DNA of 64,000 bases from Lycorma delicatula (Eukaryota > Arthropoda > Insecta > Hemiptera > Fulgoridae), in NCBI RefSeq assembly GCF_047948215.1, contig NC_134456.1:204054034-204118033 (forward strand), read 5' to 3'. A program made the translations under genes and the position numbers. The notes under the pieces were generated by a model. The model saw only the letters and a list, made by a program, of their open reading frames with translations. It did no database searches and had not been told where the DNA came from. Positions 1 to 64,000 of this stretch are shown piece after piece. How positions within the stretch are numbered: position 1 is the first letter of the stretch; every line of letters starts with the position of its first letter.

Positions 1-740
1 TAATTCCAAGAAAAATAAACTCAAACTGGACCAGCTACCTCCACGAACTGTAAGATAAAAGTAAAGATGGAGTGAAAATAAGTAAAATATAAGTGTATAA
101 GATAAAATATGTATGGAGTAAAATTATATATTTTTTTTAAAATATAAACACTGATCAGATAAAGTAATGATAAAATGTGACATTTATGTGGAATTCCTTC
201 TTTACAGTGCCATAAGAAGGAGATAAAAATATGACTATATGATATAATATATGCTATTTTAAGTAAATACTGCAAATTTCTTCAAATATTTCCAATAATT
301 ATCAATGTTCCTCCTTTATAAACTTAGTAGATTTGTAAAATCGATTAATAATGTAGGCATTGCTTAAAGCATTAAAAACACAGTGAATTGTCATATATTA
401 CGTTAAGTGTTCAGAGATAGTTGTTTATATAACTGATGAATAAATAGTTCTGGCGTGTGACCAAAGAATATAATTCTTTTTTTGAGCTCGGACTTCTGTA
501 TATTAGCCCGATAAAAGAAAAAAAGGCTCTGAAAAAGCTTTAAACATAAGAACATTGTCTATTTTTTCTTTTGGAAAAATGAAAGAAAAATGATCGAACG
601 ATTACGCGAAATTAGAACAAATTTTTGATTAGATGTCGTTGAACGTTGATGAGGGAAATACTCCACTCTTAACCCATATCTACAAAAAATACATAAATAA
701 AATAATAGTAAATAAATAGATGTAAAAAAAATAATCAACA
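1..740. other. AT-rich non-coding stretch
   Basis: I see no gene here. The sequence is AT-rich with short homopolymer runs, and the few open frames are short and rich in Phe, Ile, Tyr and Lys, as expected from base composition alone. Confidence 0.6.
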
Positions 741-741
741 A

Positions 742-830
742 CTTCCGGGGAAGAGCGGTACGGTTTTCATCTTTCACTGGAGATAATGGGTTCGAATACC
801 GACAGGTCTGGCATGGTATCTTTGACAGCT
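742..830 (+). repeat. Degenerate SINE-A-like remnant
   Basis: A B-box-like GGGTTCGAATACC near position 788 is followed by a 'ctggcatggtatc' stretch that resembles the SINE-A segment after its B box (CAGGCATGGCATTTT). The 5' half is barely recognisable. It could be chance similarity. Confidence 0.3.
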
Positions 831-2620
831 AACAATTTTCCAGTCACGTTCGCTTAAACCTGTCATAATGAAGGACATCATATCGTCCTAAATCCCATTC
901 ACCAATCCGTACGAAAAATAAGCGTCAAAAGAAAGTAATAAAAATAATTTACTCCAATATAGCAGATTTGAATTATATCAATGTGAAAGATGGATTGAAT
1001 TAAAAATTACGTTTAAATAAAAAGTACTATACCACACCTTGTACGAATCTAACTTATGATCAACATAACACGCCTGTTATAGATTATAGAAGTTGAAACA
1101 TTTAGTTAAAACCCACAAAAAAAAAACATAATATATCGAAATTCTAATAAATCCAGCAGAAGAAATAGTATAAAATAAAATAGCCCAAGCAAAATTTGAT
1201 TTCAGATATACCGTAATCTAACTGGTTCAAAACTAACTACATAAAAACCTACGCGAAAAAAAATCCTAATTTAAACCACATAACCTCAAAACATGGTGTT
1301 CCATTACAAAACATACGAAATATATATCACGTACGTTAGTAACATTCCCTACTGAAGTCATGTGCACGTGCGGAAATGATGGAAAGAGGAGTTTTCAACT
1401 TCTGTAATCCAAAAACATTAATTTGCTTCCCAATCCATTACGGACGAAAAGAGTTTCCGCTGTGCACATGATTTTCACTTCTTACTCTAGTAAACAGCTT
1501 GGTTCAGCAAATTAAGCAAACGGGGTTTTCTTATTAATATATCATAATATTGGATGTAGTCTTTCCCAGTCACTTCATAAATGATATAAAATAATCATTC
1601 TTTTTTTATTATTATTCTTAACAACTTCATTAGTGAAAATGAAAATAATAATGTTTGATGATTTTCCAAAATATTAAATTAAAAACCATCCTTAATAATA
1701 ATAAATATATAGCCTAAATTTAGCTTCTTTAATGTACAAACATACTTCATAATTGATAAACTACATTAAGTAACCTAATGTAGGTTAAGATGATATTTAA
1801 TAATATAGATTTTTACCCTTTTAAATAATATACCCTTTAAATAATATAGCTGGAAAAAAATAGAATTGGACGTACTAAAAGGGGAAAGAAAATAATTTTT
1901 TTTTTAATTTCGACTTAAGAAATTGAAGACAAATTAAACCACTATCATAAACTTATTTAATTAAGTCAAAATTTGAAGCTCTAAAAAAGCATTATTATTT
2001 TTAGTTTAATCTATTTAACTTAGATTCATTAGTTTAATCTTTTCTTAAAATATGCACATGCCAACAAAAAAAAAACCGCTATTCGTGTGATAAAGATGCA
2101 GGTGGCAAATAATGAAAAGAAATGTAGGAGAAAGATCAGTCTTGATAAAAATAAGAAAAAAATGACATAAAGAAACTGTTATGCTGTACAGTGTGTTAGT
2201 TAACTCTGTATAGCAGTGCGGGATTACTTAATTTTTTTTTACCGTTCATAAACAAAAATTATTTTTCTGAATTCCTTTAAAATATTTTGAGAATTACAGC
2301 AAACAAATATCTAAATAAAATATTTAATTTATCTGTAACAGAAAAATCAATGACGTCATAAAAGAAAATTCAAATCGTCATTGCAGTTATTTCGATTAAA
2401 AATTATCGAACTAGATAGCTAAAAAAACTAAAAATTGGTTTATCCGAGGATCTTTTTCTATAAAAAAAAAACAACCATCGGAATAGGCTTATTTGATGAA
2501 AAGTAAGGATTAATTATAATTAAAATATTTATACGTAATATTAGGATGACAACATTGTTCTCTGAAGTCTTTAAAAACTGAAAAAGGTGTTAAATGAAAA
2601 AGTCTTCTAAAAATGAAGTC
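831..2620. other. AT-rich non-coding stretch
   Basis: No coding region or RNA gene recognised. It contains the short inverted repeat at 1359-1470 and a short imperfect tandem (TACCCTTT..AAATAATATA) near 1815-1850, and otherwise only low-complexity AT-rich DNA. Confidence 0.6.
1359..1470. repeat. Short imperfect inverted repeat
   Basis: CATGTGCACGTGCGGAAA at 1359-1376 faces TTTCCGCTGTGCACATG at 1454-1470. Apart from a GT/CA difference in the middle the arms are complementary, and weaker similarity extends a few bases outward (gaagt). The loop is about 77 bases. This could be a small MITE-like remnant or a cruciform-prone site. Confidence 0.5.
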
Positions 2621-2624
2621 TTTT

Positions 2625-3583
2625 AAAAAAGGGAGTCCAACAAGGATGTTCCCTATCTCCGTTACGTTTTAATCTTTACATAGAACTAGCAGTTAATGAT
2701 TTGAAAAATCCGGAGTAGCAGTGCAAGGTGAAAATATAAATATGCCACCATATGCTAATGATATAGTAATTCTAGCCGAGAGTAAAAACGATTTAGAACA
2801 TTTTTAGCCCAGTTAATGATGTTAAAGAACAATTTAGATCCGGAGTAACAGTGCAAGCTGAAAACACAAAGATGCTACGATTTGCTCATGATTTTCTAGT
2901 CGAGAGTAAAAAAAGATTTAGAAGAAACAATGAATGGAATGAGAGGTAGAAGAATTCCGTTGTTTGGGAAGTAGAATTATTAAAGATAGACAAAGCAGGA
3001 GCGATATAAAATACCGAATAGTTCAAATGAAACAAGCTTTCATTCACAAATATAATTCACTTACATCAAAAAATAATTTAAACGTCAGGAAAACATTTTT
3101 CAAAGCATATGTTTGGAGCGTAGCTTTATATGGAAGTGAAACTTGGACGATCGGAGTACCTGAGAAGAAAAGATTAGAAGCTTTTGAAATGTGGTGCTAT
3201 AGGAGAACGTTAAAAAATCAGATGAATGGATAAAGTGACAAATAAAGATATGTTGCGGCAAACTGATGAAGAAAGAAGCATTTGGGAAAATGTAGTTAAA
3301 AGAAGAGGCAGACCTAAAGGTCACATATTAAGGCATCCTTAATATGCGCTTAATATCGCGCTTTGATATTGGAGGAACAGGTAGGAGAGAAAAATTGTGC
3401 AGACAGGATGCCTTGGCGTTTGGAATATATAAAAAAATTGTTAGGGATGTAGGATGTAGAGGGTATACTGAAATGAAACGACTGGCACTACATAGGAATC
3501 TTGGAGAGCTGCATCAAACCAATCAAATGACGGAAGACAAAGGAAAAGAAAATGAAAAATTTAATATAATACAGAAGCTTTGA
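2625..3583 (+). pseudogene. LINE reverse transcriptase relic (RTE/jockey-like)
   Basis: This is a decayed fragment of a non-LTR retrotransposon polymerase. At 2630-2700 the frame reads GVQQGCSLSPLRFNLYIE, the usual block of LINE reverse transcriptases before the catalytic box. At about 2745-2800 comes YANDIVILAESKNDLE, a degraded F/YADD box. At 3100-3230 it reads LYGSETWTIG then EAFEMWCYRRTL, the conserved C-terminal block of endonuclease-reverse transcriptase LINEs. A last block near 3380-3530 matches the family's tail (GRREKLCRQD, EMKRLALHRNLGEL). Stops and frameshifts separate the blocks and no endonuclease is present, so the copy is 5'-truncated and dead. The YADD region is duplicated in tandem (period about 120-130 bases). 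The exact clade is not certain. Confidence 0.85.
2690..2930 (+). repeat. Tandem duplication of the RT catalytic-box region
   Basis: Two units begin with AGTTAATGAT (2691 and 2811), continue with ATCCGGAGTA (about 2708 and 2838), then 'cagtgcaag', and end with CGAGAGTAAAAA before a GATTTAGAA. One unit reads YANDIVILAES, the other FAHD..VES, so the catalytic box of the LINE was copied and both copies then decayed independently. Confidence 0.65.
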
Positions 3584-3589
3584 GCTAAA

Positions 3590-4525
3590 TTTGTTAATAT
3601 TAACAAACGGTTCAGCAAAATGTTGAATTAGCAGCTGCAACCGTTGAAAATAAAAATACATTTTTGAAAAATGACACGCAGTTACCAAGAAATATTATAC
3701 GTGTGAAAAAAATCTCTGCTACTTTTTCATTCACTGTACAGGTAAACGGGAAATAGTAACTGTAATAACAGTACGTTTATTTCACGAGTTTTTACTTAAA
3801 TTCCATTCTCACAAACGTGCTTATAAACAATTAAAATATAAATAATCATAATCTGTTGTTTGGTACCAAAGTTAAATTAATAAACTACAGAACTAGGTAC
3901 ATCTATTAGAAATACTTTGTCTTTACAAAATATAACACTTCAGTAATTGATTAAAAACAAACATTAAGGAATTTATTATTATTATTATTATTTTAATAGA
4001 ATTTAGCAAAGTATAAAAAAGTATTAAAATAAAAAGTTTTTGTTAAACAAATAAAAAGTTAAGTGAATTAGAGGAAGGAATTTTCAAAAGAAAAGAAAAA
4101 AAAATGTTATACGGAAATCGATGGAAAAATCAAAACGCGATTTTCCGAACTGAAAGAGATTGGAGATTGAAAAGAGACAAACGAGATATTAAATAATTTC
4201 ATTTACTGCTTCTTTAGAATTCTTTTAATTCATTGTTCTAAAATTCCAGTCACTGATACGCCTAACTTTTAATCCGAGTTAAAATTTTCTTTTTTGGTGA
4301 AATAATATTTTTACCTATTGTTTTAACTTATTTTTAGACTGATTGGATGAACTAAAAAACACAATCATGAAAAATAAAAACCTTAAATTATAAGCGCAAT
4401 TACATAAAACCTGTAATTAAAAGAAACAACTTAGCCAGTATCATCGATTTGTAACATTTTTATTCACAATTAATAAGAATAATTTTAATTATTTCTCTCA
4501 AAGTTTAGATAGCTTAAAGCTAGGT
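3590..4525. other. AT-rich non-coding stretch
   Basis: Nothing recognised beyond a short ATT run near 3975-3992. Confidence 0.55.
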
Positions 4526-4529
4526 GCGC

Positions 4530-4660
4530 AGTACTTCTGCCTGAGGTGTCTGAAGCAACATTAGCAGTGCTAATAGTACAATGAAGAGGATAATGTACCG
4601 ACATAGGATGTTGTAGGTGTCAAGAAGCCAGTCACCGGTTTAGTTACCTACTTCCATACG
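4530..4660 (+). repeat. Repeat F, copy 1
   Basis: The stretch GGTGTCTGAAGCA, a short gap, then TGCTAATAGTACA (about 4536-4580) recurs in inverse orientation at 22435-22535. The shared region is about 100 bases and clearly diverged. The family is unknown to me; the compact GC-richer character is compatible with a short non-autonomous element. Confidence 0.5.
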
Positions 4661-5068
4661 GATAGAAATGAATTGAGAAAATGTCTAAAAAACATTCACA
4701 TTTTCATTTTTATTTAAAATTTCAGTAACCAAAATAACTATCCTCTAAAACCCATAATAAATATTAAATTAAAAACAATACGCTATTAATAACTTCACAT
4801 CTATAATTTTATTAATGAGATTATTCCTTGATTATTTAATTTTTATTTATATTACAGACGTAAACGCAGTAATGTCATTAGTACCAGACTTGGAGGAAGT
4901 ATTATGATCTTACAACTTAACAATATTGTTCTACATTATTTCGCTTACGTATAGTGTAATAATAACAAACAGATGTAAATCTACACGCCGACAAAGGGGA
5001 ATGACATTAAAGAGAAAAGGAAGGACATAGCCATGACACTGAAAATGGTATAAAAATTGAATCTAAAA

Positions 5069-5403
5069 AATCTGATATGGACTACACATGAGTTCCTTGT
5101 ACGCCTATTAATAAATTACATTTACACATCTTTTTAAAATGAAACGTTCATAAAATTTTATTTCATTAAAAGCTTCTGATATTTTTTCCTATATTTTTTG
5201 TTATTATTGAATTATTATACATCGTAAATTTTTTTTACAATGGGAGGCTAATAATTGTTGATAAATCAATATATTTAAATTTAAAAAAAGGTGACGAAGT
5301 CTGATTCGAACCTATGTGCCTTTCCCTAAGATCCAAATATTCCATTAATTAAAATTTTATTTGGCTATAACTCTGAAACCAATGAAAATAAGTACCTCTT
5401 ATA
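5069..5403 (-). repeat. Repeat P, 3' part, interrupted by a mariner
   Basis: Read on the minus strand this matches the last ~335 bases of the family seen at 31745-32370 and 43834-44426. It includes AGTTATAGCCAAATAAAATT, the B-box-like GGTTCGAATC (5303-5312) and the tail that ends near 'cacat'. The match stops abruptly at the TA before 5404, where the mariner-like element begins; the expected continuation would be the sequence before the match in intact copies. The rest of P is not found beyond the transposon. Confidence 0.8.
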
Positions 5404-6541
5404 CAGAGTGTCCCATACAAAACGCAACCCATCAATCACTCATCCATGAAATTTCAAAAGTCAAGCTTACTCCCCTACTCAATACTGAAATGGACTCGTC
5501 CAACATCTGAACATCGCGGCGACGCAGTAGAACACTACCGATAGTAACAACAATGCAATCATAACGTTCAGTGTATTGCTAGAGACAAGATGGTGTTTTC
5601 GCTAGATGAACGTGTTTTATTGTTGAGTCGTACTTCTGTATCAGTGGTTGCAGTGCAAGATTTGTTTCGCCATAAGTACCCAGATAAACCAGCTCCTAAC
5701 AAAACATCAGTATTAAGGTTAGTTGCAAATTTAGAGAGACTGGTTCTGTTAATAACAAGGAACACAAAAGATCTGCGTCAGTGTTGAATACAGATACAGT
5801 CACTGAAATCAAAGACCGATTACTCGCCTCACCAAATAAATCGATCAGACGTTTGTCTGCTGAAATTAATTTGTCTAAATCAACTGTTCATCGGGCGACC
5901 AAACAATTACAATTACGACCTTATCGCATTCAACCGGTTCATCAACTTCTTGAGCCCGACAAAGAAAAACGGCTACAATATTGTCAACGCTTCCGTCGAT
6001 TTCTGCGTGAGGGAATTAATGTTATGGATTCGTTATTTTTCACAGATGCAGCACGGTTTCATTTGGATGGCTACGTAAACAGCCAAAACAGTAGAATTTG
6101 GAGTGCTGAAAATCCCCACGTTTATCACGAAAAACAATTACACCCGCAGAAGTTGGGCGTGTGGTGCGCGATATCGCGGAAGAAAATAATCGGTCCTATT
6201 TTTTTCGAGTCCACCATTAATGCAAAACGATATCAGGATATTTTATTTCAGTTTATTGCACTCTTGGAAGAGGAAGACAGACACTGCTGGCTACAACATG
6301 ACGGTGCGACATCGCACTACGCAAGTTCAACTTCTGATTTTGTTGAGGAATTCTTTGGTAATCGTGTTATGGGTTGAGGCTTGTGGCAACCAAGATCTCC
6401 AGATTTGACTGCGGCGGATTTTTTTCTATGGGGTTACTTTAAAGAAAAAGCCTACAGCAACAAACCTTGAAAAAAGTTGCAAGAAACGCTGTAAAAAGAA
6501 TTGAAGCTTGTATTCAAGAAGATGGCGGCCACTTCCAATAA
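5404..6541 (+). mobile_element. Tc1/mariner-like transposon, 3' end missing
   Basis: The left end CAGAGTGTCCCATACAAAAC starts directly after a TA dinucleotide, the target of this superfamily, and looks like a terminal inverted repeat. A degenerate transposase gene follows. I could not find the matching inverted repeat after the transposase stop at 6541, so the right end is deleted or diverged. The element sits in a copy of repeat P. Confidence 0.8.
5590..6541 (+). pseudogene. Mariner-like DDD transposase, inactivated
   Basis: The product would cut and paste its own element by binding the terminal inverted repeats. The frame opens with ATG at 5590 (MVFSLDERVLLL). After a frameshift near 5735-5745 it continues through a helix-turn-helix (SIRRLSAEINLSKSTVHRAT) and the linker HPQKLGVWCAI to the DDE/D domain: FFTDAARFHLDGY (first Asp, about 6045), WLQHDGATSHY (second, about 6300) and PRSPDLTAADFFLWG (third, about 6400). 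Thirty-three residues lie between the second and third Asp, close to the DD34D pattern of mariners. An in-frame TGA at 6375 (probably CGA to TGA), another at about 6468, and a second frameshift near 6490 kill the gene. The tail EACIQEDGGHFQ and a TAA at 6539-6541 close it. Confidence 0.9.
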
Positions 6542-6544
6542 TAA

Positions 6545-9500
6545 AAATTATATTTACATTTACACATGCCTTTTTATTATTTCAATACCTACCAATATAA
6601 TGGTATTTTGTAATATAAGCGCTATTTTGGTTTCAACTAAAGGGAGTATATCTTCCCCAATCGATGTCTTTATCTACGTATATTTTGACTTTTGTCAGCT
6701 ATCTAATGCGGCATATCTTTTAAACCATTTTTTCGGTTTACGTAATTCTTCTTTTCAAAAAACATATCTAATATAATAAACTTAAACAGTTTGGTGATAA
6801 TTATTCGTATAATATTTTCCTGGAACTCTTATAATTTATGAAATTTACTCGTAAATCTCGAAAATGGATGGAATAAAATAACATTTTTTAATGGAAAAAA
6901 ACGTTTTAACAATGAATAAATAAAATCGCCCCTGCCGTATCCTCAGTTTGATTGATTTTTAGTAACTAAATTTATTTTTAAATATTTTTTCATGCTACGG
7001 AATTTTTCATACCATTACATAACAAATATTTAATAATTTTAATATTTAAATTACATATTTCTTATAAATCATACCTGTTTACTTTCCTTTATATCCATCC
7101 TGAAAAGGCGTAAAATAAAGCTATGTTTCTGAAGAAAAAAGTGGTCTTTTTTTTACAGGAATCTCTAATAACAGATTTCTCAACCTCACCGTATCAAGAA
7201 TGATACAGTTTTAGCGGTTTTCAAGCTACATGACAAACGCATGATAGTTTTCAAAATACCACAATTTATTAAAATAAAACTGCAAATTGTTTGATTTTTT
7301 TTGTTTAGCACTACAATGTTAATGAAGACCGACTATATTACAAAAAGGATATAATATAAAAGATAATTTTTGATTTTGAAAAACAAAGATATTTTTGTAG
7401 GTATTTAATTTTTATGCGTACAAACCTGAATATAATTAAGTGATATAATTTAAGATTTTAATTACACATGTCTCTTTTTTAATAAAAGATATAAGGGTAA
7501 TGAAAAAGCGAACATGTAAGCATAGCGAATTTCATTCATTCATTAACGAACTGAATAATTATTTATGAACACTCTCTTAGGCTTTTTATAAAATTAGAAT
7601 TTATCAAACTAAAATTTTTAAAAAGACACTAAATACTGGCGTAGAAATGTTATTGTTTACAAAAATAATACAGATTTCATAATTTTTTCAAATGATTGCT
7701 GTAGCAACTAATTATCTATTGTTAAACGGAATATTAAATTATGTGTACACTAGACATTTCCATTTTATTCAGCTTATGACACAAATACGGTCATAAATTA
7801 CAAAAATTTAGATTAAAATTTTGAACGAATAAATGAAAGTTTATACCGATTACTATTTTTATCTCATTAAAAGTTTTATCAACCACTGAGAATTTTATTA
7901 TTCTGAGAGACTACTGAAACAAAAAAATCCCACCAAACAAAATTGGAATTTCTATATTACTGTATTTCTACTTACTCTATATTTCTATATTTTACTGTTC
8001 TAACCAAAACCTACAATTTCTTTTTATGTAAGGCATAATTCATTTTTAAATGTTTATCCTAAAGACAGGAGATACATTTTTAATTTTCCGTTTAAATATT
8101 TTTTTTTATATAATTTTCTTTCTAATCTAAAATATGTAAGAAAAAGAGATTTGTAAGGGTAAAAATTTACTTTCACATTATAATTGGAAAAGAGATTATT
8201 TTTAAGCTCTATAAAAACGCTGGAAGTGAAAATTTCAGTTCTTTACGTATTTATTAAAAATTAAGCTAAAATTATTTATATTAATATAAAATAATAATCC
8301 TCACTGTAACGGAAATACAAATTCATAAACGAACTAATTCTAAAATTCAATAGAAGAGACACAATCATAAATCATACACTCATTTTCAGCTAATTTACTT
8401 AATAATGATTTACCAACTTAAAATATTATTTTAACGATGACACATTCCACGTAATAACTAGGTACCAATCATTAAAATAACTGTTTATATAATAAATAAT
8501 ATTTATTTAATTACAACCGATAATCAAATCAACTAATTGCCAAAAATAAACAAATCTAATAACAATAATGATTCACAGCTAGAAAATTCAACGAACTATT
8601 AAATTAATATCACAGAATATAGGTACACATAATTTTTCATTAGAGTTCAATCTAGTCGTAAAATACCCGAAGACTATTCAAAGCAATATAAAGAAAGTAT
8701 ATTCACTACTATAAAGATTTTACGGTGCAAGAATGATAAGAGTGGGATATTTTTACACTGTGAAGAGACTAGCAGCAAGTGGAAAAAACAACACAAAATA
8801 AACAGTAATAACCTTGTAATGCCACACCCAGATTGACTAACATAAACTACATTGGCCAAAAGCCCGACTATTTCAATAGCTAAAAGAATGAAATGGAATG
8901 AAAGAATCCAATTATTTTACTTCCCTTAATAATCTCCAGGGAAAAAATATAGAATTTTTATAATAATCTTAGTACGCAATATTCAATTAAACAACGTATA
9001 ATTAATACATTAATAATACGATTATGTAATCCATAAAAAGAAAAATTAGAGATACAAAACAAAACTGCTTACATTTATTTATTTTTTTAAGGATTTTTTA
9101 TTCTTGAAACAATGAAAATGGTTGATCTATAGAAAAATCTCCATTTTCCCCACTGTATAATGAATTTCTTGGATTGTAATTTGTAAACAAATTGTGAGGA
9201 AGGCGGTAAAGCTGTTACCATTAATATGCTGATAGTTCAACATCTGGGACGTCTCAAGAAATAACATTATCGAAAGTTAAATACGTAAGTATCCTAGCTG
9301 TACGTAATTAAATAAAATCCCAAGAAGAGCCACATTTAATAAACCGGTTGATTTAGATCTCCGAAAATAAATAACACTAAGACAAGTTAACTATCGCTGT
9401 TAAAAGTTTCTATGATCACAGCATGCCAGTTGAATTTTTTTAAAAATTTGTTTACATTACCTATTCCGGTTATTAAAATGATGTGACGCATGTTAAGTCT

Positions 9501-9895
9501 TTGAGATTCGAATACAACAAGACGTTGTTGCCATTTGAAAAACAAATTTAATTCGACATATATTCAGTTCCTGTGGTGAATAATTTGTGACATAACTTCT
9601 AAGACTGAATTTCGTCTATAATCAGTGAGCTTGCCATGTTGAACAGTATATTTAGCTTACCTAGGTAATCACATCAGAACTCGATTTTCTAATAAGACTT
9701 GCATACATATTATTCCCGAGAATGGGTATGCTATCTGAATATAGATATGCAATGAGGAGTCAACCAATATTCTAAACTTCAATGTTAAGAACCATCAATG
9801 TTAATGCCTACTTTTCGTAGTCGTATTTTAGTGGAGATTAACAATAAATCAAAGGTTAAAAATTTAAATAAATTTGGTTTATTAGTATTATATTA
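6545..9895. other. Long AT-rich non-coding stretch
   Basis: I recognise no gene, RNA or repeat family in these 3.3 kb. It could be intergenic or intronic. Confidence 0.5.
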
Positions 9896-9899
9896 GTAC

Positions 9900-10230
9900 T
9901 AGCTCTGATACGCTCCAGCTGTAGACAAACATATTCCTTTTCGTTTTCCTTCCGTTACCTTATATCTCGGGCAAGGAGTCAAGATAGAGATATGAAAATC
10001 GGAAATGTTATAAAACGTGTAATCTATTATTTTTACTTCGAAAAACGGTATTAGGTCTTCATTCAAGAGAACAAATTCAAAACTTCACCTAAAAGAGGAC
10101 TAGACCCACGATCTATCGCTTAAAACCTTCCCTGGAATAATACGAATGTATCCTGAAAATTTGAAAGGAATAGGTCGGTTAGTTCTCGTGTGATGCTGTT
10201 GCATACGGACAGAACCGCTACAAACTTTCG
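9900..10230 (+). repeat. Possible old transposon remnant
   Basis: The text TCCTGAAAATTTGAAAGGAA followed by 'taggtcggttagttctcg' and 'gcatacggacag' resembles a phrase that recurs in insect transposons near their ends. GC content is above the surroundings. I cannot assign a family. Confidence 0.3.
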
Positions 10231-10234
10231 TATT

Positions 10235-11980
10235 TATATTATTAATTTATTAACAAGGGAAAAAATTTCAACCAATTTGTTACTTCACTCCTTTTTGAAT
10301 TTCATTAATTACATACTATTATTTTATTAAATATAGTCAAGCAAATAAATAATCTTTTGCAAAACAAGATCTAAGAGGTTTTTAAAAACACAGATAGTTA
10401 ACTCTTTGCATAACATTAATACTGTAAATGAAGAATGTTTTAAAATAAAATAAAGTAAATTATTTAATCTGAACTTTTCATTTTTTGAGGGTCAACACTT
10501 TCATATCTACATCCATTTTGCCTACAACTGTTACTAAGGTAATTCAAGGAAGAAAATAAAATGTGACACATTTTAAACGTGAAAAAATATTTTGTAAACT
10601 TAGAACACGGCTTTTTAAATTGTATGCCGTACACTAGCGAACTATTTTATACAAAATCAAAAGAAAACTATTTTATGAAATAAGGTCACGTTCTCTCTTT
10701 CTGTTTGAGTTTCACACATTTTCATGATTAGCAAGCAGGGCTGTACGAACGAAATGAGAGACTACAATTAATTTCAGTTGTGAAACAAACGTTTCTTCAG
10801 TTTATGTACCAAATTAGAAACAATTTTTTGTATCGTATTTCATATTACACGTTCTCCAGTTGCAACCTGTTCTTAGATTATGGGAAATAAAAATTGATTC
10901 CGTTTGATTGCAACCAGCTCCGAATACAAATATTCACACAAAATGCACATTTAAACCAATCGACTAATCTCTCTACTAGTAAAAATAAATAAAAAAACTA
11001 TTTAAATAATTCAAAGAACTTTAAAAGTGAATAAACTTTAGTTGAAAGTAGCTTCATTTAAGTTAAAGAAAAAGTCTATGAAATATAAACAAACAACTGT
11101 TGTCCAAAGAAGAAAAAGGTAAATAAATAAAAAACAACTACAACAAACAATCGCAAAACTAACGACGAAGTCTCAAGTATCCTCTTGTTATTTTTTTAGT
11201 TATAATTTTTATCTTCAAGAACTACCTTTTTATACAAACTTATATGCACTTGTAATACTTTAAAGTTGTTTACAAATTCAAAGTTAAAAAAAAAACAAAC
11301 ATTAAAAAGGTTGAAAAAATATTTAATAATTTGTAAAAGTCATACTGTTTTTTTCAACACAAGTAAATAGAAACATATGATTAGAAGAAATAAACAATTG
11401 TAATGAAAGACAAAGTATAAAATGCTAACACCAAACAATTTAGGACATAGGATAAGGCAAATACGGTGTATAATCAGAATTTTTAAAAACAATACAAAAT
11501 AAAAATACAAAGGAATAAAATAGAAATCTATATTATTAAATTTAAATATTTCATAACATATTAATGTAAATATTTAACAATAATATATGTTATGATAAAA
11601 ATAAAATCACTTTTTTTAAAAATAATATCCATCTATTTAAAGTATAACACATTAACTGCATTAACAAAATTCATGTATACATTATTTCTGAAGTTCAAAA
11701 AACAAGACGCTTAAGTTCTCGATAAACACCCCTCCTTTTGAGTTTTTCGAGCGGTCATTTGATAAGTACATAATCCATTATTCGGCCCTTAGGCAGAGTC
11801 GCCTTCACAACATAAAGTAGTCAGTAAGCAACGTCCTATATTAGTACAAATACAGTGAGTGTCAGGCTACACCCATATCAATCACTGATGAGGAAAATAT
11901 GTTGATAATAGAAAGGTGTTTTAAGGCCGCTTTCAAATATCGATGGCTTACTCTTACTAGCATTCTGAACGGAACTACAC
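10235..11980. other. AT-rich non-coding stretch
   Basis: No gene recognised. The last 280 bases (from about 11700) are less AT-rich but contain no convincing open frame or splice pattern. Confidence 0.5.
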
Positions 11981-11982
11981 AA

Positions 11983-13862
11983 TAATACAACACGCGAGCT
12001 GAAAGTTGACTCTCGCCAACTGCTGTGTCTAGTGTACTAGTCTGTTATGTCTGCATTTTATATACAGATGTGTCGTGTTATTAGTAATCACATGAATTCA
12101 TTTGATTAGATAGTACAAAAAAACCCCGCTCGCCCATCAAGCCAAAGGCAGCCGACAATTCGGTTGACAGAGACAGGGGAAAACTTTCACCTCAGTTAAT
12201 GTAAAGATGACGCAATGTTTCTATCTTATCGTTCCTTTTTTTAGATTCTTCCTTAACAAGTAAGAAGTTTGATATGCTGACACAATTCAGGGTGTATTAC
12301 TGATAATCTAGTTTTGCGGATGGCAAATTTGATGTGTTCCGTTTATAATTGGGCTTGCAGAAGGCCCGACAACATCCACTTTTTAGAAAATTGGAAATAT
12401 CCTTATCCAGAAAGAGAACAGCAGCGACAAAAATTAAGTCTGATAAATCAAATAGCTTCTTTTAAGCCATATTTAAAAATTCCATTTCGAACTTTTTTTT
12501 AAACAAGTTCCCTTTCTTAATAAAGAAACAAATACGGCAATACATGTTATAACAAAATTAACATATTGTAATTATGTCAACTATGCAGCACCTGTTGTGT
12601 AGTAATAATATGTTGTAAACAGATACATAATAAAAAACACGGTTCCATTAACAGTAAAGTTGTTAACTTAAAATTCTACAAAAGGCAATGAATCCTCGTA
12701 AATACAATAGCAGGACTAATAAATATTATTAATTGAAACCAACTTTATGTATATTATTAAAAAAATGAAGTTTTCTGGAAGATAAGAATGATTAGAAATT
12801 AAATAAATCATTTATTTTTGGAAATTCTACCACAACCAAAATCAACATCTCTAACTTAAATTTCCATTAAAAAAATTGTAATTTCCATATTTTAAAAATG
12901 GGTCAGTCAAACTTCGGACTTCAGAAATATTCAGATAAAAAACAAAAGCTATCATTACTACAAACAATAATTGTAACTAATTAAAACAGTATTTATAGAG
13001 AGGGGAGAGAGAGAGAGAGAGAGAGACATTACATAAGAAAGAAACGAGAAAGTAAGAAATAAAGATACAAACTTGTTACGTGAATAGTAACATCTCAATC
13101 AGCTGTTATTACAATTATTCTGAGATACTGCAGATCCCAAGTTCATATCCAAGCTGTATGGTAATATGAGAAATATATCCTAGATGTGAACTAACCCAAG
13201 GTCACTTCAATGAGAAACCAACGTGTGGCAACTGAATAAACTAGCCCGCTCACCATTAAGCGTTATTAATATACAGCTAAGAGCAAATGAAAATAGTCCG
13301 ACCATATTAATAACAGACGCCCAAGTATCGGACAAGTCACGATATCTCTCGTGTGGATAATTATATTTAATGATTTATTTATAAAGAATTACACCAAAAA
13401 AAATATATACTTAATTTTTTAAGGATCTAAAAAATATACTCGATAACAGTATCACTTTAGAGGCATATTACCGAACAAAAATGATTACGAAATGATGTTA
13501 AGATAATGGATATCAAGAAGGGATTGAAGAAATATTTTTATTCCCTTAAATCACATCAAACTTTAAAGAAAGTATTATCGAAAATATACAGATATTAATT
13601 AATTAGGAAAGGAAAGCATTTAATATTTTCCATTTGCCATGTAAGGCAGTATGATTTCAAGATTCTTACCAGCTCCTCTAACGTAAAATTTTTGTGAATG
13701 ATCTCACCCTTGAAAACAAACACATTAAAAATCTTGTTACTGTTTAATTGTGGCGTTGTACGAGCCGCATAAAGTTAATTTGTTTATACTCGTCTGTATT
13801 TTGCATACACTAGACACAGCAGTAGGCGAGAGAGCAAATTTCCGGTTGACGTATTGTAATCT
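11983..13862. repeat. Inverted repeat pair, 1.8 kb apart
   Basis: Positions 12010-12036 and 13806-13832 are reverse complements at 26 of 27 positions; the core is TGCTGTGTCTAGTGTA. Weaker complementarity extends outward to about 11983 and 13862, giving arms of roughly 55 bases. The interior has a 62-residue open frame (12314-12502) with no recognisable motif, and a GA run. The arms could be terminal inverted repeats of an unknown DNA transposon or two opposed copies of a short repeat. Confidence 0.55.
13005..13026. repeat. (GA)n microsatellite
   Basis: About eleven GA units preceded by 'agagaggg'. Confidence 0.9.
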
Positions 13863-13982
13863 ACATTGAAAACATGTAATTTTCTTATTAAAAAACATCT
13901 TTTTACTTTTTCTATTACTGAAGAAATGAAAACAGAAATATAATGTTAAATAATTATACTCAATTAATGAACGTTTCTAGTT

Positions 13983-14030
<48 letters not shown>
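13983..14030. repeat. (AT)n microsatellite
   Basis: A nearly uninterrupted AT/TA dinucleotide run of about 48 bases. Confidence 0.95.
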
Positions 14031-14033
<3 letters not shown>

Positions 14034-14052
14034 AATAAATAAAGTAAAGCTG

Positions 14053-14165
14053 ATTTCCGCGACAGAATGGTAGCACCTCGGCCTTTCATACAAGTGTACC
14101 GGGTTCCAATTCAGTCAAGCATGGCATTTTCATACGCTACAAATTCAATTTTCACATTCTCTGGT
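14053..14165 (+). repeat. SINE-A copy, degenerate
   Basis: A tRNA-like head (GAATGGTAGCACCTCGGCC, A-box region, then 'tttcat') is followed by a damaged B box, GGGTTCCAATTC, and by AAGCATGGCATTTTCATACG of the body. Pol III internal promoter boxes in this order define a tRNA-derived SINE. The tail is poorly preserved. Confidence 0.8.
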
Positions 14166-14169
14166 ACAA

Positions 14170-15180
14170 GCTTTCAAAAGCATCTATGGTGATTAATTCG
14201 TCACGGAAAAAATTTTGAAGTTAAAAGTCAGTTAAGATTGCCTACTTTAAAAATAAATTTATTTTTGGATACAGTATTTCTGGCAAAGTAAATTGTAATA
14301 GACTTTAGCTTTGTGATTAATATGTCAAATTACTAAAAGAGTAGCAAAAAAACACAATTTCAAAATTGTATATTTTCCACCTTAAGGAAGTATGGCGTAT
14401 TTAAACATTTTAGCTTTTTTAAAGACCCATCATTTTTCTAGTATTTCAGTAACTTCTAGAAAATTAATTTGTTTCTCAAAACTACAGTAAAAAAAAACTA
14501 ACAGTAAAATTTCAAGGTGTAAGATACAAAATGAGAATCATTTATTATTTACAGTAATTTTAAAATTAAAAAAAAAAATTCTAGAATAAGTATTTAGATA
14601 CAAATATATTTTATTTTCTAAATTGTAAACATACGTAAATGCCTAAATGTCTGTTTACATCTGAACATTTCTAGAATGTTGATGTACGAAGACACTCATA
14701 AATCGGACGATGTGTACAATTACCGTAATAAATATAGTCTCTGAATACCAAAAGTCCTTTAAATAATAAATGAATATCTCTTTGTTTATTTTATCTTGTA
14801 CTGCTTTACAATATGTTAATAAAAGTTACACAAAATGTTATAAAGTTATATAAAAAAGTCTATGAAAGTTACAAAATAATTTTAATAAAAATTTCGCCCT
14901 TTGAGTTTTTATTTTTTTACGATTTTATTTTTTAAATAATAAACAATTTTATGAGAGAGATTTTAAAAACGTTTCATCCGTAAAATTAAAATACTATTTA
15001 AATAAAATGGAGAACATAATTTCAACATATTTGTATACATGCTGAGGTTTACGATAGAAATCAAGTATATGTCGTTAACGTAAACTTGACGATTAAATCC
15101 TCTTAAAATATGTTTTCAAGCAAATATAAATATTTTTATTATTGGACTATATGTCATCTAATAACCAATAGCCACCATAA
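14170..15180. other. AT-rich non-coding stretch
   Basis: No gene or known repeat recognised. Confidence 0.55.
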
Positions 15181-15183
15181 CTT

Positions 15184-15487
15184 CAACCGGGTTGGAGTAG
15201 TGGTGAACTCGTCATCGCAAATTAGCTGATTTCGAAGTTGAGAATTAGAAGGTTCAAATCCTAGTAAAGGCTAGGTTTTATAAAAGACTTAAGTTACTTT
15301 TATACAGATTTTGAATACTATATCGTGGTACCGGTGTTCTTTGGTGGTTGGGTTTCAATTAACTACACGTCTCTGGAATGGTCGACCTGAGACTGTACAA
15401 GACTATACTTCATTTACATTCATACATATCCTCATTCATTCTCTAAAGTAATAACTTACAGTGGCTCCGGAGGCTAAACAGAAAAAG
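15184..15487 (+). repeat. SINE-B, nearly full length
   Basis: The head ACCGGGTTGGAGTAGTGGTG corresponds to a tRNA A-box region and GGTTCAAATCCTAGTA to the B box, about 60 bases further. The body has the family's hallmark 'ggtaccggtgttctttggtg' and GGGTTTCAATTAACTACACG, and it ends with GGCTCCGGAGGCTAAACAG plus A-rich tail. Length is about 300 bases. Other copies are at 41459, 52531, 58803 and 60272. It is transcribed by Pol III and moved in trans by a LINE (knowledge of SINEs in general). Confidence 0.88.
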
Positions 15488-15581
15488 TCACCACAACTTA
15501 TATATAAGCTACAAAGCAGTTAGCGGCTCACTGAACACTTTAATTTAACATATTCCTTTATTATCAACCGAATTTTTTTTT

Positions 15582-15640
15582 TTTTTACTGACTTTTCGAA
15601 GAAAATTAAGGTATTACTTTCGATCGCAGACTAAATATTT
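15582..15640 (+). repeat. Repeat Q fragment
   Basis: The start ACTGACTTTTCGAAGAAAA and 'ggtattactttcgatcgca' match the longer Q copies at 16700, 17091 and 35103. Confidence 0.6.
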
Positions 15641-15969
15641 TAATTGTAAACTATTTATTACAGCAAAAAAAATTTCGCAAATTATTTATTCAACTATTCT
15701 AACAAATAGTTTTTTTTTTACGTAGTAAAATTTTTAACCTTCCCCAAACATTTGATATTTTTAAGTTTTTAGGTTCAACAAACAAGATTATTCTATTTCG
15801 CCTACTACAAAATATACATTAAAATGTTATCATTACGATTAATTCATAACAGTGAGTTTAAATATTCACTTAACTTATAGAGACCTGTTGGATTATTATT
15901 TTTATTCTATTTTTTTTACATTACTTAATCAGCAGAAAGTGAAGCACCTAAGTAAGCATTTTTTTCATG

Positions 15970-16108
15970 TTTAACCTCCGGAACTACTGTTAGATATTGC
16001 TTCAGAGGATCAAGTGAATGATTTATAGCATGTGTGAAAAATGCCATGCCTGACCGGGATTAGAACCTGGGACCTCCGGATGAAAGGCCAAGACGCTACC
16101 ACTCGCGT
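15970..16108 (-). repeat. SINE-A copy
   Basis: On the minus strand it reads CGCGAGTGGTAGCGTC, 'ttggcctttcatccgg', a B box (GGTTCTAATCCCGGTCAGG), then GCATGGCATTTTTCACAC and the tail 'ggaggttaaaca'. All parts of the family are present, with one change in the B box (C to T). Confidence 0.88.
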
Positions 16109-16328
16109 ATTAATTATTAATAACACAAAATGTGTCACATGATCACAAAATATACCAAAATTCATTTTAATTCCTATAGATATTAACGAACAGAATGCAT
16201 TTTAATAGTTATAAATTTTTGTGGAACAAATAGTTTTGTAGTGTTGCAATATACCAACACGGAACAGAGTAGTAATAGAACTTTTCGCACCGGTTGAAAC
16301 AAGTTTGTGAACTCAATTTAACGGACGG

Positions 16329-16340
16329 TGCGCAAGCGCA
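16329..16340. promoter_or_regulatory. NRF1-like palindromic site
   Basis: TGCGCAAGCGCA matches the palindromic NRF1/EWG type consensus at all but the centre. It lies in a short CpG-containing island (about 16290-16350) amid AT-rich DNA. A promoter is possible but no exon is evident nearby. Confidence 0.3.
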
Positions 16341-16699
16341 GTGCAAATAACTACATCATATCTACCAACAATTCGTTTCATATTTGAATACAAGTTTAAC
16401 GGCCAAATTTAAACATCTTGAATTATAAATCCTCGAAATGCATATTTAATCGATATGTGCAGATGTAACACATTCCAACAACTTACTGCTTTGAGACCTA
16501 AACACCAAAATTCAATCGTAACAATTATCATTCTTCTTCTTCGAATTTACCATAACTACAGAAAGTAAAAGTCGTTGATATAATACTTAGTACAAATTCT
16601 TTTAAAATACCACTTACCCTCACCGATACAATTTATAAAACGTCGTAAAATTAATAAAAGTGAAAGTAAAAAATCATATTTCACCGAAAATGTTTAGGA

Positions 16700-16830
16700 G
16701 CTTTTTTACTAACTTTTCGAAGAAAAGTACGGTCGGTATTACTTTTGGTTGCACAAGTTAGGGGGTAAATTGAATTTTCTTTACGTTTTGATGTATGAGT
16801 ACGAAAATAACCTAAATTTGAGTTATGTTG
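16700..16830 (+). repeat. Repeat Q copy
   Basis: CTTTTTTACTAACTTTTCGA starts a match to the Q copies at 17091 and 35103: AAGTACGG, 'tattactttt', a G-rich tract, GAATTTTCTTTACGTTTTGA, then 'tatgagtacgaaaat'. The ~150 bases after it, to about 17000, are GC-richer and unassigned; a 131-residue antisense open frame spans both and has no recognisable motif. Confidence 0.7.
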
Positions 16831-17090
16831 ATTGTGTAGTGGTGTATTTTCACACGTCCTTATGCAGCGAGTTGAGACTTGATCCTTGTATATAGGGTCT
16901 ACTCTATGATCAAAGGTATACAGTGCGCTTCTGACTGCGATACAGTCAGGGCGTCGGAAACGATCGGTCGGTCTTCCTTGCGCAGAACTGCGTAAGTTTT
17001 TTTTAATATTACGGAACTTTGAAAACGCGTGTACTAGGTAAAAGGCTTTTATAATAATATTTAGATTACACGTCATGATTTCCTAGAATA

Positions 17091-17780
17091 TTTTTACCGA
17101 ATTTTCGAAGAAAAGTACGATATTACTTTAACTCGCATGTGTGTGTGTGTGGGGGGGGGGGTGAAAATGAATTTTCTTTACGTTTTGAGGTATGAGGAGT
17201 ATGAAAATACTGTACACATACATTGAGGTAACCTTGTTTATAAGGTTGCCTGACCGGGTTCGAATCCCGGTCAGGCATGGCATTTTCACACACGCTACAA
17301 ATCATTCATCTCATCCTCTGAAGTAATGCTTAACTGTGGACTCGGAGGTTAAAAAAAAAAAAAGCCTTACTTATAACATACTATATATACGAGTATATAT
17401 GCCTGTGTGTAAAACTTTCTGTCTCAAAAGCTGGATCATTTTTACTGAAATTTAGATATACTGTTGTAGTTTACCTGAAATAGTGGACATTTTGAAGATT
17501 TGATGAAGAATGGTTGTCGTTGTTGAGTTACGCTCAATTTATGGTCGAAAAAATTTGAGCGGGGCAAGTTAGAAGCATGGTTCCATATGATGCTGCAAGT
17601 TCAAAAATTGATGTTTCTTTATCTACCGCAGATAAAGGAACATCAATTTTCCAACTATTGTTAGCAATATTAAACAGAATTTTAAAAAATATTAAAAACG
17701 AATTAAACTGACGAAAAGTCGGTCTTCTTGCGAGTTTTTTTTTTTCAATTTATAACAGTTAATTAAAATCAAACGTTCTG
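17091..17780 (+). mobile_element. Composite repeat Q + SINE-A + S, locus 1
   Basis: Three blocks follow each other. Q is at 17091-17240 (TTTTCGAAGAAAAGTACG, a TG/G tract, then TTTCTTTACGTTTTGAGG). SINE-A body is at 17245-17363. Block S is at about 17395-17780 (TTGAGCGGGGCAAGTTAGAA near 17557, then 'gatgctgcaagtt' and 'tgtttctttatct'). The same order occurs at 35103-35640, with Q, a B-box-bearing SINE-like piece and S. This implies that the three travel as one element or share an ancestral insertion history. Confidence 0.6.
17245..17363 (+). repeat. SINE-A, 5'-truncated, with extended B-box hairpin
   Basis: The copy starts just before the B box (GGTTCGAATCC), keeps CAGGCATGGCATTTTCACAC, CATCCTCTGAAGTAATGCTT and GGAGGTT plus an A-tail of 13, but lacks the A-box half. 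The bases before the B box have become the exact complement of those after it: TGCCTGACCGGG (17247-17258), loop TTCGAAT, CCCGGTCAGGCA (17266-17277). Confidence 0.85.
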
Positions 17781-17859
17781 TATCGTTAGCCAAATTATAG
17801 TGTACGGTATATTTTATATATTGGTTTTTTGTTTTGTTCTTTAATCAGAATCCTCGCGA

Positions 17860-18655
17860 ATGGACTGTTTAGATAAATTAAATTTACGTGGAAATGGCAC
17901 AGTAACACACGAACGTGCCCAATTACCTACAACACTAAAAGTAGTTTTCTACAAAAGTAGAAAGTTTAATCTATATTTACTGCGACGTATAAACTTTAAC
18001 ATTGCAAGCTATTTACTTAGTTTTACTAAATTAATCATTTAACCAATAAATTTACCCATAATGTAGCAGTATGAGTTATCTATCGAATAACTAAAAAAAA
18101 GAACATTTTTCCTAATTAATCACGGTATAAAACGAATATTCTTACTTCAAAAATGGAAGAAGGTAAAATGTATACTGAAAAAAAAACACTCATAATTATC
18201 GCTTATTAAATTTTTCTTTCAAAAATATTTTCTACATTTTTGTAAAAAAAATATGATATATCACTAAAATGACTTTTCATATTTTTTTCCTTTTACTTAG
18301 CTTATATTTATCAATAAATATTTAAATAATAATAATAAAGCAATTTTAGATGCTAAGTTATTTAATTAAAATAAAAAATACCATATATTTTTTCCTCTTT
18401 TTTATTCGCTATACTTATATATTTATTCTTCTTCAACTGAATTTTTTAAGGATTCATTTATATTGGTTCAGTGAATCTAGACATAATCGCGGATTTGTAA
18501 GTCGAACTGATTTATTTATTTTACGTAAGTCCGTTAAAAATTAGATCTACATAAATTAAACTAACTAAAATTTTTTAAAAATGTACGGTATTAAATCAAA
18601 ATACTCAGAGTTTAAAAAACATTACGAAGAAAACCCAGAAAATGATACAAAAAAA
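17860..18655. other. AT-rich non-coding stretch
   Basis: Only short, compositionally biased open frames; no gene recognised. Confidence 0.5.
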
Positions 18656-18660
18656 CAATA

Positions 18661-18662
18661 TT

Positions 18663-18694
<32 letters not shown>

Positions 18695-18709
18695 TATTTA
18701 TATATATAT
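18661..18709. repeat. (TA)n microsatellite, imperfect
   Basis: TA repeats interrupted by 'caca' and 'ttta'. Confidence 0.9.
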
Positions 18710-19234
18710 GTTACATAGTTGCTACGTACACGCTACAGACTGTGAATATAATCAACCACATTTAACATTTAATGCAACGCTTAATGAAAGCCCACTACAG
18801 TTAATTTAATATCTCTTTAGGCTACGCATCATGAAATGTCGAATATCTTTTCAGTAGTAATCCTCAACTACGCTTAAAGCAAAAATATAATAAATAAAAT
18901 GAATCATCAAATATAATGCCTACGTTTTTTAGTAATGTAAATGGATTCCAAAAGAAATAAACGAAGTTAAAATATATTTTCTTTGAACATACTCGTATCT
19001 CTTGCCAACTACGCTGTAGGTATGTTACTTCAAAATGATTTAAGTATTTTTACATCCATCTCTTTATTACATTCAGACCAATTCGGAGCAATGAACAGCA
19101 ATTGTATAATAATTCCAAGTGTGAACGATAATTTTAAAAGTAAGAAAAAATTAAAAAATGTCAATAGTATACCTTTCTAATAACAAATTTCCTGTTGTCA
19201 ACCAATACGCAGTTGGAACGGTGAGGAAACAACA

Positions 19235-19370
19235 TGAATTTTTTTTCACCGAATTTTATGAAAAAAAAAGATGAAGAATAAAGGTTGAAGGCCAACCGCT
19301 ACCTGTAGATATGAGGAGTCCTTTAATACTACGGATATGAAAACGCCAAAAATATAACTTTGTTGATCAA
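19235..19370 (+). repeat. Repeat Q-like remnant
   Basis: TTTTCACCGAATTTTATGAA and, 60 bases later, ATGAGGAGTCC and 'ggatatgaaaac' echo repeat Q, but the match is weak and interrupted. Confidence 0.35.
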
Positions 19371-19730
19371 AAATCCCGTACAGCAAAAATATTGGTACAT
19401 ATGAATAGGTTTACAGGAGCTAAATGTTAATGAAAACATGTAATATTATTCAAACTGGATAAAAATATTAAATATTAACGAAGTTGTACGTTCTGGTTTA
19501 GAGAACTATTATTTTTTTTATTTTAGCATTTTCAGAATTAAAGAAATAACAATTTATTTTACAAAAATCCTTTGCACGTTTTAAAAGTTGTAAAACTCTA
19601 CCGAATGCTTTTGAGAACTTAGTTTTGAAATTTTGCAAAATTGTACAAAAATAACTTTTCCGATAATGAAGGAATCTTTCACTTATATATATACAAATAT
19701 ATATATATACATACAAAAGAGTAATCAACA

Positions 19731-21000
19731 TAAAAGAGGCCCCAGCACTTTATGAAGTCTGTAAGTAATAGTTTATTGGCAAACCCTTTCATAATAATTT
19801 ATAGAAGGTATTGAAAATTTTGTCCTTCCACTTCTATGATATTCCTGACCAAGATCCACTTCACCTTCCTGGCTATTCTTGTTAGTTGTACCCTCTTTAT
19901 TTCCTGGTTTGCACTGGTAATGCTTGACTTAAATTCCTGCAGTGTGTGTAGATTTCTCCTTTAAACAATTTCTTTTAAAATTTCATCCCCACAGAAAGAA
20001 GTCTGATCAGGGGATCTTGAAAGCCGCAATCCTTTAAAAATAATTTCTTCCATCAAAAAAATCCTATAGCATCTCCATAGAACAGCGAACTATATGGCAA
20101 ATGGCGCTGTCCTGTTGAAACCAGGAGTCACGATCTTCTTGAAGTAAGGTTATCAAGTTTGAATAATTTCTTGATCGACAGCCACATTCAGTTTTTTTTT
20201 TAAAAAACAAAGGGTCATATTATTAGTCGCCTTGAAACCGCACACTATACGACTATTTTTTGTGGGTGTAGGAGAGGTTCAAAAAAATGTGCAGGTTTTT
20301 AGTACCTCACCTTGGTGAAACCAAGCTTCTTCTGTAAAAAATACTTGATTTAAAATGCCAGTATTGCCTTTAATGAAGTTCTGGAATTATTGGCAATAGT
20401 GAACCCTTTTAACTTAATCAACAGTATAAGATTTCCATAAGTAGTTAGCTTATGGAAAACATGCATTCGATACAAATAGCATTTCGGAATTCTCCTCACT
20501 GCAGTGTGGGCTAACTAGTGAAACACTTTTTTTCGGCTTAAAATACGCAAACATTTATGACATTATGATCTTATGACTGCCGCTTTAATGTCTTGTATGA
20601 CCTGCGTCGTTAAAACTGACCTGTGTCGGACACGTTTCTTTTCTAACACCGAATCTGTTTCACGAAATGTTTTGGTGTTCCTTTTCAAATTTCTCCCTAA
20701 ACATTCGCAGAAAGGTAACATGAGATTTCGTTTCTAATTAAGTTTCCATCACGAATACAGGTTCTTCAACAGTTAACCGCATTTTAACAAACAACATACG
20801 ATTATGCAAACTTGTTCTAAAGCAAATGCTCGACAAAGACTGGCAATACTCAAATGTGCAGGCATAAATAGTTCTTCCCAAACCAGCTCCAGTCGTAGCA
20901 ACATCTTCCACATTATTTTACCCATCTCATATCAATATATGCATTTTAACAAAAATAAGATGCATTTAGTATAAACCACTGAGTGATGGGGGTCTCTTAA
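19731..21000 (-). mobile_element. Tc1/mariner-like transposon, both ends visible
   Basis: The ends form imperfect terminal inverted repeats: AAGAGGCCCCAGCACTT at 19734-19750 against AAGAGACCCCCATCACT read from the other strand, ending near 21000. The 1.27-kb length is usual for a mariner. The transposase relic inside is on the minus strand. Confidence 0.75.
19790..20800 (-). pseudogene. Mariner-like transposase, heavily decayed
   Basis: Blocks of a DDD/E transposase can be read in order on the minus strand. The N-terminus is near 20780 (KMRLTVEEPVFVMET, then TFLRMFREKFEKEHQN). The first catalytic block is FTEEAWFHQGEV near 20330, where the usual Asp is Glu. The second is DSWFQQDSAICHIVRC near 20130, with its Asp intact. 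The third is SPDQTSF near 20010, with Asp intact but the following DFFLWG frame-broken. Numerous stops and frameshifts lie between the blocks. It resembles the transposase at 5590 in layout but is clearly a different and older copy. Confidence 0.8.
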
Positions 21001-21009
21001 GTTGAACAT

Positions 21010-22430
21010 CATGTACAAGGACATTATGAAAATAACAACTGAAAATTAATTTCTGTTAATCATATAAACAACTTGAACAATAACGCACCAAGTTTAACAA
21101 CAACGCACGAATCTTTGATCATTCAATTATCACTTACATAGCGTTTGCTTTCCACATTACTAATTAAATACAAATTAATTAATATAAAACCATACCTTAC
21201 ATGCTAGCAAATTACAAAATATTCCGATCTTAAAACTACAAACTGATCAACAAAACGATAAACTATGTCCGTAACTGCAAGAGTTGTTTTGCAGTCGGTT
21301 TTGTTTAAGAAATTCTTTTTTTTAATAATCTTAATTAATTTTCCTGTGCAGAAATTCAAAATAAATAAAAATTTACTTAATAAGACTTTATAAAAATGGA
21401 TTTTTTAAATTAAAGATGACAGAAAGATAAATTCATTGTTGAAAGAACAATTAATTACAACTATAAGTGACAAATCATAAATTTTAATCAGCCAATGTAA
21501 TTCTAAATGAAGACAAAATAAGAGCAGTACTCTTTTTACAAGCTCCATCAAAATTAATTGACTTATTACAATATAATGCTTCTGTATGTTTTTACATAAG
21601 CTTTATGAAACATGATGATTAATATAATAATTTAAACTAATGATAATAAATAACGAACGAATTTTACATTTTAAAATACCTAATTTGAATTTTAAATTTA
21701 AAAAGTTAATACGCTATTACTTCTAAATTACTTATATAATTTTTTTTTAATATTTTGCTTTAGAAACAGATGTTGGAATAATTTATTCTTATAGAAAGAT
21801 TTATGGATTAAAACAATAACAGATAAGATAAGAGAGGCATTTAACTTATTAAAATGCAGTTTAAACTTTCAATCTTCTTTTTTTTTAGTACACCACTTGT
21901 TAGTGAAACTCGGTTGTAACAAGCCGCGAAATTCAATAGGAAAACTACGAAGTAATAGCCACTTACTGAATACTAATATAAAAAAAAAATAAAACATAAA
22001 AAAATGAATAAAACATACTTTTAACTCTACTCAGTTCAAAATACTAGTTAGTTGATAGTACCTTCTTATACAACAACGGCTGAAAAATTTAGATTCTTCC
22101 ATAAAAAAATTTAAGAAAAAATATAAAATAAATCATTATAATTCAGATTTCTAAAATAGGTTCAATATTTTACGTTAATTAATTAAATTAAATTTGAATT
22201 TCATTAATATATTAAAATTAACTATTATTGTTAACTAATTAGATAAGAATGCGGCTTAATGACTCTCCTTCTAACTTGGAGTTAAATTTAAAAAAAATCA
22301 ATTTATTTAACTATCATTCAAAAAGATTTTGCAGTAAACTTAGCCTAATACACAAAACTAACGTTTTTTAACACGATGATAAACAGTATTCCTTGCAAAA
22401 AATTTAGAAAATTGTTAACGCAAAAGGTAG
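21010..22430. other. AT-rich non-coding stretch
   Basis: Very AT-rich; no gene or repeat family recognised. Confidence 0.55.
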
Positions 22431-22434
22431 GAAT

Positions 22435-22535
22435 GGATAGCTGGACTAGCGACTAGCTTTTTGATTCCCGACCTGTGACTATTGCACTATTACTCCAGTG
22501 TACTATTAGCAGGCCCAACAATGCTTCAGACACCC
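22435..22535 (-). repeat. Repeat F, copy 2
   Basis: On the minus strand this reads GGGTGTCTGAAGCA, a short divergent part, and TGCTAATAGTACA, matching 4536-4580. Similarity then fades into 'gtaatagtgcaatagtc'. Confidence 0.5.
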
Positions 22536-22791
22536 ATGATTTTCCAAACTAGTTGTTAAAAAAGAGGATGGATCCACAAACCACATAACTTTATTCTTCC
22601 TACGCATGCTTGGAATTTGTTGTTAAATAGCCCGTGTTTATTCCTGAGTGCTTGTTTTATATATTTGAACCTCCTTCTATTTATAGCAAGATAACAAAGA
22701 TGAAATAATATTAACTCCACAGATATTACATAAAGAAATCAAACATTTAGTCGTAATCATCAACCACTAAAATTAGTACGAAGTTTACAAT

Positions 22792-23267
22792 GGTACTTAC
22801 GTATTAACGCCACCGCTGCTACAGCTTTATTTAAAAACAAAGTAGTCAATCGGATTTCGGTGTAAAATGGACCGATATACAGTTTAACATAGATTCAAAA
22901 CAGTCTCTTTATTAATTTTATAAATGGTTATTTATATTTATTTATTTTATAAATATAATTTAACCAAACTTAACCTACGCTCGCTAACCTTGACTAATTA
23001 ACAGGAGTGTTTTGATTATTTAAATAACAAATAATTGCAATAATTACTGAATTTATTAAATAAATACTCAAAAAATCATGGTGTTAATTAGTCAAGGTTA
23101 GCGAGCGAAGCGAGCGTAGGTTAAGTTTGGTTATTTATAAAATAAATAAATATAAATAACCATTTATTATAATTAATAAAGAGACTGTTCATTTTCCACC
23201 GAAATCCGATTGACTATTTTGTTTTTAAATAAAGCTGTAGCTGCGGTGGCGTTAATATGTAAGTACC
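22792..23267. mobile_element. Fold-back element / long-TIR MITE
   Basis: The outer ends GGTACTTACGTATTAACGCC and its near-complement ending GTAAGTACC start two arms of about 200 bases. The arms match through CCACCGC..GCTACAGCTTTATT, 'aatcggatttcggtg', GAGACTG, the TAAATAA-rich middle and TTAACCTACGCTCGC to TTGACTAATTA (inner ends near 23000 and 23083). The left arm has an extra ~30 bases (22865-22900), and the right arm has an extra 9-base GCGAGCGAA-type repeat. The loop is about 80 bases of AT-rich DNA. No coding capacity. The motif ACAAT occurs at both outer flanks, three bases off on the right, and may be a target duplication. Confidence 0.85.
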
Positions 23268-23582
23268 TCTACAATATATGAATTAAATTTCTTACTTTAA
23301 TTTTACTAGAATTTTAACACAAAATAAATTAAAAATTGAAAAATGCTCGGAAATGAAAAGTAATTCTTCGCATATTTATTCTGCGTCTTTAAGAAAAAAA
23401 AAATGATACAATTACTACGTCAAAATTTCAGTACGCTTAATTTTTCTTAGTATAAACATAGCGATGAATGAATTTTTACATACCTTTAAAATGATGTGAC
23501 CTGATAATCTGAAGAAATTTAATAACAATAATATTTTTTTAAAAAACTAACACTGATTAATATGTTATTACTTAGCACACAA

Positions 23583-23606
23583 TTATTTTTATTTTATTTT
23601 AAACGT
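23583..23606 (-). terminator. Candidate polyadenylation signal
   Basis: The minus strand has overlapping AATAAAA hexamers about 55-70 bases after the candidate stop codon at 23655. In such AT-rich DNA the hexamer is common, so this only has value with the exon beside it. Confidence 0.3.
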
Positions 23607-23654
23607 ATAGTAATGATAGCGAAATCACTTTCACACACTTAAAAACAGCACAAA

Positions 23655-23728
23655 CTACACTCTGATTTTCTCGTGCTCTTCTCGATAACGAACAGATGGA
23701 TGACACCCTATCATTTGCTGTTGTAGTC
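23655..23728 (-). CDS. Candidate host terminal exon
   Basis: On the minus strand a good 3' splice site (CCTTATTGTTTCAG, ending at 23729) is followed by 2 bases of a split codon and 23 codons, LQQQMIGCHPSVRYREEHEK then IRV and a TAG at 23655-23657. The composition is hydrophilic and charged, unlike the Ile/Phe/Tyr-rich chance frames nearby. A candidate poly(A) signal lies downstream. I do not recognise the protein. The upstream exons would be at higher coordinates. The evidence is one splice site plus a short frame, so chance is a real alternative. Confidence 0.35.
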
Positions 23729-24174
23729 CTGAAACAATAAGGACGTATTATAAGAACATATATACATTACTTTCAATGGTGAATGATTATAGTTTGCATT
23801 AACACTATTATTAAAATACGTCGGTATAAGGGTTAGTTGCAATTAGTAGTAATTTAATTTCTTTCAAATTACTTTTACTGCTTGATCTCAAAACACTTAC
23901 TTGTATGAAATCATCACACAAATAAAAAGCTGGCATTAACTGTACCTTTATGATGCGTTAACTAATATTATTGTTAAAGATAAATTAGAAAGAACACACG
24001 ATTCAGACGTAAGCAAATCAACATAAAAGTCAAATCTAAACATAAAAAATACCCAAAATGTAAATTAGAAGTCAAAACCTTTGTTAAATGCCATAACCGT
24101 AATGACTGTAGGCGACCTAACATCAAATCACTCCCAATCATTTCTTAACCACTCTCAAGAAAAACAAGTATCCT

Positions 24175-24254
24175 ATGCCAAGTTTATTAGGGAAAGTGAG
24201 GATTGAAGCGGGCAGCATACCATGCCAAGTTTATTGGGAAAAGTGAGGATTGAA
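24175..24254. repeat. Short tandem duplication
   Basis: A 33-base unit, starting ATGCCAAGTTTATT and ending GTGAGGATTGAA, occurs at 24175-24207 and 24222-24254 with few differences (period 47). Confidence 0.8.
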
Positions 24255-24599
24255 CCGGTTCTCTGATGTTTATAACCGAGTCAAATATACTGTTGTATAT
24301 CAGTATGTTAAACCCACCGAAATTCAAGTGGTATTCAGCGTTTAGTATCCCTGCATGTGACACATTCACTCTATTCACTATAGACTGGATGTACAGTCAA
24401 AAAAGCTTTGGAGAGACTGGAGGTACGGTGAAAGAAACTTTGGTTTATTTTTCATAGCTCAGGTATGCATCACTGTCATACCTGACAAGTACTGGGACAG
24501 ATATTTTAAAGCAAAAAATTGCTCCTTTCTATCGAGAAACAATATTTATATATGTACTTGTATATTATTTCTATTCAGTAGGGAAGTCAAAGATTATAA

Positions 24600-25340
24600 A
24601 AAATAACATAATTTAGAAAAAAGTATATAATAAAGATTCCGTAAAATAATATCACATTTATATTGTTTGTCTAGAAAATGCCTGTTTCTTTTTTGTTTTC
24701 GTTTTTTCAAAATTGAGGGCGAACGGATTCAGGTAACACAATGTACAAATAATCTAAGTTACCTTGGTTTTAAGCTGTTCTGTTGCGTTCTCTTTTTCTC
24801 GCCCTTCCCAATTATAGATTCTTCTATAGTTTAATAATTAAATAAACTAGTAGAAATGTACTGGTATTCTAGAAAGATGTCAAATTTTACTTAGTAGGAA
24901 GAAAATTCTTAATTCCCGACGAACGTCTTTATTTCTTAGATGTTCGTTTTTGTACACTATGTCCATAAAAAAACTGAATTCTTGTATCCACATTACTTTA
25001 CTTTCAAGTTTAATCATTCATCTTGTTTTCACTTTCATACATGATTCTGGGAAAAGTAACAGTTTTTTTTAAACTTCACGTATTTATCTTTCTTGCCTTG
25101 TGGTGTAGAGATATTATTGAACAATTATAAGATCGTACGCAACTTTGAAATTTTTTTCCACTTTTATTGAGGGCCAAGATCTAAGAGTAGTAAAGTTATG
25201 TTAAGATTTATTAGCACCTAAAAATGTCAAATTTCTATCAGTTTTCAGCAATAGAAGAATAATTTTAATACGAAATAATACTATCGCAGAAAAATGTTGT
25301 TAACGTAACGAATGAAAGTTACTTACAGTAGTAACTGAGC
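24600..25340. other. AT-rich non-coding stretch
   Basis: No gene or repeat family recognised. Confidence 0.5.
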
Positions 25341-25343
25341 TGA

Positions 25344-25345
<2 letters not shown>

Positions 25346-25394
<49 letters not shown>
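25346..25394. repeat. (TA)n microsatellite
   Basis: About 24 uninterrupted TA units. Confidence 0.95.
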
Positions 25395-25397
<3 letters not shown>

Positions 25398-26133
25398 AGG
25401 AATAAATTAATTTTTTGGTTTATACTATCTGTCCCATTCTTTCTTAGGGTTACAAAAAAAATAATGGCTTTTCAAATCAATTTGCAAATCGATGAGAAAA
25501 ACATTACCAGAACAAACCGGAAACTAGCTAATCATTCATAAAACACATTAGCATTTAATGCAGTTTCGTAATGATACAAGTAAAGTAATAGTTTTTAATT
25601 ATGTCAGTGACAAGGATCGATAAATTAATTAAATCTTTTAACATCTGAATTTCTAAACATGTGCAACAATTCAAGTAGAGACGAGAGTTAAACTGTTGTC
25701 CACAGGTAAGCAGAAGTAAAGTGGGCTTAAACATTATCTGATATTAGAAGGACTTACTACGTTGATAAAGCACAGATTGGATTCAGACAAAAGAGGAATA
25801 AGAGCTAAATTAATGAAAATAACCGTTGAACAAAGCGCACTGAACGACTATAATCCAAGTTGTGAGAATACTTAGAAGGAATCAAAAATGTTTTATAGCA
25901 TAATCATACCGATACAATAGAACAAAAGAAAAGTACAACAGTCATTTTCCATGGATAGTTTTCAATACGACAGCCAATCAACGGCGAAGTTTGTCTACCA
26001 TAAAAAAAAGTGTCTCACAGCTCTATGTCATCAAATATTAACTTTAATTATTTTCTCCATTCAGAGTTTTTTTTGCTCGATTATATCACCACATAATCTT
26101 GAAGCTTGGTCATGGGATATGGAAGTGGAATTC

Positions 26134-26214
26134 TGTAGCGTATGAAAAATGCCATGACTGACCGGGATTCGAACTCGGGACCTCCGGATGAAAGGCAGAG
26201 ACGCTATCACTCCT
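26134..26214 (-). repeat. SINE-A head and B box, 3'-truncated
   Basis: The minus strand reads GAGTGATAGCGTCTCTGCC, 'tttcatccggaggtcccg', the B box AGTTCGAATCCCGGTCAG, then 'catggcatttttcatacgctac' and stops. The tail half is missing. Confidence 0.85.
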
Positions 26215-27021
26215 CTAAGAAGATCGGCAAGAGTAGTACTTCGAGCACAATTTATTTTTTATTGAAATAACCATCAATGCGACTATAACAAATGAATCGA
26301 TATATAAATTATTTGGCGATAGTAAATGTTACTATGAAAACAGGCCTCAAATTTACTTTGGGTAGTGGATTGTGTTTACACTACTAATTACAAAATAATT
26401 CTCTTTTCTTGGAAGTAACGGTATTTCTACGAATTACTGTAGATATTAATATATTAGGAACATGTTATTCATCAGAATTATTTTATTTCTAAGGATTTTC
26501 AAGATAAAGAATTAAGTATTTAACTACCAGATTAGACATTTGATTCAATACTGGATGTACATAAGCAAAGTTCAATTTATTTTTTTATAGCTGTAAAAAT
26601 ACAGCAACATTAGTAAACAAAACCGATTTGATACCACTTCTCGATTTTTTAAAGATTTTATCATTTTAATTTTACATAGATTATAAGGGTAAAAATTGTA
26701 AATTTAGGTAAATAATAAGAATGGGAGGGATTTTTCTGAAAAAAAATCTACTTCATGTATACATCATTTACACACTTTTCTGGTAGTAGAATCCAACTTA
26801 TTACAAATTCAGAAGTGATAATCTTATAGGATGGTAAATAAAAAGGAAATATTTCGGAAGAAACTATTTTCAAATACAGTAATATCGTCATTTGTAAATA
26901 TATGCTTCACAGGATTTTCTGGAAGAATCCAATTTTCTCGAAATTAAAGAGTACCGCCTTTCTTTCTTACACAATTTACTAAGGTGATGTGTATTTGTAC
27001 AATATACAGAACAAAAAAAAG

Positions 27022-27101
<80 letters not shown>
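27022..27101. repeat. Compound (TG)n(TA)n microsatellite
   Basis: About nine TG units run directly into about thirty TA units. The antisense frame through it (Ile-Tyr repeats) is an artefact. Confidence 0.95.
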
Positions 27102-27104
<3 letters not shown>

Positions 27105-27179
27105 AGACTTATTTCTGCGAATCCAGACAGGATTTCTTTCAAAATATGGTATAAGATCTGCTTTATAAACAAAACATTA

Positions 27180-29985
27180 CCATAAAAGAAGAAAAGAGTA
27201 GAGAAGGGAAAAACATTACCAGAAACTATCTATCAGAGACAATGATCGATCGATTAATTAAATCTTTTAACATCTGAATTTCTAAACCATGTTAATAAAA
27301 GAGTTTATCAATATACATGTAATGTTTTAAATTAATGAACTTCGTATAAATCAATAGAGTTAAAAATTTCTAAATACGTTAATATCAATATTTTGGACTA
27401 AAAAAAAGCTTACTGAACTCCATAAAATATTAAAAAAGAAAATTATCTATGTATTAGGAGATCCAACATTACCCAACAAGTTTTAAGTATCTAATTCTCT
27501 TGTGGGGGTTTTTGCCCAGCGAGATACAAGTCAAGGATTCAGAATCTGTAAAGGTCTTCATAACCTTAGCATGGATCCAATCACCTAAAGCTAAAACGTA
27601 AAGAAACCACTGAATATAACTGATCAATATAAGAAAAATTAGTAGCTAACACGAAAGGAACGATTTACGACCAATGGGACCACGAACCAAACAAACCTTA
27701 CTCAAAGTAATCAATTGAAGCATTCCTACGCATTGATCATTTATCCTGTTCTATATTTGAGAATCTTTATTCGGCGTATCCTTACACGATATGGGAACTG
27801 GTACTGATCCACACTGATACAGCGATTTTGGATTGACCATAATTTCAATAACTAAATGCTCCAACAAGTTGCTGTCTTCCGGCTTGAACAATCCAACAGC
27901 AGCTTGACAAATCCAACAACAGAATAGGCACAGACTTCTAAAAAAAAAAACCCTTGCTCATTACCAGAATTATACAGCGTGTAAAAGTACCCAATTAAAC
28001 TATAAAAACCATTCTCATTTTTTCGTTTTATGTCCATGTCTAAATCACTTACGTTATATAAAATAAAATAATTGAAAAAGTAAACTGCGTTTTTAATCTG
28101 TTATCAATGTGATCTGTCCAGGCGTTCGATTGTTATTACAATCCATACCGTTATAAAAAAATAAATAAATAACCAATCTACTGTAATATAACTGAGAAAG
28201 AACATAATAACAAAAAAACAAATTTACGTGAGGATGAGATATATTGCAAAATCAAAACATGTAGCCCATTGTCTTAGCCAATGATTTCCCTCTAATGACC
28301 TTAACTATTTTCCTAATTTCATGGAGGAGTCTGTTTCATATGTACTAAAATATATAAAATTTCCAAGCTCGGTCAAAAATAAATATAGAGTATTTTGTAT
28401 CATATCTTCTGTAGGTTAAGTGACAAGAAAAATAAAAATTAAACTGAATTGTTATACAAAATTAAACTTTAACTACATAAACCACATGCTAAATTAATCG
28501 AGGTCGTAAAAATGATAAACTCGAGCAGTCTGTCTTATCAGAAACAAAATTAATTAAATGTGAATGTGCGTTAATTTAATTAACACATTTATGCAATAAT
28601 TTAATTCATTTATGAATCGCCTAGGAATATTCACATAAAATAAACATTTTATACGCACCAGGTTAAATAATATTTGACGTTACATGCTTTATTAAATATA
28701 TTTGTAAAGTCGGATAAGAGATTTTCTAATTTTTACATATAAATCGTTTTTATTGTATGAAAAGATGACAACACAGTGTTAATGCACGGTCAGTGATTTT
28801 CTGTTTGCTTGAGATGTAAGTCGGTAAATAAGAAGTATCTGCACGTATAAGTTGCATTTAATACTCTGTGGTCATCGGTTGGTATGCAGGTACGTAACCT
28901 ACCTAGGCAGGTAGTCGTGACCTGTTGTGGACGTCAAGGGACATGACTGCTGAGACTATTACGAATCTGGACCTGAACTGGTCTGCCAGTAGAATTTATT
29001 TGCCGATAACGAGATGTCACTAAATCGTCAACCGGTATTTTACCAAATCAGGCATTGGTGAAAAAAAAAGAATCGTTGTTGTATAATTATCATTATACAA
29101 AATAAACGTTTAAAGAAATTTACCTAGTTTTTTATGTCTAAAAAAGGATACTTACAATTCATTCTTTAATTTTCTATTTGCACTTTTAACCAGGAAATTT
29201 AAATGGTGAAGAAGTAATATATATATATATATAGAACATGTAAACTAATATTCAAAGGAAATTTTGTTTTATTTTTTACAAATTTTTGTTGGGATATGTT
29301 GCAACATATATTATTTATTACTATAATTAGAAATAAAAAATTACTGGATTCTTTTATTTTAAGTCACTTACGCTATCTGTCAGCAAACTGGGTTTGATAG
29401 TATGCTGTATTTTTTTAGCTTTTGATCTTTTAATTTCAATATATCACTTCATCTTAAAATGCTACGTCCTCAGCTATTCGATTTATGTATTTTATTCTTT
29501 GTCTTCATTTATAGTTTTTATGTTCAACAAATTCCTATTTAACAATTTTAAATAAATTTAGATGTCTCATCTACCTATTTTCGTCTCTTCAAACACTGCT
29601 ACAAGTTTTTCTTTTCTCGTATTAGTTAAAGCAGTCGTATTTTATCAACCCGCCAAATTTTCAACTTCTTCTAGTAATACATTTTCTAGGCTTTTGTTCT
29701 CTAACAACCACATTTCGATAAATCAATTCTCATTTGACCTCATTCCCATACGGACAGTAAAATAATGTACACGAAATTTATCTAATAATAATTAAAACAT
29801 TGGGTTGTTTTTAATGAAGTTCAGATTTATTAATGTAATATAATCTGCTCACGCACAGACAAAAATGTTTATTACTTATCGTTGACTATCCAGCGAATTA
29901 TTTCTAGATAAAAATTAATAATTCTTACATAGAATTGCACTTAAATAGGAACATTCTGTATGAATTGCCAAAGAAAAGCCTTGAA
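27180..29985. other. Non-coding stretch, one GC-richer island
   Basis: No gene recognised. About 28860-29040 is less AT-rich and contains a stop-free stretch (RDLLWTSRDMTAETITNLDL) on the plus strand between ordinary AT-rich DNA, without convincing splice sites. A (TA)n run lies at 29217-29233. Confidence 0.4.
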
Positions 29986-29993
29986 AAGACTGA

Positions 29994-30215
29994 ATACGAT
30001 TAATAATCATATTACAAAAAAGCTGGCATAGAAAAACTCAACACCAGCTTTCGAAAACAGGGATTTATTTTTTCGCTGAAGAATTATACCGAAAATACCA
30101 AGATAGCTCAGAAGTATTTTGTCAAATCCAAACTATCGAAGACACTACAGATCATGAGGGAAAGCCCTTAGTCGATAAAAGTAAGCTTGATTCTGTCGAT
30201 ATGACCATTTTTTAA
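29994..30215 (+). pseudogene. Unidentified open frame beside bacterial-like DNA
   Basis: After a TGA at 29991 the frame stays open for 73 codons to TAA at 30213. Its second half is hydrophilic and looks protein-like ([43 protein letters not shown]). It has no ATG before the last few codons. A second plus-strand frame over about 30010-30170 is also stop-free, so a frameshift may be involved. It overlaps the 3' end of the NifU-domain frame on the other strand, exactly where NifU similarity ends. I do not recognise it. It may be another fragment of the same foreign insert. Confidence 0.4.
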
Positions 30216-30416
30216 AGTAATAGCTGAACTAGGGCATCCCCTGCATGCCCCATGAAGCTCTAATTTTACCACTCCATTTTCAAATCCTCGATATATTATA
30301 TCACCTCCATCCATGGCGACCGAAGGACGTACACGTGTTTCAATAATTTCTACAATCTGTTGTTCGATTTCAGGTATCTCATCAGAATTATTTATGGCAG
30401 ATTGACCATTTTCCAC
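30168..30416 (-). pseudogene. NifU/Nfu C-terminal domain, bacterial-like fragment
   Basis: The Nfu domain carries or delivers Fe-S clusters, bound by the CxxC cysteines. The frame reads [40 protein letters not shown], then [16 protein letters not shown]: the full family signature including the CxxC. Similarity ends after TLKNG (about 30215); the expected IENMLxxYIPEV-type ending is replaced by sequence overlapping another frame. No N-terminal Nfu domain is seen upstream. The wording VAMDGGDI and GACRGCPSS fits alphaproteobacterial proteins better than animal NFU1, which usually has QEDGGD and GSCTSCPSS. A bacterial IS481-type start lies directly upstream on the same strand. The frame starts with GTG and has no animal start or clear splice sites. 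A nuclear NFU1 exon is the alternative. Confidence 0.8.
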
Positions 30417-30480
30417 TATTTTGGATTGTGAAACGTATTGCCTCTGTCGTTTTGGCGCAGCCGTGTAATATTTGTCCCAT
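30411..30480 (-). pseudogene. N-terminal fragment of an IS481-family transposase
   Basis: From ATG at 30480 (minus strand) the frame reads [20 protein letters not shown] then NS. This closely matches the first ~22 residues of bacterial IS481-type transposases as I remember them (MGQxLHGxAxTTxAxRxxIQ). The match ends after NS, where the NifU-domain frame takes over about 30 codons upstream of its domain. The insertion sequence was therefore cut off near its start and joined to the nifU piece. IS481 elements are bacterial. The fragment is short, but the residue pattern is specific. Confidence 0.65.
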
Positions 30481-30484
30481 CTTC

Positions 30485-31740
30485 CTCTCTTAATGGTAAT
30501 TCTGTATAATATACACCATTACACCCTGGGACTAAACAATTAGGATCATAAAAGTTATACTAAAAAATTCGATTTCGAGAAAATTCGATCCAAAACTACA
30601 GCAACAGATCTTCGCCAAAAGCCACAATAGATATATCCATTCATAAAATTAGTTTCCTTTATGTGATGTTTCAAAAGTATTTTATAAGAATTATAATTCT
30701 TATCCCGAATTAGCTGTGATATAAAGAAAAATGTACTCTTGAAGCGGTTCTGCGAGTACATTTTAACTTATGGTTGAAATAACTCTAAATAACTCCAAAT
30801 AACTCTTCACGCCCGCATACAGAAATAAAGATTCAAATAGAGTTTTTTACACGTAAATTTAAAGTTAAAATTAAATCACTTAAAACATTCTTTAATATGA
30901 TATTAATAACATTTTTAATTTATAGTCATAATTGGTGTAAGTCATTAAACGAGATAAACCAAGTACACATGAAACTAACAGAGATGAACTTCTATATACA
31001 ACGGTTTAATAAAAACTGCACAAAATACGTAACATCAGGTATAAATAAAAAAAAAAAAACATAACAACCGAAATAATGAAAGACCAATTCTACTTCTTTA
31101 ATACGTGTAAACCCGGTTCGGTAACAAAATATCAATAACTAAGAACACAAACTACAATCAGAAAAAATTATATACGAAATAATTATGATGTATTATAGTT
31201 ATAAATTAAAAAAATGAAAAATCGATGAAACACATTTCTTAGTATTTTACACGAATAAAATACATGTAACTTCATGATACATTAGACCTTGTGGGAGGGG
31301 GGGGGGGTTAGTCAAAGAGCAAGGCTAATCCTTCACTTTTATGAACTTAAACAAAACAAATGATCTACCATTATTCTAGTTATAAATGTTATTGGCAAAA
31401 AAATAGTTTTTTAGTGCTATTTTAGAAAGCGTGTTATTAAGTTTTAACACCTTAAGATAATTTATAATGCAACTATTCGTAATACATGATAAAGCGTACT
31501 CGAAATATAACACTAAATGTAAATAAGTTGTTTAAGTAAACAGAGTCACGCAAATTCCGAATAACATCATTACAATTAGTTAAACAAGTTTCACAACAAA
31601 TTCAAAATCTGCCGTTTAAAACAGGTAATCCTTGTTAAACTTGTCTTAGTGTCAACAATGGTAAACTAGCAAGCTACGCTTCTTCGCTAATATTTATTAG
31701 TGAAATAAATTACTCTACTTTTTTCCTACATATGTACATC
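30485..31740. other. AT-rich stretch, origin unclear
   Basis: A 68-residue minus-strand open frame at 30555-30761 has no recognisable motif but lies directly upstream of the IS481 fragment and could also be foreign. The rest is AT-rich with a run of 11 G at 31297-31307. No other feature recognised. Confidence 0.4.
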
Positions 31741-31744
31741 TCAT

Positions 31745-32370
31745 TTTTACTTCTTTGTACGAAGTAAAGGAAGTATTGCGATTGCGAAAAATTTCGGTTA
31801 TCAGTTTTCAACGGAAATATCCAGTTTTTTAATTTCGGCGTGATGTCTGTACGTACGTATATACTACGCATAACTCAAAAACGATTAGCCGTAGGATGTT
31901 GAAATATAGGATTTAGGGCATCTACTTGTGCACCTCCCCTTTTAATTGCAATCGACTGAAGCAAAATGTCCAAAAAAGCCCAAAATTCAAAAAGATTGGA
32001 TTTTGGACTTTTTCTTAACTGCAGTAATAAGACCTAATTGAGAGCTTTTCAACGATATTTCATAAGCAGTACTTATTTTCATTGGTTCCACAGTTATAGC
32101 CAAATAAAATTTTAATCAATGAAATATTTGCACGTCGGTTCAATCCGAGTCAATCTCCTTTTTTTTAAATTTAAATATATTGATTTATTAATAATTATTA
32201 ACTTCTGATTGTAAACAAATTTTTACGATACATAATAATTCAATAATGAAAAAATATAAGAAACGTTATCAATGAAATAAAACTTTATGTACTTTTCATT
32301 TTAAAGAAATGTGTATATGTAATGTATAAGGCGTAGAAGGAAGTCATATGGTGCCCACATTAGATTTTTT
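31745..32370 (+). repeat. Repeat P, near full length
   Basis: The start TTTACTTCTTTGTACGAAGT is followed by AAAGGAAGTATTGCGATTGC, 'atttcggcgtgatgtctgtacg', CGCATAACTCAAAAACGATT, AGCCGTAGGATGTTGAAAT, 'cttaactgcagtaataag', AGTTATAGCCAAATAAAATT and a degenerate B box (GGTTCAATCC). The end lies near 'gtgcccacattagat'. Length is about 620 bases. No coding capacity. Other copies are at 5069, 33905 and 43834. Confidence 0.85.
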
Positions 32371-32397
32371 AAGTCTACAAAGGGTAGACTTGCGCCG

Positions 32398-32510
32398 TCC
32401 TCCGTGGCACGAATGGTAGCGTTTCGGCCTTCACACGCTAAAAAAAAAACTGTCATTCATCTCAGCCTTTGAAGTAATACCTAGCGGTGGTCCCGGAGGT
32501 TAAAAAAGAA
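32398..32510 (+). repeat. SINE-A with internal deletion of the B box
   Basis: The head CCTCCGTGGCACGAATGGTA, 'gcgtttcggcctt' joins directly to CACACGCTA of the body, omitting the segment that carries the B box. The tail GGTGGTCCCGGAGGTTAAAA is intact. The junction is at a shared TCA/CA, consistent with a short-homology deletion. Confidence 0.85.
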
Positions 32511-32606
32511 ACAAAGGGGGAAACTGAACAAATAGGGAAACGATCAAAAAATAAAATTACGTTTTTAGTTTTAACCGTTAAAAGGTTAAGGTTAAGCGCC
32601 CCCACC

Positions 32607-32635
32607 AAAAAAAAAAAAAAAAAAAAAAAAAAAAA
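32607..32635. repeat. Poly(A) run
   Basis: An uninterrupted 29-base A tract follows 'gcgcccccacc'. It could be the tail of an unrecognised retro-inserted sequence on the plus strand. Confidence 0.9.
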
Positions 32636-32834
32636 CATAAAGAGCAATTAAAATTTGACTTATGATAATCACGATCATAAAAATCGAGTATGGAAACAAT
32701 TAAAGACTAAACTTTTTTCTTTTAATTGATCGCAAGAATTTATATCTAAGAGCAAAATACGCGGCCGACTGAGCCACGAATATGGTCAATTTTAACGCTA
32801 CATTTAAATAATGTAGGTTTTTAGGTAATTTAAT

Positions 32835-32943
32835 AAGAAAGCTTGTAATGGGTATGATTCGACTTCCGGAAAATTTCAACATATCTTCGCGTTTCACATT
32901 CCCAGATCCCAAAACCACCATCAGTTCAAAAGTTTGCATACAA

Positions 32944-32974
<31 letters not shown>

Positions 32975-33610
32975 CTTCACTTTTTTGTAACATGATAACT
33001 GCCGTAATTCTGCACAATTGCTTTCAAATTGATAAATAAAATATAACGACCAAAACTCTCAGTCGAGTTCGTTAATGGGTAAATCGGACCATGGGGGTGA
33101 AAAGTGGGGCTTTTTCGAAAGCAAAATATTGCTATAACGTTTTTATTGAATAAAATACCAAATTCGTTTAAAGTTCCGACTATTATTTGGATAAGAGTCT
33201 AAAACTTATCTTAGTAAAGTTTTTTGATATCACCAACCACTGGTCCACGGGGTGGAAAAAATGGGGTTTCGAAGATAAAAAAATTCATACCTCCCTTAAT
33301 AGGCACATCATCGAATCGGTTTAAAGTTGTCGTTAGTCCTCTAAACATTACCTAAAACTTTTGTCCGAAACAATTTTTGATATGACCAACCCTTACGGAA
33401 AGGGAAAACCAATATACTGCTGGAATTGTAAGAAGATGGGGCTGTCGTATGCTAAACATGTGAAACATTTTTTCACATGCAACCATTGTCGTATTGAGTA
33501 AATTTGAAGTTTTTTTTAACTTTAAGGTGGAAATCTTTTTTATCCCCTACTTAGCACCGATGAAATCTACCTCCGCCTTCCTGCGTGCCGAAAGGGATTT
33601 TGTTTTACCT
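32835..33610 (+). repeat. Repeat T, copy 1
   Basis: This ~775-base sequence recurs inverted at 36632-37400. Shared landmarks are TCGCGTTTCACATTCCCAGA, a (TA)n run at 32946-32974, AATCGGACCATGGGGGTG, 'ttgatatcaccaaccactgg', TTAATAGGCACA, GTCGTTAGTCCTCTAAACAT and AACTTTAAGGTGGAAATC. No coding capacity. Family unknown to me. Confidence 0.85.
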
Positions 33611-33845
33611 TTTACGTCAGAGTCAATTTGCCACACCTTTTTTTATTCTACTGTACAATTCTATGCAAAATTTTAAAGCTTTTCGTTATAAACGTGGGAA
33701 TAGTTTATTTTATTTTTTGACGGGATGATGACAATCTGTCATTTTGTTTTTTTTTTCACGATTATAAATTTCTGTTAAAGAAGAGGTATGAGGAGGTAAA
33801 GAACAAGGTTAGCAACCATAAGTTAATATAACTTAATAACTCCTG

Positions 33846-33893
33846 CCGGGCTTCGTGGCGCGAGTGATAGCGCTCGGCCTTTCATCCGGAAGT
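33846..33893 (+). repeat. SINE-A head, fused to repeat P
   Basis: CTTCGTGGCGCGAGTGATAG, 'cgctcggcctttcatccgga' is the tRNA-like head only. The B box and body are absent. The match passes within a few bases into the middle of repeat P. Confidence 0.8.
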
Positions 33894-33904
33894 CTTGAAA
33901 GCTT

Positions 33905-34362
33905 CAACTTTCAAAAGCTTTAATTTTTTCAAAACCCAAAACATTTGGATTTTGAACTTTTTCTTAACTGCAGTAATAAGCCCTCATTGAGAGATTTTCA
34001 ACGATCATAAGTGGTATTTAGTTTCACTGGTTCCAAAGTTATAGGCGAATAAAAGTTTAATTAATGAAATTTTTGAACTTACAAGAGGAAGGCACATCGG
34101 TTCAAATCAGACTTTATCTCCATTTTTTAACTTTTTTAAAAATTTAAATATATTAATTTATTAATAAATTATTAACCTCCGATGTAAAAAAAATAAATAA
34201 AAAGATAAATAATATTTCAATAATAACAATAAAAATAAAATATGAAAAAATCAGAAGTTATTAATGAAATAAAATTTTATGTACTTTTCATTTAAAAAAA
34301 AAAAAGTGAATATGTAATTTATAGGCGCACACGGAAATCATGTAGTGTACACATGAATTTTT
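33905..34362 (+). repeat. Repeat P, 5'-truncated
   Basis: From about 33930 (TTTGGATTTTGAACTTTTTC, 'ttaactgcagtaataagccc') to 'cacatgaatttt' the sequence follows repeat P, with the B-box position degraded to GGTTCAAATCAG. The first ~200 bases of P are missing and replaced by a SINE-A head. Confidence 0.8.
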
Positions 34363-34379
34363 AATTTATTTATAATGCG

Positions 34380-35095
34380 TATAGTAAGCAGTGTTCTACG
34401 ATATTACTATTACGATACATATAATATAAAACTATACGGTGTATTTCTACAGTATACAATATTCTAAGAAGAGTATCAAATGATTAGTTATAAATGTTGA
34501 GATCAAAATTTGTAAAATTGAATAATTTTCCAAAACATTTACTACTGATTTTTTATTTAATAACTGGTTTTTTCTATCCCTTTTGAAGCGACGCCTATTC
34601 ATGATAAAGAAGCATGTAGGTCAATAACAATAGATCTTTGACGATATGCTGTAATTTTTATGTCGCTGTTCTGATTTAATTAGAGAATACCGTACTAAGC
34701 AGAATACATTTTACCTAATTCACAGGATATTACTCAACACAAATAAGTAACGTCAATTACCGCATTTCATTTTTTAAATTAACGTTTTTTAAAAGTTCAA
34801 AATATAATAAACAGTACTGCAATTTATGAAAAAAAAAATTATAATTAACGAATTAAATTACAATAACTAACGTGTTATTACATTAATTAAACGTCATTTA
34901 CAATCTGGTCGGATTTAAATACCCACACTCTTTTAAAAATTAAAAAATAAATCATTCGTATACATTACACCTTCCTGTTTTATATTAAAACTGAACGATA
35001 AAAAGCTTTATATATAATTCAACTTTTCAATACGCTGCCATTTTGATTCAACATTTTTATGTGATATATTAATTAAAATATATTAAAATGATTAA
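34380..35095. other. AT-rich non-coding stretch
   Basis: Nothing recognised. Confidence 0.5.
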
Positions 35096-35102
35096 CATAC
35101 AC

Positions 35103-35640
35103 ATTTTTTACCGACCTTCTCAGAAAAGTACGTTATTACTTTCTGTCTTGGGGGGGGGGGGAGAAAATGGATTTTCCTTAAATTTTGAGGCATGAGGAGT
35201 ACGAAAACAATCACTTAAAATGGAGGTCAAACATTCAATAAACCCGGACGTCCTAGGTCCGAATCCTGGTCAGGGACAGCAATTTTCATACGCTACATTT
35301 TCATATCTCACGCATAAGCTTCAAGCTTATGTGGCGATATCAAGCTAAAAAAAAAATTAGAAGTGCTGTAGTAAAGCATATGAAGTTGTGCATGTGAAAA
35401 TTGGTTAAGTCGTTCTTATGTTATGCTCCAATTAAGGTTGAAAAAATTTGAGCGGGGCAAGTTAGAAGCGTGGATATATAATACTGCAAGTTTGAACTTT
35501 GACGTTTCTTTATCTGCGGTATCTATTATTACCAACATTAAACCAAATTAAAAAAAAAAATGTATGAAAATATTAAAACCAATTAAATTAACGAAAATAT
35601 CGGTGACGAAAACAATTTTTTTTTTTAATTCTGTATAATG
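35103..35640 (+). mobile_element. Composite repeat Q + SINE-like piece + S, locus 2
   Basis: Q is at 35103-35220 (CCGACCTTCTCAGAAAAGTA, a G10 tract, GGATTTTCCTTAAATTTTGA, 'ggcatgaggagtacgaaaac'). A SINE-A-like piece is at about 35245-35310 with a degenerate B box (GGTCCGAATCCTGGTCAGG) and 'cagcaattttcatacgctac'. S is at about 35353-35640 (TTGAGCGGGGCAAGTTAGAA near 35448, 'tgcaagtttgaactttgacg'). The order and orientation are as at 17091-17780. Confidence 0.6.
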
Positions 35641-35649
35641 AACAAATTT

Positions 35650-36625
35650 CTTATAATGTTACTGATATTATGTAAATTTCATGTTTCCAATGCAAACTGA
35701 TCCGTCCCAGTATACTTACCACGCCCGGAAGTGTATAGTATAACCTGTTCTAGCATTCTATGGCTGTACACACTAACTGCACGTTAATGAAAGCAAAGTA
35801 AACACAAATAAAAGGGAAGCTAAAGGCACGTTACACAAAGTAACATATGCGTATAACCACCAGAAAAAACAAGAGGAGATGAAACGAGACTGAATTTTTT
35901 TTCTTTGTAAAAGTAATTTCATACAGTGCACGAGAATACAATTTAATTTTAAAAAAGAAAGACAAGATAATGGCATCAAATACACAAACGACAGCCAAAC
36001 TAAGCCGACTTGGATCTTTTTAAAAAGCTTTTCCACAGTTTTATGATATAATACAATTCGCCTTCTTGAAATGAGACAATAAAATGACGTAGGCCTAATT
36101 TTATTCAGAAAACATGTAGATTATCATATAAATGTAATGAAATAATATCTGTAAAACAGTTTTACTGTTTATTTTATTGGCAATAAATTTAATAAAAAGC
36201 ATAAAGAACAAAGCACATACATCCATCATATAACAGAAGATCTAAAAATTTAAGAAGAAAAAAATGAACCCGAATGTTTGTTTATTATTTTATTGTTTTT
36301 TATGCCAAGCTACAGATCGATTGACTTTTTTACTTTTCTGTATGGTAATGTATACTAATTCCACTGCATACTTTTCTTGTAAATATTGTATCACTCATTT
36401 ATCAGTTGTATACGCTTATGAAGAGTAATTAGGCGTTGCATAAAAACACTTAATTCAATAAGCCTTACTAATGCTGTGCAGACTTTCCGTTTTGAGTAAT
36501 AAATCAGTCTACGTGAGGAAATCTAATGATACATAATTATTTTTATGTATTATTATAACTAAATCTATAGATAAATAAGAAAAAAATAAGATCCTTAAAC
36601 GTAATAAGACAATGAAATTAAAAAA
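35650..36625. other. AT-rich non-coding stretch
   Basis: No gene recognised. An 87-residue minus-strand frame (35773-36036) is Leu/Phe/Cys-rich with no motif and is most likely chance. Confidence 0.5.
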
Positions 36626-36631
36626 GTAATA

Positions 36632-37400
36632 AAAAAATCCCTTTCGACACGCCGGAAGGCGGGGGTAGATTTCACCTGTGCTAAGTAGGGGATAAAAAAA
36701 TTTCCACCTTAAAGTTAAGAAAAACTTCAAATTTACTCAACAAAACAATGGTTGCATGTGAAAAGATGTTTAACATACGACAAGCCCCATCTTAATGCAA
36801 TTCCAGCAACATTTTGATAATCCCTTGTTGTAAGAGTTGGTCATATCAACAATTGTTTTAGATAAAATTTTTCGGTAATGCTTAGAGGACTAACGACCAC
36901 TTTAAACAGATTTTGATACTGTGCCTATTAAAGGAGGTATGATTTTTTCTCTTCGAAACCCCATTTTATCCACCCCCTGGGCCAGTGATTGGTGATATCA
37001 AAAAACTTTACTTAGATAAGTTTTTGTTAGTTTTTTATCCAAAGAATAGCAGGAACTTTAAACGAATTCGATATTTTGCTTAATAAGAAAGTTATAGTGA
37101 TATTTTGTTTTTTTCGAAAAATCCCCATATTTCCACCCCATGGTCCGATTTTGCCAATTAACGATTTCGACCGAGATTTTGGATCGTTATATTTTACGTA
37201 TCAATTTGAAAGTGATTGGCGCAAAATTACAGCAGTTATCGTGTCCACAAGAAAGTGAAATATATATATATATATATATATAAACTTTTGAACTAACGGT
37301 GGTTTTGGGGTCTGGGGATGTGAAACGCGAAGATATGTCGAAATTTTCCAGAAGTCGAAGCATGGTACCCGTTACAATAGGTAGCTTTCATAAGAAAGCT
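36632..37400 (-). repeat. Repeat T, copy 2 (inverted)
   Basis: Reverse complement of 32835-33610, with substitutions and small indels throughout. A (TA)n run at 37260-37282 sits at the same place in the element as the run in copy 1. The two copies could pair across a ~3-kb loop. Confidence 0.85.
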
Positions 37401-37404
37401 ATTG

Positions 37405-38425
37405 TTAAAATAAATTGTAATAAATATTATTGGTGAAAAATAATACAACAGAAGTAATAAAAATTAATCAAATATAGAAATGGATAAAAGTTTAATCATG
37501 TAAAATAAATAATGTATTCAATAAGACCTATTAATCAAAACTTATCTAGACAAGAGTCGCTTAAAATAATGTGTTCATTGCCGTAAGCAAAACGCTAATG
37601 AGTTTCAATCATAATTTGTGGAAAAACATTCAGAAAACGGTCTTGTAAGATTAATTAGTTTAAGAGATGAAACATTTTAATTTAATTATCTTTTTAACTA
37701 AGAAAACGTAAGTTGGATTCCCTACTTTTCAACCTAATTCAAATTTAACATTTTTTTACATGTTTCATGTAAAAAAAAAAAATTATAAAAATTTGTCACA
37801 TAAAATGTCAAATAACTAAATTTTCCCAAGTGTCCTCGCCAAATTTGCGTTTTTTGACAAACGGTTTGTCAGTTATCGGCCACTATTTATGAAATAGATA
37901 TTTAGTCAGGAATAAACATGGCTGTACCCGTACCTGGATGAGGTGAAATTTGTATAGAATAATGTGATTAACCAATTTCACGCCAGAGCGGGCAACATGA
38001 ATCTCCTCTCCCAAGAAAATTATTAGGCGGTGCCTTATCTTACAACCAGCAGCGCACAATAGCATTTACAAAATGCACATTATTAACGTGTGATTATTGC
38101 ATACGGTACGTTCCTCTCTCGAGCAACTAATTAAAATATTTTTCTTAAAACATAATTTCGTCACTGTCAGATAATGATTACTTAATAATTAAGTTAATTA
38201 TTCATTTACACATTTTTTTAATCAGGTTAAAACATTTTCATGGATATTATTCTTGACTGAAATTATTTTAAAACTGATCGATAAGTGAAAATACCGCTGA
38301 TTCAGAAACCAAATTATCCGAGGACAATGAAAACTATACTGAATATACAGAGGTTACTGCAGTATAAGGGATATTTTTAGAAATCTTTTTCTAATGCATA
38401 TTGGCTTAACTACAAATTAGGCAAA
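37405..38425. other. AT-rich non-coding stretch
   Basis: No gene recognised. A 60-residue minus-strand frame (37883-38065) has no motif. Confidence 0.5.
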
Positions 38426-38432
38426 AAAAGTG

Positions 38433-38979
38433 TCAAAAACGGCTACTGAACTTCTGATATACTTCCAATTTTTGAAAAGAAATTATATAAATTAGAAGAC
38501 AATTCAGTGGTAACGAAAATAAGTGCTCCGTGCTCATTAAGTCATACCTAGCACATTCATATATTACATGTATGTGTACGCATTGCAGACACATACGACA
38601 GTCTTTCAGGCCGAATTTATGTGGTGGTCTGCTCCGAAAAAAGCCATTCCCTGAAAGAAATTGCGTTACATACTTGTTTGGCTGTACCCAAGAGTCGTTC
38701 CGCAAATCAACAACATTAGGGAAAAGATCATGCGTAATCGTCCACACTCTTGTCTCATTCCATCTGGCTTGCAACAGGGCTACACCATGCTGTTCTATCC
38801 ACTTTAGTTTCTTCGAAGTCAATTCACCGGATTTCTTAGCATCATAACGCTGTTGTCTCTCAGGCAAAATCAAGTCTATCGGTTTTACGCCTGCGAACAC
38901 CAAGATCGCTTTCCGTGAAATCGTACGGTAACCACCCGTTATCGTTAACAATATAAGGCGTTGAGCCCGTAACAAAATA
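38433..38979 (-). pseudogene. R1-like LINE: C-terminal part of the polyprotein
   Basis: This is the end of ORF2 of an antisense R1-like LINE. Starting at its upstream break it reads LLRAQRLILLTITGGYRTIS, 'RKAILVFAGVKPIDLI', then YVTQFLSGNGFFRSR and a C-terminal CxxC...H...C zinc-binding block (CRMCLQC, H, YEC). The order and wording fit the region after the reverse transcriptase in R1-clade elements. The frame is open to a stop at 38433. The element continues on the other side of the insertion at 38989-39607. Confidence 0.85.
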
Positions 38980-38988
38980 CTCCGATAG

Positions 38989-39607
38989 TATAACAAAATA
39001 TCCCGTTCCTGAGGCCAATTCATTATTGCGATCCTCTGGCAGGTTAGGGAAGCGATCTGCTCAGATCTCGACGGTGGTCCTGCATTAGGAGCTTTTAGCT
39101 TTGAACGTTTTGAGCGGGATTATATATGGGTAGGCAGCCTTGCTCGGTTTCAAGAGAAGGTGGACACACCGCCTTGTGAAGGATGTCAGGCGCTGGCGGG
39201 AAAGATCCATGGTTCATTGGATTATGATCTTACTCAATTTCTGACGGGTCATGGGGGATTCGGGGCCTATCTTTATAAGTTTGGCATAGTTAGCTCGGAG
39301 AAATGCCCGATCTGCGAAATAGAGGAGACTACGTGTCATGTATTTTTCTTCTGCACGAGGTATGTAACGACGAGAAGGGAGTAATAAAATAACATTGGAA
39401 GGGATAATATGTTCCAGCCGGAAGACCTCCAAGATTATGCTAGAAAAGGAGGAATACTGGAAGACGGTGGCAACCTATACAAGAACTGTGATGAAAAACC
39501 TCAAATCATGGGAAGAGTCCCGGATTCGTGCTCGATGCCAGAGCAACCGAATGGGTTACTGGCGGGAGAAATTCCAGTATTAAAACAAAATAAAAATAGA
39601 AAAAAAA
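38989..39607 (+). mobile_element. 5'-truncated LINE copy inserted in the R1-like LINE
   Basis: This plus-strand insert contains the C-terminus of a second LINE: DLTQFLTGHGGFGAYLYKFG, then CPICEIEETTCHVFFFC, a CxxC..H..C block (39160-39384). After a frameshift comes a tail, WKTVATYTRTVMKNLKSWEE to YWREKFQY with a stop at 39581-39583. It ends in an A-rich stretch (39584-39607). TCCCGATAG at 39608-39616 and CTCCGATAG at 38980-38988 flank it as a probable target-site duplication. The antisense host LINE reads on across the insert (...KFKSYRD / YRSILLRAQRL). Confidence 0.75.
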
Positions 39608-39616
39608 TCCCGATAG

Positions 39617-40202
39617 CTTTTAAATTTTAGCTTATCTACCCAAACAGGCACCGCATATAGCAGAATTGCCTCGCAGACCTTACACAAGATATATCGTAGT
39701 CTTAGAATTAAGACCTTCATTGTAATGCCTTCTTCGTCGAATTCCGAAGAAGGCATTACAGGCCTTCTTGTGACGTATTGAAGGTGCTTCTTAAACTGCA
39801 ATTTCTCATCAAGAAACACTCCGAAGTACTTTTGAACATGTACGTACTTATATGTTTGCCTAACACTGATACGCCGACTCGCCTCCTCACAGTCAAACGG
39901 CCTTTGAGGAGCATCATCGAAGAATTCTCTAAACATCATCTTATTTTGATGACCCCACAGCTCAAGTATCCTGCATGCTTGAGTGTCTCGGAATTCAACC
40001 CCCCCCCCCCCACTACGAGAACCTCCTTCGGCCAGCAGGAGCCCTCTTCAGCATAAGCCAAGATGCGGCACCCGCTGGGCAACCTCAACTGCAGAATTGA
40101 ATCAAGCTCCACCACCCACAGTAAGGGTCCCAACAAACTGCCCTGCGGACAACCCTTGGACAGTGTCTTCCCCAGTTCATGGCTGTCCTCGCGGAGCAGC
40201 AC
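39617..40202 (-). pseudogene. R1-like LINE: reverse transcriptase, catalytic half
   Basis: The minus strand reads TLSKGCPQGSLLGPLLW (the conserved block before the active site), LQLRLPSGCRILAYAEEG (active site, 40044-40055), then after frame changes YFGVFLDEKLQFKKHLQYV and ILLYAVPVWVDKLKFKSYRD. The metal-binding YADD is YAEE here, so both catalytic Asp are Glu and this copy cannot be active. Several frames are needed to read it. Confidence 0.88.
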
Positions 40203-40310
40203 ATCCCGACGACTGAAGTAACTTTACATAACCTGCAACTCACACACAGTACAATCTCTCTTCTGTAATTGGTATGTAGCAGAAGGCCACCATAGATTAT
40301 ATTAAATGCC

Positions 40311-40662
40311 TCAGAAATGATTATCCATTAGTAAACCGCGCGAGGACAACCTCTCATTTACACGAAGGTACAGAACTCTTTCAAAAACCTTACCAATAAC
40401 AGGCAGTAACGTCAAGGGACTATATGACGAACTAACAGCAGGATACTTGTCGCCACCTTTAAAGAATAATTTCACAATCCCTTTCTTCCAACACACATTT
40501 ATTATTAAAAACCCGAGCGATAGTTCTCACGCTTACCGCTACCGAGCGAACAAGGAGATCCGCAGTTATCCCATCAAAGCCAGGAGCCTTATCTCCACCT
40601 AGACTACAGATAGCCTGACGCACCTCGGCCTCAGTAATCTTTAGGGAAAGTGCACCCCGCAA
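40311..40662 (-). pseudogene. R1-like LINE: reverse transcriptase, N-terminal half
   Basis: ITEAEVRQAICSLGGDKAPG then FDGITADLL is the usual entry block (K.PG.DGI). After a frameshift near 40480 it continues CWKKGIVKLFFKGGDKYPAV and YSPLTLLPVIGKVFERVLYL, the RPI.LLPV.GK.FE-type block of LINE polymerases. It is degraded but in the correct order relative to the active-site half. Confidence 0.88.
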
Positions 40663-40724
40663 AACTGAGCAACACGCTGATGGTAAACGGTTTCAACTAC
40701 TTCAGTATCATCAGGAGTAAATCG

Positions 40725-41287
40725 TCAAGTAATATGTGCAAAAATTTCAGACATGTCTGAAATTACACCGAGCCGGGTCGAGAGAGCGGACAGAAGAACG
40801 TCCTTTCGTTGTTTGTGTCCCAACCCTATACACAACTCTCCAGGGATCCTTGTTCCCCCGTTCATGCACAAAGGAACGCCAGGAATCCCTCTTCGCTGTT
40901 CTAATTTGTGAAAATATCGAGATCTAAGATCTCTCTCTATATTCGCCAACAAGGATCATTTCGGATCACTCTCATGCTGAGATGCTCTCCGCAAACGACA
41001 GACAGCATAACAGTCAATACCCTGCTCCTCCACGGAGCGAGCCTCTCTCGACCGGAACTACAAGAAACTGCACACTCGGCGGCGTCATTGAAAGCCGCCA
41101 ACCAATCTTCTGCCTGGTCTTCCAAATCCAGAGCATCCAGATTCCGATCTAAAACACGAAGTCTAACCCAAAGAAAATCAACAAACGTTTTACAGTCTGC
41201 ATGCCTGTGCAGAAAACGACCCTGCTCAATCGGAACGTTACATCGATAGCGCTCAGTCAAACCATCAGCAATCTTATAAGCAATCAA
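40725..41287 (-). pseudogene. R1-like LINE: linker between endonuclease and RT
   Basis: Two partly overlapping minus-strand frames (40937-41287 and 40725-40952) continue the element. They contain LEDQAEDWLAAFNDAAECAV and RSRYFHKLEQRRGIPGVP, the weakly conserved linker region, without catalytic motifs. Frameshifts join them. Confidence 0.65.
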
Positions 41288-41458
41288 TCAATGGTCGCTT
41301 AAGCTATCGTCAACCACCTTCCAGTTACAAACATTGGCAAACCTACCAAAGGTAACGTCGATTTTCGTTCCACCAAAACGCCGACGCCCACTTACCATAC
41401 CTCCGTAGGTGAGCACCTCATCAGTTACATTATATACCTGCAGACCATGTTGGACTAA
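41288..41458 (-). pseudogene. R1-like LINE: end of the AP-type endonuclease
   Basis: On the minus strand it reads LVQHGLQVYNVTDEVLTYGG, 'GRRRFGGTKIDVTF' and VDDSLSDHxLIA. The SDH block is the C-terminal signature of the apurinic-like endonuclease; one stop interrupts it. It is contiguous with the endonuclease at 41758-42180 once the SINE-B between them is set aside. Confidence 0.8.
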
Positions 41459-41757
41459 CCCACCGGGTTGGTCTAGTGGTGAACGCGTCTTCCCAAATCA
41501 GCTGATTTGGAAGCCGAGAGTTCCATCGTTCAAGTCCTAGTAAAGCCAGTTATTTTTACACGGATATGAATACTAGATCGTGGATACCAGTGTTCTTTGG
41601 TGGTTGGGTTTCAATTAACCACACATCTCAGGAATGGTCGAACTGAGAATGTACAAGACTACACTTCATTTACACTCATACATATCATCCTCATTCATCC
41701 TCTGAAGAATTATCTAAACGGTAGTTACCGGAGGCTAAACAGGAAAAAGAAAAAAAG
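41459..41757 (+). repeat. SINE-B, full length, inside the LINE endonuclease
   Basis: The head CACCGGGTTGGTCTAGTGGT, 'gaacgcg', the B-box region GTTCAAGTCCTAG, GGATACCAGTGTTCTTTGGT, 'gggtttcaattaaccacac' and the tail 'ggaggctaaacagg' plus an A-rich end are all present. CATGTTGGACTAA before and CATGCTGGGCTGAA after look like a decayed target duplication of 13-14 bases. The insertion splits the endonuclease after the residues LVQ. Confidence 0.88.
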
Positions 41758-42180
41758 CATGCTGGGCTGAAAAGCCCTGGACTAATTCACCGCCATCATT
41801 GGTGAAATTGCTATGCCATACACCTGACTTAGCGTTCACATCCGCACCAATAAGGATTGGACTGGTAATAGAGAATCGTAGGATTTTACCCCAGATCTCA
41901 AGATGACGATCAGAAAAATATCTATATTGAAAATACGAACTTGCAACATACAGATGCAAGCTCCGAAAATCCACACCGACAATAACATGATGATCGTTAA
42001 AGAGCTGTAGAAAGAAGACCCAGTCAAATTCCTTTTTGCATAGTAAAGCAGACATGCTCTTCGGATCAAAATAGAATCTTTTCCAACGAGTAAAACCTGG
42101 CAGTTCACTGGACACAATATACGGATGTTGCAATAAGACAACATGCAACCCTTTACGAATGGCGCTCTGGCAAAGTTCAA
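41758..42180 (-). pseudogene. R1-like LINE: AP-type endonuclease, main part
   Basis: This domain nicks target DNA to start reverse transcription. The minus strand reads HVVLLQHPYIVSSELPGF near the start, 'YVASSYFQYRYFSDRHLEIW' in the middle, then SPILIGADVNAKSGVWHS and NDGGELVQGF, the conserved GADxNAKSxxW block with its catalytic Asp and Asn. Two overlapping frames are open, so a frameshift is likely near 41850-42150. The remaining part lies beyond the SINE-B. Confidence 0.88.
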
Positions 42181-42221
42181 TCAGTACAATGCAAGCATCC
42201 TGTGCATTTTATTGCCCACTT

Positions 42222-42480
42222 TTAACCATCTAACGATATTGGATTGTAATACTTTGTGACAGCCCTCTGATAACAAGCACAGTCCTTACAATTCACAGAG
42301 TGCTTATGGTCCTTCCGAAGATGTCTGCAGTTAACACAAGTCGGGTCCTTAGAATATTCCTCCCGTTTGTGTCCCTCATCACCACAGTGGGAGCACACTA
42401 CCACCAGAAGTTTACACAGTTCAGCTAGCTGTGTGTCCAAACTGGCAGCACTTGAAACAACGTTGAAAATCTACATATTA
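42222..42480 (-). pseudogene. R1-like LINE: ORF1 zinc knuckles
   Basis: The RNA-binding C-terminus of the gag-like ORF1. In one frame CFKCCQFGHTAS (about 42435-42470) forms the first CCHC knuckle. After a frameshift CSHCGDEGHKREEYSKD (last Cys changed to Tyr) forms the second, and CVNCRHLRKDHKHSVNCKDC the third. Three Cys-rich knuckles at the end of ORF1 are usual for R1-type LINEs. The N-terminal part of ORF1 is not recognisable upstream (42480-43050). Confidence 0.8.
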
Positions 42481-42484
42481 TTTG

Positions 42485-43516
42485 ACTTTACACAAAGAGA
42501 AGTCAATAAACAACCTGGACTTACCTCGATGACACCGTGGTAACGCTCTGCCTCGCACCTACCCGTTTTGAATAATAATAATAATAACAATCGACAATCG
42601 GCCTTGAAGGCTGATAATATTAAATTTAAACAAACAGTTAAAACAACTGTATTTTATCACAAAATACACCAAAAGAAAAAAAAGCCACCCAGATGGGTGA
42701 CTTAAATAAATTAAACTACCAATAAATCTTATAATCCAGATAGCCTAAAGACTATCCAAGTCAAAAAAATTCGAAATATCCAATTACACAGAAAATAATG
42801 ATCAAACAAACAATTACGCCCTTATTAACACAAAGATTAAAATTCACAAATAGTAATAATGAAACCGCAAAAATAAATATATTCAACGCAATTCACTAAA
42901 CACACGACCTACCAATATGGCGTTGTGTCGAACTTTACTTCAAGGACAGCTATATATAGAGAATATGATATCCTCACAAAAAGTAACTCATAAAGTATCT
43001 CAATTGTTTCATAGATGTCACCTTGAAGGCCACAGCACTCTTCTTTGGAAGCCGTAAAAGGGCTGTCTATGAACCGTTTCACGGATACTCTTTCTAGTAC
43101 GGAAGTTATACAATAATTATTGAAGCGCCTATTAAGTAAAAATCATAGCTAAGACTCCTAATCTCCCACAAAAAAAAACCCTCGAGATTCTGTGAGAGGT
43201 ATCACCATACTGATGTAGCAATGAAAAAGCTATTAACAGAGGTTATATGTTTCATTTCAAGTAAATTAACTATAGTGCCATCTAAAGGGATGAAATGATA
43301 TTCTGAATAGTATTTGGGAATGATTTTACCCTTCATTATACAGTATAGAATTTATTATCCACATTTGAAAAAGAAAAGCAAATAATTAATGACTGGGGTA
43401 AAGTGTGTACAGCTCTCAATACATGTTATTATACGAAATACAACATAATGTAGCATGTGCGTAGTCATCAGGTAGTAAAAACCGAGCTAATGCAAATTAT
43501 AATTTTTGTTCTTTTG

Positions 43517-43520
<4 letters not shown>
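42485..43520. other. Non-coding stretch upstream of the LINE
   Basis: Possibly the 5' part of the antisense LINE in its first few hundred bases, but I see no conserved motif. A short AAT run is at 42570-42588. Confidence 0.4.

Positions 43521-43525
<5 letters not shown>

Positions 43526-43554
<29 letters not shown>
43526..43554. repeat. (TA)n microsatellite
   Basis: About 14 TA units. Confidence 0.95.
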
Positions 43555-43556
<2 letters not shown>

Positions 43557-43639
43557 TAGATAAAATTTTAATTGAATGTAATTTTTAAATTAATTTATTT
43601 TAAATATATGCTGAGCAGCCCAGAGACATGTTATTACGT

Positions 43640-43700
43640 AGTTAGTACCAGAGGTACTAGGTAGGTAGGTAGGTACCAGAAGTATTAGGTAGTTAGTATC
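43640..43700. repeat. Imperfect tandem of GTAG/TAGGTA units
   Basis: GTTAGTACCAGAGGTACTAG, TAGGTAGGTAGGTACC and 'gtagttagtatcagag' form short repeating units. Confidence 0.75.
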
Positions 43701-43833
43701 AGAGTGGTTGCTTTGTTTAGTTATAATAAAAGTAATTCATCTATACTTGATTTTTTTTCAAAGTAGGTCAAAAACTGAGAATAATTCTTCAATTTTATTC
43801 GAATAATAAATGTTTTTCAGTAAAATAAGATTG

Positions 43834-44426
43834 CTTTTACTTCCTTGTACGAAGTAAAGGAAGTACTGCGATCGCGATAAATTACGGTTTTCAGATATGA
43901 ACGGAAATAACTATTTTGACCATCCCTGAATCCATTTTGACTAGTTTCGGCGTGACGTCTGTACGAATGTATGTATCTCGCATAACTCAAAAACGATTAG
44001 CTGTAGGATGTTGAAATTTTGGATATAGGACTGTAGTAACATGTAGTTGTGCGCATCCCCTTTTGATTGCAATCGACTGGATTAAAAGATCCCAAAAGCC
44101 AAAAGAAAATTGGATTTTGGACTCTTTCTTAACTGCAGTAATCAGTCCTCATTGACAGCTTTTCAACGATATATCATAAATGGTACTTGTTTTAATTGGT
44201 TCCAGAGTTATAGCCAAATAAAATTTTAATTAATGAAATATTTGGATCTTACAAGGGGAAGGTACATCGGTTCGAATCCGGCTTCATTTCCTTCTTTTTT
44301 TTAACTTTTTTAAAATTTAAATATATCGATTTTTTAATAATTATTAACCTCTAATTGTAAAAAAAAAAGTGTACATATAATTTAATAGGCGTACAAGTAA
44401 GACATGTGATGCCCACATCAGATTAA
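43834..44426 (+). repeat. Repeat P, best-preserved copy
   Basis: It starts with a perfect hairpin (TACTTCCTT 43838-43846, AAGGAAGTA 43857-43865). It continues with CTGCGATCGCGATAAATTAC, 'ccatcctgaatccattttgac'-type text, CGGCGTGACGTCTGTACGAA and CGCATAACTCAAAAACGATT. At 44269-44279 it keeps a perfect Pol III B box, GGTTCGAATCC. It ends near GATGCCCACATCAGA. About 590 bases, with no coding capacity. Confidence 0.88.
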
Positions 44427-44429
44427 AAA

Positions 44430-45815
44430 TCGCAGAAATAAAACTTTTTATACAATTTGCACTATGTACAAAACTTACAAAAAACCACAATAAAATAAAT
44501 TTATTGAATTTTTTTTTGTACATTTAACGGCACTTGATAAAAAGGTACAAAGAGGCCGCTACTAAACAGTTTATTTTACATTTTACGAGATAAGACGACT
44601 CTTTGCGACTCTTCCCTTAAGAAAATACGTAATTATATATGTATTTGAAATTCTATTTATTTAGTAATTTACAGATGGAGGACGAGGAATAAAATATCAA
44701 AGAGATTTTAGTAGCTTTCTAAAGAGCTGTGAACACACAGAATAATCATTAAAGAGAAAATTTGTTAAATAATTTAAGACCGCTTATTTAAACGGATTTA
44801 ATAAAAAAAAAAAATGTTGGCCGTAAATTTCCAGAAATAAACTCCACGAGGTACATTTAGAGATATTCAATACTGTATTACTTATATATAAATTTGGAAA
44901 AATGTTTTTAGAGAATAAAAAAATTTAATTCTAATCAGAGACCAACAAACGTATGATAATATAACTAAAATAGTTAACTAACTTAAGAATGCAACAGATA
45001 AAATTACTGACCTAATGTGTAAACATAACGTAAAAGATTTTATCTTTACTTGCATAGAGTAGTTTTCACGTGATATTACTATATGTATAAAACTGAACAT
45101 TCATACAAATCAGCATTATCTTGATTAATGAGTGCTTGCTTGTCTGGGCATCGGCATATCCGATTTTAATGGAAATTATAGAATGAACTAACAAAACCTT
45201 AAAAATTTTTAAGTTATACAGAATATTAAAAAAAAATAATAATTTTAATCAGAGGTTATGTTCCCTACTTGGTAAAATTTCATCTTTTGTGAATTATAGT
45301 GTTAGGATGCATTACCGCTAAACGTTTCCGTGGACAGAAAAGGAAAAATTGTTTTTAAAAAGATTAAAAACGTTTCCCTCTTGCTAAAAAAAAAAAAAAC
45401 AATCAAGGAAAAAAAAGCTAAATTTTCAAGGAATAAAGCTAATGGAATTTTAAGGAACTTTCACACAAAACGTTTTTGAAATTTCAAATCGAAATTTCAC
45501 CTCCCTCTGACGAGAAGATTTGTGATTTATTCTCTCAGGATGTATTTTAGCAAAAATTCTTAGGAACAAGATTAAAGTTCCTTAGTAATACTTACCCGAA
45601 TCTTTATGGGTGAAGGGGCACAATTAAAATTTCCCGGATACAACTAAAAACTGTTATCAGCAGTAACCCTGACTAATTCAATTAATTGTAAAGTTCTACA
45701 TGTACAGCATACACATACAAACTATCATGTTCTAACATAATTTTTCTTTCACATTCTACTTTTTACTAAAATTCAGTTAATATGATACTATAAGGCATTG
45801 TTAATTATTACCCAT
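44430..45815. other. AT-rich non-coding stretch
   Basis: No gene or repeat family recognised. Confidence 0.5.
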
Positions 45816-45907
45816 TATTGAAATATTTAACATTTCATATTTCAGCGTTGTTTAGTATATATAAAAATCATATGGTTTCCATTATGTTAAAAAATCGTGT
45901 TTCCAAG

Positions 45908-46007
45908 GGGTCGATCAGATTAAAGCCATTGTTGGGTCAACTTGATCGATCAGTATCACAAACGGGCCACTCCTACAGCCATTCCGACGGACTGTTTTCT
46001 TATTCAG
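45908..46007 (+). CDS. Candidate internal exon, host gene unknown
   Basis: A GC-richer 100-base stretch follows 'gtttccaag' (a weak acceptor) and ends at TATTCAG followed by GTGAAC (a plausible donor). One frame reads SIRLKPLLGQLDRSVSQTG, then HSYSHSDGLFSYS, a Ser-rich sequence unlike the chance frames around it, and it is open on both sides of the proposed exon (45818-46057). I do not recognise the protein. 'ttttcttattcag' at the right edge could instead be an acceptor. Confidence 0.25.
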
Positions 46008-46059
46008 GTGAACGATATTACAATATGGATAAATTTACTCTTCACCCGATAATGTAACG

Positions 46060-47085
46060 ACTGGATCTGCCTCTGGGCAGATAATGGTATATTGATGATG
46101 TACGATCTAAGCGGTCAAAAGGTTTAGGTCCATTCAGATTATGATAAAATATTAAAAACAACTATTTAAAATCGAAATATAACTGCAACATCGATACATC
46201 CACTATTTCTAATCTAGTTACGTTAATAAACAAACGATTTAATTCCGAGATTGCTCATTTTATAAAATATTGACCAAACAGTAGCCTATAATCTCGGGTA
46301 AAATATTCATTTAATTCATTATATGAGTGTTGAGTATGAGAGGTGGGGTAATTGAAAATCACTCAACTGATTATGATTTATTGTTTTTAAAGATTGTAAT
46401 TAATTTAAATATTAATATTTCTCATAAAGTGAAGTGAATACACAAGAGAAGACTAGTTTTCTACAACAGCTAAGTTTTCCATCAAATACCAATCACTTTC
46501 AAAAATAAAACTCCAATTTAGTTCAAGAAGCAAATCGAAATTTTTTCAAACTGATGTTAGGTTTTGAAGTCTCCTGTGAGACTAAACACTTTACATTGTA
46601 TTACAAAAAAAATTTTGGATAATTTATCGGCAAACAGCGTATAGTGTAATTTGACAGTAACTATGACATACGTTAAAAGGAAAAAATATGAATGGTAAAC
46701 TTGTGTGTATAATAAATTCCAGGATTATACATAAAATATATTTTTGTAGAAGATAGTAAGTATTTCATTAAAACTTGTAACGTTCAAACTCTACACCCTA
46801 AACAAATAAATGTGCTCCTTATAATTAATCACATAAAAATGTTTACGGTCAAATCATTAAGCCTTATCACAATTTTTCACATATATGGCACTAAACGACT
46901 GATATAAAATTACATTTAATCTAAATGTAATGGATGGGTAATTTTCTTACCTTTTCAAATCAAGAAATTTTTTTAAATAAAAAATTATTTAACACTACTA
47001 ATTCTTTAATAATAATTGAGTTATATTTGTGTTAAAGTCATTTTACACACAATAAATAAAACTTAAGTAGATGTGATCTGATTAC
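46060..47085. other. AT-rich non-coding stretch
   Basis: Nothing recognised. Confidence 0.5.
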
Positions 47086-47092
47086 TTTATAT

Positions 47093-47144
47093 CACACACA
47101 CAATCACTGTGTGTGTGTGTGAGTGTGTGTGTATGTGCGCGCGC

Positions 47145-47175
<31 letters not shown>

Positions 47176-47176
47176 T
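47093..47176. repeat. Compound (CA)n...(TG)n(GC)n(TG)n microsatellite
   Basis: A short CA run, then TG repeats, about twelve GC units (roughly 47136-47159) and TG again. The whole 70 bases alternate purine and pyrimidine almost perfectly. Confidence 0.95.
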
Positions 47177-47179
47177 AAA

Positions 47180-49375
47180 ACCCAACAATAAAACGACTTC
47201 TATCATACAATTAATTTAAATTAATTAAATGTTACTAATAGCGTTTAATTTTGTTAATTATTTTTAATTAAATTTATTATATTTAGTAAAATTTAATTGT
47301 TTAATTATTTATAGAAGAAAATTTAGTCTGACATAAAACTGCACGACAAATGGCTGCATAAAAAAAAGTTTCGATTTATTTATCCTACATAAAATTTTTA
47401 CAACTGCAATATACAATTTGTAAAAAATGAAAAAAAATTAAACCTCAAGAAGAAAGAAAAAGTATCAATAATTAATATTAAAAGAAAAACAAAAGAAATT
47501 AAAATTAGGCTCTCGTAAAGCAATCAATCCATTTTTCTAGAGCTCCAATGACCTAAAGGCTGAAGAGAGCAAACTACCGACTAATAATTAAAAGGTCGGT
47601 CGACGTAAGCAAGAGGTATGATCTTATTTTTTCGATGTTTTCACTCATGTTGTTGAATATATATCACGCCTAAGCAAACTAAATGCAGCTTAATGAAAAT
47701 TAAGACCACAAACAAGAAGGAAAAAAATTTATACGTTTTAAAAAATCTAAAATTAGGAAAACTACAGAATTTGTTTAAAAGATTTAAGTTTAATTTTAAT
47801 AAAGAGGATTACATATGATCCCAATAAAAATAATATTTAAAAAAAATATCATTAGACAATTTTTGTGACGTTAATGATTGCTTAATATTACTGAATGACA
47901 GAAACCTATATCATGTTGCCTCCAGCCAAAATATATACACAGAGCGGTCCAAAAAAAGACCACAAAAAAATGTATATCTCAAGCTCCAGCTTTAGGCGTT
48001 CTATGATTACGTCATTTAGACAAATAGCGTGATATGAATTATCGACAACCACTTATAGATAAAGGTTGGATTGGTATAAAATAATGTCAAAATATATAGT
48101 GATCAAAAAGAAATGAATAATCCAACTTACTTTAATTTAATAAAATAAAAAGAAGAAAACACAGCCTACTATGTACTTAATAAAAAAACTTTTGTCAAAC
48201 AAATCAATTTAAAATAAAATAAATACAGACCAAGGATTAAAAATATTACTTAATAATTAATCAAATATTTAGAGAGACTGAAGAAGTAAAGAATCTTTAA
48301 AAAATATTACTCTTTGAATTTCTTTATCACATTCATTAAAAAAGTTCTGAAGTCAAAAGGACCATAAAAGATCTAACTAGTTCAAAGTTAAGTGTCTGGT
48401 TTTCTATAATTAATTCTTTTCCGATTTGTTATTACAGTTATAAAGAAAACAATTAAGATAAGATTAAAGAAAGTAAAAAGAGATATATCCTTATAACTAC
48501 TTAAATTACTTTATAACAGTTTATTCAACGGTTATAAAAATAAATTTTAATTAAAAACTTATTAATTATAGCATACGTTTCAACTTAAATATTATTAAAT
48601 GAACATCATTTAAATAAAATGCCAAAATTAAAGCATAAAAATCCTTAAAACAAGACAGTCAATCCATTTTTATTTTGTTAATATATTAAATAATAGTTTT
48701 TTACAGTAAAAAAGGATAAAATTAAACCAGGAAAATTCTCCAATTAATGAAATCGGAGTAAGTCTAGCCCTTAAACTATTGCAAACGAAGAAAAAGAATA
48801 TAAATGGTAAGTGAACGCTTATGTGAAATTACAACTTAAGTAACTATTGCAGCAACTCGAATAAGAAATTATAAAAACCAGACATGATTTTTCTTTTCGT
48901 AATTGTGTATGCTGAAAGTGCTGTAAGTTACTGATAGCATCTTTTAAATACAATGCCGATTGTCTAATCAACGGGGAAAGGTTTCGTTCCCATTTAAACA
49001 AATTAGAATGCTCTCAAGTATATTTCTCTATTGAATGAATGCCAAATCAACATTAAACACGAATAGTAAAATTCAGAAAGCACATTATGCAGTCCTTTTG
49101 AAAAAAAATTCCTTTTTAAGGAGCAATTGTGGAGAAATGCAAAGTTTTTTGAAAGAGCATTATGTTCATTTAAAAACAAAACATCTATTAGAAATAGAAT
49201 TCAGAAAATAGACATTTGTCTTAATGAATAAACATCCAACATAAATTTATAGCTCCGATTATTGTATGTCACCGTTAGTTCTCCCAGATAAAAATAAAAT
49301 AAAAAATCACAAACGAATTTTTGTAATTCATTGGACATTCCTACAAAATAATGTAACTGAAGTATTAAAAAAATT
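47180..49375. other. AT-rich non-coding stretch
   Basis: No gene or repeat family recognised. Confidence 0.5.
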
Positions 49376-49399
49376 ACAAAAAGTAACTAAAATTAATTA

Positions 49400-50230
49400 A
49401 GGATGGAATTTACATCGAGCTCAGCCTCGTGCAAGAAATTTAATTTCTGGGATAACATGGCTCGATTGTATATCCATTTGCAGACACTGAGTTTCTAGTT
49501 TCAAGTAGTGGTACTGTTAGCTACTAGTGAAATGAAAAAAGACACTGCGTTAATCTTCTGAGCCGTGAACTCGTGAGGTCCCTTAACGTTCAGGGAAGGA
49601 AAAACGTTGGGCTGCAACCTGGGGTAGCCTCTACTATGTGCTTGCGCAAATCAGTCCAGGCTCACCTGGAATTCATTGCAGCAGCGATTCCAGAATTGTT
49701 CAGATCCGTATAGATGATTATTCATCGACAGACTGATTCTGCTTCACGTGGTGAAGCCGACGAAAGGTTGGTTATTCCTTCAGCCTACAATGAGATCCTG
49801 ACCAAATTCACTCAGGCAAAAATTAGTTGCTCTTGGACAAACCTTGCTGGTACAGTTTGATTCACGCATCCTTCAGAAACACTGTAATGAATCTATGCTG
49901 AAATTTGGTTATCAGCTGGGACTATCTACAAATTATCAGCATAACCGTTGTTCTTAATATTTTAGTGATATGTGGGCAGTAGAAGAATAACCTGTGACTC
50001 GCCAAGGTAATAGCTGATGATGGATTCGCCATGTTTTGAAATATCAAAGGATGCGAATATTACATTCAACGGTAGGCCTTTGATGCAATGACGTCTAAGC
50101 GGGCGTTGTGGCTTGAGAAAGCCTTTAGAACTATACACATTTCTCCCTTCGTCTACCATAATGCCGTTAAGCAAGGGAAGCCGCCATCTGGAAAGGCTGT
50201 GAAATGCATCTATACCTACACCAAATGAGC
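49400..50230. other. GC-richer block, unclassified
   Basis: Clearly less AT-rich than its flanks. A plus-strand stop-free stretch near 49735-49860 reads RQTDSASRGEADERLVIPSA then YNEILTKFTQAKISCSW. A minus-strand stretch over 49962-50220 reads RWRLPLLNGIMVDEGRNVYS, GFLKPQRPLRRHCIKGLPLN. Both look more protein-like than chance frames here, but neither matches a family I know, and stops surround them. It could be a gene relic or an unknown transposon. Confidence 0.35.
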
Positions 50231-50234
50231 TAAT

Positions 50235-51290
50235 TATGTAAACCGTTTCAAAAAATTAAAACCTATTAAACAAGGGTTAAAACTTCTATTAATCGCACAA
50301 AACATCCTCTTACGCCTGTTTGAGTAGATGGCAAGCGGGTTTTTTTTCTTAGTCGTACTTCTGTAAATCATTTAAAATTAGGTTTTGAGATTTCGATCTG
50401 GACAGTGTAAGGCTGATATAATATACAAAATTCTTTTCTCAAACGTAACAAACAGAATATACTAAACTGTTAAATAAAAAATTATGCTAAACTGTGTTAA
50501 GTTTAAATTAATGTAATAACTATCTTAATACTTAGCGAAGACTGACATAGATTCAATATATTTTAAAAAATCATAATTTTAAAACTTACTGATTACAAAA
50601 ATAGAAACAAGAATAACATCTTTTTATATCTTCTAAAATAATGACGATGGGGACTAAATTAATCATATATATATTTATAAACATAATTTGAAGTACACTT
50701 CCCTAAAATGCAAGTAAATCAAATACAAATAGATTACAACTAAAATAGTTCCATAAATTTTATACTAGAAAAATAATCTGGATAGATCCCTGATACTCAC
50801 TTCTGAAATGTAAACTGTAGATGTTTATAATATGTAAATATTATAAATATCAGTTATAGAAGATATGAGCATCTATGTTGTTATTAATCCTACTAGTCGT
50901 GTACCACTAATACAAACAAGATACCTGCAAACTACGTCTTAATTATTGACAAATGCTTTACACAAAATTGAGCATTTGGTTCTAATGTTTGCTTTACCAA
51001 GATAGAATAAAGAAAAACTTTTATAAATAAAATGCAAATTCGTTTTATTAATAAAATCAAATAATAAACAGATGTTAGGAAAAAACGAATATAAAAGTAT
51101 GTTTATGAATTAATAAAAGCAAGCAGAGGTGGCTCGCGTATAGAAACTGTGAAACTGTAGCACCCCCTATTTCCATTTGATATTATCGATATGTAATCAG
51201 TCCTTTTTTCTTTGATTCTTTCTTTATATTTGTACAATATATAATCCTTAAACTTAATGTCAGCAGCCATCCCCCGGTTTGTGAAAAAGA
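50235..51290. other. AT-rich non-coding stretch
   Basis: Nothing recognised. Confidence 0.5.
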
Positions 51291-51299
51291 TACAAAACT

Positions 51300-51440
51300 C
51301 TTTGTATGGAACTGTGCGCTTCACAGTTCCAGCGGCGAGGTGTTTGGCTGTTGTGCGCCTGCGCACATAGGATGTTGCACGCGAGGCTGCGAGGGAGAGA
51401 GACCTGTTGCTCCCACAGTGCCGACCCTGGAATGCTGATG
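51300..51440 (+). promoter_or_regulatory. Candidate promoter / CpG-rich island
   Basis: A short CpG-rich island in AT-rich DNA. It holds a perfect 9-bp stem-loop (GGAACTGTG 51308-51316, CACAGTTCC 51322-51330) and TGCGCCTGCGCA (51354-51365), which is close to the NRF1-type palindrome. A candidate coding exon begins 100 bases further. Position and content suit a promoter of a plus-strand gene; no TATA box is needed for this promoter type. Confidence 0.35.
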
Positions 51441-51544
51441 GAAGGTATTTTTTTTTTTACTCCGAATATGAAACGTTCGTCGTTTGTTCCTTTTCTAGTT
51501 TTGTCGGTGGAAGGAATATGAAAGTGGTTTAGTTGTTTTTTCAG

Positions 51545-51626
51545 TAGTGATCAGAAGACAGCAGAAAGCAAGGGTTCTTTGATTAAAAAATCTGTCCAAA
51601 AACAGGCTGGAAGTGCGAAAGAGAAG
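51545..51626 (+). CDS. Candidate internal coding exon
   Basis: A strong acceptor (GTTTAGTTGTTTTTTCAG, ending at 51544) is followed by 82 bases and a donor (AAG then GTAATT). The single open frame reads SDQKTAESKGSLIKKSVQKQ then AGSAKEK: 27 codons after one leading base. Lys/Ser/Gln-rich composition points to a disordered, basic region. Both splice sites and the frame agree, which makes this the best exon candidate in the window on the plus strand. Protein not recognised. If the island at 51300 is the promoter, this could instead be part of a 5' exon. Confidence 0.4.
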
Positions 51627-51745
51627 GTAATTAGTATTTAGAAACTAATTATGTATTTATTTCTGTGTGCATAGAAATTTAAATTAAGCACCACTGGACT
51701 ATAGTGTTTTTAAGCGGACATTTCATTAAGTTATTATCTAATAAT

Positions 51746-51842
51746 ACTAAAAAATATTATATATATATATAAATAAATATATATATAAATATATAAATAA
51801 TATATAAATAAATATTATATATTATATTATAAATAATTTTAT
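51746..51842. repeat. Imperfect TATA/TAAATA low-complexity run
   Basis: Alternating TATATA, AATAAATA and ATTATA units over about 95 bases. Confidence 0.85.
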
Positions 51843-52139
51843 TATTTATTCGGTTAAACCGAATACGGTTTTTAAGCACAATGTGCTTAAATCCATGTAA
51901 TATATTCTTGAATGTTTTTAAAGTATATTATTATATTGTTATCCTGCTTCCCCATCTATTCTATTTGATTAATTTTTTTGAGGTTCTTTTATTTTATAGA
52001 GTAACCATGGCCTTGAAAATGCCCAGAAAAAAATTTTTCTGGAGCTGCGCTACTGTAAACAAGACTAATTATTTTCCGAACTGCAATATGAATAACTGTA
52101 ATTTCCTACAAAATTCAATAATCACAAACTAAAGTTAAA

Positions 52140-52525
52140 TAGTACATAAAAAATATTTAATTATTAATTAATACACAAATATCTGATAGTTCATCTATAT
52201 ATCTTCCAAAATTTAAATTAACGATAGTATTTTATGCAATTTTAAAACATAATTTAATATTAAAGAAAAGTTATTAACACAACAATTACAGAATAACTTA
52301 TTATTTGTAAAGAATATTTCGTGTAACGAATATTTTCATAAATGGAAAAACTGTTCCAGTACATCCATTAAACAATCACGCTTTAACTCGAAATAAACTA
52401 TAGTTTGTAATCGTCGCCAGATAATTGAATAAAGGAAAATTATAATAATACACAGTTCAAATTTTTTTCCCTAAAGTGTACGTTGCAATCTGTTCGACTA
52501 GTGAACAATAAGCGCCCCTACTACA
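52140..52525. other. AT-rich non-coding stretch
   Basis: Nothing recognised. Confidence 0.5.
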
Positions 52526-52530
52526 GCCCA

Positions 52531-52790
52531 GTGTGAGATGAGGATGTTATGTGTGTGGCATGTAAATGAAGCTAGTCTTGAACAGAACTCGGGCCGACCT
52601 GAGATGGGTGGTTAATTAAACCCCAAGTACCAACGTACACCGGTATCCACTGATTGGTATTCAAATCCGTATAAAAGCAACAGACTTACTAGGATTTAAA
52701 TATGAAAACCTTTGACTTCAAAAATTAGCTGTTAAACAAATGATTTACGATGACAAGTTTACCATTAGACCAGCCCCCGGTGGGCTGCTC
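52531..52790 (-). repeat. SINE-B copy
   Basis: On the minus strand it reads CACCGGGGGCTGGTCTAATG in the head, a degraded B box, GGATACCGGTGTACGTTGGT, 'ggtttaattaaccaccc', and fades out near 'catcctcatctcac'. The tail part is diverged. Confidence 0.82.
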
Positions 52791-52799
52791 AGATTTAAA

Positions 52800-55700
52800 C
52801 GAATGTAATTCTTAGCAATAATATATAAATCATTATATAAATATTAAATAATCATTCGTTAATTTTGTATACAAAAAAGAGAAAAAATACGAAAGATGGA
52901 AACATGACTCATATAATCAACAAAACTTTGCATAATATAACGGAAAAATAGAACAAAATTATGAGGGAGTCGTTAAATATAAAATGGATTACGGCGCAAA
53001 AAAACAAATAATATTTTTGAAATAACTACACTGAAATAATATAATAATTTTACGAACTCTTTTTTAAACAACTAGCTACATGTAATAAACGCTTAAAAAA
53101 TATGTGTAACCCGAGAGTAGTTAACCGATCACCATGAATATATGTAGTTAAAAAATAATTAAAACCACTCACTTTCTAAATGAGATATAAACATCCACAA
53201 TACAGATATGCCTACATACAAACAAATAATATGGGCGTATGCCTACATACACAGAAATACGGTTCCAAAAGTTTTACAGCTAATCCTCACTTATTTAGAA
53301 AACGAGTAATTATTTTTCGTTTTTAATTTGCTTCTTAACTGAGTCATTCACAAGTTTTAATTATTCACCAATTTAATTTTTGTCTAGCTTAAAATTTGGC
53401 ACATTAATATTTTAACGTATGTAAGGTATAATGTAAATTTTAAATACGGACTTTCAATCGTAGAATAAATATATTTACTAAAAATGAAATAGGTTAAATG
53501 AATATTTATATATTTTAACAATGGTACTGAAGAGAATAACAGTGGTATTAAGAACATTAAGATTCTTGGTCTTGATTCACTCTCCTTACTCTCTCTCCAA
53601 CTAGACAAACAAATCACAAGTAGTCTTATTTCACGGAAAATATCTCAACTCAATTATTTGCAATACATAATCATTGAAAATTATGCATTAACAATTATCA
53701 GAAATCGATAATTATTAAACCCTGATTTGTGTATCGTACAAAAACGCCAATTTAACGTGGGAATGAATGCACTTAATCGAATGAAATAAACAAAGATTAA
53801 ATAAAAATTGTGGTAAGATATCTTGTAAAGTGAGAAGTTATTATAATGTGATACCAGCAGATAAACGATTTAATAATTATTCATTAAATAGTATAACTCC
53901 TTATCAGAATTGTTATAGGGTATGTTACCAGCATAATTAAAAATAAACTGATATTTTTTTTTACTCTAACAACTTTGATTTAACTTAAAGTCGACGTAAA
54001 ACAAATGAAAGAAAGTCAATGTCAGTGGCATTTAATCTATGATTGAAACAAGTCTATTAACAATTTTCGAGAATTGGTTGATCTTTCCAAAAAGAGAAAT
54101 AGCAAAAAACCAGATATTACTATTTAAAAATATCAGGGAGACGGCCAAATTTATAAATCTAAGAAATTAAAAAGTTTTATTTTGTAATTAAATAAGGAAA
54201 GGATGATGTTTTAACATTCTTCCTGCATATGGAACAAGTAAAACTAGTTGCCAAATAAAAACATATAATATATATAATTAGCACCGATAAAACCAACAAA
54301 CACTTGATGTAAAACCAAGCAGCAAAGTCGCATACGACATATTTCATTGTGCAAAAATGTACTTAAAATTTTACAGCTGATATTATACTCTCTCAAACTT
54401 AAAACACTCAACATTGCAACACAGTACGCTACACAAATATCCTAGAACGCATAAAAACCTTCACTTTGGTCGTTCCGGTATCCATAACAATAAGATAATA
54501 AAAACCAGATAATGTATACGCACATACGAACAGACCATACAATAAAAACTCAAGTTTATTGTAGCGCCACATTTTATATAGACTAACATAATGTTAAAAA
54601 CCAACCAAATTGGTCATGGGATTTAAAATTACGCAACTCCATATATAAAAATAAAATAGCTCTAATATTTGGCGTGCGAATGCGTTAATTAAATTTTAAA
54701 ATTACACCATACGTATTTATTTTATTAAATTACGCAATACTAATATATTTTCAACAAAACAAAACTTCTGTTTGTTCTTAAGGATAATTTATATCTGAAG
54801 CAATATAAAACAGCAGAAAAAAAAAGAGTTGTCATAGTAACTTTAACATAAAATTAGTTAGTGTAAATACGATATTACTGTACATATTTATAAATAAAAA
54901 ACTCAATATATTAATTTATTATTATAAATGCAATTCAGTCATCGCAGAAGAGTATGATTCTTTTTTACCAAAAAAAGGCCGAACTAGAAGAATGATTCTG
55001 GGAGCGGCTCAGTAATAGAATGTTCACAACTTTACTATTAGAAATATTTTAAAAAATCGTGATTTCGTTCAAGGTTAATGCATGGTGGAAAAAACTGTGA
55101 AATTATAAATTCATATATCAAAATAACAAAGGAATGAAATAATATGATGCAGCGTAAATCATCAATAGAATTATATATACTGGAAAACGATACGATTTAA
55201 ATTTAAATTAGACAGGACTGCACTAAAAATGACACATACTACATTGATTGTTGACGTACCTATCTCTTCTCGAAACTAATCATTTTTATTTTGATTTTTC
55301 AAAGGAAAACTGAATATAACATCGCCTAAATAAGAAATAAATATTAAACCTAATTTAAAAATAATATACAAAAATATAAGAAAAAAAAATTAAATATAAA
55401 AATTAAAAGTAGAATTTTATTTAAATTACAATTCTGTTCATTAATATAATATCATAACTCAAATTTCGTTTTCTTCCATAAGAAAAAATGGAATAAAAGG
55501 AAAATATGAATTTTATGGGTGAATAAAACTAATGAAATTAATTTTCCAATATCCTAATGTTTATCTGAATAACATAATCTTCGTTTCTTTCTTCCTGCCT
55601 TTTTTCCTTTGCAAGATGTAAACTACATCGGTTACATCATGATTACATCGCAACAAATACAATTTTTAATAACATCTTGTAAATTGAAGGATATTAAATA

Positions 55701-56075
55701 AGGATAAAATGACAACGATGACCTAAACCACATTTAATGAACCGGTTCCAGTTATTATTAAACAACGCTGGGTGTAGTTCCCTGCATGTTGTTGGCATTC
55801 ACAGATGGCTAATAAATATATCTGTTAAGACGCTACTTAAAATTTACATTAAAAATGTAATCAAATAACAAAAAACCTATAACTACTAAAATTCTTGAAC
55901 AGAAAAAAAGAAAAACCAATGTGTTTAAATAGCTGTTTTTTTAAGCCAAGTTTATGATCATAATATACGATCACGAGATAAAGGTTTAAGCCTAGATACT
56001 CATGTATTATAAAAACACACGAGTACGTTTTTTTAAGTAAGTACGGGTAAGAAACACAATTATAGTTAGCAATGA
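52800..56075. other. Long AT-rich non-coding stretch
   Basis: No gene or recognised repeat in 3.2 kb. Confidence 0.5.
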
Positions 56076-56080
56076 ATTTT

Positions 56081-56163
56081 GTAGTGTTTGAAAACTGCCA
56101 TGCTTGATCAAGATTTCAACGTAGAACCTTCTGTATAAAAGGTGAGGACTATACCACTCCGCT
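56081..56163 (-). repeat. SINE-A copy, degenerate
   Basis: The minus strand reads GAGTGGTATAGTCCTCACC in the head, 'tttatacagaaggttc', a decayed B box, then AAGCATGGCAGTTTTCAAAC. The order of parts fits SINE-A; the tail is absent. Confidence 0.65.
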
Positions 56164-56707
56164 GTAAAGGTCGGAATATGAAATAAGAATAAAAGAATGG
56201 TAACGATATGCGAAAGTTTAATTAAGACTATTTACTGTTCAAAGTATGTTATAAACAATTACAATCCTTAGCTACTTTAAAAAAAAAGTATACCATTAAT
56301 GTCGAAAACGTACCCTAGTAAGTGAAAATATTTGTTTACATCCGGTTTCTTCACGCAATATACGTAGATTAAAATGTTTTATCACATATTCTACTACCAC
56401 AACAAATACTGTAAAGAAATGAAGTTTTTTTGATTTATATAAAAACAAAGAACCAAGTTACGTTTTATAAAGTAAATTAAATTCCAAAAATAGTATCAAG
56501 CAGAGTTATAAAGAAATATGATTCACTTCCCCGATCACGCAATCTAATGTATCAGTGTTTTTAATAATTAAATGCACATGGTAGAAAATATTAGTTTTTC
56601 ATAACTATTATTTTATCTTTACAATACAACTGTAAGATAATAAAAAAAACAAAAAAAAAAAACGTTTAAATAAATTACAAATAGAAAAATAAAATTTAAC
56701 TAATTAC

Positions 56708-56860
56708 CAAACATATTTCGGGTTCAGAAAATCCAGCTGAAGTACACAAATATACCACCGACCTACAGCAAAACAACACGATCACACTAAACGACGCACG
56801 ACTTCTGTAGCTAAGCGGCAGGCGAACATGGCACTGACAGTCAGTGCTGCCACTCTGACA
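56708..56860 (-). promoter_or_regulatory. Candidate promoter and first exon of a minus-strand gene
   Basis: A GC-richer island in AT-rich DNA. At 56831-56847 is a perfect 17-base palindrome (GCACTGACAGTCAGTGC) containing TCAGTG, a usual arthropod initiator. Downstream on the minus strand come GTCGTGCGTCGTTTAGTGTG and a leader with ATGTTTG directly before GTAATTAG, a plausible donor at 56707. So the ATG at 56714-56712 could be the start codon, split from the next exon. An upstream ATG at 56829 would encode a 15-codon uORF. No downstream exon is confirmed; the candidate terminal exon at 23655-23728 lies on the same strand but 33 kb away. Confidence 0.35.
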
Positions 56861-57279
56861 AAACATTACCACTACAAAAACTAAAATTTACCTTCATTTA
56901 TAATGAACATTTATCAAATTTCTAATTTTTACAGATTATCAGAAAAATAGATTGAATAAACAAATTTGCCGTTTGAGTAGAAGTAATATACCAAAATATA
57001 CTTTCTTAATTATTTCATACATAAAAACTGCTAATAACATTTTCACGTGATTCGATGATGTTACAATTTTTTGCACGCAGTACATAATGAGTTACATTCA
57101 ATAAACCAGAACCGCTTACGGAATTACCGGAAAATAGAAACTATTGGAAATATATATACTTTTTTGAATCATCTAATCTGGGCAATAAAAGAAATGAGTT
57201 TTACCCTGTTCACCATCTCCTTTCTTTCACATTCTCTCTATTTTTTCAATTGAGATTAAAATTAGCAATATGTTTTTAA

Positions 57280-58080
57280 ATAATTATGTTTTCTTAAGTT
57301 CTTTAAATACATTTCTTTTCTGTCAGTCAATTCTCCATTCTTTCTGTTCTGCGATTTCTAACTTCATTATATTTCTTACTGCCTACATCTTCCATTATTT
57401 TTCTAAATATCCTAAATCTCTATCTCCTCCTACATTCTATACTTCTTTACGTTACCTAATTAGATAGAAAAGAAGAATTTGTCAAAGATTTTGTTACTCC
57501 ATACAAAACACAACTGTCTGTGGATCCGACACACCAAAGCTAGGCAAGATACAATATGTTTTCCTGTGGATAATCTGTTAAATTTCAAAATCAACGTTTG
57601 ACACTGGTAACATTTTTTATTAATTGAAACCTCTACTTCTTTTTTCTTGCCTGCTTTTGGTGACCCATTTACACATTTCATCCTTTGTAATTTTACTGCA
57701 TAAGTAAACAAAAATTATTCAAATTTTAGCATATTATAATTTTAGCATTTTCCGACTTCAATGTTTAACAGACTACTATTATTTTCATTTTTGTCACATT
57801 ACCTTTTTTTAAATATTCTCATATTAAATTTCTCTTCTGACTATGAATTTGAGCCATTTAGTATTTCGTCCAAATCATTGTTATCTTCAGCTAATAAAAC
57901 AATATAACCAACAAATCTAAACGTCCTCATATTTTTCTCCATGGATTGTTAAACAAATCTTGTTTCAAATTTTCTATTTTCTTTTCTCTATTACGTAAGT
58001 TAAAAAATCCTCACTGCACTATTTTATCCTAGGCAACTTGCCTTTCTTGGTCTTCTACAGTAATAACGGGGTATTTAATC
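57280..58080 (-). pseudogene. LINE reverse transcriptase relic (as at 2625)
   Basis: Blocks of the same kind of LINE as at 2625-3583 can be read on the minus strand. Near 57860-57930 comes YIVLLAEDNNDLDEILNG, the segment around and after the F/YADD box with its Asp pair lost. Next is EEKFNMRIFKK (about 57820), then an open 83-codon frame (57460-57711, GSPKAGKKKEVEVSINKKCY). At 57330-57445 there is a tail block, KYNEVRNRRTERMEN. Stops and frameshifts are many, and no endonuclease is visible. Confidence 0.6.
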
Positions 58081-58084
58081 CCTG

Positions 58085-58795
58085 AACAGATTATTTAAGT
58101 AATTCGTTTCTAATAATTCAATCCTATATTCCTTATTTTTTATTATTTTTTTAAATTTTATTGTACTCCATATTGAAATATACCTTGTTACGAGCTAAAA
58201 TTTCATAAAATTAATTTTATATTTTCCCCTCTGCCTTCCAAGATTATGCTGAGAGTTAAGCGGTAAGATTACAACACTTCGACTCATAATAAAATACAAA
58301 TTGAATCTGCTTAGTCTACAACACTTGTACGCATATTGTTTCTGAATATAAACTTATTCTTATTTAGTACAACAGTTTGAATGTACAGAATATCAAACTA
58401 TGCTTTAGTTTTTCTCACTCTTTTCTACTTCTGTTTCATTATAATCAGAATTATTTATTTTATATTAACCCGAGAGATTTTTTTCAATTTTATGCATTTT
58501 GGCTGCTAGTATGCCTAGGCTTTTCTTCACCTTAACAGCAAACAAATTTGATTGTTTGAAATATAACATTCACCTTATTCTTGTTTATTTACTTTATCGT
58601 ATTCTTATTTTATAATAAAGTCTCCTCTAAACTCAACATCCAGTTTTGTTTCTTTTCCTCAAACTCGTCGTCAGGTATTTTTTCCTCTCTGTATAATCCT
58701 TATTTGTTCTGCTGTTATCTATCAGCTATCGAAAACGTTAGTTATCGAATATAATTAACCAATTTAAGAGATATTGAATATTTGAATATTATATA
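58085..58795. other. AT-rich non-coding stretch
   Basis: Possibly further LINE remnant at its left edge; otherwise nothing recognised. Confidence 0.4.
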
Positions 58796-58802
58796 AATAC
58801 TT

Positions 58803-58940
58803 GAATATTAGACAGTGGATACCGGTGTAATTTGGTGGTTGGGGTTCAATTAAAGACTCATCTTCGGAAGGGACGGCCTGAATTTGTAAAACACCTCGTG
58901 CCATACACAAATCATCCTCATTTCATTGTGCTATGGGGGG
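58803..58940 (+). repeat. SINE-B, 5'-truncated
   Basis: GTGGATACCGGTGTAATTTG, 'gtggttggggttcaattaa', a decayed middle and 'catcctcatttcat' match the second half of SINE-B. The tRNA-like head is missing. Confidence 0.75.
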
Positions 58941-58999
58941 TTCCTTATCGTTCACTAGTTGAACAGGTTACAATGTACACGTTAGGAATAATAATAATA

Positions 59000-59960
59000 A
59001 ATAATATATAGTTCTTTTCTTTTTAATTATATTTTACAGTCTCAGGGCAACAACACATCACACTATTTTACATAACCAATTATTTTTTAGTCAATTTGAA
59101 AAGTTTAAAAACTCGAAGAGAGGTTTTACAGCTTTTAACATATTTCCTAAGATATTTATTTTTTCTCTCTGACTCAGTAATAAGAATTCCATGTTTATGT
59201 AAAAAAATATACTACCGTAAATTTTTTATGTAGCTTGGAATCACATGAAAAATTAGTAAAGTGAAGAATCATGTATTTGTCAAAGCCCTAAAAACAATAA
59301 CCATAAAATAACCAACCAGACTTTTGTCAGGCAATATTTAGCGGGTTTCTGTGTTTGATTTTACAATTATTAAAATACTATCTTAGCCGGTTTTTGTTGT
59401 ACTTTAGTTTATTTTATAACATATAAAGTTATGGTAATACGTTAAAAATAACACTTCAGTTGTTATTATTACAAAAAAAATTATTGTATACGATATTATA
59501 TATATAATGTTTTAAAATATCGTTTTTTATAAAACAAGATTATTGTAAGGAAAAATTTCTAAATATTTTTAAAATAATGGTAACATTAATAATCTTTTAA
59601 TAATTTTTTTAAAGTTTTTTTTTTTAATTTAAAAATTGTTGGACAATTTATTCTGAAAAAAGTTCTATATATTGTCGCGTGTTTGCGGCTCAATCAAGAT
59701 ATTGAGAGATTGAAAAATGGGAAAATGTTTGTATAATCACAATTTATTACTTTAAGAATATAAATAAAAAAAGACAAATCAATAATAAAAATAGTATAGC
59801 ACAACCACAATAATAATCAGAATAATAGTAGTAATAATAATAATAATAACAACGACACTAAAAAATATCTCATAATATTAATTAAAATAATGACAATAAT
59901 GGCTACAGTAAACAATAATAATATTAAATGCCAATAACAAACAATAGTCATAAATGTCAA
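59000..59960. other. AT-rich non-coding stretch
   Basis: Nothing recognised apart from short AAT runs. Confidence 0.5.
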
Positions 59961-59963
59961 TAA

Positions 59964-59964
59964 A

Positions 59965-60061
<97 letters not shown>
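59964..60061. repeat. (AAT)n microsatellite
   Basis: About 32 uninterrupted AAT units. The antisense poly-Ile frame through it is an artefact. Confidence 0.97.
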
Positions 60062-60063
<2 letters not shown>

Positions 60064-60271
60064 CAGAGAGTACATACAAAACAGAATTTAATGTAATCGT
60101 CAAGATTTATTCACAGATAGATAAGTAATGAAAACCAGAATTCAGTTCCATTGACGAAAGACATTAGCATGACCGCTAGACTTAACACTTTTAACCACTA
60201 GCCTTGCATCATCAACAATAGTACAATAGAAAATACAAGTATAAAGTTCTTTCACTACAAATACCTTTGCT

Positions 60272-60541
60272 CCTTTTTTATTCCTGTTTAGCCTCCGGGA
60301 ATGTATGAGTGCAAGTGAAGTGTATGTAGTCTTGTACAGTTTCAGATCGACCATTTCTGAGATGTGTGGTTAATTGAAACCCAATTACCAAAGAACACCG
60401 GTATCCACGATCTAGTATTCGAATCCGCATAAAAATAACTGCCTTTACTAGGATTGAACGCTGGAACTCTCGATTTCAAAATTAGCTGACGCGAATCAGT
60501 GGCGAATACGCGTTCACCACTAGACCAACCCGGTGGGTCAG
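60272..60541 (-). repeat. SINE-B with perfect 13-bp target duplication
   Basis: The minus strand reads TGACCCACCGGGTTGGTCTA, 'gtggtgaacgcgtattcgcc', the B-box region TTCAATCCTAGTAAAGGC, GATACCGGTGTTCTTTGGTA and the tail 'ggaggctaaacagg'. It is flanked by AAATACCTTTGCT at 60259-60271 and 60542-60554. The identical duplication indicates a fairly recent insertion compared with the other copies. Confidence 0.93.
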
Positions 60542-60599
60542 AAATACCTTTGCTGTTCACAAATAAAATTATCCTAACAGTTTACGGATGGAATTTGGC

Positions 60600-61000
60600 A
60601 CGTTATTTCTTTCACTTATAGTCTTACAGTAACTAACCGAACCATTTCTTGTTTTCATGTACTGGAGTTACTCGTGGCGTCACTTTAGTTGCATCGAACC
60701 TGCACTCGAAATTTGCTCCTTCACTGACCTCTTCGCAGAATACTCTCGCTGACTGACATTGCAGACTCTCCTCGTGGGACTGACATCATAACGTCTCGCG
60801 TAGATTCATTTCACATTACTGATTTTTAACTGGTCTTCCTTGCAGTATTTATTCTCCTATCTTTTTTACCTGACGGACCAGACTCCAGTTGAGTGTGAGA
60901 ACGATCGACCGAGCCCTTTCCTTCCCATGCATTCCTAACCTTGGTCCGATAACTCTTCTCACGGTACAAACATTTGTTTATTGTGTGTATCTCAGTGGGT
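60600..61000. other. GC-richer block, unclassified
   Basis: Clearly less AT-rich than its flanks, with no open frame of interest. Read on the minus strand it has AATAAATACTGCAAGG after a GC-rich stretch, which recalls the layout of a solo LTR, but I cannot find matching ends or a second copy. Confidence 0.25.
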
Positions 61001-61004
61001 AATA

Positions 61005-63490
61005 TTACAAAAGACGAATGTTAAACGGACATGTTACCTTTACTAAAAGGTTTTTTTAGTCCTTTCTGGATTACTCCCACTATTATATTGTCTACTACTT
61101 TCTTCTTAATTGGCAGGAATCCGTTACTCAGGTCAGCTATACCGGTCTTGTTACTATATTTTATTATTGTATCAACTGACGAGTTATGTTAGAGATCTTT
61201 TAAATATTTACAGAAATGTAGTTAAAAAAAGAATTTACAATTTTAACAAAGATTGTTAAGGCAATTGAAAAGGATATTGAAATTATTAGTAATTCGCAAG
61301 AAAAAGTATTCGAAGAAATTTAGTTTCGTTTTATGTTCATTAATACAAGGGCTGTTGAGATCGCTTAAATAGCAATAACCTATAAAATCGTGCACTTGCA
61401 TTATGGGTCTGGATGGAAGGTTTATAGTTCAATTAGGTGTTTTCGTGTTCCATAAAATTTTCGGGAATGGGAGAAGGTTTTTTTTGGAACTAAAACTGTG
61501 TTCCATTTTTTTATTTTTGAAATAAAATAGATTTTAGTTGTAACATATTTAAGCCGGCTAAGGAAAACTCTTGTTGAGCAATATACAGTTTTCATCTGGG
61601 TAAAATAACACGATCTTCCGAGGGATTGTGAAGTTGAGCGATTATTCCTTTGAATAGCCCCTGAGCTTTCGTGTAGTAAGTTGTCTGTACCATACAGGGA
61701 TTATTTTCAGTATATAATTCTTTCAAACTATTTCTTATACTTTCGTATATTTTATGCTTCATCTCTTTTTGGCTGTTGATGTATAAGAATAAGTTGGAAC
61801 TTGCTAGTTCTATGTTGAAAATTCCGGGACCTGAAGAATTAGTTTATCCTTGCTGTGATCTGACGATGGTGCCCACCTGAAAACCTATGTGAAGTTTCTA
61901 CTTCTCCAGTGAATGGACAGAAACTAAATGGCTGGTGTCAACAGATTGATGCCGGGCCTCCTCCTCAATACAATACAGTACGTAGATATAGCTGATGTAC
62001 AGAGAGACCATACACAATTTGTTTCATTTTTTATTATTTACCTAAGGAGAATCTGGAGGTAAAGGAAGATAATTTGGAATAATGCTCAACATTTTGGTTT
62101 TTTTTGTTGATGAAATTGATAGAATATTTTACAGGTAAGTGACTCTAAGATATTTTATAAATCTCCAAATTATAGCCATTTTTGTGAAAGTAATTCAATC
62201 TTTTATTAAATTACTCTCTGTCTAAACAAATCAGGTATTATTAGCCCTCTTTCTATAAGTGTAGCTCATATGATCTCAGTAAAATATTTTCTACGGCACG
62301 GTTAAAAACGAACAAAGAAAAATAAAGTTAAATTTTGAATACAACTGAAAAAAGTTGTAATACAAATTACAAAAACATTTTAATGCAATGATCCACACCT
62401 CACATAAAAAATACAAAATAACGGTTCAGTAGGTTAAGTTGTATTGATTCATTATATCATTAAATACCGAAGAGGAAGGAAGAAGTGAATGTGGAAGGAA
62501 GAATAAAAAAATCAGGTTAAAATACGTAATTTCCAAAATTTCATTTCTGGAGATTTCAAAAACAAATCTCAATAACTTTATTTTTTTTATCTAAGTTTGG
62601 AACAACTTTACCTATTAAATTAGTTTTTAAGCTTTCTTGTGGACTAAATCCAATCCCAAGAAATCATTGTCTTCCATCTCAAGTATTCTGGCTGATCCAA
62701 AATGAATTGAAACTCGGCGGGGTAGAATTCTGCCGAATTATTAACATGATTATAACATGTCTTGCGGGTATATTAATAGAGGAGCTAAAAAAAAAACTCG
62801 TTTGTATTTTTACGTATGTAAAAATGATTCAACACATTAAATTTTTTTGTTGTTCCTTTAGGTGTCTTATTCGTGAGGTAAATTTTTAATTTTAAAGATA
62901 GAATTTTGGTTTATTCATTGACATTTTTAATGATTTTTCTTTCCCTTATCATATCCCTTCTTGCGGGACTTTCATTAAACACAAAGCCTTCATTTCAGTA
63001 GCCTGAATGCGTGACTCGTCCTTTGTTCGCGGTATTAGTGAGTATACCTACAGAAAGAGTAAACAGATTATTTATTATTAAGAGAAAGTAAAAAATCATA
63101 AAATAATGTTCTTTTAGTGGTAATTGATTTTTATCCAATTTTGATTTTTCTATTTTACGAAAAATTAATTCACAATTCATGATTATGGTTTTTGGAAAAC
63201 GGTGAACTGATTTTACATTCAGAAGATAGTTTTCCAAACATAATATCCTCTTTAACTAATCGCATAAAAATTACTACTATTATTTAAATGAAATACTAAT
63301 TTTAGTTTTAAAAATAATTTTGATGACACATATGTTTAATGTACTCAGTATTTAAAATACACTATTCTAGCAAACCCAGTCTATATGCTTCGTGCTGCAG
63401 TTCTATATGGTTCGCCCGCGTTAAATTCATTTAGAACTTCAAATATTGGAGATAGTTTTTTAGTAATTATGATATACACTAATTATGTAT
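61005..63490. other. AT-rich non-coding stretch
   Basis: No gene recognised. About 61800-61980 is somewhat GC-richer without a convincing frame. Confidence 0.45.
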
Positions 63491-63493
63491 TAA

Positions 63494-63497
<4 letters not shown>

Positions 63498-63525
<28 letters not shown>

Positions 63526-63526
63526 C
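63498..63526. repeat. (TA)n microsatellite
   Basis: About 14 AT/TA units. Confidence 0.95.
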
Positions 63527-64000
63527 TATATTCATTTAAAATAAAAATAAAAATCATAAAATACTTAATAAGAAAGAAGCTGATGAAGTGGGATTTTTAT
63601 ATTGGGTATAGTAACATGAACTTCGCTGACACTAAACTACGTTTAATACATATTTTTTTAATATTACTATATACTCGTGTCAGTACCAGCGTTGAGACAA
63701 AATTTTTGATACCTTAATCATGGAAATCACTCCAGCCTTTTGAAGTTACAGTGTCACCCGTATACATAAACAAGATTGTCACACACGATATCCCCCTTTC
63801 CTAGTCGAATAATTAAAAAAACGAAAGATTATTAAAATTAAACGATACAGTGACTAATTAATTTCCTCGTGTCTAGAAAAGATAACGAGTATTGAATAAA
63901 AAGTGAAACATTGTTAATTTAACGAATTGTTAGGTTTCGGAAATTCTATTATGTTGTAATCATTCTGATCAGAACAAAATCCTCATTAATTGTGTTAACA

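Follow-up and report, generated by a model that had tools for sequence, protein, structure and literature searches.

A 910-bp mosaic of Candidatus Tisiphia fragments in insect chromosomal DNA

Where transfers of symbiont DNA to insects are discussed, the usual subjects are large Wolbachia blocks and rescued genes. Wolbachia inserts are common, and those of tsetse fly and filarial nematodes (nuwts) consist of symbiont DNA, largely decaying, in host chromosomes; the available portions of the two reports describe no joins of scraps of the size dealt with here (PMC3998919, PMC12693587). Rickettsiaceae DNA has likewise been found in eukaryotic nuclei, as a Rickettsia insert in the wasp Diachasma alloeum and as partial Ca. 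Megaira inserts in Volvox; the wasp insert was reported as one scaffold, its symbiont genome belongs to the Belli group, and the passages available give no account of a mosaic (PMC6781843, PMC9098888). Nuclear insertion is mentioned as a caveat in a survey of torix Rickettsia (PMC7992394, in excerpt). A different architecture is seen in complex numts and nupts, nuclear inserts of organelle DNA in which donor fragments from distant sites are joined at one nuclear site: blunt joins or microhomologies of 1-7 bp are the signature of end joining, and concatenation of the fragments is thought to precede or accompany end joining at the break (PMC6215612, in excerpt).

The insert described here has the architecture of complex numts and nupts, but its donor is a bacterial symbiont rather than an organelle. 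With nuwts it shares symbiont DNA in a host chromosome; unlike them, it derives from Tisiphia (Rickettsiaceae) and its unit is a mosaic of ~90-220 bp scraps. It resembles the wasp and Volvox inserts in being Rickettsiaceae DNA in a eukaryotic nucleus, and differs from the wasp insert in being a mosaic. Here the giver is a symbiont other than Wolbachia, and its confetti-sized pieces meet at a single site, as has been described for organelle DNA. This suggests that filler for break repair can be drawn from any DNA that germline cells contain. No multi-fragment Tisiphia mosaic was found in the literature on Tisiphia and Rickettsia nuclear inserts or on mosaic symbiont inserts, as far as its text was available, and the accessible parts of PMC4675112 and PMC9894559 contain nothing on mosaics.

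Composition of the insert and sources of its pieces

The window, by which we mean the whole 64,000-nucleotide stretch of DNA analysed, belongs to a contig of 238.7 Mb in a host assembly of 2.20 Gb and 14 contigs. Near its middle a sequence-only reading had noticed a bacterial-looking NifU domain. DNA searches of bacterial genomes place this domain in an insert of 910 bp, with some 350 bp of further bacterial DNA on either side of it, made up of at least six Tisiphia-derived pieces of 86-218 bp (Table 1). The six tiles cover 868 of the 910 bp, and the best match of each in Tisiphia-group genomes has an E value of 4e-37 or lower.

Table 1. Pieces of the insert, in window coordinates, with their closest matches in bacterial genomes
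Feature	Position	Strand	Length	Best-strain identity	Match or basis
Whole insert, Candidatus Tisiphia mosaic in host DNA	29860..30769		910 bp		DNA searches of bacterial genomes
T1	29860..30077		218 bp	97%	G013:C1:1297301-1297518 (91% to G016:C1:225097-225319)
T2, internal piece of prophage terminase large subunit gene	30077..30205	+	129 bp	92%	G016:C1:357411-357539
T3, nfuA, both gene ends missing	30204..30414	-	211 bp	95%	G016:C1:464541-464751
T4, insertion-sequence end	30415..30538, perhaps to 30568	-	124 bp	95%	G014 copies
Filler	30539..30577		39 bp		contains AAAATTCGAT
T5, RDD-family gene start	30578..30680	-	103 bp	98-99%	G010, G013, G016
T6, dispersed Tisiphia repeat, two predicted hairpins	30684..30769		86 bp	100%	G016:C1:678571-678656

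Breaks fall inside genes. T1 holds the last 49 bp of the frame of a MerR-family regulator gene, the remainder being mostly DNA behind that gene. The source gene of T2 matches the terminase large subunit family phrog_2 (E 8.5e-15), its best match being phrog_2472, of unknown function; it has no Pfam match, and the gene next to it matches the terminase small subunit family phrog_4044. T4 is taken from a multicopy insertion sequence whose transposase is of the rve (integrase core) type, and comprises the 5' end of that element together with upstream DNA. It matches insertion sequences of G014 and G001, with at least 27 copies in G014 and none in G016 among the matches listed, and one G014 copy aligns with gaps as far as 30568, so that T4 may reach into the filler. 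T5 also includes the final 29 bp of the cytochrome oxidase subunit I frame that precedes the RDD-family gene.

The T6 repeat is of high copy number, with 65 matches in 800 kb of G016, part of them partial and 23 of them 75 bp or longer; its predicted fold has a z score of -2.66, and it is presumably reminiscent of Rickettsia palindromic elements. No RNA reached the gathering score in an Rfam search of the window, and a tRNA search at five bacterial source loci found none.

The donor genomes G010, G013, G014 and G016 belong to the same genus group as G004, of which 16 genomes were searched. The loci of G004, G002 and G003 identify them as RiCimp, Pante1 and Lappe4, strains classed as torix limoniae, 'Ca. 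Tisiphia' (PMC9098888, in excerpt); the best donors are thus of the Candidatus Tisiphia group, not Wolbachia. Five places spread over the 1.66-Mb contig of G016 account for T1, T2, T3, T6 and T5 (at ~225, 357, 465, 679 and 1233 kb, respectively), and T4 comes from the insertion sequence of other strains. As the best-matching strain varies from tile to tile, the tiles probably come from a strain outside the genome set that is related to G016, G013 and G010 and that carried the insertion sequence not listed in G016.

Joins between the pieces and the route of insertion

In alignments carried through the internal joins, identity ends sharply at each. T1 and T2 share 1 bp, T2 and T3 share 2 bp and T3 and T4 none, while fillers of 39 bp and 3 bp stand at T4/T5 and T5/T6: blunt ends, microhomologies within the 1-7 bp range and short fillers, the forms found in complex insertions. 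The longer filler holds a 10-bp word, AAAATTCGAT, that recurs 2 nt into T5. Template-copying end joining is the work of polymerase theta. A copy of AAAATTCGAT would fit that process, though only suggestively, since among 1977 random host 39-mers 54 resemble their surroundings no less closely than the filler does. Beyond the ends of the insert, CTCACGCACAGA at 29848-29859 and TTCACGCCCGCATACAGA at 30806-30823 are, by eye, imperfectly alike and flank it, perhaps by decayed duplication or by chance; we rejected them as a target-site duplication, the likeness being imperfect and the right-hand copy beginning 36 bp beyond the insert end.

Breaks within genes, short pieces, distant sources, minimal shared sequence and short fillers match what is seen in complex numts and nupts, and for this reason we propose an end-joining path. 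A Tisiphia strain related to G016, G013 and G010 would have supplied fragments of 86-218 bp from six places; end joining would have linked these together and into a double-strand break, in the host nucleus and in the germline, the symbiont DNA serving as filler in repair of the broken chromosome, and the patchwork would have been inherited since. We put the probability of such a complex nuclear insertion at about 0.87.

The age of the event bears on the divergence of the tiles from their nearest donors. Over the 618 aligned bases of T1, T3, T5 and T6 (for T3, at private sites only) ~13 differences are counted, or ~2%; T2, with 10 of 129, and T4, with 5 mismatches and one gap in 125, were excluded because their sources are multicopy. 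For the four tiles counted, change since transfer can be no greater than this figure, which includes differences between donor strains and may reflect strain difference rather than age. Short symbiont scraps of this kind could date past infections.

The same joins could have been made earlier, in the bacterium, if the donor already carried the mosaic, on a plasmid or in a region that had been rearranged or had degraded, and this moved into the insect as one piece. Tisiphia genomes would be a plausible setting for this, being rich in repeats and insertion sequences, as the copy numbers of T6 and T4 show; torix genomes are reported to have many transposases and extreme breakdown of gene order, and RiCimp carries plasmids (PMC9098888, in excerpt). 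In some genomes, moreover, T6-type repeats lie 0.4-1.5 kb from other tile sources: among the matches listed, the nearest approach in G016 is a 74% T6-like repeat ~0.4 kb from the source of T1, and in G010 and G014 such repeats stand ~1.4-1.5 kb from T5 and T4, respectively. Against pre-joining, no two tiles lie end to end as in the window among the matches listed in the 16 genomes, and it is on this account that we disfavour it. Since the searches scored the best 28-40 candidates per genome, other matches may have been crowded out by copies of T6. In addition, nfuA is cut on both sides in the insert, yet the same stretch is present in 14 of the 16 genomes (80-95% identical), and the mean tile length of ~145 bp is, in our judgement, short for bacterial rearrangement. 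We regard a mosaic formed in the donor bacterium as unlikely.

Symbiont reads misjoined into an insect contig could also bring bacterial and insect DNA together, the more so as living Tisiphia may have been present in the sample. Misassembly would however hardly yield, in our view, six short and sharply joined tiles, drawn from sites far apart, within a contig of 238.7 Mb; 5 of the 211 sites of the nfuA piece differ from all nine bacterial genomes compared; and further short pieces occur on host contigs C6, C8 and C12. An assembly chimera or contamination is accordingly very improbable.

The truncated NifU domain

The motifs on which the sequence-only reading was based are present in a stop-free minus-strand frame of 116 aa (30168-30518), which includes both C-x-x-C and TLKNG and matches the Pfam NifU profile (PF01106) over frame residues 55-105 with E 4.3e-19. 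The match covers profile positions 1-51 of 67, so that the domain is cut short, and no match to Nfu_N is reported by Pfam in the frame; the truncation and the missing N-terminal domain had both been recognized from the letters alone. The corresponding G016 gene has Nfu_N as well as NifU. The Tisiphia nfuA match begins one base before, and ends two bases before, the stretch assigned to the domain in that reading (30205..30416). It amounts to 70 codons and includes most of the NifU domain.

That this DNA is bacterial rather than animal in character, as had been proposed, is borne out by its identity to G016 nfuA, the blastn E value of 1.3e-92 being far beyond chance, and the suggested Rickettsiales donor can be narrowed to the Candidatus Tisiphia group. 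Among the best 120 of 3391 protein matches, the first is a NifU-family protein of the Candidatus Tisiphia endosymbiont of Neophilaenus lineatus, 93% identical across 60% of the frame. Of the nine genomes compared, G016 alone shares with the window its bases at two sites, 30253 and 30241, which give H and R in the protein. In a protein tree of 29 rows and 70 columns the rows nearest to the fragment are two of Tisiphia type (P0001, P0002), and the NFU1 rows, the animal ones being mammalian only, lie far from it. The fragment falls in no well-supported set; support in the tree is weak. No placement within arthropod NFU1, which would have told against a bacterial origin, was thus seen among these mammalian rows.

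A search of the host assembly with the intact bacterial NfuA protein returned the window piece and one other, a 42-residue stretch of host contig C1 at 57% identity. This second stretch (C1:343107875-343108000) is probably the host's own NFU1-like exon. The frame in the window was therefore rejected as a host NFU1 exon, the NFU1-like exon being on another contig, and splicing of the frame to NFU1 exons is unlikely for the same reason. An intact transferred nfuA was rejected as well, in view of the truncated NifU profile and the lack of an Nfu_N match.

What remains of the bacterial protein, an iron-sulfur carrier composed of Nfu_N and NifU domains, is 70 internal residues. The symbiont origin suggested for this DNA thus stands, but what was transferred is one of six scraps in a mosaic rather than a gene or a domain. 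Lacking the N-terminal domain as well as the beginning and the last part of the gene (and with them the C-terminus and a full NifU domain), the frame is most likely non-functional, one dead scrap, and none of the tiles is presumed to be expressed. The frame runs beyond both ends of the nfuA piece because the adjoining tiles happen to be open in the same frame: it spans the end of T2, all of T3 and most of T4. Gene finders can be misled by such scraps: a conserved motif in an open frame of 116 codons arises here as a by-product. Co-option of the piece as an insect exon or small protein, for which that open frame and the intact C-x-x-C might be adduced, is scarcely credible for a frame with an incomplete NifU and no Nfu_N that crosses phage-gene and insertion-sequence DNA, in which two of the five private changes alter the protein, and in a host with an NFU1-like exon elsewhere.

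Further Tisiphia-like scraps and the host surroundings

A search of the host assembly (2.2 Gb) gave a single occurrence of the 910-bp mosaic, and on this ground we rejected the insert as a copy of a host repeat. The T4 piece recurs once more in the host, at G000:C6:98804596-98804720, with 94% identity. When 20 kb of G016 around nfuA was compared with the host assembly, nine matches were obtained, the window piece (95%) among them. Two others are strong: 94 bp at G000:C12:9460738-9460831 (97%), in a VirB2-like gene, and 98 bp at G000:C8:66769599-66769696 (95%), in atpE; gene names in the 20-kb stretch were assigned by eye from translations. The window, C12 and C8 matches are taken as Tisiphia inserts. 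The weaker matches (six of the nine) range from 69 to 83% identity. One of 98 bp on C1, to a nuoG-like gene (83%), and four to a nuoH-like gene (72-77%) may represent host or mitochondrial homologues, not inserts. The sixth, 519 bp at G000:C1:15153482-15154000, is 69% identical to a Tisiphia hemW-like gene; it may belong to the host's own genes or stem from an older bacterial insertion.

The 20-kb probe, 1.2% of the bacterial contig, thus gave, besides nfuA, two matches of at least 95% on other contigs. Scaled to 1.66 Mb, two per 20 kb corresponds to ~165 pieces, with a Poisson range of roughly 20-600 from the one stretch sampled. From this scaled yield we lean, if only slightly, towards a host genome in which a hundred or so very short Tisiphia scraps, or more, are scattered, many of them in mosaics, symbiont DNA being a routine filler in germline repair. 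If so, the scraps would form a fossil record of infection and of germline break repair.

Host DNA lies on both sides of the insert. Against four close genomes (at most the best 40 candidates per genome), 9860-29859 and 30770-64000 gave no Tisiphia match with E below 1.4e-4, the best match for 30770-50769 in four Tisiphia-group genomes having E 3.7e-4; positions 1-9859, compared with 23 bacterial loci and half of G016, gave nothing comparable to the tiles either. The window and 20 kb of adjoining host DNA, searched against 800 kb of G016, gave matches to four tiles; this half excludes the source of T5, and T4 is not listed in G016. A single 44-bp match (E 0.003) occurred in the right adjoining host stretch, and the reversed 84-kb host sequence, used as a control against half of G016, gave no hits at E 0.01. 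The insert with its 1-kb flanks has no further match longer than 48 bp elsewhere in the window.

Two features of the surrounding DNA may be recorded. An arthropod-type transposase frame lies at 5700-6377, its best named relative among 101 being from the planthopper Nilaparvata lugens (51%), which fits an insect sequence. Long frames at 38433-42208, in a region of higher GC, are non-LTR retrotransposon-like by eye.
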